Below are positions 1-64,000 of a DNA stretch of 64,000 nucleotides, piece after piece (position 1 is the first letter of the stretch; each line of letters starts with the position of its first letter). Origin of the DNA: Actinotalea caeni. Its GTDB lineage: Bacteria > Actinomycetota > Actinomycetes > Actinomycetales > Beutenbergiaceae. The stretch lies in assembly GCF_009733795.1 (NCBI RefSeq), contig NZ_WNXX01000004.1, positions 186,001-250,000 of the forward strand. Reading direction: 5' to 3'. The notes under the pieces were generated by a model. That model ran no database searches. It saw only the letters and a list, made by a program, of their open reading frames with translations, and was not told where the DNA came from. Both the position numbers and the translations under genes were made by a program.

Positions 1-322
1 TGGTCTCCCGGTAGTACTTGCCGAGGCCGTCGAGGGTGACGCCGCGCTGCACCGGGACGCCCAGCGGCGGCACGTCGGTGATCTTGATCGTGTTGTTCTC
101 GCTGGCGGTGATCGCCTCGGACAGGTCGAACCCGACCTTCTTGGCGTCGACGTCGAAGGCCGCCACGAACTCGATGTCGCGCACGTGGTACGGGCCGAAC
201 TCGACGTGCATGAGGCCCGGCACCTTGCTGCGCGGGTCGGCGTCTGCGTAGAAGTGGACGCCCTGCACGAGCGACGCGGCGCAGTTGCCGACGCCCGCGA
301 TGGCGACTCGGATCGATCCCAT
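1..322 (-). CDS. ino1: Inositol-3-phosphate synthase, N-terminal part (cut by window edge)
   Basis: Only the first ~107 residues are present; the gene continues past the left edge. The reverse strand from the ATG at 322 reads [20 protein letters not shown], a Rossmann NAD-binding start, then a [20 protein letters not shown] stretch and FDVDAKKVG, all typical of the short actinobacterial myo-inositol-1-phosphate synthases. The enzyme converts glucose-6-phosphate to inositol-1-phosphate in the cytosol, feeding phosphatidylinositol and mycothiol synthesis. The upstream padR stop codon (323-325) abuts the ATG directly, so the two genes are translationally coupled and PadR probably controls ino1. 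Identification is firm from the sequence; the regulatory link is inference. Confidence 0.93.
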
Positions 323-931
323 TCAGTGCTCCTTCGGTGTCCGACGGCGGTCCTGCGCCCCCGGGGTGGATGTGGGGTGTGACGAGGTGTTGCGCTCGTG
401 GGTGATGAGGTCCTCGAGCCACCCGACCTCGCGGTCGATCTGCTCCAGGCCGTGCCGCTGCAGCTCGAGCGTCCAGGCGTCGCGGCGCTCGCGGTTGCGC
501 TGCATCTGCTCGCGCATCGCCTCCCGGCGCTCGAGCATCCGCATCCGCCGCCCCTCGAGGATGCGCAGCCGCACCTGCGGGTCGACCTCGGCGAACAGCG
601 AGAACCGCACGCCGAAGCTGTCGTCCTCCCAGGAGTCGGGGTCGGCGGTGCCCAGCGTCTGGGCGAGCCGCTCCTTCCCCTCGGCGGTGAGCTGGTAGAC
701 GATCCGGGTCCGCTTGCCCGCGAGGGCGTGCGGCAGGTCCGCGGTGTCGACCGCCTCGATGAGCCCGGCCGCCGTCAACGACTTCAGCGCGGGGTACAGC
801 GATCCGTACGACAGCGCGCGCACGGTCCCCAGCGTGGCGTTGAGCCGCTTGCGCAGCTCGTAGCCGTGCAGGGGTGCGTCTTGCAGCTGGCCCAGGATGG
901 CCAGCTCGAGGACGTCCGATCGTGCGCGCAT
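323..931 (-). CDS. PadR-family transcriptional regulator
   Basis: About 202 aa. The N-terminal winged helix (LELAILGQL, HGYELRKRL, SYGSLYPALKSL) is diagnostic of PadR, and the C-terminal half is a helical, arginine-rich dimerisation region (roughly residues 115-180). I start it at the ATG at 931, just before MRARSDVLELAI; an in-frame ATG at 952 would add seven residues and neither has a clear Shine-Dalgarno. It lies immediately upstream of ino1 with no gap, so it is co-transcribed with it. A palindrome overlapping the promoter -10 (973-1012) suggests autorepression. The effector is unknown. Confidence 0.9.
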   Translation of the reverse strand: MRARSDVLELAILGQLQDAPLHGYELRKRLNATLGTVRALSYGSLYPALKSLTAAGLIEAVDTADLPHALAGKRTRIVYQLTAEGKERLAQTLGTADPDSWEDDSFGVRFSLFAEVDPQVRLRILEGRRMRMLERREAMREQMQRNRERRDAWTLELQRHGLEQIDREVGWLEDLITHERNTSSHPTSTPGAQDRRRTPKEH

Positions 932-972
932 CGTCACCAGGTCGTTGGGCATGCCCGACGAGATGTCGAGCG

Positions 973-1012
973 GATATATCGAATTGATACATCGCCGACC
1001 TAACAAAGTCAA
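973..1012 (-). promoter_or_regulatory. padR-ino1 promoter with overlapping operator
   Basis: On the reverse strand TTGACT (1012-1007), a 17-base spacer and TATCAA (989-984) form a good -35/-10 pair. An imperfect palindrome, 973-993, GATATATCGAATTGATACATC in two halves (8 of 10 pairs match), covers the -10 and the expected start site. It is a strikingly AT-rich patch in a GC-rich neighbourhood. PadR proteins commonly bind ATGTAT/ATACAT-type palindromes, so this is the likely autoregulatory site. Confidence 0.6.
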
Positions 1013-1198
1013 CATATGTCAGGTCGGACGGATCGTGCCAGGGTCTGACGAGATCTCGATCGACCGGTTGCGCGCGGGCATGCGAGCGCTCCGCCACGGG
1101 GGTCCGTGCGCGTGCCCAGGACGGCAGGAGCGCGATGACCGCTCGGGCCAGCCGCCCCACGTCGAGGTTGCGCCGTGAGGCAGATGTGGGTCTGACCC

Positions 1199-1804
1199 TC
1201 AGGCGGGCCCGGACCGCCGCACACGCACCTCGAGCCACGGGTCGGCCAGCAGCGCCTCGTCGAACCGGAGGTCCGGCACGAGCGCGGGGTCGGGGAGGAA
1301 GCGCACCGCGGTCCCGGTGCGTCCCGTGGGCGGCACCTCGGTCAGCTCGTCCACCGGGAGACCGTGCCGGTACTCCTGGGTCCAGGACCCCTCGGCGCGG
1401 TGGTTGCTGTGGCGCAGCCAGGTGCTCAGCGCCGCGACCACCGACATCCCCTGCCGGGGCCGGCCGTCGGCGAGCCGGACGGCGTCGGTCCCGAAGAACC
1501 GCACGTCGCGCGTGGCCATGACCGGCTTGCGGACGACGCGGCCGGCGTCGTCGCGGCGGGTCTCGGTGCCCCGGCCGTCGTCGGAGACGGCGACCGAGCC
1601 GTCGTCGTGCACGACGACGGCGCACCGGCCCACCCGGCCGAGCGCCTCGGCCTCCTCGGCCGCGTAGGCGACCACCTCGAGCACCAGGTGGGTGAGGTCG
1701 CCGCCGAGGCGGGCGGCGTCGTCGCGGACGGCCCGCAGGTGCTCGGCATCGACCGGGTGCGCCCAGACGTGCGTCCGGGTGGGCCAGGACGCCGGTCCGG
1801 TCAC
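1199..1804 (-). CDS. GHKL (GyrB/Hsp90-like) ATP-binding domain protein
   Basis: About 201 aa from a GTG at 1804 that overlaps the stop of the flavin reductase (GTGA). It shows the Bergerat fold in order: LRAVRDDAARLGGDLTHLVLE (N-box-like helix), VVVHDDGSVAVSDDGRG (the D-x-G-x-G ATP lid motif), a KPVMATRDVRFF segment, then TGTAVRFLPDP near the end. The protein is only the ATPase module of a GyrB-type subunit: there is no transducer, TOPRIM or tail, so it is not a gyrase. Small stand-alone GHKL proteins of this kind are often annotated as GyrB-like in actinobacteria, with no established role. The coupling to the FMN reductase suggests co-expression only. Confidence 0.75.
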   Translation of the reverse strand: MTGPASWPTRTHVWAHPVDAEHLRAVRDDAARLGGDLTHLVLEVVAYAAEEAEALGRVGRCAVVVHDDGSVAVSDDGRGTETRRDDAGRVVRKPVMATRDVRFFGTDAVRLADGRPRQGMSVVAALSTWLRHSNHRAEGSWTQEYRHGLPVDELTEVPPTGRTGTAVRFLPDPALVPDLRFDEALLADPWLEVRVRRSGPA

Positions 1805-2370
1805 GCCCGCAGCGGCGCGAGCGCCGCGGTGGTGCGCTCCAGCAGGTCGAGCAGGTTGCGCAGCTCCTGCGGGCGGCGGTCCAGCGGGGCGAAGGCGCCG
1901 TCGTCGTCCCAGTCGAGGAACTCGTACAGCGCGACCTGGTGCCGCACCACGGTGCCCATGACGTTGGCGAGGATGCCGCGCCACTGCTCGGTGGCGCGGG
2001 TGCCGCCGTCGGCGCCGTAGGAGACGATGCCGAACCCCTTGAAGCCCCACTCCGGGTAGAGCACGTCGAGGGCGTTCTTCATGGCGGCCGGCACCCCGTG
2101 GTTGTACTCCGGGCTCACCCAGACGAAGCCGTCGTAGCGGTCGATCGTCTCGCTCCACGCACGGGTCTGGGGCACCTCGTAGCGCCGGTTCGCCGAGCCG
2201 GGCACGGTCGGCTCGCTCAGCAGCGGCAGGTCGAAGGCGGCGACGTCGACGAGGTCGTAGTCGGCGGCGTCGCGCCCCTGGGCCAGCTCGTGCACCCACC
2301 GGCCGACCGCCTCCCCTTTGCGGCCCGGCCGGGTGCTCCCGATGACGACGGCGATGCGCAGCTTGGTCAT
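1801..2370 (-). CDS. NADPH-dependent FMN reductase / flavodoxin-like quinone reductase
   Basis: 189 aa, the usual size for this family. The N-terminus RIAVVIGSTRPGRKGEAV is the phosphate-binding loop for FMN, SPEYNHGVPAAMKNALD is the signature second flavin-contacting segment (around residue 85-100), and VSYGADGGTRA follows. It should reduce FMN, quinones or azo compounds with NADPH in the cytosol. It sits upstream of, and overlaps by four bases, the GHKL gene. No regulatory site stands out upstream; the next gene is an epoxide hydrolase in the same direction 52 bases away. The physiological substrate cannot be told from sequence. Confidence 0.9.
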   Translation of the reverse strand: MTKLRIAVVIGSTRPGRKGEAVGRWVHELAQGRDAADYDLVDVAAFDLPLLSEPTVPGSANRRYEVPQTRAWSETIDRYDGFVWVSPEYNHGVPAAMKNALDVLYPEWGFKGFGIVSYGADGGTRATEQWRGILANVMGTVVRHQVALYEFLDWDDDGAFAPLDRRPQELRNLLDLLERTTAALAPLRA

Positions 2371-2422
2371 GCCTCCTACAGAACCACACCGTGCTCGGGC
2401 ACCGCCGCCGCCACCGCCCGTC

Positions 2423-3595
2423 TCAGCGCAGCATCGCGAAGAAGGCCCGCACGTCGTCCACCAGCAGCTCTGGGACCTCCATCGCTGGGAAGTGCCCGCC
2501 GGCGTCGTACTCGGTCCATCGCACGACGTTGCCCGAGTCGACGAGAGCGCGGATCGAGGTGTCCGCGGCGAACACCGCGACGCCGACCGGGACCGACGGG
2601 GCGTCCTGCCAGCCCGACGAGGCGTCGTCGTCGCCCGGCGCCGTCCACGGGATGTCGGAGTGCATGCTCTCGTAGACGAAGTGCGCGGAGCCGGCGCCGC
2701 CGCCGCTGAACCAGGTCGCGGTCACGGTGGTCAGCAGCTGGTCGCGGTCGACGGCGTCCTCCGGCAGCGCCTTGCCGGGGTCCGTCCAGGCCTGGTACTT
2801 CTCCACCATCCAGGCCAGCTGCGCGACCGGGGAGTCGTGCAGAGCGACACCGATCGTGGACGGCTGGTTGGACTGCAGGGCCAGGTAGCCGGAGCCGGTC
2901 GCCTCGAACTCGGCCGAGAGCCGGGCTCGCTCCCTGTCGCGCTCGCTCAGCTCGAGACCCTCGGGCAGGGCGCCGTAGCCGGTGGGCCCGTTCATGTGAA
3001 CGCCGATCACGGTGTCCGGGCTGACCCCGGCCAGCATGCCGGCCACGCCTGCACCGATGTCGCCGCCCTGGGTGCCGTACCTCGTGTACCCGAGCCGTCG
3101 CATCAGCTCGGCGTAGGCGGCCACCGTCGTCGGCAACCCCCAGCCCGTGGTGGTCACCGGCGGGGAGAGCCCGAATCCGGGCAGCGTCGGCATCACCAGG
3201 TGGAAGGCGTCTGCCGGGTCACCGCCATGGGCACGCGGGTCCGTGAGCGGTCCGACGATCCTCTGGAACTCGACCGGCGTGCTGGGCCATCCGTGGCTGA
3301 CGAGCAGCGGCAGCGCATCCGGCTCGGGCGAGCGCACGTGGAAGAAGTGGAGCTCTTGGCCGTCGATCGTCGTGGTGAACTGCGGCAGCTCGTTGAGGCG
3401 CCTCTCTTGCGCGCGCCAGTCGAACTCGTCGCGCCAGTACGCGGCCAGGTCCTGCAGGTAGCGCACCGGGGTGCCGCGCTCCCACCCCACACCGGGAAGC
3501 GCGGGCGCCCAACGGGTGCGTGACAGGCGTGCGTGGAGGTCGTCGAGATCCGCCTGCGTGACCGCGAGGGTGAAGGGCCTGATCGATGTGTGCAT
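2423..3595 (-). CDS. Epoxide hydrolase, microsomal-EH-type alpha/beta hydrolase
   Basis: 390 aa. An N-terminal EHN segment (residues ~4-110, with LHARLSRTRWA and WRAQERRLNELPQF) precedes the alpha/beta hydrolase core, as in microsomal-type epoxide hydrolases. HGWPSTPVEF carries the HGxP oxyanion-hole motif, GGDIGAGVAGMLA holds the nucleophilic Asp (~residue 177), and the C-terminal GGHFPAMEVPELL holds the catalytic His. It should open epoxides to diols. It is transcribed divergently from the WYL regulator with only 63 bases between starts, so that regulator is the likely controller. No signal peptide is visible, so it is cytosolic. Confidence 0.9.
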   Translation of the reverse strand: MHTSIRPFTLAVTQADLDDLHARLSRTRWAPALPGVGWERGTPVRYLQDLAAYWRDEFDWRAQERRLNELPQFTTTIDGQELHFFHVRSPEPDALPLLVSHGWPSTPVEFQRIVGPLTDPRAHGGDPADAFHLVMPTLPGFGLSPPVTTTGWGLPTTVAAYAELMRRLGYTRYGTQGGDIGAGVAGMLAGVSPDTVIGVHMNGPTGYGALPEGLELSERDRERARLSAEFEATGSGYLALQSNQPSTIGVALHDSPVAQLAWMVEKYQAWTDPGKALPEDAVDRDQLLTTVTATWFSGGGAGSAHFVYESMHSDIPWTAPGDDDASSGWQDAPSVPVGVAVFAADTSIRALVDSGNVVRWTEYDAGGHFPAMEVPELLVDDVRAFFAMLR

Positions 3596-3658
3596 GACCC
3601 GACGCTAGGAACCAATGCGGCACACATCGTTCCTCATAGGCGTGCGAAGATCGGGAGC

Positions 3659-4651
3659 GTGCTGGCCACCTCGGCTCGACTCCTTCAGCTCCTGACGCTG
3701 CTGCAGACGCGACGTGCCTGGCGCGGCACCGACCTCGCCGAGCGCCTGGGCGTCGGGACGCGCACGGTGCGCAACGACGTCGCTCGGCTCCGCGAGCTTG
3801 GTTACCCGGTGGAATCGGCAGTGGGGCGCGCAGGGGGCTACCGCCTCGGCGCCGGCGCGACCCTGCCGCCGCTGCTGCTTGACGACGACGAGGCGTGCGC
3901 GGTCGCCGTGGGTCTGCGCGCAGGCGTGGTCGGTGGTGTGCTGGGGATGGCGGAGGCGTCGGTCCAGGCGCTGACGAAGCTGGACCAGATGCTGCCCTCC
4001 CGGGTGCGGCACCGCGTCGCGCGGCTCGCCGCCGCGATCGAGGGGGTGCCGGCCGAGGGGCCGCCGGTCGCCGTCGAGGTGCTCACGGCGATCGCGGGCG
4101 CGACACAGGACCGTCAGCAGCTGCGGTTCGACTACACGACGCACGACGGAGCCGTGACGCGGCGTGCCGCCGAGCCGCACCGGCTGGTGCACGTGCACCG
4201 TCACTGGTACCTGCTCGCGTGGGACGTCGACCGCGCGGACTGGCGGACCTTCCGGGTCGACAGGATCGCACTACGCACCCCGAACGGTCCGCGGTTCGTG
4301 CCGCGTGACCCTCCCGACCCGGACGTGGGCGGCTACGTCGAGCGGAGCGTGCGGGAGGCGATCTGGCAGCATCGCGCTCGGATCCTGCTCCACGCCCCGC
4401 TGCGGGAGGCGGCGGAGCGCGTCACCCCCGCGATCGGCACCCTCGAAGCCGTGGACGAGTCGACCTGCGAGCTCCGGACGGGAGCCGACACGCTGCCGGT
4501 GCTTGCGGTCTATCTCGGGTTCCTCGGGTTCGACTTCGAGGTGCTGGACCCACCCGAGCTGCTCGAGCACGTGCGCGTGCTCGCCGATCGTTACGGCCGT
4601 GCCGCAGGTGTCCACGCGACGTCCGGGTGTGCCGCTCCCGCCACGTCCTGA
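3659..4651 (+). CDS. YafY-type HTH/WYL-domain transcriptional regulator
   Basis: About 330 aa starting at GTG 3659 (SARLLQLLTLLQTRRAWRG), which is where homology to the family begins; longer in-frame starts run into the divergent epoxide hydrolase. The N-terminal HTH_11 domain (GTDLAERLGVGTRTVRNDVARL) is followed by a WYL domain (residues ~140-220; HRHWYLLAWDVDRADWRTFRVDRI) and a C-terminal WCX extension. WYL domains bind nucleic acids or nucleotides and regulate stress or defence genes; here the tight divergent pairing with an epoxide hydrolase suggests control of that enzyme. Ligand unknown. Confidence 0.88.
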   Translation: MLATSARLLQLLTLLQTRRAWRGTDLAERLGVGTRTVRNDVARLRELGYPVESAVGRAGGYRLGAGATLPPLLLDDDEACAVAVGLRAGVVGGVLGMAEASVQALTKLDQMLPSRVRHRVARLAAAIEGVPAEGPPVAVEVLTAIAGATQDRQQLRFDYTTHDGAVTRRAAEPHRLVHVHRHWYLLAWDVDRADWRTFRVDRIALRTPNGPRFVPRDPPDPDVGGYVERSVREAIWQHRARILLHAPLREAAERVTPAIGTLEAVDESTCELRTGADTLPVLAVYLGFLGFDFEVLDPPELLEHVRVLADRYGRAAGVHATSGCAAPATS

Positions 4652-4813
4652 GCGACGACGCGCGCCCGCGATGGTGTGGCTCGCACCCCACCGTGCGCGC
4701 GGATCGTGTGAAGGTTGGAGGGACGTCCCGTGGCCCTGGGACGTCGCGACGCATACTGAACGACGGCCCCGCCCGGGGCCACAGCCATGCCCGACGACCC
4801 CTCAGGAGTCCGT

Positions 4814-7153
4814 GTGCCGTCCGAGCGCAAGCCGACCGGTCCTTCCCGGCGCAGCGTCAAGACGCCGCCGACCGTCCCGCCCCGCCGCGGTACGTCTGCC
4901 ACCACGAAGGTGAGCGGTGCGCGCACGGGTGCTGCGTCGTCGACCGCGAAGAAGGGGAGCACCCGACCGAGCGGCAAGAAGAAGCGGTCGTTCTGGAACT
5001 ACCCGCGCCGCGGCAAGGGCCCGATCCGCCGCTGGCTGCCGAGCTGGCGGTTCCTGCTCGCGTCCGGGCTCGCCCTGTTCGCGCTCGGCGCCGGGGTGTT
5101 CTTCTACCTCTACGCGACCACCGACGTGCCGGAGCCGGAGGACGTCGCGCTCGCGCAGTCGAGCACCGTCTACTTCGCCGACGGCACCACCGAGATGGGC
5201 TCCTTCGCCGAGGTCGACCGCACGATCATCGACGCCACCACGCTGCCGCCGCACGTGGGGCAGGCGGTCGTGGCATCGGAGGACCGGCGCTTCTACTCCA
5301 ACTCCGGCATCGACCCCATCGGGCTGCTGCGCGCGATCTGGAACAACGTGCGCGGCAACCCGACGCAGGGCGGTTCTACGCTGACGCAGCAGTACGTCGA
5401 GCGCTACTACACCGGGCAGACCTCGGGCTACAGCGACAAGGTCCGCGAGGTCATCCTCGCGCTCAAGATCGACCGGGAGCAGTCGAAGGAGGAGATCCTC
5501 GGCAACTACCTGAACACGATCTACTTCGGCCGTGGCGCCTACGGCATCGAGCGCGCCGCGCAGTCCTACTTCGACAAGCCGGCGGCCGAGCTGACCGTGA
5601 GCGAGTCGGCGATGCTCGCCGGGATCATCCCCTCGCCGTCGCGGTGGGACCCCGCCGTCGACCCGGAGCAGGCCGAGGCCCGCTGGAACCGCACCCTGGA
5701 CTTCATGGTCGACGGCGGCTACCTCACCGAGGCCGAGCGCGCCGAGCAGGTCTTCCCCGAGGTCGTCGAGCCCCAGCAGAACAACCGGCTCGGCGGGCCC
5801 AACGGCTACCTGCTCGACATGGTGCGCTCGGAGCTGCTCGACCGCGGCGAGCTCAGCCAGGACATGATCGACGGCGGTGGTCTCGACATCATCACGACGA
5901 TCGACCCGACGCTGCAGGACCTCATGGTCGAGACGGCGCAGAGCCTGCCCGACGACGCCCCGGAGAACCTCAAGGTCGCGATGGTCTCGATGGACCCGCG
6001 CACCGGTGCGATCGTCGCGCTCTACGGCGGCCCGGACTTCGTGGAGGAGCCGCGTAACCGTGTGACGCAGGACGTCGCGCAGGGCGGGTCGACCTTCAAG
6101 CCGTTCACGCTCATCGCGGCGCTGGAGGACGGGATCCCGCTCGAGCAGCGCTACCCGTCCTACACGCCGATGGAGTTCGACGGCTACACGGTGCGCAACT
6201 TCGACTCCTACAACCGCGGCAACATCGACCTGGTCGCTGCCACGCTGGACTCGGTGAACACCGTGTACGTGCAGCTCAACAACGAGGTCGGTCCCGAGCG
6301 CACCGTCGAGGTCGCCACCCGGCTCGGGCTGCCCGAGGACACCCTCGGGCTGGAGCCGTACCCGGTGAACGTGCTGGGCGCCGCGTCGCCGCACCCGCTG
6401 GACATGGTCACCGCGTACTCGACGATCGCGGCGGGCGGCGAGCGCCACGAGAGCTTCATCGTCGCCGAGGCGGTCGACTCCGAGGGCACCGTGGTCTACA
6501 GCGGCCAGCGCCCGGGCGTGCAGGAGTTCGACCCGCAGGTGATCGCTGACGCCACCTACGCGATGACGCAGGTGGTCGAGCGCGGCACCGGCCGCACCGC
6601 GAGCCAGATCGGGCGCCCCGCCGCGGGCAAGACCGGCTCGTCGCAGGACTACCGCTCGGCCTGGTTCGTCGGGTTCGTGCCGCAGCTGACGACGGCGGTC
6701 GCGCTCTACCAGCCGGGCGAGGACGGCACCGAGGAGGTGCTGACCCCGTTCGGTGGCGCCAACCCGGTCGCGGGCGGCACCTGGCCGACGACGCTGTGGA
6801 CGCAGTTCATGACCGAGGCGGTCGCCGACCTGCCGGTCGAGGACTTCCCGGAGCGCAGCCAGCCGGTGCAGCCGACGCGCCAGCCGACGCAGGAGCCCAC
6901 CGAGGAGGAGACGACCGAGGAGCCGACGACCGAGGAGCCGACGACGGAGGAGCCCACGACGGAGGAGCCGACGACGACGGAGCCGCCCACCACGACCCCG
7001 CCGCCGACCACGCCCCCGACGACGGAGCCTCCCGAGGACCCGACCGACGACCCCACGGACGAACCGACGGACGAACCGACCGACGACGAGGGCGGCGCCG
7101 GGGCCGACCCGCCGCCGTCCAGGCCCGGCGGTGGCTCGAACGGCAGCGGCTGA
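4814..7153 (+). CDS. Bifunctional class A penicillin-binding protein (GT51 + transpeptidase)
   Basis: About 779 aa. I choose the GTG at 4814 because AGGAG lies five bases upstream; the ATG at 4787 adds nine residues without a ribosome site. Order: basic, Ser/Thr-rich cytosolic tail (1-75), one membrane segment (FLLASGLALFALGAGVFFYL), GT51 transglycosylase (VASEDRRFYSNSGID with the catalytic Glu; GGSTLTQQYVE), linker, transpeptidase (GGSTFKPFTL = SxxK; SVN; KTGSSQ = KTG) and a C-terminal tail rich in TEEPT and PTDEPTD repeats (from about 6880). It polymerises and crosslinks peptidoglycan at the outer membrane face. It precedes rpsF by ~220 bases, its usual place in actinobacteria (PonA-like). 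Confidence 0.93.
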   Translation: MPSERKPTGPSRRSVKTPPTVPPRRGTSATTKVSGARTGAASSTAKKGSTRPSGKKKRSFWNYPRRGKGPIRRWLPSWRFLLASGLALFALGAGVFFYLYATTDVPEPEDVALAQSSTVYFADGTTEMGSFAEVDRTIIDATTLPPHVGQAVVASEDRRFYSNSGIDPIGLLRAIWNNVRGNPTQGGSTLTQQYVERYYTGQTSGYSDKVREVILALKIDREQSKEEILGNYLNTIYFGRGAYGIERAAQSYFDKPAAELTVSESAMLAGIIPSPSRWDPAVDPEQAEARWNRTLDFMVDGGYLTEAERAEQVFPEVVEPQQNNRLGGPNGYLLDMVRSELLDRGELSQDMIDGGGLDIITTIDPTLQDLMVETAQSLPDDAPENLKVAMVSMDPRTGAIVALYGGPDFVEEPRNRVTQDVAQGGSTFKPFTLIAALEDGIPLEQRYPSYTPMEFDGYTVRNFDSYNRGNIDLVAATLDSVNTVYVQLNNEVGPERTVEVATRLGLPEDTLGLEPYPVNVLGAASPHPLDMVTAYSTIAAGGERHESFIVAEAVDSEGTVVYSGQRPGVQEFDPQVIADATYAMTQVVERGTGRTASQIGRPAAGKTGSSQDYRSAWFVGFVPQLTTAVALYQPGEDGTEEVLTPFGGANPVAGGTWPTTLWTQFMTEAVADLPVEDFPERSQPVQPTRQPTQEPTEEETTEEPTTEEPTTEEPTTEEPTTTEPPTTTPPPTTPPTTEPPEDPTDDPTDEPTDEPTDDEGGAGADPPPSRPGGGSNGSG

Positions 7154-7255
7154 CCGACGGTCGACGCCGGCGCTGCGGCCCGGCATCTCGGCTCGCCGGC
7201 GGTGCTCACCGGGTGGGGTGGCCCACACCGGTACCGGCGACGCCCACCGGTCCGC

Positions 7256-7261
7256 TAGAAT
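7256..7261 (+). promoter_or_regulatory. Candidate -10 of the rpsF operon
   Basis: TAGAAT here matches the -10 consensus well and is followed by a ~110-base leader to the rpsF ATG. The corresponding -35 region has no good hexamer. The leader ends with AAGGAGG at 7355-7361, an unusually complete ribosome site 11 bases before the ATG. Confidence 0.35.
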
Positions 7262-7372
7262 CCTGTGGTTTGTGTCCGTCCGCGTACCGAGCGCGGCCGG
7301 CACAGCACATCGCATGACCCTCCTGTCACGGAGACACCGTGACCGCCTAGACCGAAGGAGGTGGGTACACAC

Positions 7373-7663
7373 ATGCGTCAGTACGAGCTGATGATCATCC
7401 TCGACCCCGAGGTGGACGAGCGCACCGTCGCACCCTCCCTGGAGAAGTTCCTCTCCGTCATCACCACCGGTGGTGGCTCCGTGGAGAACGTGGACATCTG
7501 GGGCCGGCGCCGTCTCGCCTACGAGATCGCCAAGCGCTCCGAGGGCATCTACGCCGTCGTCAACATGACGGCCACGCCCGAGCTCGCCAAGGAGCTCGAC
7601 CGCCAGCTGGGGCTGAACGAGTCGGTGCTGCGCACCAAGCTCATCCGTCCCGACGCCCACTGA
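7373..7663 (+). CDS. rpsF: 30S ribosomal protein S6
   Basis: 96 aa from ATG 7373 ([17 protein letters not shown]), the conserved S6 start; the in-frame GTG at 7361 lies inside the Shine-Dalgarno and is rejected. The ferredoxin-like S6 fold is visible through [12 protein letters not shown] and [20 protein letters not shown]6 binds the central domain of 16S rRNA with S18, whose gene is two downstream. First gene of the rpsF-ssb-rpsR-rplI operon. Confidence 0.98.
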
Positions 7664-7688
7664 CCACAACGCGCCGAAGGAGTCTCGT

Positions 7689-8210
7689 ATGGCAGGCGAC
7701 ACCGTCATCACCGTCGTGGGGAACCTGACCGCCGACCCCGAGCTGCGGTTCACGCCGTCGGGTGCCGCGGTCGCGAACTTCACCGTGGCCTCCACGCCGC
7801 GGCAGTTCGACCGTCAGAGCAACGAGTGGAAGGACGGCGACACGCTGTTCATGCGTTGCTCCATCTGGCGTGAGGCCGCCGAGAACGTGGCCGAGTCGCT
7901 GACCAAGGGCACCCGCGTCATCGTGCAGGGTCGCCTCGTGCAGCGCTCCTACGAGACCCGTGAGGGCGAGAAGCGCACCGTCGTGGAGATGCAGGTCGAC
8001 GAGATCGGCCCGTCGCTGCGCTACGCCACGGCCAAGGTCACCCGCAGCCAGCGTTCCGGCGGCGGCGGTGGCTTCGGTGGGGGCGGCGGTGGCGGCTCCT
8101 ACGGCGGCGGCGGTGGCGGCGGCTACGGCGGCGGCCAGGGTTCGGGCAGCAACGCCGAGGACCCGTGGGCCAGCAGCGGTTCGTCGTTCTCCGACGAGCC
8201 CCCCTTCTAA
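7689..8210 (+). CDS. ssb: Single-stranded DNA-binding protein
   Basis: 173 aa. The OB fold occupies residues 1-110 ([58 protein letters not shown]), followed by a flexible tail of almost pure glycine with Ser/Tyr (residues ~119-155) and the acidic tip FSDEPPF that recruits replication and repair partners. The ribosome site GAAGGAGT precedes the ATG. Placement between rpsF and rpsR is conserved across bacteria and couples SSB supply to ribosome synthesis. Confidence 0.98.
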
Positions 8211-8257
8211 ACATCCCCGCGTCTGGCTGACGCGAAGCATTCGAGGAGACATCAACC

Positions 8258-8497
8258 ATGGCGAGGAACACTCGCAAGCCGGTCATCAAGAAGGTGAAGC
8301 CGGTCAAGCGTCCCGTTCTGGAGAACGGGATCGACTACAAGGACGTCGCGACCCTGCGGAAGTTCATCTCCGACCGCGGCAAGATCCGTGCGCGTCGCGT
8401 CACCGGCGTGACCGTCCAGGAGCAGCGCAAGATCGCCCGCGCCGTCAAGAACGCGCGCGAGATGGCGCTGCTGCCGTACTCCGGCTCGGGCCGCTGA
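8258..8497 (+). CDS. rpsR: 30S ribosomal protein S18 (zinc-free form)
   Basis: 79 aa with the S18 core [22 protein letters not shown] and the C-terminal [12 protein letters not shown]. It contains no cysteine, so it is the C-minus form lacking the CxxC zinc ribbon found in many actinobacterial S18 proteins. GAGGAGA lies a few bases upstream of the ATG. S18 pairs with S6 on the 30S platform. Whether a second, zinc-binding S18 exists elsewhere in the genome cannot be seen here. Confidence 0.97.
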
Positions 8498-8510
8498 GGG
8501 AGGGGCTGAC

Positions 8511-8966
8511 ATGACGACGAAGCTCATCCTCACGCACGAGGTGACGGGGCTCGGCGCGCCGGGCGACGTCATCGAGGTCAAGGACGGGTACGCCCGCAAC
8601 TACCTCCTCCCGCGTGGCCTCGCCACCGGGTGGACCAAGGGCGCCCAGAAGCAGATCGACGCCATCCAGGGCGCGCGCCGCAAGCGCGAGATCGCCACGA
8701 TCGAGGAGGCCCGCGCCGCGCGTGACGCGCTGCAGGCCAAGCCGGTGGTCGTGAAGGTCCGCGCGGGCGAGGCGGGTCGCCTGTTCGGCGCCGTCACCAC
8801 CGCCGACATCGCCGAGGCCGTCGCCGCGGCGGGCGGGCCGGCGATCGACCGTCGCAAGGTCGAGATCCGCAACCCGATCAAGTCGCTCGGCTCGCACCAG
8901 GTCACGGTGCGCCTGCACGACGACGTCTCCGCGACCATCGAGGTCCAGGTGGTCCCGGGCGCGTAA
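8511..8966 (+). CDS. rplI: 50S ribosomal protein L9
   Basis: 151 aa. The N-terminal domain shows [32 protein letters not shown], the L9 signature, then the long connecting helix ([16 protein letters not shown]) and the C-terminal domain ([38 protein letters not shown]). It begins 13 bases after rpsR with GAGGGAGGGG upstream. L9 binds 23S rRNA domain V near L1. Last gene of the operon, followed by a strong hairpin. Confidence 0.97.
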
Positions 8967-8983
8967 CCCGGTCAGCATCGCTC

Positions 8984-9020
8984 GAGAGGGCCCGGCTCCG
9001 TCACGGAGCCGGGCCCTCTC
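8984..9020 (+). terminator. Transcription terminator after rplI
   Basis: A perfect 17-bp stem (GAGAGGGCCCGGCTCCG pairing with 9004-9020) closes a three-base loop TCA at 9001-9003, 17 bases after the rplI stop. No T-run follows, which is usual in GC-rich actinobacteria. It closes the ribosomal operon. Confidence 0.85.
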
Positions 9021-9105
9021 GCGTTCGTGGTCGACGGCGGGGCGCGCCGGCGCGCGGTCCCGACCGACGGCGTGGGACCGTGACGTTCACCACGAATGGT
9101 TGAAC

Positions 9106-9160
9106 TGTCACCGAACTGTTACCGATTTCAACTAGTTTGCGTGCTGCGGCTGGATAGGTT
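9106..9160 (+). promoter_or_regulatory. Activator-type promoter of first surface-protein gene
   Basis: TGTCACCGAAC/TGTTACCGA (9106-9125) is an 11-base-period direct repeat. A -10-like TAGGTT lies at 9155-9160; the -35 position (9132-9137, CTAGTT) is poor. The same arrangement with the same 29-base interval occurs before the paralogous gene at 11217-11271. This suggests a shared DNA-binding activator, such as an OmpR-type response regulator. The rest of the 8967-9219 gap holds only the terminator. Confidence 0.5.
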
Positions 9161-9219
9161 CAGCCCGGCCACCCAGCAGGGCGGCCCGTCTAGGGGACTT
9201 CCACGGGGTCGGGGACTGG

Positions 9220-10982
9220 GTGACAGGGACACCGCGTGCTGCATCGGCGCTCATCGACGAGGGTCGCTGGGGCTACCGCCGCGGTGCTGGCGCTGTCGCT
9301 GGTCGCGTCGCAGTCGGCGGCGCGTCCGACGGACGACTCCGAGGCGTTCGCGCGACTGATCTCGACCGACGCCCTGACGCTGGACCTGCTCGACGTGCTG
9401 GGGCAGTCGTCGGGCAACCGCACCGGCGCGGGCGCGAACTACGGCAAGATCGACCTCGCGCTCCTACAGGGGCTGCTCGGGCTCGACCTGGATCTCGGCG
9501 ACGGGCTGGTCCTGCCCCTGCTCGGGGAGGCGGGCACCAGCGTGCTGGACCTCGGGCCTCTCGCCGGCGCCGGGGTGCTCGGCGCGTACGCTACGAGGTC
9601 GACGAGGCCGCGGGTGGCGGCGACGGTGACGTCGACGCTGGCGAGGCCGATGCTGACGCCACCGACGGTGGTGGGCCCACGGGTGACGACGTCGATGGCG
9701 GCTACCCGGCTGGTGGTGGTTCTGACGGTGGCGACCCGGCTGGTGATGACTCCGACGGTAGCGACCCGACGGCTGGTGACACCGACGGCGACGACCCGAC
9801 CGGTGGTGACACCGACGGCGAACCTGGTGATCTTGAGCCGGTCGTGGCGGCCGATCCGGCCGTCGTCGGCCTCGGCGACGAGCTGACCGTCACCGGCACG
9901 GGCTTCCCGCCGAGCAGCGAGGTCACCGTCACCTACGTCGACGCCAACGGCGTCACCGTGGCGACCCAGCTGACCATCACGAGCGAGACGGGCGAGCTCA
10001 CCGACGCGCTGGTCGTGCCCGCGGGCACAGCCCTGGGCGAGCTGGTGGTCACGGCGACCGCCGGTGCGACGTCCGCCACGACCTCGGTCGAGGTGGTCGA
10101 CACGGACGACGGGGACGTCGAGGGCGGCGACACCGGCGGCGGGGGCGACGATGCTGGTGACACCGATGGGGGCGCTGCCGACGGGGCCGATGCCGACAGC
10201 GGGGGTGTCGACGGTGCGGACGTGACCGGTGACGCCGACGGCGGTGACACCGACCCGGACCGGGGGTGACACGTCGGGGGCGGCACCGATGGCTCGGAGC
10301 GACCCGGCGACGACCGGCTCCGGCTTCCCGCCGAGCAGCGAGGTGACGATCGCCTACGTCGACAGCTCCGGGGAGGACGATCGCGACGTCGACCGTCACG
10401 ACCGACGAGACCGGGGCCTTCACCGACACGATCGCCGTCCCGGCGGGCACGCCTGCGGGCACGCTCACGATCACCGCCACCGCGGGGGAGCGCACCGCCG
10501 CGGCCGTGGCGCGCGCCATCCGACTGGGCATCAGCCTCGAGCACCCCGCGCGGCAGCGCGGCGAGGTGCAGGTGGGCCGCGGCACCGGGTACGCACCGGG
10601 CACGGTCGTGCACGGGTTCATGAGCTCCGCCCCGGTCGTGGACCTCGGTACCCGGGTGGCCGACGCCGACGGCGAGGTCACCTTCACGTGGACGGTGCCG
10701 GCCTCGGCCGGTCTCGGCACCCACACGTTCTCGCTGACGGCGGAGGGCTACCCGGACCAGGCGGCCACCTTCGAGGTGGTCGGCGCACCGACCGCGCCCA
10801 GCGCACCAGGTTCCCCAACCGCACCCGCGGCGCCGGCGGACACCGCGCAGCCGAGCGGGCCGGGCGATCTTGCCGGCACCGGGTTCGACGCGACGCTCGC
10901 CGGTGCAGCGGCTCTGCTCCTGCTCGCCGGCGCCCTCGTCCTGCTCGTGGCACGGGCTCGTCGGAGGCTTGCACGGTCCTGA
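9220..10982 (+). pseudogene. Decayed choice-of-anchor-G-like sortase-anchored surface protein
   Basis: The coding signal moves between frames. A signal peptide and N-terminal domain (AGATAAVLALSLVASQSAARP; ISTDALTLDLLDVL; LDLGDGLVLPLL) run to about 9590. An Asp/Gly-rich spacer and Ig-like repeat (ADPAVVGLGDELTVTGTGFPPSSEV) follow in another frame to 10269. A second, shortened Ig-like repeat changes frame again near 10372. The last part (RGEVQVGRGTGYAPGTVVHGF ... LAGTG, hydrophobic stretch, RARRR tail) ends at 10982. Compared with the paralogue at 11329 the large central domain (~450 residues) is missing. The GTG at 9220 matches the paralogue start but needs one more slip; GTG 9236 is the alternative. 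Family role: cell-wall-anchored surface protein; this copy is almost certainly non-functional unless the sequence is wrong. Confidence 0.75.
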
Positions 10983-11216
10983 GTTTCGCGACCCGTCGTC
11001 GGCATGCGACGGATAGTTGCGACGCACGTCTAAACACAGCGTCTCGTCGACCTGTGACAGCTCGGCCGTTACGTTGCGCCGCAGCCGGTGAGGACCGGAC
11101 AACGCACGCATCGATGGTCGGGGAGAAGCAGCGAATGCGCAGGTCAGAGCGGACTCTTGCGTCGACCCCGCTCGGATTGGGCGCGATGTTCACCAGGCGA
11201 GACGTGATACGTGAAA

Positions 11217-11297
11217 TGTCATCAAATAGTTATCAACCGGACAGGTCGCGTAAACGTCTAGACGCTATGGTCGGGCTTCAACCGCCCGTCCGGGCGG
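11217..11297 (+). promoter_or_regulatory. Promoter region of second surface-protein gene
   Basis: The 345-base gap 10983-11328 holds this element and no gene. TGTCATCAAAT/AGTTATCAA (11217-11236) parallels the element at 9106 at 14 of 20 positions. The -10-like TATGGT is at 11266-11271, exactly the same distance downstream. A CGTCTAGACG palindrome lies between them (11255-11264). A 7-bp-stem hairpin CCGCCCG-TC-CGGGCGG (11282-11297) would sit at the 5' end of the transcript. Confidence 0.5.
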
Positions 11298-11328
11298 CTT
11301 CTGGGAACCACAAGTCGGGGGGCTTTGC

Positions 11329-14300
11329 GTGACAGCACGAACACCCCGGGCGAGAACGATTCGCCCGTCAAGAAGGCTCGCGGGCGCTGCCGCAGCGGTG
11401 CTGGCGATGTCGCTGGTCGGCAGCCAGGCTGCCGCGGCGCCAGATGATCGCTCGGAAGCGCTGGCACAGCTGATCAACGTCGACGCGCTGGAGCTGGACG
11501 TTCTCGAGACGCTGAGCAGGGCGTCCGGCAACCCCAGCGACCCTAGCCCGGGTTTTCGGCACCATCGACGCCGCACTCCTGAACGGTCTCGTCGACGTGG
11601 AGCTCGACCTCGGCGACGGGGTTCCTCTGCCTCTGATCGACAACGGCGAGAACGGCGGTCTGCTCGACCTCGGCGAGCTCGCCGGCCTCGGCGTGCTCGG
11701 CAGCTACGCGGCATCGGAGACGGAGACCACCTCAGTCGCGGCCACCGGCACCGTCACCGACGACGGCGTGATCGATCTCGAAGAGATCGAGGATCCGGGA
11801 AATCCGGACCTCGCGCGAGTCGACCTGACCGGACCGCTCGACCAGCTCCAGATCGACGGGCTGACGGACCAGATCATCGACGAGATCTCCGTCGGCCTGG
11901 GTGCGCTCGCGGCACGCGCCGAGGCCACGGATGTCGGTACCTACGACTCCGACTACGTCGTCGTGGGCGCCGAGCTCCGGATCAGCAGCCCCGCGGTGGG
12001 CGCGCTGAGCGGCGAGCTCACGACGACGTTCGAGGGTCTCGACGCACTGCTGGAAGCGCTCATCAACGAGTCGCTCGGTGAGGAAGGGACGCTCGGCGAG
12101 CTGGTGGGGCTGCTCGAGGCGATCAATCTCGACCTGGACGTGCTCGGTTTTGGGCTCGTCAGCGTCGGCATCGACGAAGCCACCGTCGGCGTGACGGCGG
12201 CACTGCCCAACATCGAGGACATCCTGCTCGAAGAGGTCGTGAGCGAGGACGGACTCGTCGCGATCGACCTGACGACCGGTGTCATCACTGTCGACTTGGC
12301 ACAACTGGTCGACAACGGTGATGAGGCGGGTCTCAACGGTCTGCCGGCAAACACCCCCGTGCTCACCGACGAGACGATCGAGCAGATCGTCGCCAGTGTG
12401 GGGAGCACTCTCGGCCAGCTCGTCGACTCCCTCACGAACGAGATCAGCGAGACGCTCGAGCAGTCGACGGTCCAAATCTCCCTCGAGGGCGGCGTCGCGC
12501 TCGCTGGCCTCGGTATCGGTTCGGTCGACGTTGAGATCGCCGGCACGCTCGCGCAGCTCACTGGCGCAGACCCGACGGACCCGACGATCGACATCGATGC
12601 CGACGTCGTGACCATCCCGGTGGGTGTCTTGGTCGGTGCCCTCACGACGCCGCTGCTCAACGAGGTGCTCGGTATCACGGGCACGCTGCTCGACGCGCTT
12701 CTCATCGACATGGCCGACGAGGCCGAGACAGCGCTGCAGGGCACGGTCGACGTGCTCCTGGAGCCGTTCGAGCCGATCCTCGACGAGGTGCTGACGCAGC
12801 TCCTCACGATCACCATCAACGAGCAGCCGACGGAAGCCCCGATCAACGGCGAGGGCGACCTCGGCGAGGACTCCTTCACGGTCCGAGCTCTGGCGATCGA
12901 CCTGCTCCCGCTGCTCGGCGACCTGGCGGTCGGCGTGGACCTCGCGTCGGCGACCGTGCGGGCCACGCCGCTCGCGGCGACGCTCACGGTCGATCCCGAC
13001 CCGGTGGAGATCGGTGCGGAGCTGACCACGGTGGGTGAGGGCTTCCTGCCCAACTCCGAGGTGACGATCGAGTACGTCGACGCAGGTGGTAACACCGTGG
13101 CGACCTCGACGGTGCCGGTCGACGAGAACGGCGGCTTCACGGACACCATCGAGGTGCCCGAGGAGACCCAGCTCGGCTTGATGACGGTGACGGCCCGGGA
13201 CACGGTGAACAACACCGCCGAGGACACCACCGAGGTCATCGACGGCACCGGTACGGACCCGGAGGGCACAGACCCCGAGGGCACCGACCCTGACGGTACG
13301 GACCCCGAGGGCACAGACCCCGAGGGCACGGACCCGGAGGGCACCGACCCCGAGGGCACCGACCCCGACGGTACGGACCCTGACGGTACGGACCCCGAGG
13401 GCACCGACCCGGAGGGCACCGACCCTGACGGTACGGACCCGGAGGGCACCGACCCCGAGGGCACCGACCCTGACGGTACGGACCCGGAGGGCACCGACCC
13501 CGAGGGCACGGACCCGGAGGGCACCGACCCTGACGGTACGGACCCGGAGGGCACCGACCCCGAGGGCACGGACCCCGAGGGCACCGACCCCGAGGGCACC
13601 GACCCTGACGGTACGGACCCCGAGGGCACGGACCCTGACGGTACGGACCCCGAGGGCACCGACCCCGAGGGCACCGACCCCGAGGGCACGGACCCCGAGG
13701 GCACCGACCCCGAGGGCACCGACCCTGACGGTACGGACCCCGAGGGCACCGACCCTGACGGTACGAACCCGGAGGGCGCCGACCCTGACGGTACGGACCC
13801 GGAGGGCACCGACCCTGACGGTACGGACCCGGAGGGCACCGACCCGGAGGGCACGGACCCCGACGGTACGGACCCGGAGGGCACCGACCCCGACGGTACG
13901 GACCCTGACGGCACCGACCCCGAGGGCACGGACCCGGAGGGCACCGACCCGGAGGGCGCCGACCCGGAGGGCACCGACCCCGAGGGCACGGACCCCGACG
14001 GCACGGACCCCGACGGTGACGACCAGGGGCAGCTGTCGATCGACGTCGAGTACGACACCCGCTACCGCGGGCAGGTCCAGATCGGGTACGGCTCCGGCTA
14101 CGCCCCCGGGACCGTCGTGCAGGGCTTCATGAACTCGACGCCCACGATCGACCTCGGCACCCAGGTGGCTGACGCCAACGGTGAGGTGACGTTCAGGTGG
14201 ACCATCCCGGCCTCGGCCGCGATCGACACCCACACGTTCTCGCTGGAGGCCGACGGCTACGACACCCAGTCGGTCAGCTTCCGAGTCCTCGCCGACGTGT

Positions 14301-14479
14301 CGGCGGGTGGGAGCGGTGGCTCCGGCAGCGGTAGCGGTAGCGGTAGCGGCAGCGGTCGCCTGCCCAGCACCGGTGCCGACACCACGCTCCTCGGCGCGGC
14401 CGCGCTCCTCCTGCTCGCCGGAGGTGCGGTGGCGCTCGGATCGGCTCGGATCCGTCGTCGGAGCTCGTCGGAGGTATGA
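11329..14479 (+). CDS. Choice-of-anchor-G family surface protein with TDPEG repeats and LPSTG anchor (one apparent frameshift)
   Basis: About 1,050 aa once corrected. GTG 11329 opens a Sec signal peptide (LAGAAAAVLAMSLVGSQAAAA). The N-terminal domain (EALAQLINVDALELDVLETL) continues in the +1 frame from the CCCC run at 11532-11535; dropping one C gives SGNPATLARVFGTIDAALLNG, matching the paralogue. The main domain (residues ~90-550) is rich in short beta motifs (LDLGDGVPLPLIDNG; LAGLGVLGSYAA). Then come an Ig-like domain (VEIGAELTTVGEGFLPNSEV), 51 pentapeptides (13253-14017), a second beta domain (GYGSGYAPGTVVQGF), Gly/Ser linker, LPSTG, hydrophobic helix and RIRRR tail. Sortase should attach it to peptidoglycan, with the acidic repeat as a stalk. 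Function unknown. Confidence 0.85.
13253..14017 (+). repeat. 51 tandem 15-bp units encoding TDP(E/D)G
   Basis: Fifty-one consecutive in-frame 15-base units encode TDPEG or TDPDG, with three variants (TNPEG, ADPDG and ADPEG). Units differ only at wobble bases and the E/D codon, so the array is young or homogenised and prone to length change. It makes a ~255-residue strongly acidic, Pro/Gly-rich stalk between the surface protein's domains. All other frames are open here because the repeat lacks stops. Confidence 0.97.
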
Positions 14480-14498
14480 CGACGACAACCACGGGAAA

Positions 14499-14565
14499 GG
14501 CTGGTCGGGCCACGCGGCCCGACCAGCCTCAGCCCCCGGAGCGGCGTGACGCCGCTCCGGGGGCT
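14499..14565 (+). terminator. Two tandem terminator hairpins
   Basis: First hairpin: 13-bp perfect stem GGCTGGTCGGGCC (14499-14511) with 14516-14528, loop ACGC. Second: 15-bp perfect stem AGCCCCCGGAGCGGC (14531-14545) with 14551-14565, loop GTGAC, followed by TCCCCC. They begin 20 bases after the surface-protein stop. Tandem terminators of this strength suggest a highly transcribed gene upstream. Confidence 0.85.
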
Positions 14566-14571
14566 TCCCCC

Positions 14572-15345
14572 ATGTCCGGGACCGGCCGCAACCGGCGGCC
14601 ACGCTGGGCCGGCCTCGTCGTGTGGCTCGGTGTGACCGCCGTGCTCCTGCACACCTTCGTGATCGCCACATGGGTCGGGCCGAGCACACCCGTGCGCGAG
14701 GCGATCGGCACCGACACCCTGCGCTCCTACGTGCACCCCGTGTTCGACCAGTCGTGGCGGATCTTCGCCCCGACACCGCGACGCGTCGCGGTGAACTTCC
14801 AGGTGCGGGCCGAGTACGTCGACCCCGCGACCGGTGAACGGGTGCGCACCGAGTGGTTCGACCTCGTCGACGGCGAGGACAGCCTCATCCAGGGCAACCT
14901 GTTCCCGCCGCGGATGTCGCTGGCGTCCCGCCGCATCGCCAACCGCCTCCACTCGGCGATGGACGACCTCAACGACCGCCAGCTGGAGCTCGTCGCGGCG
15001 AACTTCTTGACGACACCGATCGCCGAGCTCGGCGACCTGATGATGGATGCCACGGACAGCAGCGTCCCGCGTGGCACCGTGGGCAACTACATGACCTACG
15101 ACGCCGTCGCCACCCATCTCGCGACGCTCTTCCACCGGGCCGCGCTCGGTGACGTCGAGATCACCCACGTGCAGTACCGGACCGGGCGGCGCTACGTGCC
15201 GACCTGGGAGCCCGGGTCGACACGCACCGTCGACGACGCGAGCATCACCTGGTTCGACTACGGCTGGCGCCAGCCGGCCGAGGTCACCGACGACGAGCTC
15301 GCCCTCTTCGCGCCCTACCTTCGGATGAGCGGAGCCATCTCGTGA
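14572..15345 (+). CDS. DUF5819 family membrane protein
   Basis: About 257 aa from ATG 14572; the reading frame extends upstream only because the two terminator hairpins lack stops, so earlier starts are rejected. One membrane helix near the N-terminus (AGLVVWLGVTAVLLHTFVIA) is followed by an external domain including YVHPVFDQSWRIFAPTPRR, NFQVRAEY and WFDYGW. This matches DUF5819, which in actinobacteria is typically found beside HTTM proteins, as here. Its stop overlaps the HTTM start (GTGA), so the two are made together, presumably as a membrane complex. Biochemical role unknown. Confidence 0.8.
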   Translation: MSGTGRNRRPRWAGLVVWLGVTAVLLHTFVIATWVGPSTPVREAIGTDTLRSYVHPVFDQSWRIFAPTPRRVAVNFQVRAEYVDPATGERVRTEWFDLVDGEDSLIQGNLFPPRMSLASRRIANRLHSAMDDLNDRQLELVAANFLTTPIAELGDLMMDATDSSVPRGTVGNYMTYDAVATHLATLFHRAALGDVEITHVQYRTGRRYVPTWEPGSTRTVDDASITWFDYGWRQPAEVTDDELALFAPYLRMSGAIS

Positions 15346-16388
15346 TCGCCGCGGCGCTCCGCCCCCTCCGCGACGTCCAGGAGCGGCTCGAGGGGTGGTT
15401 CCTCGACGCCAAGCGCGGCACCTACGGCGCGTCGTTCAGCAGGATCGTCGCCGGCCTCGCGGTGCTCGGCATCCTCGTCACCAACCTCGGCACCCGCTAC
15501 GCGCTCTGGGGCCCCGGGTCCGCCTGGGCGGCCCCGATCCGCGAGCGCTCGGTGTGGGGTGGGCTGCACGAGCTGTGGTCGACGTCGAGCCCGCTGCTGT
15601 TCACGCTCCAGTACCTCGTGCTCATGGCACTCGCCGTGTGCGTGATCATCGGGTGGCGCACGCGCGCGGCGATCGTGCTGCTGGTCATCGGCATGACGGC
15701 GCTCGTCGAGCGGAACCCGATGGTCGGTGACCAGGGCGACAACATCGCCCGCATCGGCCTGATCTGGCTCGCGGTGGCCACCGCCTCCGAGCACTGGTCG
15801 CTCGACGCCCGCCGTCGACGCCGGGCGCTCGCTCGGGGCGGGACGCTCACACGGGCGCAGCGCTGGTGGGCCGGGCTCCCGGTGCTGCCCGCCTGGGCCG
15901 GTGCTGCGGTGCACAACCTGGCCCTGATGGCGCTCGCGCTGCAGGTGTTCGTCCTCTACCTCGCCTCGGCCCTGTACAAGATCCAGGGCGACCTGTGGCA
16001 GAACGGCACCGCGCTCTACTACCCGCTCTCGCTGCACGAGTACGCGGTGCTGCCGTGGGCCAACGACCTGCTCACCAGCAACGGCCTGATCCTCACCGCC
16101 GCGACCTACTTCGCGGTGTTCGTGCAGCTGTTCTTCGCACCGTCGCTGCTGCACCCGTACACGCGGCGGATCGCCGTGCCGGCGGTCATCGCGATGCACG
16201 TCGGGATCGCCGTGCTCATGGGGCTGCCGTGGTTCTCGCTGTCGATGATCGCCTTCGACGGCATCTTCGTCTCGACCCTGACCTACCGGCGCCTGGAGGC
16301 ATGGGCCGGCCCGCGGCTGCGGCGGCTGGGCGACCGCGTCGCCGCACAGCTCCCGCGGTCGCGCCCGGAACCTGTCACCACCTCGTAG
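15342..16388 (+). CDS. HTTM (vitamin-K-dependent carboxylase-like) membrane protein
   Basis: 348 aa from GTG 15342, overlapping the DUF5819 stop by four bases. Several membrane helices are visible (SRIVAGLAVLGILVTNLG; LFTLQYLVLMALAVCVIIGW; LALMALALQVFVLYLASALY; VIAMHVGIAVLMGLPWFS), with ASALYKIQGDLWQNGTALYY and HEYAVLPW typical of HTTM proteins. HTTM is a horizontally transferred domain shared with gamma-glutamyl carboxylase, but most bacterial members have no proven activity. The stop codon TAG lies inside the first copy of the 60-bp palindromic repeat (16382-16441). Confidence 0.85.
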   Translation: MIAAALRPLRDVQERLEGWFLDAKRGTYGASFSRIVAGLAVLGILVTNLGTRYALWGPGSAWAAPIRERSVWGGLHELWSTSSPLLFTLQYLVLMALAVCVIIGWRTRAAIVLLVIGMTALVERNPMVGDQGDNIARIGLIWLAVATASEHWSLDARRRRRALARGGTLTRAQRWWAGLPVLPAWAGAAVHNLALMALALQVFVLYLASALYKIQGDLWQNGTALYYPLSLHEYAVLPWANDLLTSNGLILTAATYFAVFVQLFFAPSLLHPYTRRIAVPAVIAMHVGIAVLMGLPWFSLSMIAFDGIFVSTLTYRRLEAWAGPRLRRLGDRVAAQLPRSRPEPVTTS

Positions 16389-16441
16389 CGGCGTGCCGAG
16401 CTCGTAGCGTGCACCGTACGAGCTCGGCACGTGGCTACGAG
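16382..16441. repeat. 60-bp palindromic repeat, copy A
   Basis: Outer arms CTCGTAGC/GCTACGAG (8 bp), a 3-base mismatch, then 14-bp inner arms GTGCCGAGCTCGTA/TACGAGCTCGGCAC around a 10-base centre containing GTGCAC. It fills the gap between the convergent HTTM and beta-propeller genes and supplies the HTTM stop codon. Two further 60-bp copies lie at 49162-49221 and 49288-49347. Likely a REP-like element or bidirectional terminator. Confidence 0.85.
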
Positions 16442-16472
16442 CTCGGCGCACTGCGGAACTGGGCGGGTGGAC

Positions 16473-17744
16473 TCACCAGGCCAGCCGCACCACGTCGGTG
16501 CCGTCGATGACCACGATCCCGTCCGACAGCAGCGCGAGGGTGAAGGCCGACACCTCCTCGCCGTAGGTCCACAGCACCTCGCCGGTGCGGACGTCGAGGC
16601 CGTGCAGCTGCTGCGGCTCGCCGACCAGGTCCCACAGAACCAGGGTCGACCCGCCGCCCACGACCGCGAGCGAGGGGAGGTCCCACGCCTCCCACAGCGT
16701 GCGCCCGGTGGCCTGGTCGACCCCGGTGAGGCGTGTGCCGGAGGGCATCCAGTGCGCGACGACCACGACGTCCGCGAGTCGGCCGACGAGGTGGTCGGAC
16801 GGGAGCCGCCAGAGCTCCTCACCGTGACGGGCGGCCACCGCGACGTCGAGGTCCTGGCGCACCTGGACGGCGCTCCCGGGGTCGTCGTCGGGCGCCAGCG
16901 TCAGGGACTCGACGAGGGTCGCACCGTCGGCGTCCACGAGGGTGACCGCCGTTTCGTCGTCCGACCAGGAGAGCTCGTACCCGTACGGCGCGCGGTGCAC
17001 CCACCGCAGGCCCGACTCCTCGACCGTGCCGTCGTCGACGTCGAAGGACACCGCCGGGGCACCGGTGACCAGGTGCACGTGGCCGCCGACGACCGTCAGG
17101 ACCGCCGTCCACCACGCGAGGTCGTCCTTGGCCAGCGCCTCCGCGGGCACCGGCGTCGCCCAGCGCACCGTGCCGTCGCGCGCGACGCGCCGGACCTCGC
17201 GGGCGTCGTCGTCGGCGACGGCCACCACGACGTCGGCACCGACGTCGGTCGCCCTCACCGCACCCGGCACCGGGACGGTCGCCGCCCTGCCGTCGTCCTC
17301 GACGCGCAGCACCGCGGCGTCGGGGGTGCCGGGCGCGTCGACGCAGGTGACGGCGCGGCCCACCTCGCAGGAGGCCGCGTCGACGGCGGCCTGCCAGACC
17401 GTCGCTCCCGTCACGGGGTCCAGGCCGTGGACGCCGTCGGCGGCCATCGCGACCACCGTGTCGCCGACGAACCACACCGTCTCGGACCGCGCGCCGTCGA
17501 CGGCGATCTCCGCGACCCACCGCACGTCCGGCGCAGCCGTGAGGTCCACGCCCAGCACCGCGACCGTGTCACGCGGGACCGAGCCCAGCAGCGCACCGCG
17601 TGTCGGGGCCGCCAGCACACCGGCCACCACGAGCACCAGCGCCGCCACCCAGGTGACGGCGCGGCCGGCCGGGCCGCGACGCCGGGAGCGCAGCCGCGGC
17701 ACCGCCGGCTGCACCGCGAGGTCGAACTCCTCGACGGCGGCCAT
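16473..17744 (-). CDS. Membrane-anchored PQQ-like beta-propeller protein
   Basis: 423 aa. A short cytosolic N-terminus and one membrane helix (AVTWVAALVLVVAGVLAAP, residues ~29-47) tether an outer beta-propeller: repeats such as GLDPVTGATVWQAAVD, VDQATGRTLWEAWDLP and GLDVRTGEVLWTYGEE are the D-x-x-T-G-x-x-x-W blades of PQQ-like/BamB-type propellers. The two cysteines in SCEVGRAVTC could form a disulphide. There is no dehydrogenase domain and PQQ binding is not indicated; it is probably a protein- or wall-binding scaffold. It converges on the HTTM gene across palindromic repeat A. Function unknown. Confidence 0.75.
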   Translation of the reverse strand: MAAVEEFDLAVQPAVPRLRSRRRGPAGRAVTWVAALVLVVAGVLAAPTRGALLGSVPRDTVAVLGVDLTAAPDVRWVAEIAVDGARSETVWFVGDTVVAMAADGVHGLDPVTGATVWQAAVDAASCEVGRAVTCVDAPGTPDAAVLRVEDDGRAATVPVPGAVRATDVGADVVVAVADDDAREVRRVARDGTVRWATPVPAEALAKDDLAWWTAVLTVVGGHVHLVTGAPAVSFDVDDGTVEESGLRWVHRAPYGYELSWSDDETAVTLVDADGATLVESLTLAPDDDPGSAVQVRQDLDVAVAARHGEELWRLPSDHLVGRLADVVVVAHWMPSGTRLTGVDQATGRTLWEAWDLPSLAVVGGGSTLVLWDLVGEPQQLHGLDVRTGEVLWTYGEEVSAFTLALLSDGIVVIDGTDVVRLAW

Positions 17745-17851
17745 GTCGCCATCATGCCCGCGAGCGACCCTGCCGTCACCACATCCGTCGTGCCGACCAC
17801 GTCCGGCGACCGGGCCTGCCGCGTCGCACCACCACGTGCCGGGACCGGGAC

Positions 17852-17920
17852 CGATAACGTTGTCGTCGCCCCCGGACCGGGGGCGACCGAGGTGTCGACA
17901 GCCCTCCCACAGGAGCGCTC
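17852..17920. promoter_or_regulatory. Operator-like palindromes upstream of GH120
   Basis: The 317-base divergent gap 17745-18061 contains CGATAACGTTGTCG (17852-17865), a 12-of-14 palindrome with the AACGTT centre common in LacI-family operators. It also contains TCGCCCCCGG-A-CCGGGGGCGA (17866-17886), a perfect GC palindrome, and AGGAGCGCTC (17911-17920), whose GAGCGCTC core resembles CelR-type sites that control cellulase genes in actinobacteria. No gene is visible in the gap. No LacI regulator is encoded nearby. Confidence 0.4.
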
Positions 17921-18061
17921 GGGCGACACCCGCGCGGGGAGCGCGCGTCGTCGTCGACCCTCCCGCGCAGCACCGGCCGCGGGGCCCCGAGGCGCTCGCC
18001 GGTCGAGAACCCCACCCACCTCGTCACCGCACCACCGCCGTCCGAGAGGAACACCCGACCC

Positions 18062-20032
18062 ATGTCGGTCATCCACGTCGCCACCACCGGTTCCGACACC
18101 GCGAGCGGGTCCGCCGACGACCCGCTGCGCACGATCCAGCGGGCCGCCGAGCTCGCGACCCCCGGCACCACCGTCGTCGTCCACGGCGGCGTCTACCGGG
18201 AGTGGGTGCGGCCCCCGCGCGGCGGCCGCGGCGAGGACCGCCGGATCGTGTTCCAGGCCGCCAAGGGCGAGCACGTGCGGATCACCGGCTCCGAGCGGGT
18301 CACCGGCTGGGAGCGCGAGGACGGCGACGTCTGGCGCGTCACCCTCCCCAACGGCCTGTTCGGCGAGCGCAACCCGTTCGCCATCGAGGTGGCGGGCGAC
18401 TGGCTCATCCGCGAGCCCGGTGAGCCGGCCGTGCACCTCGGCGAGGTCTACCTCGAGGGCCGCAGCGGCTACGAGGTGAGCAGCCGCGAGGCGGTCGCCG
18501 ACCCCGACGCCGTCCCGCTCACCACCGTCGACCGCTGGACCGGCCGCCCCGGCCACGAGCGCGACCCCGAGCAGGTGCAGCAGCGCTGGTACGCCGAGGT
18601 CGGCGAGGACGCGACCACCGTGTGGGCCCACTTCCCCGGCGTCGACCCGAACGCCGCGCTCGTCGAGGTCAACGTGCGCCCGGCGGTGTTCTTCCCGACC
18701 GAGCACCACGTCGACTACATCACCGTGCGCGGCTTCGAGCTCTGCCAGGCCGCCACCCCGTGGGCGCCGCCGACGGCGGACCAGCCCGGGCTCGTCGGCC
18801 CGAACTGGGCCAAGGGCTGGGTGATCGAGGACAACGACATCCACGACGCCACGTGCTCGGCCGTCTCGCTCGGCAAGGAGCGCTCCACCGGCCACAACCT
18901 CGCCACCGAGCGCGGCGACAAGCCCGGCTACCAGTACCAGCTCGAGAGCGTCTTCGCCGCCCGCCAGATCGGCTGGGACCGCGAGCACATCGGCTCCCAC
19001 GTGGTGCGGCGCAACACGATCCACCACTGCGGGCAGAACGGCGTCGTCGGGCATCTCGGCTGCGTGTTCTCCCGCATCGAGGACAACCACATCCACGCGA
19101 TCGCCACCAAGCGGGAGTTCTTCGGCCACGAGATCGGCGGCATCAAGCTGCACGCCCCGATCGACGTCGTCATCAGCGGCAACCGCATCCACGACTGCAC
19201 GCTCGGCACCTGGCTGGACTGGCAGACCCAGGGCACCCGGATCACCCGCAACCTCTACTACGGCAACACCCGCGACCTGTTCATCGAGGTCAGCCACGGC
19301 CCGTTCGTCGTCGACCACAACGTGCTCGCGTCCCCGGTCTCGCTCGACAACTTCGCGCAGGGCGGCGCCTACGTCGGCAACCTCGTCGCCGGCGCGATCC
19401 GGCTGGAGCCGGTGCGCGACCGGGCCACGCCCTACCACCGGCCGCACTCGACCCAGGTGGCGGGGTACGCCGTCGTGGAGGGCGGCGACGACCGCTGGAT
19501 CGGCAACCTCTTCCTCGGTGGCGACCTCGACGCCGCGTACGAGCCCGGCTCGCTCGGCCACGACCTGTCCGGCTACGGCACCCTCGGCTACGCCGACCAC
19601 CCGGGCTCCCCGGCGGAGTACCTGGAGCGGGTCGAGGCCCGCCGCCCCGGCGACCACAAGCCGTTCCTCGACCTCGTGCAGCACGTCGACGTCCGCGGCA
19701 ACGCCTACGTGGAGCCCGCCGCACCGCGCCCGGGCGAGGAGGGCGCCGCCGCCGTGGCCGACGGCGTCACGGTCGAGGTGGTCGACGACGGCGACCAGGT
19801 CCACCTCGAGCTGACCCTGCCGGGCGAGCTCGCCGCGCCGCGCGTCGGGCTGGTCACCGGCGCCGACCTCGGGGTCGCACGGTTTCCGGACGCGGCGTTC
19901 GAGGACCCCAGCGGCGCCCCGGTCGTGCTCGACACCGACCTCGTGGGCGGGCGCAAGGACGCCGAGGGGCGCTACCCGGCGGGTCCGCTCGCGCAGCTGA
20001 GCGAGGGGTCGCAGCGGGTGCGGGTCTGGTAG
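18062..20032 (+). CDS. GH120 beta-xylosidase (right-handed beta-helix)
   Basis: 656 aa, close to the ~640 of XylC from Thermoanaerobacterium, which it resembles throughout from memory: VHGGVYREWVRPP, GSERVTGWEREDGDVWRV, AATPWAPPTADQPGLVGPNW, CGQNGVVGHLG and the final RVRVW. The two GH120 catalytic acids are in GTWLDWQTQGTR (nucleophile Asp) and DLFIEVSHGPF (acid/base Glu), about residues 384 and 407. The beta-helix (residues ~5-490) is followed by a C-terminal beta domain. It removes xylose from xylo-oligosaccharides. No signal peptide, so it acts on imported oligomers. No transporter or xylose pathway adjoins it; operator-like palindromes lie upstream. Confidence 0.9.
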   Translation: MSVIHVATTGSDTASGSADDPLRTIQRAAELATPGTTVVVHGGVYREWVRPPRGGRGEDRRIVFQAAKGEHVRITGSERVTGWEREDGDVWRVTLPNGLFGERNPFAIEVAGDWLIREPGEPAVHLGEVYLEGRSGYEVSSREAVADPDAVPLTTVDRWTGRPGHERDPEQVQQRWYAEVGEDATTVWAHFPGVDPNAALVEVNVRPAVFFPTEHHVDYITVRGFELCQAATPWAPPTADQPGLVGPNWAKGWVIEDNDIHDATCSAVSLGKERSTGHNLATERGDKPGYQYQLESVFAARQIGWDREHIGSHVVRRNTIHHCGQNGVVGHLGCVFSRIEDNHIHAIATKREFFGHEIGGIKLHAPIDVVISGNRIHDCTLGTWLDWQTQGTRITRNLYYGNTRDLFIEVSHGPFVVDHNVLASPVSLDNFAQGGAYVGNLVAGAIRLEPVRDRATPYHRPHSTQVAGYAVVEGGDDRWIGNLFLGGDLDAAYEPGSLGHDLSGYGTLGYADHPGSPAEYLERVEARRPGDHKPFLDLVQHVDVRGNAYVEPAAPRPGEEGAAAVADGVTVEVVDDGDQVHLELTLPGELAAPRVGLVTGADLGVARFPDAAFEDPSGAPVVLDTDLVGGRKDAEGRYPAGPLAQLSEGSQRVRVW

Positions 20033-20035
20033 CCG

Positions 20036-21229
20036 TCAGGCGGGAGGGGCCAGCTGGTCCTCGAGCTCGCGCGGACGCCCCACGTAGGCCATGAGCAGCG
20101 CCAGCGGGACGACCAGCACGAGCATCGCGACCAGCGGCACCCGCCACGACCCGGTGGCCTCGTGCAACCACCCGAACCCGAACGGCCCCAGGCCGGCGAG
20201 CAGGTAGCCGCCGGCCTGGCTGAAGGAGGACAGCGCCGCCGTGCCCTCCGGGGTGCGGGTGCGCAGCCCGATCATCACCAGCGCCAGCGGGAACACGCAG
20301 CAGCCGGCACCGATGAACAGGGCCGCGGGCACCGCGAGCGTGGCGGGTGAGGCCAGCAGCATCGCGAACCCGACCGGGTAGCAGGCGATCAGCGTGAACC
20401 CGACCCGGCGCTGGTCGCGGCGCGACGCCGCCAACGAGGGCACCGTCAGCGACAGCGGGATCGACACCGCGGCGAGCAGCGCGACCAGGGCCCCGGCCGC
20501 CGCGGGCGAGTAGCCGGCGTCGCGCCACACCTGTGCGTACCAGCCGAACGCCACGTACGCCTGCAGCGACTGCAGCCCGAAGAACCCCGCCATGGCGAGG
20601 CCCAGCCGGGTGCGTGCGACCTGCCCGACCGAGATCGCCCGCCGCCGCGCGTGGCCGGGGGAGTCGTCGCGCCGCGCCAGCAGCACCCAGGGGAGCGCCG
20701 CGAGCAGCCCGAGCACCGCCCACACCCCGAGGCCCCAGCGCCACGACCCGAGCGCGTCGGCGACCGGCACGGTGAGCAGCAGCGCCCCGGTCAGCCCGAT
20801 CGCCATCGCGGTCGTGTAGACGGCGGTGACCCTCCCGATCCGCTCCGGGTAGTGCAGCTTGACCAGCGACGGCAGCAGCACGTTCGCGGCCGCCATCCCC
20901 GCGAGCGCCAGCGCCGACAGCAGCAGGAACGGCAGCGGGTCCGACACGAGCGCACGGCCCCCGAGACCCGTGGTCACCGCGACGACCGCGAGCAGTGTCG
21001 CGCGGTGGATCCCGAGCCGGGCGGCCAGCCGCGGCGTGAGCGCCCCGAACCCGGAGAACGCGAGAACCGGCAGCGAGGTCAGCAGCCCCGCGCCCTCGGT
21101 CGAGAGCCCGACGGCGTCGCGCACCTCGGCGAGCAGCGGCCCGACCGAGACGGCGGCCGGCCGCAGGTTGAACGACAGCGCGACGATCCCTGCCAGCGCG
21201 AGCCAGCCGGCGGCGCGGCGCGCGGTCAT
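20036..21229 (-). CDS. MFS transporter, CynX/NimT family
   Basis: About 397 aa from ATG 21229; the frame extends to 21379 but that part is basic, non-helical and overlaps the divergent SDR gene. Twelve hydrophobic segments are visible, e.g. GWLALAGIVALSFNLRPAAV with the NLRPA motif typical of the cyanate/nitroimidazole (CynX/NimT) branch, GLLTSLPVLAFSGFGALTP, and ALSSFSQAGGYLLAGLGP. Substrate unknown; relatives are usually called cyanate permeases without proof. It converges on GH120 with three bases between stops. Confidence 0.88.
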   Translation of the reverse strand: MTARRAAGWLALAGIVALSFNLRPAAVSVGPLLAEVRDAVGLSTEGAGLLTSLPVLAFSGFGALTPRLAARLGIHRATLLAVVAVTTGLGGRALVSDPLPFLLLSALALAGMAAANVLLPSLVKLHYPERIGRVTAVYTTAMAIGLTGALLLTVPVADALGSWRWGLGVWAVLGLLAALPWVLLARRDDSPGHARRRAISVGQVARTRLGLAMAGFFGLQSLQAYVAFGWYAQVWRDAGYSPAAAGALVALLAAVSIPLSLTVPSLAASRRDQRRVGFTLIACYPVGFAMLLASPATLAVPAALFIGAGCCVFPLALVMIGLRTRTPEGTAALSSFSQAGGYLLAGLGPFGFGWLHEATGSWRVPLVAMLVLVVPLALLMAYVGRPRELEDQLAPPA

Positions 21230-21377
21230 CGCCGCACGTCGCGGCGCAGGAAGGTCATCCTCGAGAGGTATCACGAACCGCCCGCCCCCGGCCGCGCGGT
21301 CCGTCTCGCGACCGCGCCCTGGCCCGATCGGTCGCGATGAGGTGACGACGTCGTCGTGCTCGTGGCACCGTTCGTCC

Positions 21378-22175
21378 ATGAGCGAGAAGGTGGATCGCGA
21401 CGGGGCAGCGGTGGGGCGCCGGTTCGCCGGTGCGGTGGCGGTCGTGACCGGCGCGGGTCACGGGATCGGAGCGGCGTGCGCGCGCCGTCTCGCGGAGGAG
21501 GGCGCGCGCGTGATGGTGCTCGACCTCGACGGCGACGCCGCGGCCGCGGTGGCCCGGTCCCTGCCACGGGCCGACGGCGGCGAGCACCACGCGGTCGCGG
21601 TCGACGTGACCGACGCGAGCGCGGTGACCGAGGCGCTGGCCGCCGTCGAGCAGCGCACGGAGCGCGTGGACGCGCTCGTCAACGTCGCCGGCGGGGGGAT
21701 GCCGGAGCCGGCCTTCGAGGACGGCGACGACGAGCCGTTCGAGCGGATGTGGCAGCTCAACTTCCTCAGCGTGGTGCGCGTGACGCGTGCCGCGATCCCG
21801 ATGCTGCAGCGCAGCGACCGGGCGGCGGTGGTGACCGTGAGCTCGGTCAACGGCCTGATCGCGCTGGGCGGCGAGGCGTACTCGGCGGCGAAGGCCGCGC
21901 TGACCTCGCTGACGACGAACCTCGCGGTCCGGTACGCCCCGGGGATCCGGGTCAACGCCGTCGCGCCCGGCACGACCCGCACGCGCGTGTGGGACCACCA
22001 GGGCGGCCCGGACCGGCTGGCGCGGCTGTACCCGCTGGCCCGGGTGGGCGAGCCGGAGGACGTCGCGGCCGCTGTCGCGTTCCTCGCCTCGGCCGACAGC
22101 GCCTGGATCACCGGCCACACGCTCCCGGTCGACGGCGGGCTGTCGATCCGTGGGGTCCCCGAGTTCGGACGCTGA
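21378..22175 (+). CDS. Short-chain dehydrogenase/reductase
   Basis: 265 aa. TGAGHGIGAACARRL is the TGxxxGxG cofactor loop (residues ~21-35), NVAGG the NNAG equivalent, SSVN and YSAAK the catalytic Ser and Tyr-x-x-x-Lys, and NAVAPGTTRT the post-catalytic loop. The Asp after strand 2 (VLDLDG) indicates NAD rather than NADP. A classical SDR with unknown alcohol substrate. Its ATG lies about 150 bases from the MFS start, so the two are divergent. Confidence 0.9.
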   Translation: MSEKVDRDGAAVGRRFAGAVAVVTGAGHGIGAACARRLAEEGARVMVLDLDGDAAAAVARSLPRADGGEHHAVAVDVTDASAVTEALAAVEQRTERVDALVNVAGGGMPEPAFEDGDDEPFERMWQLNFLSVVRVTRAAIPMLQRSDRAAVVTVSSVNGLIALGGEAYSAAKAALTSLTTNLAVRYAPGIRVNAVAPGTTRTRVWDHQGGPDRLARLYPLARVGEPEDVAAAVAFLASADSAWITGHTLPVDGGLSIRGVPEFGR

Positions 22176-22224
22176 CGACAGCGCTGCCGCCGAGGCCGGC
22201 CGTCGGGCCGTCGCGATCGGACCC

Positions 22225-22254
22225 TTGCGCACAAGTCGAACACCGGCGTACGGT
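22225..22254 (+). promoter_or_regulatory. Promoter for the membrane protein/GNAT pair
   Basis: TTGCGC (22225-22230), an 18-base spacer and TACGGT (22249-22254) form a plausible sigma-70-type promoter, followed by TGGAGG at 22281-22286 five bases before the ATG at 22292. Confidence 0.45.
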
Positions 22255-22291
22255 TTAGCGGTCCGGTCCGTCGTCCGACCTGGAGGCTCCG

Positions 22292-22867
22292 ATGACCGCT
22301 CTCGCCGCCGACGCCGGCGTCCGCACCCGACCACGCAGCGCGTGGAGCCGGGTGTGGCCCGCCGGCCTGGGGCTGCTGGTCGCCGCCGCCACCGTGCTCG
22401 GGCTCGCGGACGGCCGCGAGGTCGCGCCCGTCGTCGTGGCGTCCGGGCTCGTCTACCTCGCGGCGGCGGTCGTGGGACGCCGCTGGGCGGCGTGGCCCGC
22501 GTTCGGGGTGACGGTCGTCGTGATGACGGCGGCCAGGCTGGCCGACCTCGACGCGTCGGTCGTGCTGCTCGCGTGCGCCGGCCTGCTGCTGGTCGTCGGC
22601 CTCGCGCTCCAGCGCTGGCTGCCGGTGTGGGCCTACCCGGTGCAGGCGGCGGCGATGCTCGTGCTCGCCGCGCTCGCGCTCGTCGCGATCCAGACCTCGC
22701 CGACGGCCGGCGGTCTCGTGGTCGCGGCGGCGCTCCTCGCGCACGCCGCGTGGGACGTCCACCACCACCGCACGGGCCGCGTGGTCAGCCGTTCGCTCGC
22801 GGAGTTCTGCTGCGTGCTCGACACCGTGGTCGCGGTCGCCGTCGCCGTGATCGCGCTGACCTCGTGA
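22292..22867 (+). CDS. Integral membrane protein, function unknown
   Basis: 191 aa with about six hydrophobic segments (AGLGLLVAAATVLGLADG; VVVASGLVYLAAAVVG; WPAFGVTVVVMTAA; SVVLLACAGLLLVVGLAL; AAAMLVLAALALVAI; VLDTVVAVAVAVIALTS). A HAAWDVHHHRTGRVVS motif near the C-terminus has clustered histidines that could bind metal or haem. GGAGG upstream supports the start. Its stop overlaps the GNAT start (GTGA), so both are co-translated. I do not recognise the family with certainty. Confidence 0.75.
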   Translation: MTALAADAGVRTRPRSAWSRVWPAGLGLLVAAATVLGLADGREVAPVVVASGLVYLAAAVVGRRWAAWPAFGVTVVVMTAARLADLDASVVLLACAGLLLVVGLALQRWLPVWAYPVQAAAMLVLAALALVAIQTSPTAGGLVVAAALLAHAAWDVHHHRTGRVVSRSLAEFCCVLDTVVAVAVAVIALTS

Positions 22868-23439
22868 GCGCGGCACCCGCGGCGCGCCAGGCCGGGATCC
22901 GCGGCATCCTGCTGCGCCGGCCGACGCCCGAGGACGCGCCGGGGATCTTCGCCGTCCACTCCGACCCCCGCGTGTACGAGCACGACCCGGCCGAGACCCA
23001 CCCGGACCTCGAGCACACCGAACAGTTCATGCAGCCGATGCTGCGGCACTGGGCGAACGAGGGTTTCGGCTACTGGACGGTGCTGGTGCCGTTCACCGCG
23101 TGGCCCGAGGGCGTGCCCGGGCCGGAGACGACCGACGGCGCGCGCGTCGTCGCCGGCCTGGGCGGCATCCAGCACACGCGTGTCGCCGGCGAGTCCGTCC
23201 TCAACGTCTACTACCGGTTCGCCGTCGCGACGCAGGGGCGTGGGCTGGCCGGCACCGTCGTCCGTGAGGCGCTCGCGCTCGCGCCACTCGTCGCGCCCGG
23301 GCTCGACGTCGTCGTCCGCACGCGCCCGGCCAACACCGCGGCTCGCCGCGTGGCCGAGCGCGCGGGCTTCGTCGACGAGGGCCTGGTGCCGGGCACCACG
23401 GACATGCAGCTGCTGCGCTACTCCGCGCAGCGTCTCTGA
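22864..23439 (+). CDS. GNAT-family N-acetyltransferase (RimJ/RimL-like)
   Basis: 191 aa from GTG 22864, overlapping the previous stop. LRRPTPEDAPGIFAVHSDPRVYEHDP is the usual RimJ/RimL-type N-terminus; the acetyl-CoA loop is in YYRFAVATQGRGLAGTVVREAL (residues ~118-139) and the C-terminal TRPANTAARRVAERAGFVDEG is the N-x-x-S/A-x-R-x-x-E-x-x-G-F signature. Substrate (protein N-terminus or small amine) unknown. Confidence 0.9.
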   Translation: MSAAPAARQAGIRGILLRRPTPEDAPGIFAVHSDPRVYEHDPAETHPDLEHTEQFMQPMLRHWANEGFGYWTVLVPFTAWPEGVPGPETTDGARVVAGLGGIQHTRVAGESVLNVYYRFAVATQGRGLAGTVVREALALAPLVAPGLDVVVRTRPANTAARRVAERAGFVDEGLVPGTTDMQLLRYSAQRL

Positions 23440-23479
23440 CGGCGGCACCCGGCCGTCGCCTCGACACGGAGGAGATCGG

Positions 23480-23810
23480 ATGCAACCGCTCACGGTGGAC
23501 TTCATCCAGTCGCTCGACGGCTTCGGCGCGGCCGAGGGCTGGCCGGGCTTCTGGGGGATGGAGGGGCCCGAGTACCTCGGCTGGATGGCCGACTCGCCCG
23601 AGAACGAGCACCCGATCCTCATGGGTGCCAACACCTACCGGCTCATGCACGGCATGGCGCAGGGGGGCGAACCCGGCACCGACGTGCTCGGACCGATCCC
23701 CAAGTACGTGTTCTCGCGATCGATGACCCAGGTCGACTGGGGGCGCGCTGCAGCTGCTGGAGTACGTGCCGACCGTGCTCGACGCACCGCCGCTCGCGGG
23801 GGAGGACTGA
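23480..23810 (+). pseudogene. Dihydrofolate-reductase-family (RibD C-terminal-like) gene with internal deletion
   Basis: GGAGGAGATC precedes ATG 23480. The first ~87 residues are intact family sequence (LTVDFIQSLDGFGAAEGWPG; ILMGANTYRLM; PKYVFSRSMTQVDW). At about 23740-23748 the reading shifts: the next frame reads ALQLLEYVPTVLDAPPLAGED and stops at 23808-23810, which is the normal C-terminal end of such proteins. The central part (roughly 80-100 residues, including much of the NADPH site) is gone and the ends are out of frame. It is a scar of an internal deletion rather than a short gene. Confidence 0.8.
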
Positions 23811-23822
23811 GGGGTGGCCGCC

Positions 23823-23974
23823 ATGGCTGCGACCGTCCTGTACATGTCGGTCTCGGTCGACGGGTTCGTCGCGGGACCGAACGCGGGCCCGAGCACGTGG
23901 AGCTGGAGCCCGTGAGCGCGGCCCAGGGCGCCGAGGCGCTGCACGTGCGCTACCGGGTTCGGCACGCCGCCTAG
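23823..23974 (+). pseudogene. Second dihydrofolate-reductase-family gene reduced to its two ends
   Basis: MAATVLYMSVSVDGFVAGPN (from ATG 23823) is the start of a RibD/DHFR-like protein. After about 22 residues the sequence jumps, in another frame, to GPEHVELEPVSAAQGAEALH and VRYRVRHAA with a TAG at 23972-23974, the family's usual C-terminus. Some 150 residues are missing. It lies 12 bases after the other broken copy, so two tandem paralogues suffered the same type of deletion. Confidence 0.75.
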
Positions 23975-24034
23975 GCGGGCCGTTCGGCGCCCGGGCTCAG
24001 GTGCCGGCGCCGGGTCCGACCGGGTGTGCGCCGG

Positions 24035-24607
24035 TCAGACCCGGCGCAGCGCCGCGAGGGCGGTCTCGCGCACCAGGCCGGGCGCCTGCTCCGCGGTGAT
24101 CTCGCCGCGGTGGACGGCGGTCGCGGCCCCGTGCAGCACCGACTGCACCGCGGAGAGCTGCCAGGCGACCGGCTGGTCGTCGCGGAAGACGCCGTCGGCC
24201 CGGCCCCGGTGCAGCAGCCGCGCGACCCGGGCGGCGGGGGCGTCGTGGATGCTGTGCATGTCCTCGACCGGCAGCACCTGCTCGGCGGCGACGACCAGTG
24301 CGCCGTAGCGGTAGCTGAGCCGCCAGGTCGCCTCGAGCAGCCGCCCGAGCGCGGCGTCGGCCTCGCCGTCGAGGTCGACCTCGGCCAGCGCGGCCTCGGT
24401 GTGCTCGACGGCGCGCCGGGTCACCTCCGCGATCAGCGCGGCGCGCGAGTCGAAGTGGCCGTACAGGGTGACCCTGCCGACGCCGGCCGCCTTGGCGATG
24501 TCGTTGATCGAGGCGTCCGGGTCGACGGCGAGCAGCCGGGTCGCGGCGTCGACGATCGCCTCGATGTTGCGGCGGGCGTCGGCGCGCTTGGGTGCGGCGG
24601 TGGTCAT
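24035..24607 (-). CDS. TetR/AcrR-family transcriptional regulator
   Basis: 190 aa from ATG 24607 with GGAGG seven bases upstream. The HTH is at residues ~12-58: IEAIVDAATRLLAVDPDASINDIAKAAGVGRVTLYGHFDSR, broken here only by its own helices, with the typical LYxHF end. The C-terminal ligand domain is all-helical. It follows the MATE exporter gene on the same strand 69 bases downstream, so it may regulate that exporter. A GGAC-N6-GTCC palindrome lies in the promoter gap (near 24636-24650). Ligand unknown. Confidence 0.9.
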   Translation of the reverse strand: MTTAAPKRADARRNIEAIVDAATRLLAVDPDASINDIAKAAGVGRVTLYGHFDSRAALIAEVTRRAVEHTEAALAEVDLDGEADAALGRLLEATWRLSYRYGALVVAAEQVLPVEDMHSIHDAPAARVARLLHRGRADGVFRDDQPVAWQLSAVQSVLHGAATAVHRGEITAEQAPGLVRETALAALRRV

Positions 24608-24676
24608 CGTCGCCTCCGTCCCGCGAGCCGGTTCCCGGACACTGCCGTCCACCTTAGTGGGCCGGGACGCGCGCGG

Positions 24677-26041
24677 TCAGTCGCCCAGCACGATCCAGCG
24701 GGTGCCGCGCGCACGGAGCCCGGTCGTGATCGCTCGGGCCAGCATGAACCCGCCCGCGAACGCCACCCACAGCCACGCGAGCCCGGCGGCTCCGGCAGGT
24801 GCCCAGGTCGCGACGGCGAGCGCGAGGGGGACGTAGACGACGAGCGTCACGACCCCGGCCCACGCCAGGTAGCGGCCGTCACCGGCGCCGATGAGGACGC
24901 CGTCGAGCACGAACACCCAGCCCGCCACCGGCATGAGGACGCCGATGACGACGAGGCCGACGAGCGCGGCCTCCCGGACGGCGGGGTCGGTCGTGAACAC
25001 CTGGACGACGAACCATCCCGAGATCGCCACGAGCAGCCCGATCCCGACGCCCGCGAGCGTGCCCCACCACAGGGTGCGGCGGGTGATCGCGCGGACGCCC
25101 TCGACGTCGCGGGCGCCGAGCCCGTGGCCGACGAGCGCCTGCGCGGCGATCGCGAGGGCGTCGAGCACGAACGCGGTGAGGTTCCAGATCGACGCGACGA
25201 CCTGGTGCGCGGCGAGCACCTCGTCGCCGAGCCGGGTCGCGACGAGCACGGTGAGCAGGACTGCGGCCCGCAGCGTCAGGGTCCGCACCAGCAGCGGCAT
25301 CCCGGCGCGCGCGTTGGCGAGGATGCCGCCGGGGTGCGGCCGCAGCGGCACGCCGCGGGCGCGGGCGCCGCGGACCAGCACGACGAGCAGCGTGACACCC
25401 ATGCCGATCTGGGCGATCGCCGTCGACAGGCCGGAGCCAGCGATGCCGAGGCCGAACCCGTAGACGAACGTCACGCACAGCACCGCGTTGGTGACGGCGC
25501 CGGTGACCGCGACGACGAACGGCGTGCGGGTGTCCTGCAGGCCGCGCAGCGCGCCGGTGGCGGCGAGCACGACGAGCATGCCGGGGATGCCGGGCGCCGA
25601 CCAGCGCAGGTAGGCGATCGCGTGCGGCGTCACCTCGGGCGAGGCGCCCAGCGTGGTGACGACCTGGGGGGCCAGTGTCAGCCCGAGGACCGTGAGCACC
25701 GCCCCCAGGGCCAGGGCCAGCCAGACGCCGTCGACCCCGACGGCGAGCGCACCCTTCTCGTCGCCGGCGCCCAGCTTGCGGGCGACCGCGGCCGTGGTGG
25801 CGTAGGCGAGGAAGACGAAGACGGCGACCAGCGTCAGCAGCACCGTGCTGGCGAGCGTCAGACCTGCGAGCTGGGGCGTCCCGAGGCGGCCGACGACGGC
25901 GGAGTCGACCAGCACGAACAGCGGCTCGGCGACGAGCGCCCCGAGGGCCGGCCAGGCGAGGGCGAAGATGCGTCGGTCGAGCGAGCGGCGCTCCGCGCGG
26001 GCGGTGCTCGGGTCGGGTCGGCGCTCGCTCACGCAGGCCAT
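24677..26041 (-). CDS. MATE-family efflux transporter (DinF-like)
   Basis: 454 aa from ATG 26041 (GTG 26032 is possible). Twelve membrane segments in two homologous halves are visible: IFALAWPALGALVAEPLFVLVDSAVVGRLG opens helix 1-2 as in DinF, and LVRTLTLRAAVLLTVLVATRLGDEVLAAHQVV opens the second half (both shown only in part of their length elsewhere). It exports cationic drugs or metabolites using a Na+ or H+ gradient. A MATE gene beside dnaB is common in this group of actinobacteria. It is divergent from dnaB across the DnaA-box region and followed by a TetR gene. Confidence 0.9.
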   Translation of the reverse strand: MACVSERRPDPSTARAERRSLDRRIFALAWPALGALVAEPLFVLVDSAVVGRLGTPQLAGLTLASTVLLTLVAVFVFLAYATTAAVARKLGAGDEKGALAVGVDGVWLALALGAVLTVLGLTLAPQVVTTLGASPEVTPHAIAYLRWSAPGIPGMLVVLAATGALRGLQDTRTPFVVAVTGAVTNAVLCVTFVYGFGLGIAGSGLSTAIAQIGMGVTLLVVLVRGARARGVPLRPHPGGILANARAGMPLLVRTLTLRAAVLLTVLVATRLGDEVLAAHQVVASIWNLTAFVLDALAIAAQALVGHGLGARDVEGVRAITRRTLWWGTLAGVGIGLLVAISGWFVVQVFTTDPAVREAALVGLVVIGVLMPVAGWVFVLDGVLIGAGDGRYLAWAGVVTLVVYVPLALAVATWAPAGAAGLAWLWVAFAGGFMLARAITTGLRARGTRWIVLGD

Positions 26042-26091
26042 CGTGGCGCACCGCGAGCAGTCCGGCGTGTCGCGCAGGCGTGTCGCCGGTG

Positions 26092-26212
26092 TTGTCCACC
26101 TCACCACCGGAGGGCGGCGTCCACAGGCACGACGGCGCGCTCGTCACGGTCCGCGCGCCGCTGTCCACAGGTGGTCCGTGGATATGTGGACAACCGGTGG
26201 GGACGCTCCACA
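26092..26212. promoter_or_regulatory. Cluster of DnaA-box-like 9-mers upstream of dnaB
   Basis: The 377-base gap 26042-26418 has no gene. Within 120 bases it holds TTGTCCACC (26092-26100), GCGTCCACA (26117-26125), CTGTCCACA (26161-26169), CGTGGATAT (26177-26185, reverse orientation) and TGTGGACAA (26185-26193). The last is an exact reverse-strand copy of the actinobacterial box TTGTCCACA. A weaker CGCTCCACA follows (26204-26212). Such density is far above chance in GC-rich DNA. It could titrate DnaA or couple dnaB expression to initiation; it lacks the AT-rich unwinding element of an origin. Confidence 0.65.
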
Positions 26213-26418
26213 GGGTGCCCGTGAGTTCTCCCCAGGGGCCGTGGACGGAGCCGGTCGACGGTCGCCGTCGAGGCCGCTAACGTGCCCGAGGTGCCGTCGT
26301 CGTGGAGGGCCGCAGGGGAGCCCCGTCGCGTCGGCGGGGACAGGCAGATGTCGGTGGTGGATGCGAGTGTCGGACTCGTGCAGGAGGCAGCAGCGTTGAG
26401 CGTCAGGGGGCGGTTCTG

Positions 26419-27765
26419 GTGAGTGTGGCAGAGCTGGCTCCGCAGGGGTTCGAGCGGACCCCGCCGCAGGACGTCGCGGCCGAGCAGAGCGTCCTCGGCG
26501 GCATGATGTTGAGCAAGGACGCGATCGCCGACGTCGTCGAGGTGCTGCGCGGCACCGACTTCTACCGGCCCGCCCACGAGGCGATCTACGACGCGATCAT
26601 CGACCTGTACGGGCGCGGCGAGCCGGCCGACGCCGTCACGGTCGCCGCCGAGCTGACCAAGCGCGGCGAGATCGGCCGCATCGGGGGCGCGCCCTACCTG
26701 CACACGCTGATCAGCTCGGTGCCGACCGCCGCGAACGCGGGCTTCTACGCCCGGATCGTGCGGGAGCGTGCGGTGCTGCGCAAGCTGGTCGATGCCGGCA
26801 CCCGGATCGCGCAGCTGGGCTACGCGACCGACGGCGGCGACGTCGACGACCTGGTGAACACCGCGCAGGCCGAGGTGTACGCGGTCACCGAGCGGCGCAC
26901 CAGCGAGGACTACCTGCCGCTCAAGGACATCCTCAACGGCACCATGGAGGAGATCGACGCCGCCTCCCACCGTGGTGAGGGGATGGTCGGGGTGCCGACG
27001 GGGTTCAAGGACCTCGATGCGCTGACCAACGGCCTGCACCCGGGGCAGATGATCGTCGTCGCGGCACGTCCGGCGGTCGGCAAGTCGACGCTCGGCCTGG
27101 ACATCGCGCGCGCGGCCTCGATCAAGCACGGCCTGACGTCGGTCATCTTCTCGCTGGAGATGAGCCGCAACGAGATCGCGATGCGCATGCTGAGCGCGGA
27201 GTCGCAGGTGCCGCTGACGCACCTGCGCAAGGGCTCGATGCGCGACGACGACTGGACCCGGCTGGCGCGCACGATGGGCAAGCTGAGCGACGCGCCGCTG
27301 TTCATCGACGACAGCCCGAACATGTCGCTGATGGAGATCCGCGCGAAGTGCCGCCGGCTCAAGCAGCGCCACGACCTGCGCCTCGTCGTCGTCGACTACC
27401 TGCAGCTGATGAGCTCGGGCAAGCGGGTGGAGTCGCGCCAGCAGGAGGTCGCGGAGTTCTCGCGTGCGCTGAAGCTGCTCGCCAAGGAGCTCGAGCTGCC
27501 GGTGATCGCGATCTCGCAGCTGAACCGTGGCTCGGAGCAGCGCACCGACAAGAAGCCGCAGATGAGCGACCTGCGCGAGTCCGGCTCGATCGAGCAGGAC
27601 GCCGACGTCGTCATCCTGCTGCACCGCGAGGACATGTACGAGAAGGAGTCCCCGCGCGCGGGCGAGGCCGACATCATCGTCGCCAAGCACCGCAACGGCC
27701 CCACCGACACCATCGTCGTCGCGTTCCAGGGCCACTACGCGCGGTTCTTCGACATGGCGCAGTAG
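26419..27765 (+). CDS. dnaB: Replicative DNA helicase DnaB (no intein)
   Basis: 448 aa from GTG 26419, with AGGGGG eight bases upstream. The N-terminal domain (PPQDVAAEQSVLGGMMLS; FYRPAHEAIYDAI) that binds primase is followed by the RecA-like domain: AARPAVGKST (Walker A, ~residue 217-226), VVVDYLQLM (Walker B), SQLNRGSEQR and SGSIEQDADVV. It unwinds DNA ahead of the fork as a hexamer. Actinobacterial dnaB often contains inteins at the Walker A or H4 sites; both sites are uninterrupted here. DnaA-like boxes lie upstream. Confidence 0.97.
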   Translation: MSVAELAPQGFERTPPQDVAAEQSVLGGMMLSKDAIADVVEVLRGTDFYRPAHEAIYDAIIDLYGRGEPADAVTVAAELTKRGEIGRIGGAPYLHTLISSVPTAANAGFYARIVRERAVLRKLVDAGTRIAQLGYATDGGDVDDLVNTAQAEVYAVTERRTSEDYLPLKDILNGTMEEIDAASHRGEGMVGVPTGFKDLDALTNGLHPGQMIVVAARPAVGKSTLGLDIARAASIKHGLTSVIFSLEMSRNEIAMRMLSAESQVPLTHLRKGSMRDDDWTRLARTMGKLSDAPLFIDDSPNMSLMEIRAKCRRLKQRHDLRLVVVDYLQLMSSGKRVESRQQEVAEFSRALKLLAKELELPVIAISQLNRGSEQRTDKKPQMSDLRESGSIEQDADVVILLHREDMYEKESPRAGEADIIVAKHRNGPTDTIVVAFQGHYARFFDMAQ

Positions 27766-27773
27766 GCAGCTCG

Positions 27774-27853
27774 CGCCGCCGCCCGCGAGTACGAGCCCGC
27801 GCGGCGAGGACGAGCCGTGCGCCACTCGTTCTCGACGGCACGGCTCGTGCTCG
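27774..27853. repeat. 80-bp dispersed repeat, copy 1
   Basis: Differs from 41929-42008 at only six of 80 positions (~92% identity). It carries an inverted repeat ACGAGCCGTGC (27810-27820) / GCACGGCTCGT (27838-27848) and an outer near-match CGAGTACGAGC / GCTCGTGCTCG. It occupies the gap between the convergent dnaB and gntR genes, starting nine bases after the dnaB stop. Possible REP-like element or two-way terminator. Confidence 0.85.
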
Positions 27854-27917
27854 ACGGGTGCCGCCCCGCCTCCTCGCGCGCTCATCCGCGCGGCCCGGTG
27901 GTGCCGTCGAGCGGTGG

Positions 27918-28622
27918 CTACCCCGACGCCTCGCCGTGGCCCTGCTGGGTGAGCCACTCCTCGAGCTGGAGCACATGGATGCCCGCCCGCAGTCGCGCGC
28001 GCTCGGGATCACGGTCCTGGAGCGCCTCGAGGATCTGCTCGTGCTCGACCAGCGCGTTGCTGGCGGTGGTCTCGAGCGCACTGAGCCGCAGGGCCCGCGC
28101 GGAGACGGTCTGCCCGCCCAGCATGTCCGCGAGAGCCGCGAGGGCCGGGTTGCCGCACGCGCTGGCGATACGGCTGTGGAACTTGCGGTCCAGCTCGATC
28201 AGCTTGTCTGTGTCGATCGGCTGATGCCGCGCCACCACGCACAGACGCTCATGGATCTCCCGCAGCTCCGCCAGCTCGTCGTCGGTGATCCGGACGCTCG
28301 CCCGGGCGGCAGCCTCGGCATCGAGGATGCGCCGCACCCCGACGAAGTGCACCGCCGTCTGAGGGTCGTGGAAGTTCACGATGAAGCTCACCGCGTCGAG
28401 CACCAGCCCGGGAGCCAGGCTGGTCACGAAGGTGCCGGCGCCCTGCCTCGTCTCCAGCACCCGCAAGGCCGTCAGAGCTCGCACCGCCTCGCGCAACGAG
28501 TTGCGCGACAGACCGAGGCGGTCCGCCAGCGACTTCTCGACGGGCAGCCGATCTCCAGGGCGTAGCTCCCCCGAGACGATCATCCCTTTGATCTTCTCGA
28601 TCGCCTCGTCGGTCAGCGACAT
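27918..28622 (-). CDS. GntR-family (FadR/FCD subfamily) regulator of the sugar operon
   Basis: 234 aa from ATG 28622 (GAGGGGTTT upstream). The N-terminal winged helix has IKGMIVSGELRPGDRLPVEKSLADRLGLSRNSL in the expected place (residues ~10-45) with the LREAVRAL recognition follow-up; the C-terminal FCD domain shows the metal-binding D-x-x-x-H pattern in LDRKFHSRIA and later VEHEQILEAL. FCD regulators bind sugar acids or other carboxylates. It is divergent from the 11-gene catabolic locus; two CCGA-N5/6-TCGG palindromes in the gap are its likely operators. An aldonate or 2-keto-3-deoxy-aldonate intermediate is a reasonable inducer (inference). Confidence 0.9.
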   Translation of the reverse strand: MSLTDEAIEKIKGMIVSGELRPGDRLPVEKSLADRLGLSRNSLREAVRALTALRVLETRQGAGTFVTSLAPGLVLDAVSFIVNFHDPQTAVHFVGVRRILDAEAAARASVRITDDELAELREIHERLCVVARHQPIDTDKLIELDRKFHSRIASACGNPALAALADMLGGQTVSARALRLSALETTASNALVEHEQILEALQDRDPERARLRAGIHVLQLEEWLTQQGHGEASG

Positions 28623-28653
28623 GGCAAACCCCTCATCCGGACACGATGAGCAC

Positions 28654-28789
28654 AGCATAGGTGACCCGATGACTTTCGGTGAGGGCTTCGGCACGCTGCA
28701 TTCGACAACCGCTATATCTCGCCGTTATTGGAGGATTGACAGCGCGCGCCGTGACCACCTACGCTCCACCGCCATACCGAAGTCATCGG
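28654..28789. promoter_or_regulatory. Divergent promoters and two GntR operators
   Basis: Forward: TTGACA (28736-28741), 18-base spacer, TACGCT (28760-28765), the best promoter in the window. Operator CCGAAGTCATCGG (28777-28789) sits just after its start site. Reverse: -10 TATGCT (28659-28654) for gntR, with CCGATGACTTTCGG (28666-28679) between its -10 and -35. The two sites share ACCCGATGACTT in opposite orientation, as expected for one regulator repressing both directions. Confidence 0.7.
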
Positions 28790-28834
28790 GTGATTCGCTC
28801 ACCTGAGGGTTCTCTCGTTCCACATCAGGAGTCA

Positions 28835-30991
28835 ATGGTGACCGTCGAAGCCAAGCCCTACGCCCCCACGCGCTACCAGCAGCACGCCCGCAGACTCCTG
28901 CGCGACATGCACATCCCCGACTGGGATCCCGGGTTCCTCGCCGACTACGACCCGGACCGTCTCGCGCAGCAGTGCGCCGACGCGGGACTCGACGCCGTCA
29001 TGCTCTACGCCAAGTCGCACGTAGGCCTGTGCACCTACCCGACCGTCGTCGGCAAGCAGCACGGCAACCTCGGTGGGCGGGACGTGTTCAAGGAGCTCAA
29101 CGACGCCTGCCGGGCTCGGGGCCTGTCCACGATGGCCTACCAGAGCATCACCTTCGACAACTGGGCCGCCACCGCGCATCCGGAGTGGTCGCAGATCGAC
29201 GTCAGCACCGGGCGCCCCCTGCACGACCGCACCCGCTACGGCGTCTGCTGCCCCAACAACGCCGACTACCGCGCCTACGAGCTCGCCATCACCGAGGAGA
29301 TCCTCACCGGCTACGAGGTCGACGGTCTCTGGCTCGACATGATCTTCTTCCTGGCGATCTGCGCCTGTGACGCCTGCCGTGACCGGCTGCGTCGCGAGGA
29401 CGGCATCGAGGTCCCCGACGTCGTCGACTGGACCGACCCCGCCTGGGCCACCTTCCAGGCGGCACGCCGTCGGTGGCTCAACGAGTGGACCCGCATCCTC
29501 ATCGATCGGGCTCTGGAGCTGCGCCCCGGTATCGCCGTCACCCACAACCTCGCCAACGCGCTCTCCGGGTGGCGTTGCGGACAGACCCTGGCCAGCGGAA
29601 AGCTCGACACCTACACGTCCCTCGATCTGTACGGCGACCGATTCGAGCACCTCGTCGTCAACAAGCTCGCTCAGCACCTCAGCCGCACCCAGCCCGCCGA
29701 GCTCATGGTCAGCGTCGGGATCGACCTGATCGATCACGTCACGCTCAAGTCGACGGCGGAGCTCACCTCCGAGGGCCTGGCGGCCACCGCCACGGGGTCG
29801 GCGTTCATCGTCATCGACGGCATCGACCCCGACGGCCGCGAGCGGCCCGGCAACTTCCAGGTGATCCGCGACGCCTTCGCCGCCATGGCGCCGTACGCCG
29901 ATCTCGGCACCGGCCAGCCGCTGGAGGACATCGCGATCTACCTCTCGGACAACTCCTTCATGGACTTCGCGGACAACGGCACGCCGGCAGGGCCCCCGCC
30001 GCGGTTGGGCGGCACGCCCTTCCCGCACGTGCAGGCTGCCCGCGGCGTCGCCCGTGCGCTCGCCGAGGCGCACATCCCCTTCGGGGTGCTGAGCGAGTCC
30101 GACCTCGATCTCCTGCCGAGGTTCCGAGCGGTCGCGCTCCCGGACGTCTCCCGTCTCACAGCTCAGGAGGTCGAGGCCTTCCGCGCCTATGTCGCCGCCG
30201 GCGGACGCCTCTATGCCAGCGGCTACACCTCACTGGTGGAGGCGAATGGGACCCGCCACGAGGACTTCATGCTGGCCGACGTCTTCGGCGTCTCGTTCGC
30301 CGGCGAGGAGGACCGCCGCGTCGCTTTCATGACACCGCAGAGCGACGAGATCCGGGGGGCGATCCACCCGCAGGAGGAGATCAGCGAGCCCTACAACGCG
30401 CAGTGGGGGGTTCCCTACGAGCCGAAGCCGCTGCGCTCCTCGCCTCGCGCGAACGCGACGACGGCCACCACCCTCGCCACACTCACGCTGCCCTACGGCG
30501 GCCCGGCCTGGGGGTCGGTCGAGGACACCTCGTGGGCATCGATCCACTCCGCGCCGCCGTGGGAGCGAACCGGGCACAGCACTCTGACGCGCAACGAGTT
30601 CGGCAGTGGCGTGGCGGTCTACAGCACGTTCGTGCTCGAACGCTCCACCGTCACGGCCAATCGGGCGCTGCTGACCGCGATCCTGCGCGATCTCGTCGGC
30701 CCGACGCCGACGTTCGCCGCGGAAGCCCGCAGCAACGTATGGCTCAACGCCTATGACCAGGCCGATGCCGACCGGATCCTGCTGACGATCCAGAACTATG
30801 GCGTCGAGCAGCCCGCACCGCCGGAGCCGGTGCGCGTCATCCTCCGGTCGCCCTCGGACCGAGCCCTCGGCACGGCCACCGCCGGCCCGGGTCTGCGGAT
30901 CGTCTCCGCCGAGACCGACGACGACGGTGCGGCCGTGCTCCAGATCGAGCTCGTCGACGAGCTCGGTGTGGCGTACGTCGAGTACGTCTGA
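28835..30991 (+). CDS. GHL6-like (alpha-L-fucosidase-related) glycoside hydrolase with trimerisation-like domain
   Basis: About 718 aa. ATG 28835 is only three bases from AGGAG, so the GTG at 28838 may be used. The TIM barrel (residues ~15-370) has AGLDAVMLYAKSHVGLCTYP, CCPNNADYRAYELAITEEIL and DGLWLDMIFF, whose Asp aligns with the GH29-type nucleophile position; SLDLYGDRFEHLVV and ELMVSVGIDLIDH follow. Residues ~380-620 resemble a beta-galactosidase trimerisation/amidotransferase-like fold, and a beta domain ends the protein. There is no signal peptide, so it cleaves an imported glycoside. First gene of the operon, 4 kb upstream of the importer genes. Specificity is unknown; family placement is from pattern memory. 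Confidence 0.7.
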   Translation: MVTVEAKPYAPTRYQQHARRLLRDMHIPDWDPGFLADYDPDRLAQQCADAGLDAVMLYAKSHVGLCTYPTVVGKQHGNLGGRDVFKELNDACRARGLSTMAYQSITFDNWAATAHPEWSQIDVSTGRPLHDRTRYGVCCPNNADYRAYELAITEEILTGYEVDGLWLDMIFFLAICACDACRDRLRREDGIEVPDVVDWTDPAWATFQAARRRWLNEWTRILIDRALELRPGIAVTHNLANALSGWRCGQTLASGKLDTYTSLDLYGDRFEHLVVNKLAQHLSRTQPAELMVSVGIDLIDHVTLKSTAELTSEGLAATATGSAFIVIDGIDPDGRERPGNFQVIRDAFAAMAPYADLGTGQPLEDIAIYLSDNSFMDFADNGTPAGPPPRLGGTPFPHVQAARGVARALAEAHIPFGVLSESDLDLLPRFRAVALPDVSRLTAQEVEAFRAYVAAGGRLYASGYTSLVEANGTRHEDFMLADVFGVSFAGEEDRRVAFMTPQSDEIRGAIHPQEEISEPYNAQWGVPYEPKPLRSSPRANATTATTLATLTLPYGGPAWGSVEDTSWASIHSAPPWERTGHSTLTRNEFGSGVAVYSTFVLERSTVTANRALLTAILRDLVGPTPTFAAEARSNVWLNAYDQADADRILLTIQNYGVEQPAPPEPVRVILRSPSDRALGTATAGPGLRIVSAETDDDGAAVLQIELVDELGVAYVEYV

Positions 30992-31001
30992 GGCGAGGCC
31001 C

Positions 31002-32081
31002 ATGCGCGCAGCAGTCTTCACGGGCATCGGCCAGCCGCTCGAGGTGCTCGACCTCGAGCCGCTGGCACCCGGGCCCTCCGACGTCGTCGTCGCGGTCGGC
31101 GCTTCAGGCGTCTGCCACAGCGACCTGTCGGTGCACACCGGCGGTCGGCCGCTGCCGCCCCCGGCGGTGCTCGGCCACGAGGCTGCCGGCACCGTGGTGG
31201 CAGTCGGCGCCGATGTGCGCCTGGTGCAGCCCGGCGACCGCGTGGTCACCACCTTCATCCCCGCCTGCGGGGCGTGCTTCTGGTGCATCCGTGGCGAGTC
31301 CCACCTGTGCGCAGTCGCCTTCGACGTGGCCGGTACGCCACGCGCGACCCTGCCGGACGGCCGGCAGGCGATCAGCTACCTCGGACTGGGCACCTTCGCC
31401 GAGCAGACCACGGTGCACGAGGCCTCGGTGGTCAAGGTCAGCACCGACCTGCCGGACGAGCAGCTCGCCCTGCTGGGCTGCGGCGTCACGACCGGCATCG
31501 GCGCCGTGCTCCGCACCGCTGAGGTCCGCCCCGGTGACGCCGTCGCGGTGCTCGGCTGCGGGGGCGTCGGGCAGGCGATTGTCCAGGCTGCCGCGCTCGC
31601 CGGCGCCGGCCGGATCATCGCGATCGACCCGATCGAGTGGAAGCGGGCGGCGGCGCTGACCGCGGGCGCGACCGATCAGCTCGACCCGACCGCTGAGGGC
31701 ACCCGCGAGGCGGTTCTCGCGCTCACCGAGGGGCGCGGTGTCGACCATGCCTTCGAGGTCACCGGCCTGGCCTCGGTCGTGAGCGACGCCCTTGCGCTGA
31801 CACGACGAGGGGGCGGCGTGGTCGTGGTCGGCATGCCGCGGCACGACGCGCAGATCGCCTTCCCCGCCATGCCGTTCTTCGCCGAGGGCAAGCGGGTGCT
31901 GGTCGCCAAGTACGGCGGTGCCCAGGTGCGCCGTGACATCCCCACAGCCGTCGCACTGGCCGAGGCTGGACGCCTCGATCTGGCGTCCCTGGTCTCAGCA
32001 CGGCTACCCATCGACAGCGTCAACACGGCCCTCGGGGCCATCGCAGATGGAGAGGTGATCCGCAGTGTCCTCGTCCCGTGA
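31002..32081 (+). CDS. Zinc-dependent alcohol/sugar dehydrogenase (MDR family)
   Basis: 359 aa. GVCHSDLSVH and GHEAAGTVV hold catalytic-zinc ligands (Cys ~37, His-Glu ~60), CGACFWCIRGESHLC the four structural-zinc cysteines, and GCGGVGQAIVQAA the NAD(P) Rossmann loop followed by AIDPIEWKR, whose Asp favours NAD. Ten bases after the glycosidase. In archaeal D-arabinose metabolism a zinc dehydrogenase oxidises the sugar at C1, so it may share or duplicate the first oxidation step with the adjacent aldo-keto reductase; alternatively it oxidises a later hydroxyl. The frame overlaps the next gene by 17 bases. Confidence 0.85.
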   Translation: MRAAVFTGIGQPLEVLDLEPLAPGPSDVVVAVGASGVCHSDLSVHTGGRPLPPPAVLGHEAAGTVVAVGADVRLVQPGDRVVTTFIPACGACFWCIRGESHLCAVAFDVAGTPRATLPDGRQAISYLGLGTFAEQTTVHEASVVKVSTDLPDEQLALLGCGVTTGIGAVLRTAEVRPGDAVAVLGCGGVGQAIVQAAALAGAGRIIAIDPIEWKRAAALTAGATDQLDPTAEGTREAVLALTEGRGVDHAFEVTGLASVVSDALALTRRGGGVVVVGMPRHDAQIAFPAMPFFAEGKRVLVAKYGGAQVRRDIPTAVALAEAGRLDLASLVSARLPIDSVNTALGAIADGEVIRSVLVP

Positions 32082-33069
32082 CCGCTCACGTTTCGGGCTC
32101 GGCACGACCTCGATCGGTGGCATGTTCGCCCCGATGTCGGCCGCCGACGCCCAGGCCTTGATGCGCGCGGCCTACGAACGCGGCATCCGCTGGTTCGACA
32201 CCGCGCCCATGTACGGAGCGTCCACCGCCGAACGGCGGCTGGGCCACTTCCTCGACGACCTGGGCAGCACGGAAGGGCTCACGGTCAGCACCAAGGCCGG
32301 CCGTCAGCTCGTGCCGAAGCGGCGGGCCGGTGCGTCGGCTCCATTCAACGACTTCGGGTGGCACAACGCCGGGCCGTTCGTCGAGGTGTTCGACTACAGC
32401 TACGACGGGATCATGCGCAGCGCCGAGGACAGTCTCGCCCGACTCGGCGTCGAGGCGTTCGACGTGCTGTTCCTCCACGACATCGGGCGCTGGACCCATG
32501 GCGCGGAGAACGACCGTCACGTGGCCGCGCTGCGCGCCGGTGGCTATCGCGCGCTCGCCGAGCTCAAGGCGACGGGTGTCACGCGCGAGCTCGGTGTCGG
32601 CGTGAACGAGACGGACGCTCTGCTCTGCACGATGGCCGAGCTCGATCTCGACCGTGCTCTGCTCGCCAACCAGTTCACGCTGCTGACCCGGCCCGACGAC
32701 CCGGCCGTCTTCGAGACCTGTGCGCGGTCCGGCGTCAAGCTCGTGGCGGGTGGCGTCTACAACTCGGGCGTCCTCGCCGGCGGAAGCCACTTCAGCTACG
32801 AGGGCGTCCCCGACGAGATCGCGCGCACCGTCGCTGCGCTGTCCGAGACCTGTGAGCGCCACGATGTGCCGCTCATGGCCGCGGCGCTGCAGTTCGTGCT
32901 GCGCAGCGGGTACTTCGAGCGCGTGCTCCTCGGTGTGCGCAGCATCGCCGAGCTCGACGCGTCGTTCTCGGCGGCCGAGGTCGACATCCCGGATGCGCTG
33001 TGGGACGACCTCGTCGAGTCGGGTCTGCTCGAACCTCAGTGGATCGCCGGCACGGAGGTCACGGCATGA
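32065..33069 (+). CDS. Aldo/keto reductase, D-threo-aldose/L-fucose 1-dehydrogenase type
   Basis: 334 aa from GTG 32065. The catalytic tetrad positions appear as WFDTAPMYG (Asp, Tyr), STKAGRQL (Lys) and VLFLHDIGRW (His). The overall pattern, including YERGIRWFDTAP and FDYSYDGIMRSAEDSLARLG, is that of the D-threo-aldose 1-dehydrogenases, which oxidise L-fucose, D-arabinose and L-galactose at C1 to the lactone. It overlaps the zinc dehydrogenase by 17 bases and the lactonase by four. This gene, the lactonase and the mutarotase set the stereochemical identity of the pathway. Confidence 0.82.
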   Translation: MSSSRDRSRFGLGTTSIGGMFAPMSAADAQALMRAAYERGIRWFDTAPMYGASTAERRLGHFLDDLGSTEGLTVSTKAGRQLVPKRRAGASAPFNDFGWHNAGPFVEVFDYSYDGIMRSAEDSLARLGVEAFDVLFLHDIGRWTHGAENDRHVAALRAGGYRALAELKATGVTRELGVGVNETDALLCTMAELDLDRALLANQFTLLTRPDDPAVFETCARSGVKLVAGGVYNSGVLAGGSHFSYEGVPDEIARTVAALSETCERHDVPLMAAALQFVLRSGYFERVLLGVRSIAELDASFSAAEVDIPDALWDDLVESGLLEPQWIAGTEVTA

Positions 33070-33908
33070 TCGACGCCCACGTCCACGTCTGGGACCTCGC
33101 CCGCCGCGACTACGACTGGCTCGCCGGCGAGGACCGCGCGCTGCACCGGGACTTCACGTTCGCCGACTGGGCGGCTGCCGCGACGCCGCTCGGAATCGAC
33201 CGTGCGGTGCTGGTGCAGGCAGCGCCGACCGCCGCCGAGACCGAGTACCTGCTCAGCGTGGCCCACGCGAACACCGAGCAGGTGCTCGGCGTCGTCGGAT
33301 GGGTCGAGCTCACCGACTCGGACGCGCGCACCCAGCTCGAGCGGTTCGCTGCGGACCCGCTCGGCGTCGGCGTGCGGCCCTGGCTCCAGGCCATCGAGGA
33401 TCCGGACTGGATCCTGCGGTCCGACGTCGGCGAGGGGCTGGACGCGATCGAGGATCTCGGCCTGCTCTACGAGGCGCTCGCCCTCCCGGCGCACCTCGAA
33501 CCGCTGATCCGCGTGGTGGAGGCGCGTCCAGGTCTGCGGGTGGTTCTCGACCACATGGCCAAGCCGGACATCGCGCACGGCGGCCTCGAGGGTTGGTCCG
33601 CCGACCTCCGGCGGCTGGCCGAGGCAGGCGATGTCGTCTGCAAGCTCTCGGGTCTGGTCTCCGAGGCCGGAGAACGCACCAGCGCAGCGGATCTACGTCC
33701 CTACGTCGATGTCGCGCTGGATGCCTTCGGACCCGAGCGCGTGATGTGGGGCAGCGACTGGCCGGTCGTCTCCGCCGTCGTGACGTACGCGCAGTGGCAC
33801 GACCTCGCACGCACGCTCACACCTGCCGCCCACCACGAGCAGATCTTCGAGAGGACGGCCGAGCGGGTCTACGGTCGGGACCGGCACGCTCAGCGGGGGA
33901 ACGCATGA
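33066..33908 (+). CDS. Amidohydrolase_2 family lactonase (L-fuconolactonase-like)
   Basis: 280 aa, ATGA overlap at both ends. IDAHVHVWDLARRDYDWL is the start of COG3618 lactonases (HxH metal ligands at residues 4 and 6); VLDHMAKPDI has the next His and VMWGSDWPVV the conserved Asp. These enzymes open L-fucono-, L-rhamnono-, L-galactono- or D-arabinono-lactones to the aldonate. Following directly after the aldose dehydrogenase, it fits step two of an oxidative sugar pathway. Cytosolic. Confidence 0.85.
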   Translation: MIDAHVHVWDLARRDYDWLAGEDRALHRDFTFADWAAAATPLGIDRAVLVQAAPTAAETEYLLSVAHANTEQVLGVVGWVELTDSDARTQLERFAADPLGVGVRPWLQAIEDPDWILRSDVGEGLDAIEDLGLLYEALALPAHLEPLIRVVEARPGLRVVLDHMAKPDIAHGGLEGWSADLRRLAEAGDVVCKLSGLVSEAGERTSAADLRPYVDVALDAFGPERVMWGSDWPVVSAVVTYAQWHDLARTLTPAAHHEQIFERTAERVYGRDRHAQRGNA

Positions 33909-35476
33909 GCCAGGCCTCCCGTCCCCCGGTGCCGGTGTCGCTGGCACGGTCACGACGGACGGTGATCCGCCTCCACCCGGACGACGACGTCGTCGTGGCG
34001 GCGTTCCGGCTGGGTCCGGGCGACCCCTTGGACAGCGAGAAGGTTGTCGTCCGGGACCCGATCCCGCCGGGCCACAAGGTCGCCGTCCGGCGTATCGCCC
34101 GCGGTACGCGCGTGCTGCGCTACGGGCAGGTGATCGGTGTTGCGGCGACCGGCATCGAGCCCGGTCAGCACGTCCACACCCACAACCTGAGGATGCTCGA
34201 GTTCGAGCGCGAGGTCACGCCGTCGAGCGCCGCTCGCCCGACCCAGTACGTGCCCGAACCCGCCACCTTCGACGGGATCCGGCGTGCCGACGGTCGGGTC
34301 GCGACGCGCAACTTCATCGGCATCATCAGCAGCGTCAACTGCTCGGCCACGGTCGTGCAGGCGGTCGCCGACGCGTTCCGACGCGACCTGCGCCCCGAAG
34401 CACTCGAGGGGTTCGACCGGGTCGACGGCGTCGTGCCGCTCACCCACGGGTTCGGCTGCGCCGTCGACCCCGAGGGCGAGGGCCTGGCGGTCCTGCAGCG
34501 GACCCTGCGGGGCTATGCACAGCACCCCAACTTCGGCGCCGTGATCGCGATCGGTCTGGGGTGCGAGACCAACCAGCTCTCCGACCTGCTCGAGGTCGAC
34601 CTGTCCGGTATCGACCGCCCGGTCGCGTCCTTCAACATGCAGGACGCCGGAGGTACCCGCAAGAGCATCGAGCGTGCCGTCGCCATGGTGCGGGAGCTGC
34701 TGCCCGACGTCGATGCCGTGCACCGCGAACCCGTGCCGGCGTCCGAGCTCACGGTCGGGCTTCAGTGCGGCGGCTCCGACGGGTACTCAGGGATCACGGC
34801 TAATCCGGCCCTCGGCGCTGCGGTCGACCGGCTCGTCGCTCACGGTGGCACCGCCATCCTGTCGGAGACGCCAGAGATCTACGGAGCCGAGCACCTGCTC
34901 GCCGAGCGGGCCCACACTCCCGAGGTCGCTGAACGGCTGTACGCGCGCTTCACCTGGTGGCAGGAGTACGCGAAGCGGATGAACGCCGCCCTCGACAACA
35001 ACCCCTCGGCGGGCAACAAGGCGGGCGGCCTGACGACCGTCCTGGAGAAGGCGCTCGGCGGTGTCGCCAAGGGCGGCACGACCGACCTGATGGAGGTGTA
35101 CGAGTACGCCGAGCCGGTCCGCGAGCGCGGACTGGTCTTCATGGACACACCCGGGTTCGACCCGACGTCGGCGACCGGGCAGGTCGCCGGCGGTGCGAAC
35201 TTGATCTGCTTCACCACGGGCCGTGGTTCGGCGTACGGGTGTCAGCCGACGCCCTCGCTGAAGCTGTCCACGAACAACGAGCTGTGGCTGCGCCAGCAGG
35301 AGGACATCGACATCAACTGCGGCGGCATCGTCGACGGGTTCACCACCGTCGACGAGATGGGCCAGCAGATCTTCGAGCGCATGCTCTCGTGCGCGTCCGG
35401 CCAGAAGTCGGTCAGCGAGCTGCACGGGTACGGACAGAACGAGTTCGTCCCCTGGCAGCTCTCAGCGGTGATGTAG
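33905..35476 (+). CDS. UxaA-family (altronate/galactarate dehydratase-like) sugar-acid dehydratase
   Basis: 523 aa. An N-terminal SAF domain (residues ~18-95; VVRDPIPPGHKVAVRRIARGT) is fused to the UxaA catalytic part: GRVATRNFIGIISSVNCSAT, LTHGFGCAVDPEG, AIGLGCETNQ, GLQCGGSDGYSGITANPALG, NPSAGNKAGG and INCGGIVDG, which hold the conserved Cys/Asn/Asp metal-site residues. Family members dehydrate altronate or galactarate to 2-keto-3-deoxy acids. In this operon it is the only dehydratase upstream of the XylX-like enzyme, so it should act on the aldonate made by the lactonase. That would be an unusual assignment for the family. Confidence 0.85.
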   Translation: MSQASRPPVPVSLARSRRTVIRLHPDDDVVVAAFRLGPGDPLDSEKVVVRDPIPPGHKVAVRRIARGTRVLRYGQVIGVAATGIEPGQHVHTHNLRMLEFEREVTPSSAARPTQYVPEPATFDGIRRADGRVATRNFIGIISSVNCSATVVQAVADAFRRDLRPEALEGFDRVDGVVPLTHGFGCAVDPEGEGLAVLQRTLRGYAQHPNFGAVIAIGLGCETNQLSDLLEVDLSGIDRPVASFNMQDAGGTRKSIERAVAMVRELLPDVDAVHREPVPASELTVGLQCGGSDGYSGITANPALGAAVDRLVAHGGTAILSETPEIYGAEHLLAERAHTPEVAERLYARFTWWQEYAKRMNAALDNNPSAGNKAGGLTTVLEKALGGVAKGGTTDLMEVYEYAEPVRERGLVFMDTPGFDPTSATGQVAGGANLICFTTGRGSAYGCQPTPSLKLSTNNELWLRQQEDIDINCGGIVDGFTTVDEMGQQIFERMLSCASGQKSVSELHGYGQNEFVPWQLSAVM

Positions 35477-35490
35477 CACGCCGCGGAACT

Positions 35491-35515
35491 GGTGCGGGGC
35501 ACACGGCCCCACACC
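35491..35515 (+). other. Intercistronic hairpin before the binding-protein gene
   Basis: GGTGCGGGGC (35491-35500) pairs with 35506-35515 (one C:A mismatch, loop ACACG) in the only sizeable gap of the first half of the operon. Such hairpins often protect the transcript of the highly expressed binding protein or reduce read-through from the enzyme genes. Confidence 0.5.
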
Positions 35516-35532
35516 TCAGACGAAGGAGTCTC

Positions 35533-36855
35533 ATGAGCAGCACCCGAAAGAGAACATCTCGATCGCTGATGGCGCTCGGCGCCGCGGTCAGCCTCGCAGC
35601 TGTCGCCGCATGCGGCACGAGCGGTCCCGGTGGCGGGGGCTCTGACGACGGGGATGGCGGCGGTGACGGAGGCGGCGCCCAGACGCTCAACCTCTGGCAC
35701 CTGTCCAGCATGTCGACCGTGCCGGACGCCGTCCAGCGTTTCGAGGACGCGAACCCGGGCTGGACCGTCAACCTGACCGAGGCCCCCAACGACCAGTACA
35801 AGACCAAGCTGCGCGTCGCCCTGGGGACCGACACCGGCCCCGACGTGTTTCACAACTGGGGTGGCTCCGACCTCGTCGAGTACGAGGCCTCCGGTCTGAT
35901 CCTTCCGCTCGACGACCTGCTGGAGTCGGGCGACCTGGCGGGCGCCTTCACCGACGCCGTGCTCGAGCAGGGGCAGGTCGACGGGACCCAGTACGGCCTG
36001 GCGACCGCGGTCGAGGCGTCGATGGTCTGGTACAACACCGAGATCTTCGACGAGCTCGGGCTGGTGCCGCCGACGACCTGGGACGAGTTCCTCGAGGTCA
36101 TCGAGGCGACGAAGGCTGCTGGCCTGATCCCGATCGCGATGGCCAACTCCACGCAGTGGCCCGGCAGCCAGTGGTGGTCCGAGCTCGTCGCGCTGTCCTG
36201 CGGTCCGGACTTCTGGGCGACGCTGGGCAGCGACTCGCCGGCGATCCCGCTGGACGACCCCTGTGTCGTGACGGCCAACGAGAAGATCGTCGAGCTGGTC
36301 GAGGCGGGCGCGTTCAACCAGGGCTTCAACGGTCTGGACTACGACACCGGTGAGTCACGCCAGCTGTTCTGGTCCGGCCAGGCTGCCATGAACCACATGG
36401 GCAACTGGACGCTGCCCTCGGCTCAGGACGAGGCCCCCGAGATGCTCGACAAGCTCGACTTCTTCCTCGTGCCCGCGTGGGAGGGTGCGGTCGGTACCGG
36501 CGACATGATGACGGGCGGTCTCTCACCCGTGTACTCGGTCGCGGCGACGACGGCTGCGCCCGACATGGCCAAGGAGCTGGTGCGCTACCTGGTGGACGCT
36601 CAGGCGGCCGCCGACATCGCGACCGTGGGCCGCATCCCGGTCTACCAGGGCACGGAGATCAGTGACCCGCTCGGAGCCAAGGTGTCGGAGGCGATCAACG
36701 CTGCGCCGGCGCTGGCACCGTGGCCCGACCACGTGCTGGCTCCCGAGTGGACCACCGCCATGCTCCAGGCCACGCAGGGCCTGTTCGGGCTCACCCTGAG
36801 CCCTGAGGACGCAGCGACTCAGCTGCAGGCGGCCTACGAGCAGGTCCAGCAGTAG
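35533..36855 (+). CDS. Sugar ABC transporter substrate-binding lipoprotein
   Basis: 440 aa, AAGGAG upstream of ATG 35533. Lipoprotein signal with lipobox AVAAC (Cys ~26), then a Gly/Asp-rich tether and an extracellular solute-binding domain of family 1 (LNLWHLSSMSTVPDAVQRFE; VFHNWGGSDLVEYEASG; MVWYNTEIFDELGLVPPTTW). The binding-site aromatic residues around TQWPGSQWW are typical for oligosaccharide binders. It delivers a glycoside or sugar to the two permeases that follow. No ATPase gene is in the operon. Confidence 0.93.
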   Translation: MSSTRKRTSRSLMALGAAVSLAAVAACGTSGPGGGGSDDGDGGGDGGGAQTLNLWHLSSMSTVPDAVQRFEDANPGWTVNLTEAPNDQYKTKLRVALGTDTGPDVFHNWGGSDLVEYEASGLILPLDDLLESGDLAGAFTDAVLEQGQVDGTQYGLATAVEASMVWYNTEIFDELGLVPPTTWDEFLEVIEATKAAGLIPIAMANSTQWPGSQWWSELVALSCGPDFWATLGSDSPAIPLDDPCVVTANEKIVELVEAGAFNQGFNGLDYDTGESRQLFWSGQAAMNHMGNWTLPSAQDEAPEMLDKLDFFLVPAWEGAVGTGDMMTGGLSPVYSVAATTAAPDMAKELVRYLVDAQAAADIATVGRIPVYQGTEISDPLGAKVSEAINAAPALAPWPDHVLAPEWTTAMLQATQGLFGLTLSPEDAATQLQAAYEQVQQ

Positions 36856-36882
36856 GAATCCGAATCTCGGAGGAGCCCTCGC

Positions 36883-37767
36883 ATGATTCGTACCGATCGA
36901 CTCAAGTGGATCGCCTTCTTGGCACCGGCACTCATCGTCTACGGGGTGTTCCTGGTGTATCCGGTCGTGCAGTCGGCGATGCTCAGCTTCTCCTCATGGG
37001 CAGGGCCGGGCCGACCGGCCCTGCCCGTCGGGTTCGGGAACTTCGCCGAGCTGTTCCAGGACCCGGTGTTCTGGCTCTCGATGCGGAACACGGCGGCGCT
37101 GCTCTTCGTCAGTGTGTTTCTCCAGCTCCCGCTCGGGCTGGGCCTCGCGCTCATCGTGACCAGTGCGCGCCGCGGCCGTCGCATCTGGCGCGGGATCTAC
37201 TTCCTGCCCACCCTGATGTCGACGGTCGCGGTGGCGATCCTCTGGCGGTTCATCTACAGCCCGTCCTACGGGATCCTCAACGGCTTCCTACGAGCGATCG
37301 GGCTCGAGTCCCTGACACAGGGCTGGCTCGGGCAGCCCAGCACCGCGCTGTGGGCGGTCATCGGGGCCAACGTCTGGCAGTGGGCCCCCTTCTACATGAT
37401 CATCTACATCGCAGCGATCCTGGGGCTGGACCAGGAGCTGTACGAGGCCGCCTCGATCGACGGCGCCACGCGCGGTCAGCAGTTCAGGTTCGTCACGCTG
37501 CCGCTGCTGGTGCCCGTCCTGGTCACGACGTCGATCCTCTCGCTGGCGGGAGCGATCAAGGCCTTCGACCTGGTCTACATCATGACCGGCGGCGGGCCGA
37601 CGCACTCGACCGAGCTGCTCGCGACCTACATGTTCCTCCAGGGCTTCACCAACTACCGGCTCGGGTATGCGAGCGCGATCGCCATGGTGATCTTCACGAT
37701 CACCCTGGTGCTCACGGTGATCGTGCTGCTCCGATCGAACCGACGACCCCGCGCGAAGGTGCGTTGA
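36883..37767 (+). CDS. Sugar ABC transporter permease (MalF/UgpA type)
   Basis: 294 aa with six membrane helices (IAFLAPALIVYGVFLVYPVV first) and the cytosolic coupling helix EAASIDGATRGQQFRFVTLP, the EAA loop that contacts the ATPase. GGAGG before the ATG. Forms the import channel with the next gene; TGGGPTHSTELLATYMF is typical of the MalF-like partner. Confidence 0.93.
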   Translation: MIRTDRLKWIAFLAPALIVYGVFLVYPVVQSAMLSFSSWAGPGRPALPVGFGNFAELFQDPVFWLSMRNTAALLFVSVFLQLPLGLGLALIVTSARRGRRIWRGIYFLPTLMSTVAVAILWRFIYSPSYGILNGFLRAIGLESLTQGWLGQPSTALWAVIGANVWQWAPFYMIIYIAAILGLDQELYEAASIDGATRGQQFRFVTLPLLVPVLVTTSILSLAGAIKAFDLVYIMTGGGPTHSTELLATYMFLQGFTNYRLGYASAIAMVIFTITLVLTVIVLLRSNRRPRAKVR

Positions 37768-37768
37768 C

Positions 37769-38623
37769 ATGGCAACGGTGCGCACGCGTTCAGCCGTTCG
37801 GCCGGGGCCGGCCGTGGCGACGGTCCGGCTCCTCCTCGCGGTCTTCGCCGCGGTGATGTGTCTGTTCCCTGTGGTCTTCATGGTCCTGGGCTCGTTGAAG
37901 ACGCGGGGTGGGTTCCTGGAGAACCCGTTCGGGCTACCGAGGGACCTGACGTTCGAGAACTTCACGAACCTGGTGTCGACGGGCTTTGCGAAGTACTTCG
38001 GCAACAGCATCACGGTCACACTCGTCTCGGTCGCCGGCACCGTCGCGTTGGCCATCCTGGCGGCGTACCCGCTGTCGAGGTTCCAGACCCGGCTCAACAC
38101 CCCGATGACCCTGGTGTTCCTCGGCGGCATCATGATTCCGGTGCACGTCACGCTGATCCCGATCTACGTGCTGACGCAGGAGATGCGGATGTACGACTCG
38201 ATCGGCGCCTTGTTCGGCCCGTACATCGCCTTCAACCTCCCGGTCGCCGTGTTCGTCCTGACGAGCTTCTTCAAGCAGCTGCCGGAGTCGATCTTCGACG
38301 CTGCACGCATCGACGGCGCAGGGCACCTCCGGATCTTGCGGAGCGTGGTGGTGCCGATGGCTGGTCCGGCGATCTCGACGGTCGCGGTGATCACCTTCAT
38401 CTTCGTGTGGAACGAGTTCGTGTTCGGGCTGGTGCTGCTCTCGTCGGACACCAACTACACGCTCCCGCTCGGGCTCAACGCGTTCTACGGGAACTTCAGC
38501 GTGAACATCCCGGGCATGATGGCCGCGTTGACAGTGGCGACGCTGCCGTCGCTCCTCTTCTATCTGGCGGCGCAGGAGCGCGTCGTCGCAGGACTGGCTG
38601 CGGGCGCGCTCCGCGGAGAGTAG
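37769..38623 (+). CDS. Sugar ABC transporter permease (MalG/UgpE type)
   Basis: 284 aa, starting two bases after the previous stop. Six helices (VRLLLAVFAAVMCLFPVVFMVLG first), SLKTRGGFLENPFGLP external loop, and the EAA-type loop DAARIDGAGHLRILRSVVVP. Partner of the preceding permease in the operon's importer. Energy must come from an ATPase encoded elsewhere, for instance the UgpC-type protein at 56959-58098. Confidence 0.93.
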   Translation: MATVRTRSAVRPGPAVATVRLLLAVFAAVMCLFPVVFMVLGSLKTRGGFLENPFGLPRDLTFENFTNLVSTGFAKYFGNSITVTLVSVAGTVALAILAAYPLSRFQTRLNTPMTLVFLGGIMIPVHVTLIPIYVLTQEMRMYDSIGALFGPYIAFNLPVAVFVLTSFFKQLPESIFDAARIDGAGHLRILRSVVVPMAGPAISTVAVITFIFVWNEFVFGLVLLSSDTNYTLPLGLNAFYGNFSVNIPGMMAALTVATLPSLLFYLAAQERVVAGLAAGALRGE

Positions 38624-38633
38624 GACAAGGACC

Positions 38634-39041
38634 ATGCTGCTCAACATCGATCCGTTGCTGACCGGCGAGCTCCTCAAGGGGCTCGACGAGATGGGGCACT
38701 CCGACCTCGTCCTGATCGCCGACGCGAACTTTCCGGCTCACCGCGTCAATCGTGATGCGATCGAGCTCCCGGGGACCACGGTGCCGCAGGTCGTGCGTGC
38801 GATCTGCTCCGTCCTGCCACTCGACGGCGACGTCGCGCCGGTACTCATGGATGCTGGCGTGGTACCACCCCCCGCGGTGCAGGCCGAGATCGAGGCCGCT
38901 GCTGCACACCCGCTGGCGGCCAGGCTGATCGACCGCTGGGAGTACTACGACCTGGCCGCGCAGGCCAGCGTGGTCGTGGCCACGGGTGAGATGCGACTCT
39001 GGGGGAATGTGCTGCTGGCGAAGGGGCTGGTCCAGATCTGA
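38634..39041 (+). CDS. RbsD/FucU-family sugar mutarotase
   Basis: 135 aa, the usual length. LLNIDPLLTGELLKGLDEMG and GHSDLVLIADANFPAHRV are the FucU/RbsD signature, with the catalytic His in MGHSD; the C-terminal EYYDLAAQASVVVATGEMRLWGN matches FucU more than RbsD. FucU interconverts anomers of L-fucose (and some D-ribose), giving the form used by the dehydrogenase. Position at the end of the transporter block suggests it processes freshly released sugar. It supports a sugar of L-fuco/D-arabino configuration. Confidence 0.88.
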   Translation: MLLNIDPLLTGELLKGLDEMGHSDLVLIADANFPAHRVNRDAIELPGTTVPQVVRAICSVLPLDGDVAPVLMDAGVVPPPAVQAEIEAAAAHPLAARLIDRWEYYDLAAQASVVVATGEMRLWGNVLLAKGLVQI

Positions 39042-39211
39042 CCCGCTGGCCGGGCCCGCGTCGTGCAGCGGCTCACCGACGGGGCGCGGCACGTCGTGCC
39101 ACGAGAAGCCTCGCACCGGGCGCACCGACAGGGCACCAGGCTGACACGCACACGGCCTGCTCGTACCAGGCACTGATCGGGCGGCTAGGGTCGCCGGAGG
39201 AGGAGTCACCC

Positions 39212-40663
39212 GTGCACACCACGACCAAGGACGAGCTGGAGAGCGTGATGCGGCGCGCGCATGCCGCCTACCTGGAGGCGCGAGCCGTGTCACCTGGCGT
39301 GCGAGCCTCGTGGCTGGGCGCCGTTGCCGACGCGCTGGACTCGCGAGCAGAGGAGCTGGTGCCACTCGCTCATGAGGAGTCCCGACTTCCGGACGGCCGC
39401 TTGCGCGGCGAGCTCGGTCGCACGACGTTCCAGCTGCGGCTCCTGGCTCAGGAGGTCATCCGCGGTGAGCTCCTCGACGCGACGCTCGACCATGCGGATG
39501 ACGCGTGGGGGATGGGGCCGCGTCCGGACATCCGTCGTGTCAACGTGCCGCTGGGCGTGGTGGGCGTCTTCGGAGCGTCGAACTTCCCGTTCGCCTTCAG
39601 CGTCATGGGAGGGGACTCGGCCGCCGGTCTCGCCGCGGGCTGCGCGGTCGTCCACAAGGTCCACGAGGCGCACCCGGCTCTGGGACTGCGCACAGCCGAG
39701 ATCGTCGTGGACGCGCTGCGCGCCGCGGGAGCGCCGGACGGCCTGTTCGCGGCGGTCACCGGCCGCGAGATCGGCAACGACCTCGTCGACCACCCGCTGA
39801 CCGCCGCCATCGGTTTCACCGGCTCCACCCGTGTCGGGCGGATGCTGATGGAGCGCGCACAGGCGCGACCGGTACCGATCCCGTTCTACGGGGAGCTCGG
39901 CAGCATCAACCCGGTGTTCGTCACGCCGGCTGCGTGGGATGCTCGCCGCGACCAGATCGCCCGCGAGTACGTCGGCTCCTTCACGCTCGGCAGCGGCCAG
40001 TTCTGCACGAAGCCTGGTCTGCTGCTCGTCCCCTCCCTCGAGGAGGAGGCTGCCGCGACACTGCGCGACGCCGTCGCCGAGGTCGCGGCGGCGCCGATGC
40101 TGTCCGAGCGGCTGGCGTCGGGCTTCGTGGACGCGCGCGACGAGATGGCCTCGCGCGAGGGAGTCGCGACCGTTGCGCCAGGAGGGCGCGGGGAGGCGCC
40201 GGCCCCCGCGTTGCTGTCGGCGCCGGTCGAGGCCGTGCTGTCCGATCCTGCGATCCTCCGAGAGGAGATGTTCGGACCGGCCAGCATCGTCGTCACCTAC
40301 GAGGACGTCGCGCAGCTCGAGAAGGTGGTGGACCTGCTCGAGGGGCAGCTGACCGCCTCGGTCCACGCCGAGGAGGGCGAGGACGTCTCCGACCTCCTGG
40401 CCGCGCTCGAGCGCGTCTCCGGGCGACTCATCTGGAACGCGTGGCCCACAGGTGTCACGGTCACCTATGCCCAGCACCACGGTGGCCCGTTCCCCGCGAC
40501 CACCAGCCCGGGCAGCACCTCGGTCGGAACGGCTGCGCCCCGCCGGTTCACCCGTCCCGTGGCCTACCAGGGCGTGCCCGACTCCCACCTGCCCCCGGCT
40601 CTGCAGGAAGCAAACCCATGGCGGATCACGCGTCGTGTCGACGGCGTCTGGCAGGTGCCGTGA
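39212..40663 (+). CDS. Aldehyde dehydrogenase, alpha-ketoglutaric semialdehyde dehydrogenase type
   Basis: 483 aa from GTG 39212 behind GGAGGAGGAG. GVFGASNFPFAFSVMGGDSAAGLAAG, FYGELGSINPVFVTP (general-base Glu) and FTLGSGQFCTKPGLLLVP (catalytic Cys ~261) give the NADP-linked aldehyde dehydrogenase group that includes type III alpha-KGSA dehydrogenases; the GSGQFCTKPG context differs from lactaldehyde dehydrogenases. It should oxidise alpha-ketoglutaric semialdehyde to alpha-ketoglutarate. A 170-base gap precedes it (containing GGCACG-T-CGTGCC) and may hold a separate weak promoter. Its stop overlaps the dehydratase start. Confidence 0.87.
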   Translation: MHTTTKDELESVMRRAHAAYLEARAVSPGVRASWLGAVADALDSRAEELVPLAHEESRLPDGRLRGELGRTTFQLRLLAQEVIRGELLDATLDHADDAWGMGPRPDIRRVNVPLGVVGVFGASNFPFAFSVMGGDSAAGLAAGCAVVHKVHEAHPALGLRTAEIVVDALRAAGAPDGLFAAVTGREIGNDLVDHPLTAAIGFTGSTRVGRMLMERAQARPVPIPFYGELGSINPVFVTPAAWDARRDQIAREYVGSFTLGSGQFCTKPGLLLVPSLEEEAAATLRDAVAEVAAAPMLSERLASGFVDARDEMASREGVATVAPGGRGEAPAPALLSAPVEAVLSDPAILREEMFGPASIVVTYEDVAQLEKVVDLLEGQLTASVHAEEGEDVSDLLAALERVSGRLIWNAWPTGVTVTYAQHHGGPFPATTSPGSTSVGTAAPRRFTRPVAYQGVPDSHLPPALQEANPWRITRRVDGVWQVP

Positions 40664-41841
40664 TCAGGGTGGCCGACCGGAGGGTCCTGCCGCTGGACGC
40701 GGAGCGTGCCCTGCTCGTCGGACGGGTGTGGGACCCCAAGAGCGGCGGCCCTCGCCCCGTTCTTGTCCGCGGCGAGGCCGTGCACGACATCTTCGACCTC
40801 AGCTCGACGATCAGTGCGCTGCTGGAGCGGGACGACGCCGTCGACGCCCTCCGCGCGGTGAGCTCCCCGCCGAGGTGGCAGCTGCCCGACCTCGTGGCCG
40901 CGTCCGTGGAGCGCCGCTACGAGGCGCACCTGTTGGCTCCGGTGGACCTCCAGGTGATCAAGGCCTGCGGGGTGACGTTCGTCGACAGCATGATCGAGCG
41001 CGTCATCGAGGAACGCTGCGGTGGCGACCCGGTTCGCGCGGCTGAGGTGCGCGCCATGCTGGCCGCCCAGGTCACGGAGGACCTCGGTGCGGTCGTACCA
41101 GGCTCGAAGGACGCCGCCAGACTGAGGGAGGCGCTCCTGGCCAAGGGCTGGTGGTCGCAGTACCTCGAGGTGGGCTTGGGGCCCGACCCCGAGGTGTTCA
41201 CCAAGGCGCCGGTCCTGGCATCCGTCGGTTGGGGAGCGCGGATCGGGATCCCGCGGTTCTCGGGGTGGAACAACCCCGAGCCCGAGCTCGTGCTGGTCGC
41301 GGACAGTCTCGGTCGTGCCCGAGGCTGCACGCTGGGCAACGACGTCAACCTGCGTGACGTCGAAGGGCGAAGCGCCCTGCTGCTGGGGATGGCGAAGGAC
41401 AACAACGCCCAGTCCGCCCTCGGTCCGTTCATCCGGCTGTTCGACGGCGAGTTCACCCTCGACACCGTCCGCTCCGAGACGATCGAGCTCGAGGTCGTCG
41501 GCGTGGACGGGTACCGGATGGACGGGGTGAACAGCGTCAGCCGGCTCAGCCGCTCATTCGAGGAGCTGCTCGCCGCCGTCCACGGCGAGCACCACCAGTA
41601 CCCCGACGGCTTCGCGCTGTACACCGGCACGTTGTTCGCGCCGACCCAGGATCGCGACGCTGCCGGAGCGGGCTTCACGCACCACACCGGCGACATCGTG
41701 ACGATCTCCAGCCCGCACCTCGGCACGTTGGTCAACGAGGTGGCGCCGACGGAGACGATCGAGCCGTGGGACTTCGGGGTCAGCGCTCTGTGCGCCTATC
41801 TGCTCGGGCAGCAGCGTCACGCCCGCGACACCGAGTTGTAA
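40660..41841 (+). CDS. FAH-family 2-keto-3-deoxy-pentonate dehydratase (XylX/KdaD-like)
   Basis: 393 aa from GTG 40660 (overlap GTGA). The FAH fold's metal site is in VTFVDSMIERVIEER, WNNPEPELVLV and GNDVNLRDVEGRSALLLGMAKDNN, and TGTLFAPTQDRDAAGAGFTHH lies near the end. Length and motifs closely match Caulobacter XylX as I recall it (KAAGVTF, ERVIEER, SQYLEV, NNPEPE, QHQYPDGFAL), the enzyme converting 2-keto-3-deoxy-xylonate to alpha-ketoglutaric semialdehyde; Sulfolobus KdaD does the same with the arabinonate isomer. It is longer than the ~285-aa diketo-acid hydrolases of the L-fucose/L-rhamnose routes. Last gene of the locus. Confidence 0.88.
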   Translation: MIRVADRRVLPLDAERALLVGRVWDPKSGGPRPVLVRGEAVHDIFDLSSTISALLERDDAVDALRAVSSPPRWQLPDLVAASVERRYEAHLLAPVDLQVIKACGVTFVDSMIERVIEERCGGDPVRAAEVRAMLAAQVTEDLGAVVPGSKDAARLREALLAKGWWSQYLEVGLGPDPEVFTKAPVLASVGWGARIGIPRFSGWNNPEPELVLVADSLGRARGCTLGNDVNLRDVEGRSALLLGMAKDNNAQSALGPFIRLFDGEFTLDTVRSETIELEVVGVDGYRMDGVNSVSRLSRSFEELLAAVHGEHHQYPDGFALYTGTLFAPTQDRDAAGAGFTHHTGDIVTISSPHLGTLVNEVAPTETIEPWDFGVSALCAYLLGQQRHARDTEL

Positions 41842-41928
41842 CGGGTGGTGTCCGGGCACTCCGACCCGTCCCCGGCTCGGCCGCTCTCTCGCTCAGATCT
41901 CGAGCCAGCAACCGTGGCCGGGGGCTCA

Positions 41929-42008
41929 CGCCACCGCCGGCGAGTACGAGCCCGCGTGGCGAGGACGAGCGGTGCGCCACTCGTTCTCGACGGCCAGGCT
42001 CGTGCTCG
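41929..42008. repeat. 80-bp dispersed repeat, copy 2
   Basis: Near-identical to 27774-27853 (six differences). The inner stem is weakened here (ACGAGCGGTGC against GCCAGGCTCGT). It again lies between two convergent genes, 87 bases after the XylX-like gene's stop and 33 before the esterase's stop. The two copies bracket the sugar catabolic locus with its regulator. Confidence 0.85.
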
Positions 42009-42041
42009 CGGCGCCGTGCTTCGCGCGCCGGCGCCGCGACC

Positions 42042-42923
42042 TCAGCGCCGTTCGAGGAGGCCGTGCATCCGCATCCAGCTGACGAACGAGCCGAACCAGT
42101 CGGTGCTGGTGGTCTCCTTCGGGTACATGCCGAACCCGTGGCCGCCGCGCTCGTAGAAGTGGAGCTCCACGGGGCGCCCGGCGGAGCGCCAGCTCTCGAC
42201 GATCGGGAACCCGTTGGGCTCGAAGAGACCGTCGTCGGCGGCGAGGGCGATGAACAGCGGCGGCGCGTCGTCGGGCACCTCGAACGCCGAGAGCGGGCCG
42301 TAGATGTCGCCGATGAAGGCGGGCTTCGCGTCTCCGCCGACCAGGGCGGTCGCGACGGTGAGCATGGCGCCGGCCGAGAACCCGACCATGCCGATGCGCT
42401 CGGGGTCGACGCCCCACTCGGCCGCTCGGCTGCGCACGAGCGCGAACGCCGCGCGGGCGTCGGCGATCTGCGGGTCCAGGCTGCCCAGCGCGGCGGCCGG
42501 GTCGTGCCGGTGCGACGGCAGCGGCCCGGCCAGCATCTCCCGGATCGCCGCGGCGAAGTCGTCGAGGCTCTCCGGCGTCGGCCGGAGCCGGTACTTCAGC
42601 ACGAAGGCCGCGACACCACGGTCGGCGAGCGCACGAGCGACGTCCCAGCCCTCGTTCTCCATCGACAGCGACATGAAGCCGCCGCCCGGAGCCACGACCA
42701 CCGCGGTGCCGGTCGCCGCCGCCGGGTCCGGCAGGAACGGCGTGAGCGTGGCGACGCCGACGTTGCGGGCGAACATGCTGCCGTACTCGCTGTGCCACGA
42801 CTCCGGTGCCGAGGCCTCCGGCAGCGGCCCGGTCCCGAGCTCGATCGCGTCGGGCTGCGCGGGGATCTCGATCGGTGTCATCCCGTGCTGCACGGGAGCT
42901 GCGGGTGCGTCGCTGCTGGTCAT
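42042..42923 (-). CDS. Alpha/beta hydrolase (acetyl-xylan-esterase/BD-FAE-like)
   Basis: 293 aa from ATG 42923 with GGAGG upstream. AVVVAPGGGFMSLSMENEGWD has the HGGG-type oxyanion region (here PGGGF), MVGFSAGAMLTVA the nucleophile elbow GFSAG (Ser ~171), LFIALAADDGLFEP the Asp loop and RGGHGFGMYP the catalytic His. Proteins of this type deacetylate xylo- or other oligosaccharides; there is no signal peptide. It faces the sugar operon tail to tail. Substrate not certain. Confidence 0.85.
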   Translation of the reverse strand: MTSSDAPAAPVQHGMTPIEIPAQPDAIELGTGPLPEASAPESWHSEYGSMFARNVGVATLTPFLPDPAAATGTAVVVAPGGGFMSLSMENEGWDVARALADRGVAAFVLKYRLRPTPESLDDFAAAIREMLAGPLPSHRHDPAAALGSLDPQIADARAAFALVRSRAAEWGVDPERIGMVGFSAGAMLTVATALVGGDAKPAFIGDIYGPLSAFEVPDDAPPLFIALAADDGLFEPNGFPIVESWRSAGRPVELHFYERGGHGFGMYPKETTSTDWFGSFVSWMRMHGLLERR

Positions 42924-43045
42924 GAGCCTCCGTTCGGACGATGCGCCAGGGCGCGGGCGCCCGCGCCACCACGCCGAGCGTAGTGGCCGGCGCAAGGGCA
43001 GCAACGTCGTCCCGGACGACCACCCGCGAGCGGGTGCGGTCGGTG

Positions 43046-43570
43046 TCAGCGCCGGGCGAGCAGCCCCTTGACGTACTCGGCCTGACCGAGGTGCTTGGCG
43101 GCGTCCTCGAGGACGGAGTAGATGCGGACGGCGGCCGTGACCGGCGGGTCCCAGCGCTCGTCGACGACGCGGTCGAGGGCGTCGGCGTCGAGCTGGTCGA
43201 CGAGGCGCCGGGTGAGGCCGTGCACCGCACCGGCGTACCCGCTCAGCAGCGCAGGGTCGCCGACCGAGAAGGCCGCGACCTGCTCCGGGCGCTGCCCGTA
43301 GCCGGAGTCCTCCGGGTCGTAGGGCAGCGCGAACCGTTCCCGCCAGCCCTCCGCCGTCCAGGCCTCCTCGACCCCGAGGATCTCGGCGAGCTGGGCGTCC
43401 TGCTGCCGGCTCAGGTGCCACAGCAGCCACCCGATGGGGTTGGCGCCAGGCGCCGTCTGCCATCGGAGGTCATCGACCGACAGGCCGTCGAGGACCGCCG
43501 TCACGCCTTCCTCGACACGGCCGAACCCGTCCAGGAGGATCGCTCGCACGTGGCTGATGTCGGAACCCAT
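43046..43570 (-). CDS. DinB-family protein (DUF664-like)
   Basis: 174 aa from ATG 43570. A four-helix bundle with the DinB metal-binding histidines in WLLWHLSRQQD and EDAAKHLGQAEYVKGL, and an N-terminal DGFGRVEEGVTAVLDGLSVDDL. DinB/DUF664 proteins are often mycothiol-dependent transferases or metal-dependent hydrolases of unknown substrate. It is divergent from the DUF1206 gene with 47 bases between starts. Confidence 0.88.
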   Translation of the reverse strand: MGSDISHVRAILLDGFGRVEEGVTAVLDGLSVDDLRWQTAPGANPIGWLLWHLSRQQDAQLAEILGVEEAWTAEGWRERFALPYDPEDSGYGQRPEQVAAFSVGDPALLSGYAGAVHGLTRRLVDQLDADALDRVVDERWDPPVTAAVRIYSVLEDAAKHLGQAEYVKGLLARR

Positions 43571-43617
43571 GCACCGATCCTGCCAGCGGCCGGGCTCGGG
43601 TCTGGTGAGATCAGCGG

Positions 43618-44418
43618 ATGAGCACAGACGCAGGCGGCATGGCGCGCCGGGCACGCAGCAGCGACACCTTCGAGCGGGTCGCGAGGATCGGCTTCGCCGC
43701 GAGCGGCGTGGTCCACCTGCTCATCGCGTTGATCGCCGCCCAGGTCGCGCTCGGCTCCTCCGGCGAGGCCGACGAGCAGGGCGCCCTGGAGCAGCTCGGC
43801 TCGGCGACCGGAGGCAGCGTGCTGCTGTGGGTCTGCGCGGTCGGGTTCGCGGCGCTCGCGCTCCGGCACGTCGTCACGGCGGTGCTGCCGCGAGGCCAGT
43901 CCGGCCGCGACCGGCTCGTCGAGCGCGCCAAGGCCGGCGGCAAGGCCGTGGTCTACGGCGCGCTCGCGGTCACCGCCTTCCGCGTGGTCAGCGGCAGCGG
44001 TGGGGGCGACGGCGCCTCCGGAGTGACCGGCACGCTGCTGTCCGCCCCCGCGGGGCGGGTGCTCGTCGGGCTCGTCGGGCTGGGGGTGATCGGCGTCGGC
44101 GGCTACCACGTCGTCAAGGGCGTCACGCAGACGTTCCTCGAGGACCTGCGAGGCGCGGGTGGCGGCCAGGTCGGCCGCGCCGTACGGGTCCTCGGGACCG
44201 TCGGCTACGCCGCCAAGGGCATCGCGCTGGCCGTCGTGGGTGTGCTGTTCGTCGTCGCGGCCGTCCAGGCGAACCCTGACCAGCCGACCGGCCTCGACGC
44301 CGCGCTCAAGACGCTGCGCGACCAGCCGCTGGGCAGCGTGCTGCTGCTGCTCGTCGCGCTCGGGCTCGCTGCCTACGGCCTCTACTCCTTCGCCCGCGCC
44401 CGCTACGCGAAGATGTGA
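43618..44418 (+). CDS. DUF1206 membrane protein
   Basis: 266 aa with six membrane helices arranged as three tandem pairs (ARIGFAASGVVHLLIALIAAQ; AKAGGKAVVYGALAVTAFRV; LGTVGYAAKGIALAVVGVLFVVAA). Each pair opens with a G-x-x-x-x-G-x-x-Y/H motif, which defines DUF1206, and the end YGLYSFARARYAKM is characteristic. Function unknown. Confidence 0.9.
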   Translation: MSTDAGGMARRARSSDTFERVARIGFAASGVVHLLIALIAAQVALGSSGEADEQGALEQLGSATGGSVLLWVCAVGFAALALRHVVTAVLPRGQSGRDRLVERAKAGGKAVVYGALAVTAFRVVSGSGGGDGASGVTGTLLSAPAGRVLVGLVGLGVIGVGGYHVVKGVTQTFLEDLRGAGGGQVGRAVRVLGTVGYAAKGIALAVVGVLFVVAAVQANPDQPTGLDAALKTLRDQPLGSVLLLLVALGLAAYGLYSFARARYAKM

Positions 44419-44466
44419 CGCCTCGAGCCCGGGTATCACCGTGACCCCGGTGGTGAGACTGGCACG

Positions 44467-45333
44467 ATGCAGACGACGAGCGGACGCGCCCTCGTGCTCG
44501 GCGGGGGCGGGTCCACCGGGAACGCCTGGCTCGTGGGCGTGGCCGCGGGCCTGGCCGAGGCCGGCACCGACGTCACCACCGCCGACCTCACCATCGGCAC
44601 CTCCGCCGGGTCGACGGCGGCCGCGCACCTCGTCGGGGGCGCTCCGGCCGAGCGGTACGCGTCGATCCTCGGCGAGCAGCCGCCACCGCAACGGCCTCAG
44701 GGTGGGTTGACCTCCGATCACCTCGACCGGCTGCGTGCCGTGATCGAGGCATCGGTCGACCTGCCGGACTACCGCCGGCGATCGGGTGCGGCGGCGCTGG
44801 AGATGCTGGTGGCGTCGGACGGCTCGTGGCAGGACCGGTGGCGCGGCATCGTCGCCGCCCGGCTGCAGGGGCTGGACTGGCCTGACCGCCGGGTCCTGAT
44901 CACCGCGGTCGACGCGGCCACCGGGGAGCCGGTGGAGCTCGACCGCGACAGCGGGGTGAGCCTGGTCGACGCCGTCGCGGCGAGCTGCGCCGGAGGGCTG
45001 CCCTTCCGCATCGGCGACCGCTGGTACGTCGACGGCGGCTACCGCTGCAACGCCGACAACGCCGACCTGGCTCGCGGCTGCGAACGGGTCCTGGTGCTGT
45101 CGCCGCTCGGCGGCCGTGCGCTCACGCCGGCCGCCTGGGGCACGCACCTCACGGCGCAGGTGGCCGAGCTCCGCGCCGCCGGCAGCCGCGTGGTCACGAT
45201 CCTCCCGCCGGACGACTCCGCGCACCTGCTCGGCGCCAACGCGATGGACGTCTCGCTGCGACCCGCCGCGGCGCGGGCCGGCTACGAGCTGGGGAGGTCC
45301 CGGGCCGACGCCGTCGCCGCGCGCTGGGCCTGA
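44467..45333 (+). CDS. Patatin-like phospholipase
   Basis: 288 aa. ALVLGGGGSTGNAWLVGVAAGL has the glycine-rich oxyanion motif, LTIGTSAGSTAAAHL the GxSxG nucleophile (Ser ~51), and YVDGGYRCNADNADLA the DGG dyad Asp. A cytosolic acyl hydrolase or lipase-like enzyme. It ends 34 bases before the convergent cupin remnant. Confidence 0.9.
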   Translation: MQTTSGRALVLGGGGSTGNAWLVGVAAGLAEAGTDVTTADLTIGTSAGSTAAAHLVGGAPAERYASILGEQPPPQRPQGGLTSDHLDRLRAVIEASVDLPDYRRRSGAAALEMLVASDGSWQDRWRGIVAARLQGLDWPDRRVLITAVDAATGEPVELDRDSGVSLVDAVAASCAGGLPFRIGDRWYVDGGYRCNADNADLARGCERVLVLSPLGGRALTPAAWGTHLTAQVAELRAAGSRVVTILPPDDSAHLLGANAMDVSLRPAAARAGYELGRSRADAVAARWA

Positions 45334-45367
45334 GGGCCGCGGCCCGCGCGAGATGGGGCCGGCGTGC

Positions 45368-45575
45368 TCAGGACTCCTCGGCCCACTCCTGGATCATGAC
45401 GGGCGAGGCGTGGATGCAGACGATCCGCAAGACGCCGTCGCCGGAGTTGCTGAAGCGGTGCCAGGTGTTCGCGGGCGCGACGGCGGTGTCGCCGGCTCGC
45501 GCGACGATCGTCGTCGCCGACGACGATCGTCACCTCGCCCTCGAGGACGGTGAAGGTCTCGGCATGCCCGACTTC
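45368..45575 (-). pseudogene. Cupin-domain protein remnant (N-terminus deleted, frameshifted)
   Basis: Reading down from ~45575, GHAETFTVLEGEVTIVVGDD is a typical first cupin motif. After the inverted repeat at 45503-45531 the frame changes and continues as ARAGDTAVAPANTWHRFSNS, GDGVLRIVCIHASP and a stop at 45368-45370, which is the second cupin motif and C-terminus. Everything before GHAE is missing because the sequence runs straight into the truncated regulator on the other strand. The gene is dead. Confidence 0.75.
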
Positions 45576-46337
45576 CTCACGTCGACGCCGTCGGGTGACA
45601 TGACGCCGGAGGACGAGCTGGCACGGCTGCACGAGGTGCCCGACGAGCAGCTGCGGCTCGACCTGCAGAAGCGGGTGGTGCGCTCCACCGGCGCACATCA
45701 GCGGGAGCTCCGTGACCTCCTCGCGCACCCCCGTCGGGCCCGGGCCGCGATCGCCGACGCCTGGTGGCGGACCTGGGAGGAGCTGCTCGCGCCGGTGTGG
45801 CCGCAGCTGCTGCGCCTGCTGCGCGCGGACATCGCCGTGCGGGCGCGCCGCAGCAGCGACGCGGGTCTGGCGCACATGGCCGCCGGTCTGCACAGCACCG
45901 TGACCTGGGGCGACGAGGTGGTACGCGTGCAGATGCGACGGCACGAGGAGGTCGTCGACTGCGGCGGCACGGGTCTCGTGCTGGTGCCGTCGGTGATGAT
46001 GCCGACCCGCGGCTGCGCGGTGCTCACCGAGCCACCCGCGCAGCCGACGATCTTCTACCCCGCCCACGGCGTCTCCGAGACCTGGTACCGCGACGGCGCG
46101 GACGCGCTCGAGGCGCTCGGTGCGCTGCTCGGCCACGTCCGTGCCCGGCTGGTGCTGGAGCTGCAGCAGCCGCTGACGACCTCGGAGTGCGCGCGCCTCG
46201 CCGACGTCGCGGTGTCGACCGCCTCCCACCACCTCACGGTGCTGCGCGACGCCGGGCTGGTCGACAGCCGCCGCGAGGGCGTGCGCGTGCTCCACACGCG
46301 CACCCCGCTGGGCGAGGCGCTCGCGGGCGTGCGCTGA
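45564..46337 (+). CDS. ArsR-type HTH regulator with DUF5937-like domain, N-terminally truncated
   Basis: At most 257 aa from ATG 45564. MPDFLTSTPSGDMTPEDELARL corresponds to the LPDFLTPPP segment that lies ~65-75 residues into full-length relatives, so the front of the sensor domain is lost. DUF5937-like features follow (WWRTWEELLAPVWPQLLRLL; TGLVLVPSVMM), then a C-terminal ArsR winged helix (LTTSECARLADVAVSTASHHLTVL; GLVDSRREGVRVLHTRT). A deletion at ~45560-45570 fused its break point to the cupin remnant. It may still bind DNA, but it probably cannot sense its ligand; treat as a likely pseudogene. Confidence 0.7.
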   Translation: MPDFLTSTPSGDMTPEDELARLHEVPDEQLRLDLQKRVVRSTGAHQRELRDLLAHPRRARAAIADAWWRTWEELLAPVWPQLLRLLRADIAVRARRSSDAGLAHMAAGLHSTVTWGDEVVRVQMRRHEEVVDCGGTGLVLVPSVMMPTRGCAVLTEPPAQPTIFYPAHGVSETWYRDGADALEALGALLGHVRARLVLELQQPLTTSECARLADVAVSTASHHLTVLRDAGLVDSRREGVRVLHTRTPLGEALAGVR

Positions 46338-46379
46338 CATCGCCGACCGTGGGCCGGGCCGCGCGGACACCACGCCGTA

Positions 46380-46397
46380 TGTCGCCCAGGAGCGACA
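46380..46397. promoter_or_regulatory. Inverted repeat upstream of DyP peroxidase
   Basis: TGTCGC-CCAGGA-GCGACA is an exact 6-6-6 inverted repeat in the 116-base gap between the ArsR-type gene and the peroxidase gene, 56 bases before the GTG start. Size and spacing fit a dimeric repressor; which one is unknown. Confidence 0.35.
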
Positions 46398-46453
46398 CCG
46401 ACTGACGCCTGACGGCGGATGCCGGCGACCGGCGTCGTCCGTACCATCGCGGC

Positions 46454-47767
46454 GTGCCACCGACCACCAGCTCCTCGACCGTCACGCTCTCGCGGCGCGC
46501 GCTGCTCGGCGCGGGCGTCGCCACCGGGGGAGGGGCGGCGCTCGCGGGCGCCGCCGCCGCGGTCGCCGTCACCGGCCCGGACCGGTCCACCGCCAGGGCG
46601 GACGACGACGTCGTCCCCTGGCACGGGACGCACCAGGCGGGGATCGACACCCCGCTGCAGCGGTACGCGACGTTCGCGACGTTCGACCTCTCCATCCTGA
46701 CGGCGAGCACGCTGCGCGACCTGCTCGTCGACCTCACCGCGACGATCCGCGCTCTCACCGGCGGTGGCCCGCCGCCGGAGATGCCCGACCGTCCCGAAGG
46801 GCTGTCCACCAGCACCGACGTCGCCACCGGTCTCTCGCCCGCCCGCCTCACCATGACCGTCGGCCTCGGCCCCGGGGTGCTCGAGCGGTACGACCTGGCC
46901 GACCGGGTGCCCCGCCGGCTGCGCCCGCTCCCGGCGTTCGACGGCGACCTGCTCGACCCGCGCTGCAGCGGCGGCGACCTGCTCGTGCAGATCTGCGCCG
47001 ACGACCCCCAGGTCGTCAGCCACGCGTTCCGCATCCTCCGCGGCCGGGTGCCGGGCCTGGCGACGCTGCGCTGGACCCAGCACGGCTTCGTCGGCCTGCC
47101 GAGCGGCGGTGGCACGCCCCGAAACCTGTTCGGGCACCCCGACGGCACCACCAACCCGACCCCGGGCACCGACCGGTTCGACACCACCGTGTGGGCGCTG
47201 CCCGACGAGCCCGCCTGGTTCGCCGGCGGCACCTACCTGGTGTTCCGCAAGATCCGGATGAAGACCGCGACCTGGGACCTCACCCCGCTCGCCGAGCAGG
47301 ACGCCGTCATCGGCCGGCGGCGCGCCGACGGTGCACCCCTCACCGGGAAGGCCGAGCACGACGCCCCCGACCTCGACGCCACCGACGGCTCCGGCGAGCC
47401 CGTCATCGCGGCCGACGCGCACGTGCGCCGCGCCGCCGGGTTCCCGATGCTGCGACGCGGCTACAGCTACGACTACGGCTTCACGCTCGCCACGGCCGGC
47501 GGGCAGCCCGACCCGACCGGCGGCGTCGACGACCACGACCACGGGCCGGACGAGGAGCCGCACACCCACGGCGGGCACGCCGGTCTCGACACCGGGCTGC
47601 TGTTCTGCGCCTACGGCAACGACCCCGACCACCAGTTCGTCGCGGCCCAGCGTCGGCTGGCCGAGCAGGACGCCCTCAACCGGTTCATCCAGCACACTGG
47701 GAGCGCGATCTTCGCGATCCTGCCCGGGTGCGGGCCGGATGGGTACCTCGGCGACACGCTCGTCTGA
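46454..47767 (+). CDS. Tat-exported DyP-type haem peroxidase (EfeB-like)
   Basis: 437 aa from GTG 46454. A twin-arginine signal (SRRALLGAGVATGGGAALAGAA) is followed by the two DyP ferredoxin-like domains: NLFGHPDGTTNP contains the GxxDG motif (catalytic Asp ~235) and DAHVRRAAGFPMLRRGYSY the proximal haem His and distal Arg region. A His/Asp-rich insert (DDHDHGPDEEPHTHGGHAG, residues ~359-377) is unusual and could bind metal. It oxidises dyes, phenols or porphyrins outside the membrane. EfeU and EfeO partners are not adjacent. Confidence 0.92.
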   Translation: MPPTTSSSTVTLSRRALLGAGVATGGGAALAGAAAAVAVTGPDRSTARADDDVVPWHGTHQAGIDTPLQRYATFATFDLSILTASTLRDLLVDLTATIRALTGGGPPPEMPDRPEGLSTSTDVATGLSPARLTMTVGLGPGVLERYDLADRVPRRLRPLPAFDGDLLDPRCSGGDLLVQICADDPQVVSHAFRILRGRVPGLATLRWTQHGFVGLPSGGGTPRNLFGHPDGTTNPTPGTDRFDTTVWALPDEPAWFAGGTYLVFRKIRMKTATWDLTPLAEQDAVIGRRRADGAPLTGKAEHDAPDLDATDGSGEPVIAADAHVRRAAGFPMLRRGYSYDYGFTLATAGGQPDPTGGVDDHDHGPDEEPHTHGGHAGLDTGLLFCAYGNDPDHQFVAAQRRLAEQDALNRFIQHTGSAIFAILPGCGPDGYLGDTLV

Positions 47768-47785
47768 CGCCGTCGGCCGAACGGG

Positions 47786-48442
47786 TCAGTCCAGGCGCGT
47801 CCACGGGTGGGAGGGCGCGACCCGAGCGATCGTGTCCCGCAGCCACGCCCGGCGCCGCGCGTCGAGGAGCGGCAGCGCGGTCGCGGCGTCCTGCACGTCC
47901 TGCGACCTCGTCTGCGCGGCCTTCATGAAGAGCACGATCTCGGGGTTGAGGTAGCGCAGGCCGTCGTCGGCGACCCAGGTGGCCTCGTCCAGCGGCATCG
48001 ACTGCCCCGGCGCCTTCTTGTTCGTCCACAGCCCGTCGACGAACGGCGTGAGCGGGACGTCGAGCACCCACGGCGACTGCGCGTCGGCGCGTACCCAGAT
48101 GTTGCTGCTCGGGCGGACGTCGCGGAACCGGTGGTCGAAGGGGCGCAGCCAGCCGCTGTCGACGTTCCACGTCGTCCACCCGCGCTCCGCGAGGAACACG
48201 CGCAGCGCCTCGGCGTCCGCGGCGTCGATCGAGATGTCCATGTCCTCGTGCCGCCGCCGCACACCGGTGAACCGCTCGAGCGCCCAGCCGCCCACGACCC
48301 ACCACGGCCGGTCGAAGCCGTCGAGGAAACCCGCGATCGTCGTCGGGTCCAGCGGTGCCCAGCCGCCGTACCAGCGGCGGAACTCCTCAGGCGGCAGCGG
48401 AGGTGCGCCGGGCGGCGCCGGGCTCGGAGGTGTCGACGTCAC
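47786..48442 (-). CDS. Nucleotidyltransferase-fold protein (lincosamide/aminoglycoside NTase-like)
   Basis: 218 aa. WWVVGGWALERFTGVRRRHEDMDISI shows the GGWAL start and the D-x-D metal pair of minimal nucleotidyltransferases (Asp at ~67 and ~69). SPWVLDVPLTPF gives a third acidic position and YLNPEIVLFMKA the usual follow-up. Relatives include LinA/ANT(2'')-type enzymes, but most genomic members have no shown resistance role. It converges on the DyP gene with 18 bases between stops. Confidence 0.8.
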   Translation of the reverse strand: MTSTPPSPAPPGAPPLPPEEFRRWYGGWAPLDPTTIAGFLDGFDRPWWVVGGWALERFTGVRRRHEDMDISIDAADAEALRVFLAERGWTTWNVDSGWLRPFDHRFRDVRPSSNIWVRADAQSPWVLDVPLTPFVDGLWTNKKAPGQSMPLDEATWVADDGLRYLNPEIVLFMKAAQTRSQDVQDAATALPLLDARRRAWLRDTIARVAPSHPWTRLD

Positions 48443-48542
48443 GCACCGACCCTAGGACGTCCCGCGCGCCCGCCGCCGACGGCGTCCCGCACCTCGGAGG
48501 TCGCGTGCCGACGGTGTCGCGCATCGTGCCATCATCACGCCC

Positions 48543-49118
48543 ATGCCGCCGACCCGGATCGAGATCCAGCCCTACGACCCGACGTGGCCGGAGCAGTTCG
48601 ACGGGATCGCCGCGTCGTTGGGCAGCGCGCTCGACGGCGTCGCGACCCGCGTCGACCACATCGGTTCCACGGCCGTGCCCGGGCTCGCGGCGAAGGACGT
48701 CATCGACGTGCAGGTCACCGTGGCCGACCTCGACGACCCGCGCATCGCCTCGGCGTTCGCGGCCCTCGGTGCGACGCCGACCGACATCACCGCCGACCAC
48801 GTGCGGCCCGGCGGCGACCCCGACCCGGCGCGCTGGCGCAAGCGCTACTTCCGGCCGCCGTCGTCGTGGCGGCCGACGCACCTGCACGTGCGCCAGGCAG
48901 GCCTGCCCAACCAGCGGTACGCGCTGCTGTTCCGCGACTACCTGCGCGCCACGCCGTCGGCTGCCGAGGCCTATGCCCAGATCAAGGTGGCCCTCGCCCG
49001 CCTGCACCCCGACGACGTCGAGGCCTACTACGACGTCAAGGACCCGGTGTGCGACCTCGTCATGGACGCCGCCGAGCTCTGGGCGACGGCGACCGGCTGG
49101 ACCCCCGAGCGCGCCTGA
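48543..49118 (+). CDS. GrpB/UPF0157-family nucleotidyltransferase-like protein
   Basis: 191 aa. EIQPYDPTWPEQFDGIAASLG, VDHIGSTAVPGLAAKDVIDVQV and HLHVRQAGLPNQRYALLFRDYLRA are the GrpB family hallmarks (GST..P.G.xxKxxID). The fold is a nucleotidyltransferase and is sometimes fused to dephospho-CoA kinase in actinobacteria; here it stands alone. Function unproven. Confidence 0.92.
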   Translation: MPPTRIEIQPYDPTWPEQFDGIAASLGSALDGVATRVDHIGSTAVPGLAAKDVIDVQVTVADLDDPRIASAFAALGATPTDITADHVRPGGDPDPARWRKRYFRPPSSWRPTHLHVRQAGLPNQRYALLFRDYLRATPSAAEAYAQIKVALARLHPDDVEAYYDVKDPVCDLVMDAAELWATATGWTPERA

Positions 49119-49159
49119 CCGCCCCCGTGGGCGCGAGAGCCCGCGCCCGCCACCCCGCC

Positions 49160-49223
49160 AACTCGTAGCTCCGTGCCGATCTCGTACGGTGCACGCTACG
49201 AGATCGGCACGGAGCTACGAGTT
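49160..49223. repeat. 60-bp palindromic repeat, copy B (best stem)
   Basis: A perfect 27-bp inverted repeat (49160-49186 with 49197-49223) around the 10-base centre CGGTGCACGC. The core 49162-49221 is 60 bp like copies A and C. Relative to copy A several stem bases are changed on both sides (GATCTCGTA pairs with TACGAGATC where A has GAGCTCGTA/TACGAGCTC), so pairing is preserved. It lies after the GrpB gene. Confidence 0.9.
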
Positions 49224-49287
49224 CGCGGCCAGGGGCAGGGAAGCGCCACCGACCCCGCCAGCTCCACCCACGCTCCGACCTCACCAA

Positions 49288-49347
49288 CTCGTACGCTCGA
49301 ACCCAGCTCGTAGCGTGCACCGTACGAGCTCGGCACGGAGGTACGAG
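49288..49347. repeat. 60-bp palindromic repeat, copy C (partly decayed)
   Basis: Outer arms CTCGTAC/GTACGAG and inner arms AGCTCGTA/TACGAGCT around GCGTGCACCG; the segment between them no longer pairs on the left side. It begins 126 bases after copy B, in the same convergent gap between grpB-like and pyridoxal kinase genes (49119-49402). That gap contains nothing else I recognise. Confidence 0.8.
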
Positions 49348-49402
49348 CTCGCGGCCAGCGGCCGGGGCCACGGAGGCGGGACCTCGCACCCCGGCGGGGG
49401 CC

Positions 49403-50254
49403 TCAGCGGACCTGCTGGACCTCGAACTGCATGCGCGGGTGGGCGTAGTACTCCTGCGACTCGACGAGCTGGAGCTCGCGCTCGCCGGAGGAGTACGTCG
49501 TCGTCAGCAGGTCGAAGACGCTGGACGCCGTGGCGGCCAGCGCCTGGGCGGCCGAGCCGGTGGTCCGGTAGTGCGCGGTGAACAGCGCGCTGGTGACGTC
49601 GCCGGAGCCGTTGGCCTTGAAGGGCAGGTACGGCGTCTGCACTAGCCAGGCGCCTTCGTCGTCGACGGCGAGCATCTCGATCGTGCCCTCCGGTCGGTCC
49701 GGCCGCTCGACGCTGGTGACGAGCACGGTACGCGGGCCCATGTCGCGGGCGAGGTCGACCGAGGCGAGCGTGGACTCCAGGGTGTCCGGCTCCGTGCGGG
49801 TGAGGAAGCCCAGCTCGAACTGGTTGGGCGAGATGATGTCGGCGTGCGGGATCACCCGCTCGCGGATGAGCGGCGGGATCGCGTCCGGCACGAAGCAGCC
49901 GGACCGGGCGTTGCCCATCACCGGGTCGCACGTGTAGGTCGCCGCCGGGTTGGCGGCCTTGACCCGCTGCACCGCGTCGACGACGACGTCGACGATCCCC
50001 TCACCACCGAGGTACCCGGACAGCACGGCGTCGACCTTGCCGAGCGCGCCGCGCTCCTCGATGCCCGTCACGATGTCGCGGACGTCGTCCGGCGGCAGCA
50101 GCGGGCCCCGCCAGGAGCCGTACCCGGTGTGGTTGGAGAACACGACCGTGAACACCGGCCACACCTCGTGGCCCAGCCGCTGCAGCGGGAACACCGCCGC
50201 CGAGTTGCCGACGTGCCCGTAGGCGACCGAGGACTGGATCGAGAGGAACTTCAC
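49403..50254 (-). CDS. pdxY: Pyridoxal kinase
   Basis: 283 aa from GTG 50254 (GTG 50260 is equally possible). FLSIQSSVAYGHVGNSAAVFPLQRLG is the PdxY/PdxK start, with LSGYLGG, CDPVMGN, PNQFELGFLT and the anion-hole/catalytic segment FKANGSGDVTSALFTAH (catalytic Asp ~232). It phosphorylates pyridoxal, pyridoxine or pyridoxamine for PLP salvage. Cytosolic. Confidence 0.92.
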   Translation of the reverse strand: MKFLSIQSSVAYGHVGNSAAVFPLQRLGHEVWPVFTVVFSNHTGYGSWRGPLLPPDDVRDIVTGIEERGALGKVDAVLSGYLGGEGIVDVVVDAVQRVKAANPAATYTCDPVMGNARSGCFVPDAIPPLIRERVIPHADIISPNQFELGFLTRTEPDTLESTLASVDLARDMGPRTVLVTSVERPDRPEGTIEMLAVDDEGAWLVQTPYLPFKANGSGDVTSALFTAHYRTTGSAAQALAATASSVFDLLTTTYSSGERELQLVESQEYYAHPRMQFEVQQVR

Positions 50255-50338
50255 CCGCACATAGTGCCAGCAGCAGCGGCGCGACGACGCGTCGCACGGC
50301 TCGGGTCCACCGTCCGCCGCGAGCACGCCGAGCGAGCC

Positions 50339-50488
50339 TCAGAGGTCGCGGTAGCCGGGCGGCTCCTGCGCGTCCTCGATCTCGCCGTCCTTGCCCGTGT
50401 GGTGGCGCAGGTTGATGATCGCGGCCACCAGGCCGCCCCAGATGATCAGCATCGCGATGACCATCATGACGATCGCTGCCGTGCTCAT
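50339..50488 (-). CDS. metS: MetS-like small subunit of NSS amino-acid transporter
   Basis: 49 aa: STAAIVMMVIAMLIIWGGLVA is a single membrane helix, then a short basic/acidic tail ending in GYRDL. GGAGG lies upstream of ATG 50488, which overlaps the stop of the transporter gene. In Corynebacterium MetP needs such a small partner, MetS, for methionine/alanine uptake; the gene arrangement here is the same. Too small to be noticed by size alone. Confidence 0.85.
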   Translation of the reverse strand: MSTAAIVMMVIAMLIIWGGLVAAIINLRHHTGKDGEIEDAQEPPGYRDL

Positions 50489-52020
50489 GCCGCCTCCTCC
50501 GGGACACGCTCCGGGTCGTAGCCGTCGACCTCGGTGCCCGCCCGCCACCGGGTGCGGCCCGCGATCAGCCCGAACACCAGCGCCACGATCGCGACGCCCC
50601 AGCCGAACACGGCCAGCATCCACGTCGGGTAGCCCTCGTACGGCTCACGCAGGTCGAGCAGCAGCTGCTGCACCAGCACGTACGTGAGCGCCACCGGGAT
50701 CACGATGCCCACGAGCACGTGCCACCAGCGCCCCAGGCGCAGCGAGCCGTGCTTGTTGAGGTGGGCCGACAGCGTCGGCAGCGCCCGCGCCCCCCACGCG
50801 ACGGCGAGCGTGCTCACGACCGCCACGAGCAGGATCCCGTACTGGTTGACGAAGTGGTCGACGATGTCGAGCACGCTCAGCCCGCTCGAGGTCGAGAAGA
50901 ACGCCAGGCTGACGACGGCGGCCGGCACCGTCACCAGCAGCGTCGCGCGGACCCGGGTGAGCTCGAACTTGTCGCGGACGGCGGAGATCACCACCTCGAG
51001 GATGCTCACCAGCGACGTGATGCCGGCCAGCACCAGCGAGCCGAAGAACAGCACACCGAGCAGAGAGCCGGCAGGCGCCTCGCTGATGATGGTCGGGAAC
51101 ACCACGAACGCCAACCCGATGCCGCTGGCGACCACCTCGGTGACCGCGACGTCGTTGGCCTGCGCGAGGAAGCCGAGGGCCGCGAACACGCCGATGCCGG
51201 CGAGCAGCTCGAAACCGGAGTTCGAGAGGCCGACGACGAGCCCGGAGCCTGTCATGTCGTTCTTGCGGCCGACGTAGGAGCTGTAGGTGATCATGATGCC
51301 GAAGCCGACCGACAGCGAGAAGAAGATCTGGCCGAGCGCCGACCCCCACACGGCCGGCTCGGTCAGCGCGGCCCAGTTCGGCGTGAACAGCGCGTCGAGG
51401 CCGGTGGCGGCACCGGGCAGCAGCAGCGCCTGCACGACCAGCGCGGTGAAGGCCAGCAGCAGCACCGGGATGAAGATCGCGGCGGTGCGCCCGACGCCGC
51501 GCTGCACCCCGAGCGCCATGATCGCGATCGTCACCAGCCACACGAGCGCCAGTGGCACCAGCACGCCCGGCACGATGTCGAAGGACACCCCGGGCGAGCG
51601 CTGCAGGAAGTCCTCCATGAGGAACGTCTCGGGGTCGTCCCCCCACGCCTTGCTCAGCGAGAACCCCGTGTAGCGGACCGACCACGCGATGACGGCGGCG
51701 TAGTAGACCGCGATCGCGACGCAGATCGCGACCTGCCACCAGCCGATGCCCTCCGCCCAGCGCCGCAGCCGCGCGAACGCCAGCGGAGCCGAGCCGCGGA
51801 AGCGGTGCCCGAGCGCGTAGTCCATCAGCAGGAACGGCAGGCCCGCCACGAGCAGCGCGACGATGTAGGGGATGACGAACGCGCCGCCACCGCCCTCGTA
51901 GGCGACGTACGGGAAGCGCCAGATGTTGCCGAGCCCGACGGCGGAGCCGATCGCGGCCATGATGAACACGGCCCGCGAGGAGAACGCTCCTCGTCGCTTC
52001 TCGGTTGCGGTGTCGCTCAT
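50485..52020 (-). CDS. metP: Sodium-dependent NSS-family amino-acid transporter (MetP-like)
   Basis: 511 aa from ATG 52020. SRAVFIMAAIGSAVGLGNIWRFPYVAYEGG is the NSS signature (Na+ and substrate sites in helix 1), with GQIFFSLSVGFGIMITYSSYVGRKND as helix 6 and about twelve helices in total. Likely imports methionine and alanine with Na+, by analogy with MetP of Corynebacterium and because the MetS-like subunit follows with a 4-base overlap. Divergent from the ABC system at 52233. Confidence 0.92.
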   Translation of the reverse strand: MSDTATEKRRGAFSSRAVFIMAAIGSAVGLGNIWRFPYVAYEGGGGAFVIPYIVALLVAGLPFLLMDYALGHRFRGSAPLAFARLRRWAEGIGWWQVAICVAIAVYYAAVIAWSVRYTGFSLSKAWGDDPETFLMEDFLQRSPGVSFDIVPGVLVPLALVWLVTIAIMALGVQRGVGRTAAIFIPVLLLAFTALVVQALLLPGAATGLDALFTPNWAALTEPAVWGSALGQIFFSLSVGFGIMITYSSYVGRKNDMTGSGLVVGLSNSGFELLAGIGVFAALGFLAQANDVAVTEVVASGIGLAFVVFPTIISEAPAGSLLGVLFFGSLVLAGITSLVSILEVVISAVRDKFELTRVRATLLVTVPAAVVSLAFFSTSSGLSVLDIVDHFVNQYGILLVAVVSTLAVAWGARALPTLSAHLNKHGSLRLGRWWHVLVGIVIPVALTYVLVQQLLLDLREPYEGYPTWMLAVFGWGVAIVALVFGLIAGRTRWRAGTEVDGYDPERVPEEAA

Positions 52021-52232
52021 CGCCCTCCGTCCGATCGGTGGCGACCACGCTAGCGCCCACCACCGGGACGCGGCCACCGATCGGCACGGGACCGCGTCTG
52101 CTCGGGTGCGTACCCGCGCACGGGGCTCGGGCACCGACGCGCACGGCTAGCGTCCGCAGCCACCGCGTGTCAACCCCGTGGATGAACCGTCACGTCCTGC
52201 CTACCGTCGCTGCCGTCGACCGAGACGAGGGG

Positions 52233-53630
52233 GTGCCGGTGCCACCGAAGGACGGATCACACAGAGCGCAGCCGCTGCTCGACCGCCGCACGATGCTGCG
52301 GTTCGTGGGCGGCGCCGCGATCGCGCTGCCGCTCGGCGCGTGCGCTGCCGGGGGCGGTGACGACAAGCGGCTGCGGATCGCCTACCAGCAGTTCGGCTCG
52401 GGCACGGTCATGGAGACCTACCTGACCTCGGTGATCCAGCAGTTCTCGCAGAGCCGGCCGGACGTCGTCGTCGAGCTGGTCCCGATCGTCGCCGCCGAGC
52501 ACGACTACTTCACGAAGAACGAGCTGATGATGTCGTCGGAGCGCACCGCGCCCGACATCGTCTACGAGGACACCTTCATCCTGCAGGCCGATGTCGAGGC
52601 CGGGTACCTGCGCCCCATCACCGACCTGGTCGAGGGCTGGGAGACCTGGGAGCAGATCTTCGAGCCCGGCCGCGAGGCCGTCACGGCCGACGACGGCGAG
52701 ATCTACGCCGTCCCGACCCACACCGACACCCGGGCGCTCTGGTACCACGCAGGCCTGTTCGAGGAGGCCGGGATCGAGCTGCCGTGGCAGCCGCGCACCT
52801 GGGAGGAGCTGCTCGAGACGCTGCGCGAGCTGAGGTCGGCGCTCGGCGAGGACGTCATCCCGTTCAACATCTTCTCGGGCAAGCCGCAGGGCGAGAAGGC
52901 GTCGATGCAGGGGTTCGAGATGTTGCTCTACGGCACCGAGGACGGGCTCTACGACGAGGAGTCCGGGCGCTGGCAGATCGGGTCGAAGGGCTTCAGGGAC
53001 TCCCTCGAGCTCCTCCGGACCGTGTTCGAGGAGGGGCTCGCACCGCGGATCAGCGACGCGCTCGACCCCAACCTGTCGGAGACCGTCTACAGCACCTGGC
53101 TGCCGGAGGGTCGGCTCGCCGTCAACCTCGACGGCAGCTGGATCAGCCAGAACTGGATCGAGGGGGCGCCGGCCGAGTGGCCGGAGTGGCCCGACGTCAT
53201 GCAGCTCGCGACCATGCCCACGCAGGAGGGCCAGGACCCCGGTTTCGTCACGCTCGCCGGCGGCTGGTCCTGGGCGCTGCCGCGGCTGTCCCGTCGCACC
53301 GACCTCGCCTGGGAGCTCGTCCAGCAGATGCTCGACGTCGAGAACATGGTCGCGATCGCGCTCGCGGACAACCAGATCGCCATCCGCGAGGACGTCGCGA
53401 CCCACGAGGACTACGTCGACTACTCGCCCTCGGTCGGGTTCTTTACCGACCTCGTGCCGCACGCCACGTACCGCCCCGCCTACGCCCCCTACCCGCAGGT
53501 CTCCGCCGCCATCCAGGCCGCGATGGAGACGGTGATGACCGGGCAGGGCACCGTGGAGGAGGCGCAGGCCACCTACGACGAGGACGTCGTCGCCATCGTG
53601 GGCGAGGACGCCGTGGAGGACGCCGGATGA
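52233..53630 (+). CDS. ABC transporter sugar-binding lipoprotein (second system)
   Basis: About 465 aa from GTG 52233 (GTG 52239 has slightly better spacing from GAGGGGG). The signal RTMLRFVGGAAIALPLGAC ends in a lipobox, then RLRIAYQQFGSGTVMETYL and a family-1 solute-binding fold (RALWYHAGLFEEAGIELPWQPRTWEEL; RLAVNLDGSWISQNW). It begins an operon with two permeases, linked by 4-base overlaps. The substrate is probably an oligosaccharide or polyol; nothing nearby fixes it. Confidence 0.9.
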   Translation: MPVPPKDGSHRAQPLLDRRTMLRFVGGAAIALPLGACAAGGGDDKRLRIAYQQFGSGTVMETYLTSVIQQFSQSRPDVVVELVPIVAAEHDYFTKNELMMSSERTAPDIVYEDTFILQADVEAGYLRPITDLVEGWETWEQIFEPGREAVTADDGEIYAVPTHTDTRALWYHAGLFEEAGIELPWQPRTWEELLETLRELRSALGEDVIPFNIFSGKPQGEKASMQGFEMLLYGTEDGLYDEESGRWQIGSKGFRDSLELLRTVFEEGLAPRISDALDPNLSETVYSTWLPEGRLAVNLDGSWISQNWIEGAPAEWPEWPDVMQLATMPTQEGQDPGFVTLAGGWSWALPRLSRRTDLAWELVQQMLDVENMVAIALADNQIAIREDVATHEDYVDYSPSVGFFTDLVPHATYRPAYAPYPQVSAAIQAAMETVMTGQGTVEEAQATYDEDVVAIVGEDAVEDAG

Positions 53631-54574
53631 CCGCCGCAGCCGCCGCCACCCCGACCCGACCCGACGCCGCCACCGGCACCGACGACGGGCCGCGTCGCGC
53701 GCCGACCGCGCGCACCGTGCGCCGCGGCGTGCCCCTGGTCCCCGCCGTCGTGCTGCTGCTGGCGTTCATGGCGGGCCCGATCGTCTACAGCCTCTACCTC
53801 GCCTTCACCAACCGTGCGCTGCGCGGCGAGGGCGCGAGCGAGACGGCGTTCGTCGGCGTCGACAACTTCGCGCAGGCGTTCGGCTCCGACGACTTCTGGA
53901 ACGCCGTCGGGCTGACCCTGCTGTTCACGGTGCTCTCGGCGGTCATCGGGCAGAACGTCCTCGGCATGCTGCTGGCGCTCCTCATGCGTCGTGCCACCAA
54001 GGTCGTCAGCACGCTCACCGGGGCGGTCGTCATCGGCGCGTGGATCCTGCCCGAGGTGGTCGCCGCCTACCTCTGGTACACGTTCCTCGGCGACGAGGGA
54101 TCGCTCAACCAGGTGCTCACCTCGATCGGGCTCCCCGCGCAGGACTGGCTGTTCTCGGTGCCGATCCTCGCCGTGTCGTTCGCCAACGTGTGGCGCGGCG
54201 CCGCGTTCTCGATGCTCATCTACACTGCGGCGCTCTCGCAGGTCTCGCCAGAGATCGAGGAGGCCGCGCTCATGGACGGCGCCGGCCGGGTGCGGAAGTT
54301 CGTCTCGGTGACGCTGCCGATCATCCGCCGCTCGGTCGCGACCAACCTCATGCTGATCACGCTGCAGACGCTGTCGGTGTTCGGCCTGATCTTCATCATG
54401 ACGGCGGGTGGGCCGGGCACGTCGAGCCAGACGCTGCCGCTGTACATGTACGAGCAGGCCTTCAGCTACGGCCAGCTCGGCTACGGCACCGCCGTCGCGC
54501 TGCTGCTGCTCGTCATCGGCGGGCTCGCCTCGCTCGCTTACCTGAAGATGCTGCCCGAGGAGGAGAAGTCGTGA
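53627..54574 (+). CDS. ABC transporter permease (MalF-like, second system)
   Basis: 315 aa, ATGA overlap with the binding-protein gene. Six helices (LVPAVVLLLAFMAGPIVYSLYL first), coupling loop EAALMDGAGRVRKFVSVTLP, and MTAGGPGTSSQTLPLYMY typical of the MalF-like partner. Its stop overlaps the start of the frameshifted partner permease. Confidence 0.92.
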   Translation: MTAAAAATPTRPDAATGTDDGPRRAPTARTVRRGVPLVPAVVLLLAFMAGPIVYSLYLAFTNRALRGEGASETAFVGVDNFAQAFGSDDFWNAVGLTLLFTVLSAVIGQNVLGMLLALLMRRATKVVSTLTGAVVIGAWILPEVVAAYLWYTFLGDEGSLNQVLTSIGLPAQDWLFSVPILAVSFANVWRGAAFSMLIYTAALSQVSPEIEEAALMDGAGRVRKFVSVTLPIIRRSVATNLMLITLQTLSVFGLIFIMTAGGPGTSSQTLPLYMYEQAFSYGQLGYGTAVALLLLVIGGLASLAYLKMLPEEEKS

Positions 54575-55472
54575 CCGCGGCCGCCACCACCCAGCCGGTC
54601 ACCACCCGGCACACCCCGGTCTCCGAGCTCCACCCGGACCGCGGGCCCGGTGCCGCGCAGCGGCTCGGGAAGGTGCTCTCGAACGTCGCGCTGCTGCTCG
54701 TCAGCGCGCTGTTCGCGATCCCGCTGCTGTGGGTGGTGCTCGCCTCCCTCGACCCGGAGGCGTCGCTCGCCGTCAAGGTGCCCTCGCCGCCGTCGCTGCA
54801 GAACTTCTCCGAGATCGCGACGGTGCAGACCACCTTCCGGCCGCTGCTCAACTCGCTCGTCCTGTGCGGCGGGGCACCGTCGTCACGATGGTGTGCTCGG
54901 CGCTCGCGGCCTATCCGCTGTCGCGCTACCGGTCTCGCTTCAAGCGGCCGTTCCTGCTGACGATCATCTTCGCGACCGGGCTCCCGATCACCGCCGTGAT
55001 GATCCCGGTGTACGCGCTGTTCGTGCAGGTCAACCTCATCGACTCGATGCCCGGGGCGATCCTGTTCCTCGCCGCGTCGTCGCTGCCGCACGCGATGTTC
55101 CTCACCAAGACCTTCATGGACGGAGTGCCGATCGAGCTCGAGGAGAGCGCCTGGACCGAGGGCGCCACCATGCTGCGGACCCTGTGGTCGATCGTGCTGC
55201 CGCTGATGCGACCGGGCATCGCGGTCGTCACGATCTTCACGTTCGTGACGATGTGGGGGAACTTCTTCGTCCCGTTCATGCTGCTGCTGTCGCCGGAGAA
55301 GCTGCCCGCCGCGGTCAGCCTCTACACCTTCTCCAGCCAGTACGGGCAGATCGCCTACGGCCAGCTCGCGGCGTTCTCGATCGTCTACTCGCTGCCGGTG
55401 GTCGCGCTCTACCTGGCGCTCGGCCGCCGCCTCGGCTCGGGCTTCGCGATCACGGGCGGCATCAAGGGCTGA
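54571..55472 (+). pseudogene. ABC transporter permease (MalG-like), single-base frameshift
   Basis: GTG 54571 opens a normal MalG-like protein (LGKVLSNVALLLVSALFAIP; ASLDPEASLAVKVPSPPSLQ) up to LLNSLVLCGG. At the GGGG run 54871-54874 the frame must change by one base to continue as GTVVTMVCSALAAYPLSRYR through the coupling loop ESAWTEGATMLRTLWSIVLP to the normal end GGIKG at 55472. Adding one G restores a complete ~300-aa permease. Either a sequencing slip in a G-run or a very recent loss that would disable this importer. Confidence 0.85.
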
Positions 55473-55479
55473 CCGGTGT

Positions 55480-55674
55480 CAACCCACGTCCGCCCCCAAC
55501 CAGGTTTCAACCCACTTCTGCCCCCCATGAGCTTTGAGCCCGCGTCCGCCCTGAGCGACGCGGAGCGCAGGGCAGAAGTGGGTTGAGAGTGCTTGAGGGG
55601 GCAGAAGTGGGTTGAAAGTGCTTCAGGGGGCAGAAGTGGGTTGAAAGTGCTTGAGGGGGCAGAAGTGGGTCGAC
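55480..55674. repeat. 29-bp tandem repeats with inverted partners
   Basis: Four direct units with CAGAAGTGGGTTG starting at 55573, 55602, 55631 and 55660 (period 29; the last is partial, units also carry AAAGTGCTTGAGGGGG). Upstream, CAACCCACTTCTGCCCCC (55508-55525) is the exact reverse complement of the unit core, and two degenerate reverse copies lie at 55480-55498 and 55531-55551. The array fills the gap between the convergent permease and PHP genes. No spacers, so not CRISPR. Confidence 0.9.
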
Positions 55675-55675
55675 G

Positions 55676-56962
55676 TCAGGCGGTGAGGGCGAGCACGCGC
55701 CGCTGCCCGTCGACCACGTGGAACGGGCCGCGCCCCCACGACGCCGGCACCGCGACCCGGTCGCCGTCGAGCACGCGCCGGCGCCCGTCGGCGTCGCACA
55801 GCACGGCACCGTCGGCGCCGATCGCGAGCAGCTCGCCGTCGTCGGCGCGCGAGCCGTCGGGCCGCAGCAGCACCGGGCTCGTGAGCGGGTCGACCACAGG
55901 TCCGTCCGGGCCCCGGTAGGCACCGACGGAGATCGCGGTGCGGCCGGCGCGGACGGCGTCGAGCACCGCATCGGGCGCCGTGCTCTCGGCGCACACCCAC
56001 GTCGTCGGCATCCCGAGCGTGTAGCCGCCGTCGGGCCGGTGGAAGTCGCTGCCGCCGATCGGGGTCACCGCTGCGGCCGCGTTCGCGTCGCGCTCCCACA
56101 TGCCGAGCACCGCCCACGGGATCGTGTCGGTGAGGTCGCGGTACCAGGAGATGTGCCACAGCTCCAGCGCCGCGGGCAGCCGCTCCAGCGGGAACTGCCA
56201 CGCGCAGTCGCGCTCGACCGGGTGGTTGACCGACATCACGCCGCCGCGCGAGGCGACGTCGTCGACCCACGCCTGCCCGGGACGGCGGAAGTCGATCCAC
56301 CCGATGTCGCCGAACGCGTTCGCGTGCCCGTACGCGGTCGTGACCTCCTGGCCGGGCAGCAGGCTCACCGCGTGCCGGGCGCCGACGCCGGGCAGGTGGG
56401 CGTGGTGGCTGGTGGTGTTGTGGTCGGTGACGGCGAGGAAGTCCAGCCCGCTGGCCACCGCCCGCGCGGCGAGCTGGTCGATGCTCTCGGCGCCGTCGGA
56501 GTGCAGCGTGTGCGCGTGGAAGTCGCCCGCGAACCACGTGAGCCCGCCCGGTGCCGGTAGGGCCCGCGTGGAGCCGCGCCTCGTCTCCCGCACGGGAGCG
56601 AGCGGCTCGGTCTCGACCGGCCCGGCCGCCGGCACGTCGATCTCGACGACCAGGTCCACGCCCTCGGCCGGCACCTGGTGCAGCCCGAGCACGACGTGCC
56701 AGGTGCCGGGTTCCGTGGCGCCGGGCAGGTAGCCGGGGGTCGCGGCGTCGGGGGTGATCGCGAACCGCGTCCGCGCGCCGCCGGACCAGCCGCGCCACCC
56801 CTGCGGCGCCTCGCAGCCGAGGTCGACGACGGCGGCCCCGGCGTCGTAGTCGATCCGCACCTCGAGCGACGTCTGCCCGGGCAGCACGTCGAACGGCACC
56901 CGCAGGTACCGCTGCTCCGCCTGGTCGGACAGCGTGAGCCGCCGGCGGAGGACCCGGGTCAC
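55676..56962 (-). CDS. CehA/McbA-family PHP-domain metallohydrolase
   Basis: 428 aa from GTG 56962, overlapping the ATPase stop (GTGA). An N-terminal beta-sandwich (residues ~1-150) precedes the PHP domain: FAGDFHAHTLHSDG (metal His residues), FLAVTDHNTTSHH, GQEVTTAYGHANAFG, MSVNHPVE and GGSDFHRPDG. CehA/McbA-type PHP proteins hydrolyse esters or phosphodiesters. Being the last gene of an ABC importer operon suggests it processes the imported solute, perhaps a phosphorylated or esterified compound. Substrate unknown. Confidence 0.88.
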   Translation of the reverse strand: MTRVLRRRLTLSDQAEQRYLRVPFDVLPGQTSLEVRIDYDAGAAVVDLGCEAPQGWRGWSGGARTRFAITPDAATPGYLPGATEPGTWHVVLGLHQVPAEGVDLVVEIDVPAAGPVETEPLAPVRETRRGSTRALPAPGGLTWFAGDFHAHTLHSDGAESIDQLAARAVASGLDFLAVTDHNTTSHHAHLPGVGARHAVSLLPGQEVTTAYGHANAFGDIGWIDFRRPGQAWVDDVASRGGVMSVNHPVERDCAWQFPLERLPAALELWHISWYRDLTDTIPWAVLGMWERDANAAAAVTPIGGSDFHRPDGGYTLGMPTTWVCAESTAPDAVLDAVRAGRTAISVGAYRGPDGPVVDPLTSPVLLRPDGSRADDGELLAIGADGAVLCDADGRRRVLDGDRVAVPASWGRGPFHVVDGQRRVLALTA

Positions 56963-58098
56963 GCCCCGGCCTCGACCGGGCGGCCCTCGCCCGCGACGGT
57001 TCCGCCGTCGTCCTCGGCGGACTCGGGCGCGATGCGCCGTCCGGACGCCGCGTCGAAGAGCAGCGTGCGGTGGGCCCGCGCCGTCACCCAGCCACGCGCC
57101 CCGGGCGCCGGCTCGTCGTCCTCGTCGAGCACCAGCTGCAGCCGGTGCTCGCCCGCGTGCGTGGTGACCAGCACCGAGGCGCCCAGGTTCTCCACGACCG
57201 TCACCTCGGCCTCGATGCCCTCGGCGCCCGGCTCGGTGCTCCAGCCCAGGTACTCGGGGCGGGCGCCCCACACGACCTCGGCGCCGTCGGCCACGATGCC
57301 CTCGGCGTCGCGCGGCACCGGCACGCTGGCCTCGCCCAGCCGCACCCGGCCGCCCTCGACCCGGGCCGGCAGCAGGTTCATCGGGGTGGACCCGATGAAC
57401 CCCGCGACGAACGTCGTCGCCGGTGTCGCGAACACCTCGCGCGGCGTGCCCACCTGCTGCAGCTTTCCCTCGCGCATGACGGCGATGCGGTCGGCGAGCG
57501 CGAGCGCCTCGGCCTGGTCGTGGGTGACGAAGACGGTCGTGACGCCGAGCTCGCGCTGCAGCTCCTTGAGGAACGTGCGCGCCTCCAGCCGCAGCCGGGC
57601 GTCGAGGTTGGACAGCGGCTCGTCGAGCAGCAGCACCTCGGGCCGGGTGGCGACCGCGCGGGCGAGCGCGACGCGCTGCTGCTGGCCGCCCGAGAGCTGG
57701 CCCGGCCGGCGCTCCAGCAGCCCGGTGAGCGACAGCCCGTCACCCACCTCCTTGGCGACCGCGCGCCGCGCCCCGCGGGGCTCGCGCCGGATCTTCAGCG
57801 GGTAGGCGATGTTGTCGGCGACGTCCATGTGCGGGAACAGCGCGTAGTCCTGGAACACCATCGCCACGCCGCGCTGGCCGGGCTCGAGCCGGGTGACGTC
57901 GCGGTCGCCGATGATCAGCGTGCCCTCGGTGATCGTCTCCAGGCCGGCGATCGAGCGCAGCAGGGTGGTCTTGCCGCAGCCGGAGGGGCCGAGCAGCGCG
58001 AAGAACTCGCCGTCGGCGATCGTGACGTCGACGCCGTCGACACCCCGGACGCCGCCGGGGTACTCCTTCACGAGCGCCTGCGTGGTGATGGCGGCCAT
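56959..58098 (-). CDS. ABC transporter ATP-binding protein (UgpC/MsmX type)
   Basis: 379 aa from ATG 58098 (overlaps the permease stop). LLGPSGCGKTTLLRSIAG (Walker A), MVFQDYALFPHMDV (Q-loop), LSGGQQQRVALARA (signature), VLLLDEPLSNLDA (Walker B) and FVTHDQAEAL (H-loop), then a C-terminal OB/TOBE domain (residues ~240-360) that contacts regulatory proteins in MalK. It powers the adjacent permeases. It is the only sugar-importer ATPase in the window, so like MsiK/MsmX it may also serve the two importers lacking one. Confidence 0.95.
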   Translation of the reverse strand: MAAITTQALVKEYPGGVRGVDGVDVTIADGEFFALLGPSGCGKTTLLRSIAGLETITEGTLIIGDRDVTRLEPGQRGVAMVFQDYALFPHMDVADNIAYPLKIRREPRGARRAVAKEVGDGLSLTGLLERRPGQLSGGQQQRVALARAVATRPEVLLLDEPLSNLDARLRLEARTFLKELQRELGVTTVFVTHDQAEALALADRIAVMREGKLQQVGTPREVFATPATTFVAGFIGSTPMNLLPARVEGGRVRLGEASVPVPRDAEGIVADGAEVVWGARPEYLGWSTEPGAEGIEAEVTVVENLGASVLVTTHAGEHRLQLVLDEDDEPAPGARGWVTARAHRTLLFDAASGRRIAPESAEDDGGTVAGEGRPVEAGA

Positions 58099-58997
58099 CA
58101 GCTCTTGATCCCTCCGTGGAACCGGAACCCGTACCGGCGGTTGACGAGGAAGTACATGACGATGATCGGGACGGAGAAGATCAGCGCGAACGCCGACAGC
58201 AGCCGCAGGTCCGCCTGCCCGGCCTCGGTGTAGAAGGTGTACATCAGCACCGCGGCGGGCTGCTGCTGGGTGCGGCGGATCAGCAGGTACGGCACGAGGA
58301 AGTTGCCCCACACCTGCACGAGCGTCCACACCGCGACGAACGCCAGCCCCGGCCGAGCGATCGGCACGACGACGTCGCGCAGGATCTGCCACGGCTTCGC
58401 CCCGTAGAGGCGGGCGGACTCCTCGTAGGACCGCGGGATCGAGTCCATGAAGTCCTTGAGGATGAAGATCACGGTGGGCAGGGTGCCGCCGGAGATGACG
58501 AGCACGACCGCCAGGTGGGTGTCGATGAGGCCCAGCAGCGTGATCAGCTGGAACGTCGGCACCATCGCCGCGGTGCCGGTGACGATCGAGGACAGCAGCA
58601 GCAGCGCGTAGAGCAGCCCGTCCCGGCCGGGGATCCGCACGCGTGACAGCGCGTAGGAGGCGAACGCGCCGAGCACGAGCACGACGGCGCAGGTCCCGAA
58701 CCCGATGATCGCCGAGTTCACGAACGAGCCGACGGCGTACCGGTTCTCGCCGATCCGCGCGAAGTTGTCGAGGGTCCAGTCGGGCCAGCCGACGGCGAGC
58801 GTGGGGGCGGAGGTGAAGGGCGCCGTCGCCAGCCACGCCAGCGGCAGCCCGAAGAACACCAGCAGCAGCGCGAGCCCCAGCACGGTGAGCACGCGGGAGA
58901 CGAAGTGCCGCGCGCGGGGGGCGCGCGCGACCCGCGCCGGCAGCGGCGCGGGCCTGTCGGCTCGGGTGGCGGCCTCGGGGGTGCCGGACGTCGTCAT
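58098..58997 (-). CDS. ABC transporter permease (MalG-like, third system)
   Basis: 299 aa. Six helices (VLTVLGLALLLVFFGLPLAWLA first), PFTSAPTLAVGWPDWTLDNF external loop, and coupling loop ESARLYGAKPWQILRDVVVP. Ends GFRFHGGIKS. Four-base overlaps with the genes on both sides. Confidence 0.93.
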   Translation of the reverse strand: MTTSGTPEAATRADRPAPLPARVARAPRARHFVSRVLTVLGLALLLVFFGLPLAWLATAPFTSAPTLAVGWPDWTLDNFARIGENRYAVGSFVNSAIIGFGTCAVVLVLGAFASYALSRVRIPGRDGLLYALLLLSSIVTGTAAMVPTFQLITLLGLIDTHLAVVLVISGGTLPTVIFILKDFMDSIPRSYEESARLYGAKPWQILRDVVVPIARPGLAFVAVWTLVQVWGNFLVPYLLIRRTQQQPAAVLMYTFYTEAGQADLRLLSAFALIFSVPIIVMYFLVNRRYGFRFHGGIKS

Positions 58998-59995
58998 GCC
59001 GTCTCACCCCCGCCCGCCGTCTCGACGGCAGTCGCCTCGGCCGGCCGTGCCGCGCGGGCGCGGCCCACCCGCAGGTACCCGAGCGCGATGACGAGGTTGA
59101 TGAGCAGCATGATGAGCGAGATCGCGGCGCCGACCCCGAGCTGACCGCCCGGGATCGCGGTGTTGTAGATGTAGACCGCGAGGATCTCCGAGGCGCCGTT
59201 CGGCCCGCCCGCCGTGACGAGGTAGGGCGTGAACGTGTTGAACGTCCACAGCGTGATGAGCAGCGTGTTCGTGAGGATGTGGCCGCGGATGTTCGGGATG
59301 ACGACGTCGCGCAGCTGTGCCCAGCCGCCCGCGCCGGCCATCCGCGCGCTCTCCAGCTGCGAGGGCGGCACCGCGGCGAGCGCGGAGGAGAACAGCAGCA
59401 TCGAGAACGCGGTCCCCACCCAGATGTTGAAGATGATGATCGAGGGCATCGGGTGCTCGATCAGCCACGCCGTCCCCTCGGTGCCGAGCAGCGCGTTGAG
59501 CGTGCCGCCGCGCCGGTCGAGCAGCGCGATCCACAGGAACGACGAGACCGACGCCGGGATCACCCACGCCGCGAGCACGAGCGTCTCGACGATCCCCTTG
59601 AGCCAGCCCGAGAGCCGCCGCAGCGCCCACGCGATCGCGAAGCCGAGCAGCGACTGCCCGACGATGCCCGAGAGCAGCACGAACACCAGCGTGAGCCGCA
59701 GCGAGCGCCAGAACGAGGGGTCGCCGAGGATCCGCTCGTAGTTGTCGAGACCGACGAAGGTGGGGTCGACCGCCTGCAGCCCGGTGAGGCGGTAGTCGGT
59801 CATGCCGAGGTAGATCGTCCACAGCGCCGGGAACACGAGGAACAGGCCGATGAGCGCGAGCGCCGGCGCCACGAACGCGCCGGCGCCGAGGAAGCCCAGC
59901 CCGGCGACGTCCTCGGCGGCGCCGCGCCGAGCGCGCCGCGGGCGGCGGCCCGGACCGCCGCCCGCGAGGACCTGCTCGGCGGGCTCAGCCGTCAC
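58994..59995 (-). CDS. ABC transporter permease (MalF-like, third system)
   Basis: 333 aa from GTG 59995, overlapping the binding-protein gene by 11 bases. Six helices (AFVAPALALIGLFLVFPALW first) and coupling loop ESARMAGAGGWAQLRDVVIP; VTAGGPNGASEILAVYIYN is the MalF-like C-terminal segment. A basic, Gly/Arg-rich N-terminal tail (~30 residues) is cytosolic. Confidence 0.93.
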   Translation of the reverse strand: MTAEPAEQVLAGGGPGRRPRRARRGAAEDVAGLGFLGAGAFVAPALALIGLFLVFPALWTIYLGMTDYRLTGLQAVDPTFVGLDNYERILGDPSFWRSLRLTLVFVLLSGIVGQSLLGFAIAWALRRLSGWLKGIVETLVLAAWVIPASVSSFLWIALLDRRGGTLNALLGTEGTAWLIEHPMPSIIIFNIWVGTAFSMLLFSSALAAVPPSQLESARMAGAGGWAQLRDVVIPNIRGHILTNTLLITLWTFNTFTPYLVTAGGPNGASEILAVYIYNTAIPGGQLGVGAAISLIMLLINLVIALGYLRVGRARAARPAEATAVETAGGGETA

Positions 59996-61397
59996 CGGTG
60001 GCCACGTTCTCCTCGCCGACGATCCCGATCAGCGCCTGCTCGAACGCGGCCGCGGCGTCGGCCGGCGGAGTGCCGTCGACGACGGCGGCGGTCGCCTCCT
60101 GCAGTGCGACCGAGACCTGCGGGTACGCGGCCAGACCCGGCCGGTAGCTGTTGATCGGGAGCACGTTCTCGCTGACGAAGGTCAGCATCGGGTCGCTCGC
60201 GAGCACCTCGGCGTTGACGTCGTCACGGGGCGTGATCGACACGGTGCCCGCCACCCGCTCGGTGTAGGCCTCGGCCGAGTTCATGAACGCCAGCAGCTCC
60301 CACGCGAGCTCGGGGTTGTCCGAGCCGGGGTTGAGCACGCGACCGGTGCCGCCGCCCATCGACACGAAGTCGCGGCCCTGGACACCGCTGCCGGGGGTCT
60401 GCGCCGGGATGAGCGCGTAGCCGACGACCTCGTCACGGTTCGCCATCGGCGCGGTGCCGACGTTCTCGTCGGGGTTGATGACCGACCGCCAGAAGTAGTC
60501 GCCCTCCAGCAGGATGCCGATCTCGCCGGCGGCGAACTGGGCGAAGGAGTTGTCGCGCCCGGCGGCCTCCTGCTGCAGCACCGGGTCGCCGAGGCCCTCG
60601 CCGTAGATCGTGGCGTAGAGCTCGAGCACGTCCCGCAGGCCCTGGGTGTCGCCGTTCCAGGCGCCGTCGGACCAGACCTCGGTGCCGGTGCCCACGAGCA
60701 GCGGCAGCACACCCTGCATCGTCGTCGCCTCGCCCATCGCGGTGCCGGCGTTGATCTGGAGCGGGATGACGCCGTCGAGCGAGGACAGCGTGCGCGCGGT
60801 CTCGAGGATCTCGTCCCAGCTGGTCGGCTGCCAGTCCTCGGGCAGCCCCGCCTGGGCGAACAGCTCCTTGTTGTAGTAGAGCACCCGGCCGTCGGCGCCC
60901 TGCGGGACGCCGTAGCGCTCGCCCTCGAACGACATCGCGGACTGCACCGCCTCCGGCATCTGCTCCCAGCCGTCCCAGGCGTCGACGGCGTCGCCGGCGA
61001 CCTCCGACAGCGGGGCGATGTACCCGGCCTCCGCGAACTCCCCGACCCAGATGCCGTCGATGCCGATGATGTCGGCGCCCTCGCCGGCCTGCAGGTCGAG
61101 GACGATCTTGGTCTTGTAGTCCTCGTCGTCGACGCCCTCCTCGAGGAACTCGACGGTGACGTCGCGGCCGGCCTCGGCCTGGGCGGCCTCGAACCGCGGG
61201 ATCACCCAGTCGCGGATCCAGTCCGCCTCGGCGGCGTTCTTGCCGCCGGAGATCGCGTTGGCGGTGATCGTCAGGGTGACGGCGTCGCCGTCGCCCCCGC
61301 CCCCGCCGTCGTCTCCTCCGGAGCCGCACGCGGCGACCAGGCCGAGCGCGGTGAGCGAGGCGATCCCGGCTGCGAGCCGGCGCGAACGTGCGTGCAT
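59985..61397 (-). CDS. ABC transporter substrate-binding lipoprotein (third system)
   Basis: 470 aa from ATG 61397 with GGGGG nine bases upstream. Lipoprotein signal with lipobox LVAAC, Gly/Asp tether, then family-1 solute-binding domain (IIGIDGIWVGEFAEAGYIAPLS; VLYYNKELFAQAGLPEDWQPTSW; GILLEGDYFWRSVI). First gene of the binding protein-permease-permease-ATPase-PHP operon. Substrate unknown; the PHP enzyme suggests a cleavable ester or phosphodiester. Confidence 0.92.
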   Translation of the reverse strand: MHARSRRLAAGIASLTALGLVAACGSGGDDGGGGGDGDAVTLTITANAISGGKNAAEADWIRDWVIPRFEAAQAEAGRDVTVEFLEEGVDDEDYKTKIVLDLQAGEGADIIGIDGIWVGEFAEAGYIAPLSEVAGDAVDAWDGWEQMPEAVQSAMSFEGERYGVPQGADGRVLYYNKELFAQAGLPEDWQPTSWDEILETARTLSSLDGVIPLQINAGTAMGEATTMQGVLPLLVGTGTEVWSDGAWNGDTQGLRDVLELYATIYGEGLGDPVLQQEAAGRDNSFAQFAAGEIGILLEGDYFWRSVINPDENVGTAPMANRDEVVGYALIPAQTPGSGVQGRDFVSMGGGTGRVLNPGSDNPELAWELLAFMNSAEAYTERVAGTVSITPRDDVNAEVLASDPMLTFVSENVLPINSYRPGLAAYPQVSVALQEATAAVVDGTPPADAAAAFEQALIGIVGEENVATGDG

Positions 61398-61481
61398 GGC
61401 AATCCCCCAACGGGTCCGTGACGACGCTGGGGACGCGGTCGGGCAGCGTCCCTGCGGGCCGTCCTTTGTCACGACATCCTT

Positions 61482-61491
61482 ACCGTACGGT
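61482..61491. promoter_or_regulatory. Palindrome upstream of third ABC operon
   Basis: ACCGTACGGT is a perfect 10-bp palindrome in the 174-base gap between the divergent ABC operon (start 61397) and the beta-lactamase gene (start 61572), placed where a -10 for the ABC operon could lie. LacI- or GntR-type regulators use sites of this sort; none is encoded next to it. Confidence 0.3.
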
Positions 61492-61571
61492 GGCGAGGCG
61501 TCCACAAGGGAGCGGTTTGACGAACTTCCTGCGACCGGTGGCCGCCCCGTCCCCGCCGACGACGAGAGGTC

Positions 61572-62534
61572 GTGACGATGACGAGACCCGCCGTGCGCGC
61601 TCGCGCGGTCGCTGCGCTCGTGCTGGGCCTGATGCTAGCGGGCTGCGCAGCACCGGCGGCGGACCCGCCGAGCCCGACGACCACCGGGGCCACGAGCGCA
61701 CCGGCGAGCGCCGCGCCGTCGGCCGGGACGACGTCCGACGCGCCGCCGGCGATCGACGTCTCGGCCGAGCTCGGCGCTCTCGAGGAGGAGCTCGACGCCC
61801 GGGTGGGCGTGAGCGCGCTGGACACCGGGACCGGGGCCGTCGTCGAGCACCGCGCGCAGGAGCGCTTCGGGTTCGCCTCCACGATCAAGGTCTTCGCCGT
61901 CGCCGAGCTGCTGCGCCGGGTGCCGCCCGCCGAGCGGGAGGAGCACGTGACCTGGACCGATGCCGACGTGGCGGCTGCCGGCTACGCGCCGGTGACGAGC
62001 GCGCACCCCGGCGGGCTCACGCTGGCGCAGCTGGCGGAGGCCGCGGTGCGCGAGAGCGACAACCTCGCGACCAACCTGGTCCTCGAGCGGATCGGTGGGC
62101 CCGCCGGGCTGACGGAGGCGCTCGCCGCCCTGGGCGACCGCAGCACCCGGCTGGTCGACGTCGAGCCGGCGCTCAACGACGTCGTGCCGGGCGAGGAGGC
62201 CAACACCACCACGCCCGCGGCGTTCACGGCCGACCTCCTCGCGGTGCTCGAGCCCGGGTACCTCACCGAGGCCGACCGCGACCTCCTGCTCACGTGGATG
62301 AGCGGCAACGCGACCGGTGACGCGCTCGTGCGCGCCGGCGCCCCGGAGGGCTGGGAGGTCCAGGACAAGTCCGGCGGAGCCGGCCCGATGCGCAACGACG
62401 TCGCCGTCGTCACGCCGCCCGACGGTGCGCCGATCGTGCTGACGATCCTCACCACGAGGAACGACCCGGACGCCCCGTGGGCGGACGAGCTGGTGGCGCG
62501 GACGGCGGCGGTGGTGCTGGAGGCGCTCGGCTGA
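61572..62534 (+). CDS. Class A beta-lactamase-family lipoprotein
   Basis: 320 aa from GTG 61572 (ATG 61578 also possible). Lipobox LMLAGC, then an Ala/Pro/Thr linker. Active-site motifs are in order: FASTIKVFA (Ser-x-x-Lys, ~residue 99), ESDNLATN (SDN loop), VEPALNDV (omega-loop E-x-x-L-N) and DKSGGAG (KSG in place of KTG). All class A catalytic residues are present, so it should hydrolyse beta-lactams at the cell surface, although some relatives are poor enzymes. No regulator (BlaI/BlaR) adjoins it. Confidence 0.9.
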   Translation: MTMTRPAVRARAVAALVLGLMLAGCAAPAADPPSPTTTGATSAPASAAPSAGTTSDAPPAIDVSAELGALEEELDARVGVSALDTGTGAVVEHRAQERFGFASTIKVFAVAELLRRVPPAEREEHVTWTDADVAAAGYAPVTSAHPGGLTLAQLAEAAVRESDNLATNLVLERIGGPAGLTEALAALGDRSTRLVDVEPALNDVVPGEEANTTTPAAFTADLLAVLEPGYLTEADRDLLLTWMSGNATGDALVRAGAPEGWEVQDKSGGAGPMRNDVAVVTPPDGAPIVLTILTTRNDPDAPWADELVARTAAVVLEALG

Positions 62535-62535
62535 G

Positions 62536-62757
62536 TCAGCCGCCCGTGGTCACCGTGATCGTGTGCTCGCCGAGGCGCACGACCTGGCCGGGCCGCACCT
62601 GCGCGCCGCGGCGGGTCTCGACCTCGCCGTCGACGGTCACGCCGCCGTCGGCGATCACCGCGCGGGCGACGCCGCCGTCGTCGACGACGCCGGCCAGCTT
62701 GAGCAGCTGGCCGAGCCGGATCGACTCGTCGCGGATCGGGACCTCGGTGTCGGGCAC
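62536..62757 (-). CDS. S4-domain RNA-binding protein (YbcJ-like)
   Basis: 73 aa, essentially a single S4 domain: IRLGQLLKLAGVVDDGGVARAVIADGGVTVDGEVETRRGAQVRPGQVV contains the conserved LGQ..K..G......A...I..G.V.VNG pattern, quoted here only for its start and pattern. Stand-alone S4 proteins of this size bind structured RNA, often rRNA. It converges on the beta-lactamase with one base between stops. Confidence 0.9.
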   Translation of the reverse strand: MPDTEVPIRDESIRLGQLLKLAGVVDDGGVARAVIADGGVTVDGEVETRRGAQVRPGQVVRLGEHTITVTTGG

Positions 62758-62794
62758 GGCTCCACTGTAGGCCGGACGCGGCCCCGGCAGGCCG

Positions 62795-63928
62795 TCAGCC
62801 GAAGCGACGCGGGTCGAGGAAGCCGTCGTCGACGAACCGCGGGTCGCCGAGCACGTGCTGCGCGACCAGCTCGCCGAGCGCGCTCGCGTGCTTGAACGAG
62901 TGGCCCGAGCAGCCGCCGCCGACGACCACGCGCGGGTGGTGCGTCGGCCCGACCGTGAACTGCTGGTCGGGCGTGTGCGTCATGAGGCAGGTCGTCACCG
63001 CGGTCACGGTCGGGGCGAGCGCGGGGAAGGTGGCGGCGACCAGGTCCTCGACGAGGGCGGTCTCGCCGGGGTGGATCGTGCGGTCGACGGCGTCGGGGTC
63101 GACCCGTTCGACCGGACCGTCGAACTCGGGTCCGACCTTGACGTCGAAGACGCCCGGCATCGCGCCGTGGCCCCACACCCAGGTGTCGCGCCCGGGTACC
63201 CGCCGCACGAACACCGGGAGCACGTCGAGGTCGGCTCGCTCACCGGGGCGGGCACGGAACCACGTGAGCAGCTGCCGGTGCGGCACGAGCGGCAGCGGCA
63301 CGAACCGGTCGATCCACGGCCCGGCCGTGACGACGACCTGCGCGACGCGCGTGACGCCGTCGGCGGTGCGGACCGTGACGCCGTCGTCGTCGGGCTCGAT
63401 CGCGACCACGCGGGTGCCGGTGACGACCCGCGCGCCGGCGACCCGTGCGGCGTCGACCGCCGCCCGGATCGCGGCCTCGGGCCGCAGCACCCCGGCCTCG
63501 GGGTCCCAGACGCCGACCTGGCCGTCGTCGACCCGTGCGTGGGCGGGGAAACGGCGCGCGATCTCGGCGCGGTCGATCTCCTCGACGGGTACGCCGTGGG
63601 TGCGCGCGGCGAGCAGCGTGCCGGCGACGATCCGGGAGCCCGGCTCGCCGATCATCAGCCCGCCGGTGGCATGCAGCAGGTCCTGCCCGCTCGCCTCCTC
63701 CAGCTCGCGCCACAGCGTGCGCGCGCGACGCGCGATCGGCACGAGCGTCGGGTGCTCGAGACAGGCGACGCGGAACAGCCGCGTGACGCCGTGCGACCCG
63801 CCCCGGTCGTGCCCGGGCTCGTGCTGCTCGAACGCGACGACGTCGGCGCCCCGCGCGGCGAGCTGCCACGCCGCGCTCGACCCGATCGCACCGAGACCCA
63901 CCACCGCGACCTGCGCGTCCAGACCCAT
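62795..63928 (-). CDS. solA: FAD-dependent N-methyl-amino-acid oxidase (SolA/MTOX-like)
   Basis: 377 aa. VAVVGLGAIGSSAAWQLAARG is the FAD Rossmann loop, HGVTRLFRVACLEH the conserved SxxxxR region of monomeric sarcosine/N-methyltryptophan oxidases, and VVGGGCSGHSFKHASALGEL holds the Cys to which FAD is covalently attached in this family. It oxidatively demethylates an N-methyl amino acid, releasing formaldehyde and H2O2. No formaldehyde-handling gene is in the window. The 72 bases to the right edge contain nothing I recognise. Confidence 0.88.
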   Translation of the reverse strand: MGLDAQVAVVGLGAIGSSAAWQLAARGADVVAFEQHEPGHDRGGSHGVTRLFRVACLEHPTLVPIARRARTLWRELEEASGQDLLHATGGLMIGEPGSRIVAGTLLAARTHGVPVEEIDRAEIARRFPAHARVDDGQVGVWDPEAGVLRPEAAIRAAVDAARVAGARVVTGTRVVAIEPDDDGVTVRTADGVTRVAQVVVTAGPWIDRFVPLPLVPHRQLLTWFRARPGERADLDVLPVFVRRVPGRDTWVWGHGAMPGVFDVKVGPEFDGPVERVDPDAVDRTIHPGETALVEDLVAATFPALAPTVTAVTTCLMTHTPDQQFTVGPTHHPRVVVGGGCSGHSFKHASALGELVAQHVLGDPRFVDDGFLDPRRFG

Positions 63929-64000
63929 GCGCCCATCGTGGCAGCGCCGCGCGCCGTCCAGGCTCCGAGGCCACCTCGGCCGAGGTCGTGCGCTCGTGTC

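Follow-up and report, generated by a model that had tools for sequence, protein, structure and literature searches.

A GntR-associated operon of Actinotalea caeni probably involved in the oxidation of glycoside-derived D-arabinose to alpha-ketoglutarate

An operon of eleven co-directional genes, located in the window (the whole 64,000-nucleotide stretch of Actinotalea caeni DNA that was analysed), probably serves the catabolism of a D-arabinose-containing glycoside. Judging from the sequence, the glycoside would be imported and the sugar released inside the cell and oxidised to alpha-ketoglutarate, with expression being controlled by a GntR-type regulator. A preliminary description considered this gene set undescribed, which does not apply to the core pathway, known from Burkholderia-type bacteria as Route II (PMC6336799, 2019), but does apply to the combination of this pathway with an importer and a fucosidase-like enzyme, which is new. 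If the assignment is correct, one actinobacterium would possess two unrelated systems for D-arabinose, a phosphorylating one for D-arabinan and an oxidative one for another glycoside, and the beta-proteobacterial pathway would be extended to Actinomycetota with nearly all auxiliary steps included. Furthermore, a candidate D-arabinopyranoside enzyme would be named and an unrecognised natural source of D-arabinose indicated.

Gene content and regulation of the operon

The operon occupies the forward strand from 28835, its first start, to 41841, its last stop, with neighbouring genes overlapping or separated by short gaps. Exactly these limits had been proposed in the preliminary description, and the enzyme and importer families listed there are all found on this one strand by Pfam, NCBIfam and PDB matches. 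A related locus is present in MAG62 (L054), an Actinomycetales MAG whose assembly may be incomplete. There, the order of the divergent GntR gene followed by the glycoside hydrolase (GH), MDR, AKR, lactonase, UxaA, binding protein, permease and FucU genes is retained at 57-83% identity, and therefore the operon is not a chance arrangement. The features are as follows:

27918..28622, minus strand: divergent GntR/FadR (FCD) regulator, probable repressor (Pfam GntR 1e-18, FCD 1e-22)
28662..28673, minus strand: operator-like site GTCATCGGGTCA, adjoining the GntR gene (exact match)
28782..28793, plus strand: operator-like site GTCATCGGGTGA, upstream of the operon, directly 3' of a TTGACA/TACGCT promoter-like pair
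28835..30991, plus strand: glycoside hydrolase (Pfam GHL6 2e-18, Alpha_L_fucos 7e-11; PDB 6tvk, E 7e-10)
31002..32081, plus strand: Zn-dependent MDR alcohol dehydrogenase, class I/III-like (74% identity to its MAG62 counterpart)
32065..33069, plus strand: aldo/keto reductase (AKR), candidate D-arabinose (L-fucose) 1-dehydrogenase (Pfam 9e-42)
33066..33908, plus strand: COG3618-type amidohydrolase, candidate D-arabinono/L-fuconolactonase (Pfam 5e-45; PDB 4dlf 1e-23)
33905..35476, plus strand: UxaA/GarD-family (COG2721) dehydratase, candidate D-arabinonate dehydratase (Pfam SAF and GD_AH)
35533..36855, plus strand: sugar-binding lipoprotein of an ABC importer (SBP_bac_1 4e-35; lipobox-like sequence by inspection)
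36883..37767, plus strand: ABC importer permease 1 (BPD_transp_1 2e-21)
37769..38623, plus strand: ABC importer permease 2 (BPD_transp_1 2e-16)
38634..39041, plus strand: FucU-type mutarotase (RbsD_FucU 8e-29; PDB 2wcv 1e-19)
39212..40663, plus strand: aldehyde dehydrogenase (ALDH), candidate alpha-ketoglutaric semialdehyde dehydrogenase (Aldedh 4e-47; PDB 1eyy, 3v4c)
40660..41841, plus strand: XylX-like FAH-family protein (COG3970-type), candidate D-2-keto-3-deoxypentonate dehydratase (PDB 9kkt 1e-113)

No ATPase gene for the importer lies within the operon. The GntR/FadR regulator and its two operator-like sites were absent from the earlier list of genes; the regulator occupies the equivalent position in MAG62 with 71% identity. 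The 4.0 Mb genome contains GTCATCGGGTSA in three exact copies, and the stretch separating the regulator from the operon accounts for two of them. Searching the genome with this motif for other regulon members added one exact copy, the third, which falls on the start codon of an unrelated gene. In MAG62, AAGTCATCGGGT is kept upstream of the operon and recurs with one mismatch upstream of the ALDH gene, which is located across the GntR gene from the rest of the operon (62% identity). The two GTCATCGGGTSA copies between regulator and operon are likely operators.

The candidate route from D-arabinose to alpha-ketoglutarate

In the proposed pathway, the binding protein and the two permeases, with an ATPase encoded elsewhere, would import the glycoside, from which the cytoplasmic GH151-like hydrolase would free D-arabinose, probably in its pyranose form with the L-fuco-type ring configuration. 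FucU would equilibrate the D-arabinose anomers, the AKR would oxidise C1 and the COG3618 lactonase would open the lactone. The UxaA-type enzyme would then dehydrate D-arabinonate to D-2-keto-3-deoxypentonate, which the XylX-like enzyme would dehydrate to alpha-ketoglutaric semialdehyde, for oxidation to alpha-ketoglutarate by the ALDH (Route II, Weimberg-type). We infer every substrate along this route, as well as the pyranoside nature of the glycoside.

As in the bacterial Route II D-arabinose pathway, an AKR, a COG2721 dehydratase, a COG3970-type dehydratase and an ALDH all occur in one locus. Dehydration of D-KDP by COG3970 proteins yields alpha-ketoglutaric semialdehyde, and the Paraburkholderia mimosarum AKR encoded beside such genes is a D-arabinose/L-fucose dehydrogenase, with cluster 4 (AKR, COG2721 and COG3970) being specifically induced by D-arabinose (PMC6336799). 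The window shares these three enzymes and the alpha-ketoglutarate end point with P. mimosarum cluster 4 and Herbaspirillum huttiense (Watanabe 2019, PMC6336799), but adds the ABC importer, FucU, the COG3618 lactonase, the intracellular GH151-like glycosidase, the MDR, an ALDH within the run and the GntR regulator, in an actinobacterial host. The chemistry is overall also like that of the archaeal D-arabinose pathway of Sulfolobus, which differs in employing an MDR dehydrogenase and an enolase-superfamily dehydratase ahead of KdaD and a semialdehyde dehydrogenase. The XylX-like protein is distant kin of KdaD with the active-site acids kept: E114, E143, E145 and D164 of Ss KdaD (PDB 2q18, 2e-16), which we take to be the metal-binding and catalytic acids, correspond to E178, E207, E209 and D228.

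The XylX start overlaps the ALDH stop, and the same pairing is seen in Rhodococcus, Corynebacterium, the genome G321 and Paraburkholderia. Against the alpha-ketoglutaric semialdehyde dehydrogenase model NF042993 the ALDH scores 94 bits, below the cut-off of 770, and its nearest matches are 1eyy and 3v4c. Its candidate role as alpha-ketoglutaric semialdehyde dehydrogenase thus draws on the pairing with XylX.

Cysteines C146, C185, C220 and C288 of the dehydratase have spacings of 39, 35 and 68, identical to those of C785_RS13685, although these four iron-binding cysteines are also common to other UxaA/GarD enzymes. C785_RS13685, a UxaA-family D-arabinonate dehydratase with conserved cysteines 134, 173, 208 and 276, strongly prefers D-arabinonate (PMC6336799). 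The window enzyme is 63-65% identical to the products of UxaA genes that adjoin XylX on Paraburkholderia and Variovorax replicons, in Variovorax together with an ALDH. In a phylogenetic tree, it falls within a Burkholderiales group that includes a Herbaspirillum gene beside XylX, apart from the UxaA genes of the host's own bacterial family, the closest of which have no comparable operons around them. Its stem there is long and neighbours XylX-linked as well as D-idonate-type sequences, and it does not group specifically with the former. Clade membership leaves the substrate of the dehydratase unfixed, since a Paracoccus gene of the D-idonate-dehydratase type (62%) belongs to the clade, as do many loci that lack XylX; the support for D-arabinonate comes from context more than from phylogeny.

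FucU, the lactonase, the AKR and the GH all match L-fuco-type families, and the earlier proposal that the mutarotase, AKR and lactonase suit the L-fuco/D-arabino configuration agrees with the Pfam, NCBIfam and PDB matches. The mutarotase, the sole RbsD/FucU-family gene found in the host genome, scores 82 bits against the L-fucose mutarotase model NF011949 (cut-off 141) compared to 27 bits against the RbsD model, and the lactonase scores 169 bits against the L-fucono-1,5-lactonase model NF052480, below the 400-bit cut-off. No member of the L-fucose isomerase family was found in the host genome. Relatives of the AKR (40-46%) neighbour FucU, COG3618 or fuconate genes. Of the C1 dehydrogenases suggested previously, the AKR stands as a candidate by its family match. 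The MDR is most like class I/III alcohol dehydrogenases and its role at C1 of the sugar is therefore doubtful; as a guess, it may oxidise the alcohol released as aglycone.

The same families could also serve an alpha-L-fucoside as the physiological glycoside. L-fucose would then be converted to L-2-keto-3-deoxyfuconate by the first steps of the operon and cleaved by an aldolase encoded elsewhere, the ALDH would oxidise L-lactaldehyde and D-arabinose would be a side substrate of XylX. Non-phosphorylative L-fucose pathways (Routes I and III) indeed share the AKR, FucU and the COG3618 lactonase, in some cases also a UxaA-type dehydratase, and in L-fucose-type loci the AKR, FucU or COG3618 genes are accompanied by those for an SDR and an FAH-family hydrolase or an aldolase. 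XylX and an ALDH take the place of the latter in the window, and the operon lacks an SDR, a diketo-acid hydrolase and an aldolase. XylX overlaps the ALDH and retains the KdaD residues, and C785-type dehydratases prefer D-arabinonate over L-fuconate. MAG62 accords with the L-fucoside, as it retains the ALDH while no XylX match was found in its possibly incomplete assembly, and so does the remote kinship of the GH to GH151 alpha-L-fucosidases, with its aligned nucleophile. Overall, an L-fucoside is unlikely. The cysteine spacing of the dehydratase, the KdaD acids in XylX and the L-fuco/D-arabino-type families together support the earlier view that the sugar is oxidised to alpha-ketoglutarate and that D-arabinose is a better candidate than L-fucose.

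A hexose of the L-fuco type, such as L-galactose, is a very improbable substrate: L-galactose dehydrogenases are the best PDB matches of the AKR and a UxaA-family L-galactonate dehydratase was once postulated, but XylX would turn the hexose-derived keto acid into a ketone that an aldehyde dehydrogenase cannot use. By this pathway chemistry and the L-fuco-type families, both L-galactose and D-xylose were rejected.

The glycosidase and its substrate

The GH consists of a GHL6/alpha-L-fucosidase-like barrel, a GH42M-like (Rossmann) domain and a C-terminal domain, and is GH151-like. Its sole broad PDB match is 6tvk (ALfuk2; E 7e-10, residues 48-467), an enzyme assigned to GH151 with D154 as nucleophile and E235 as acid/base (PMC10154630). 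ALfuk2 resembles the window GH in domain order and in the nucleophile, which aligns with D168, but the similarity is remote and the acid/base glutamate is without an aligned counterpart, E235 aligning with T261 (D258 and D264 being nearby). This residue alignment assumes that the numbering of the deposited chain is shifted by 29 residues, a shift consistent with both D154 and E235. A structure prediction from two sequences reached a pLDDT of 33 and the model was discarded. No signal peptide is evident by inspection, and in 396 Actinomycetota genomes one remote relative (25%) was found besides the GH itself. Based on the remote GH151 kinship, the kept nucleophile, the lack of an evident signal peptide and the near-absence from sampled Actinomycetota, the likeliest substrate would be an imported pyranosidic D-arabinoside. 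D-arabinopyranosides are rare in nature. We infer that an alpha-L-fucosidase-type active site fits a D-arabinopyranoside with matching ring configuration. Tentatively, the GH151-like protein might even found a group of intracellular D-arabinopyranoside-specific glycosidases, the operon being a dedicated system for a natural D-arabinopyranose glycoside that operates alongside a separate D-arabinofuranan system of the same cell.

It had been proposed that the operon might serve to scavenge D-arabinan fragments of mycobacterial type. The host genome does hold five GH183 (DUF4185) and two GH172 (DUF2961) matches, but all are on contigs other than that of the operon. One of each sits on contig C45 with the GH116 found in the genome, an ABC importer, a PfkB kinase and a SIS-domain isomerase, resembling the D-arabinan locus of Microbacterium arabinogalactanolyticum (GH183/GH172/GH116, PMC10509167). 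The latter shares with the operon an importer and an intracellular glycosidase yielding D-arabinose, but uses furanosidases, an isomerase and a kinase, and the GH of the operon lies outside the known D-arabinofuranosidase families. GH172 occurs in 16 of 23 other sampled genomes of the host's bacterial family, whereas in none of the four relatives checked does the operon adjoin dnaB, and the MAG62 genome, which carries the operon, gave no GH183 match with the model that matched in the host genome (without a control match in MAG62). A role in D-arabinan scavenging is accordingly quite improbable, and the proposal was rejected for this locus. Given the content of the C45 locus, the spread of GH172 in the family and the GH183 result in MAG62, D-arabinan is best assigned to C45 and the operon to another glycoside.

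Distribution and origin of the operon

When 84,980 species genomes were scanned for the dehydratase, the best 80 relatives included a sole actinobacterial one, that of MAG62, and nearly all others belong to Burkholderiales. In the four host relatives in which dnaB was located, MatE lies upstream in three, and no operon genes follow dnaB in the 6 to 14 kb examined. The nearest relatives of XylX are found in Rhodococcus and Corynebacterium, beside an ALDH and an enolase-type dehydratase, from which it follows that the operon is a mosaic. The operon is accessory and was probably acquired; its GC content is 69.4%, compared to 72.7% in the rest of the window.

A probable D-arabinan locus on another contig

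Outside the window, the host genome (G000) carries on contig C45 a gene cluster (L169) that is probably a D-arabinan utilisation locus, with GH116, ABC importer, GH183, GH172, PfkB kinase, SIS-domain isomerase and LacI regulator genes:

C45:144800-155300, candidate D-arabinan utilisation locus

A Mutator-family transposase gene adjoins this cluster. Beyond it, four more GH183 (DUF4185) matches and one more GH172 match are dispersed over the genome, jointly at:

C49:606-1529
C48:126239-127177
C18:25836-26306
C10:19530-20180
C33:162905-163663

Related loci in other actinobacteria

The ALDH gene of L054, the close relative of the operon in MAG62, has its own operator-like site in front (L054, 2001-3461). 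No XylX match was found in the whole MAG62 assembly (G449); either this assembly is incomplete or a different downstream step is used. The actinobacterial cluster at L053 (G321), 9761-19083, combines XylX, ALDH, AKR, GntR, COG3618 lactonase, FAH-family and SDR genes, contains no UxaA match and looks like a sugar-acid locus that mixes Routes II and III.

Genes flanking the operon

Convergent with the operon lies a gene that was not found alongside the operon's counterpart in L054:

42042-42923, minus strand, acetylxylan-esterase-like alpha/beta hydrolase

The dnaB gene, which neighbours the operon in the host, is in two pieces (1738-2934 and 3865-4041) in L181 of the same-genus relative G001. 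The interruption of about 930 bases, close to the 3' end and with a stop in its read-through, is possibly an intein or an insertion.
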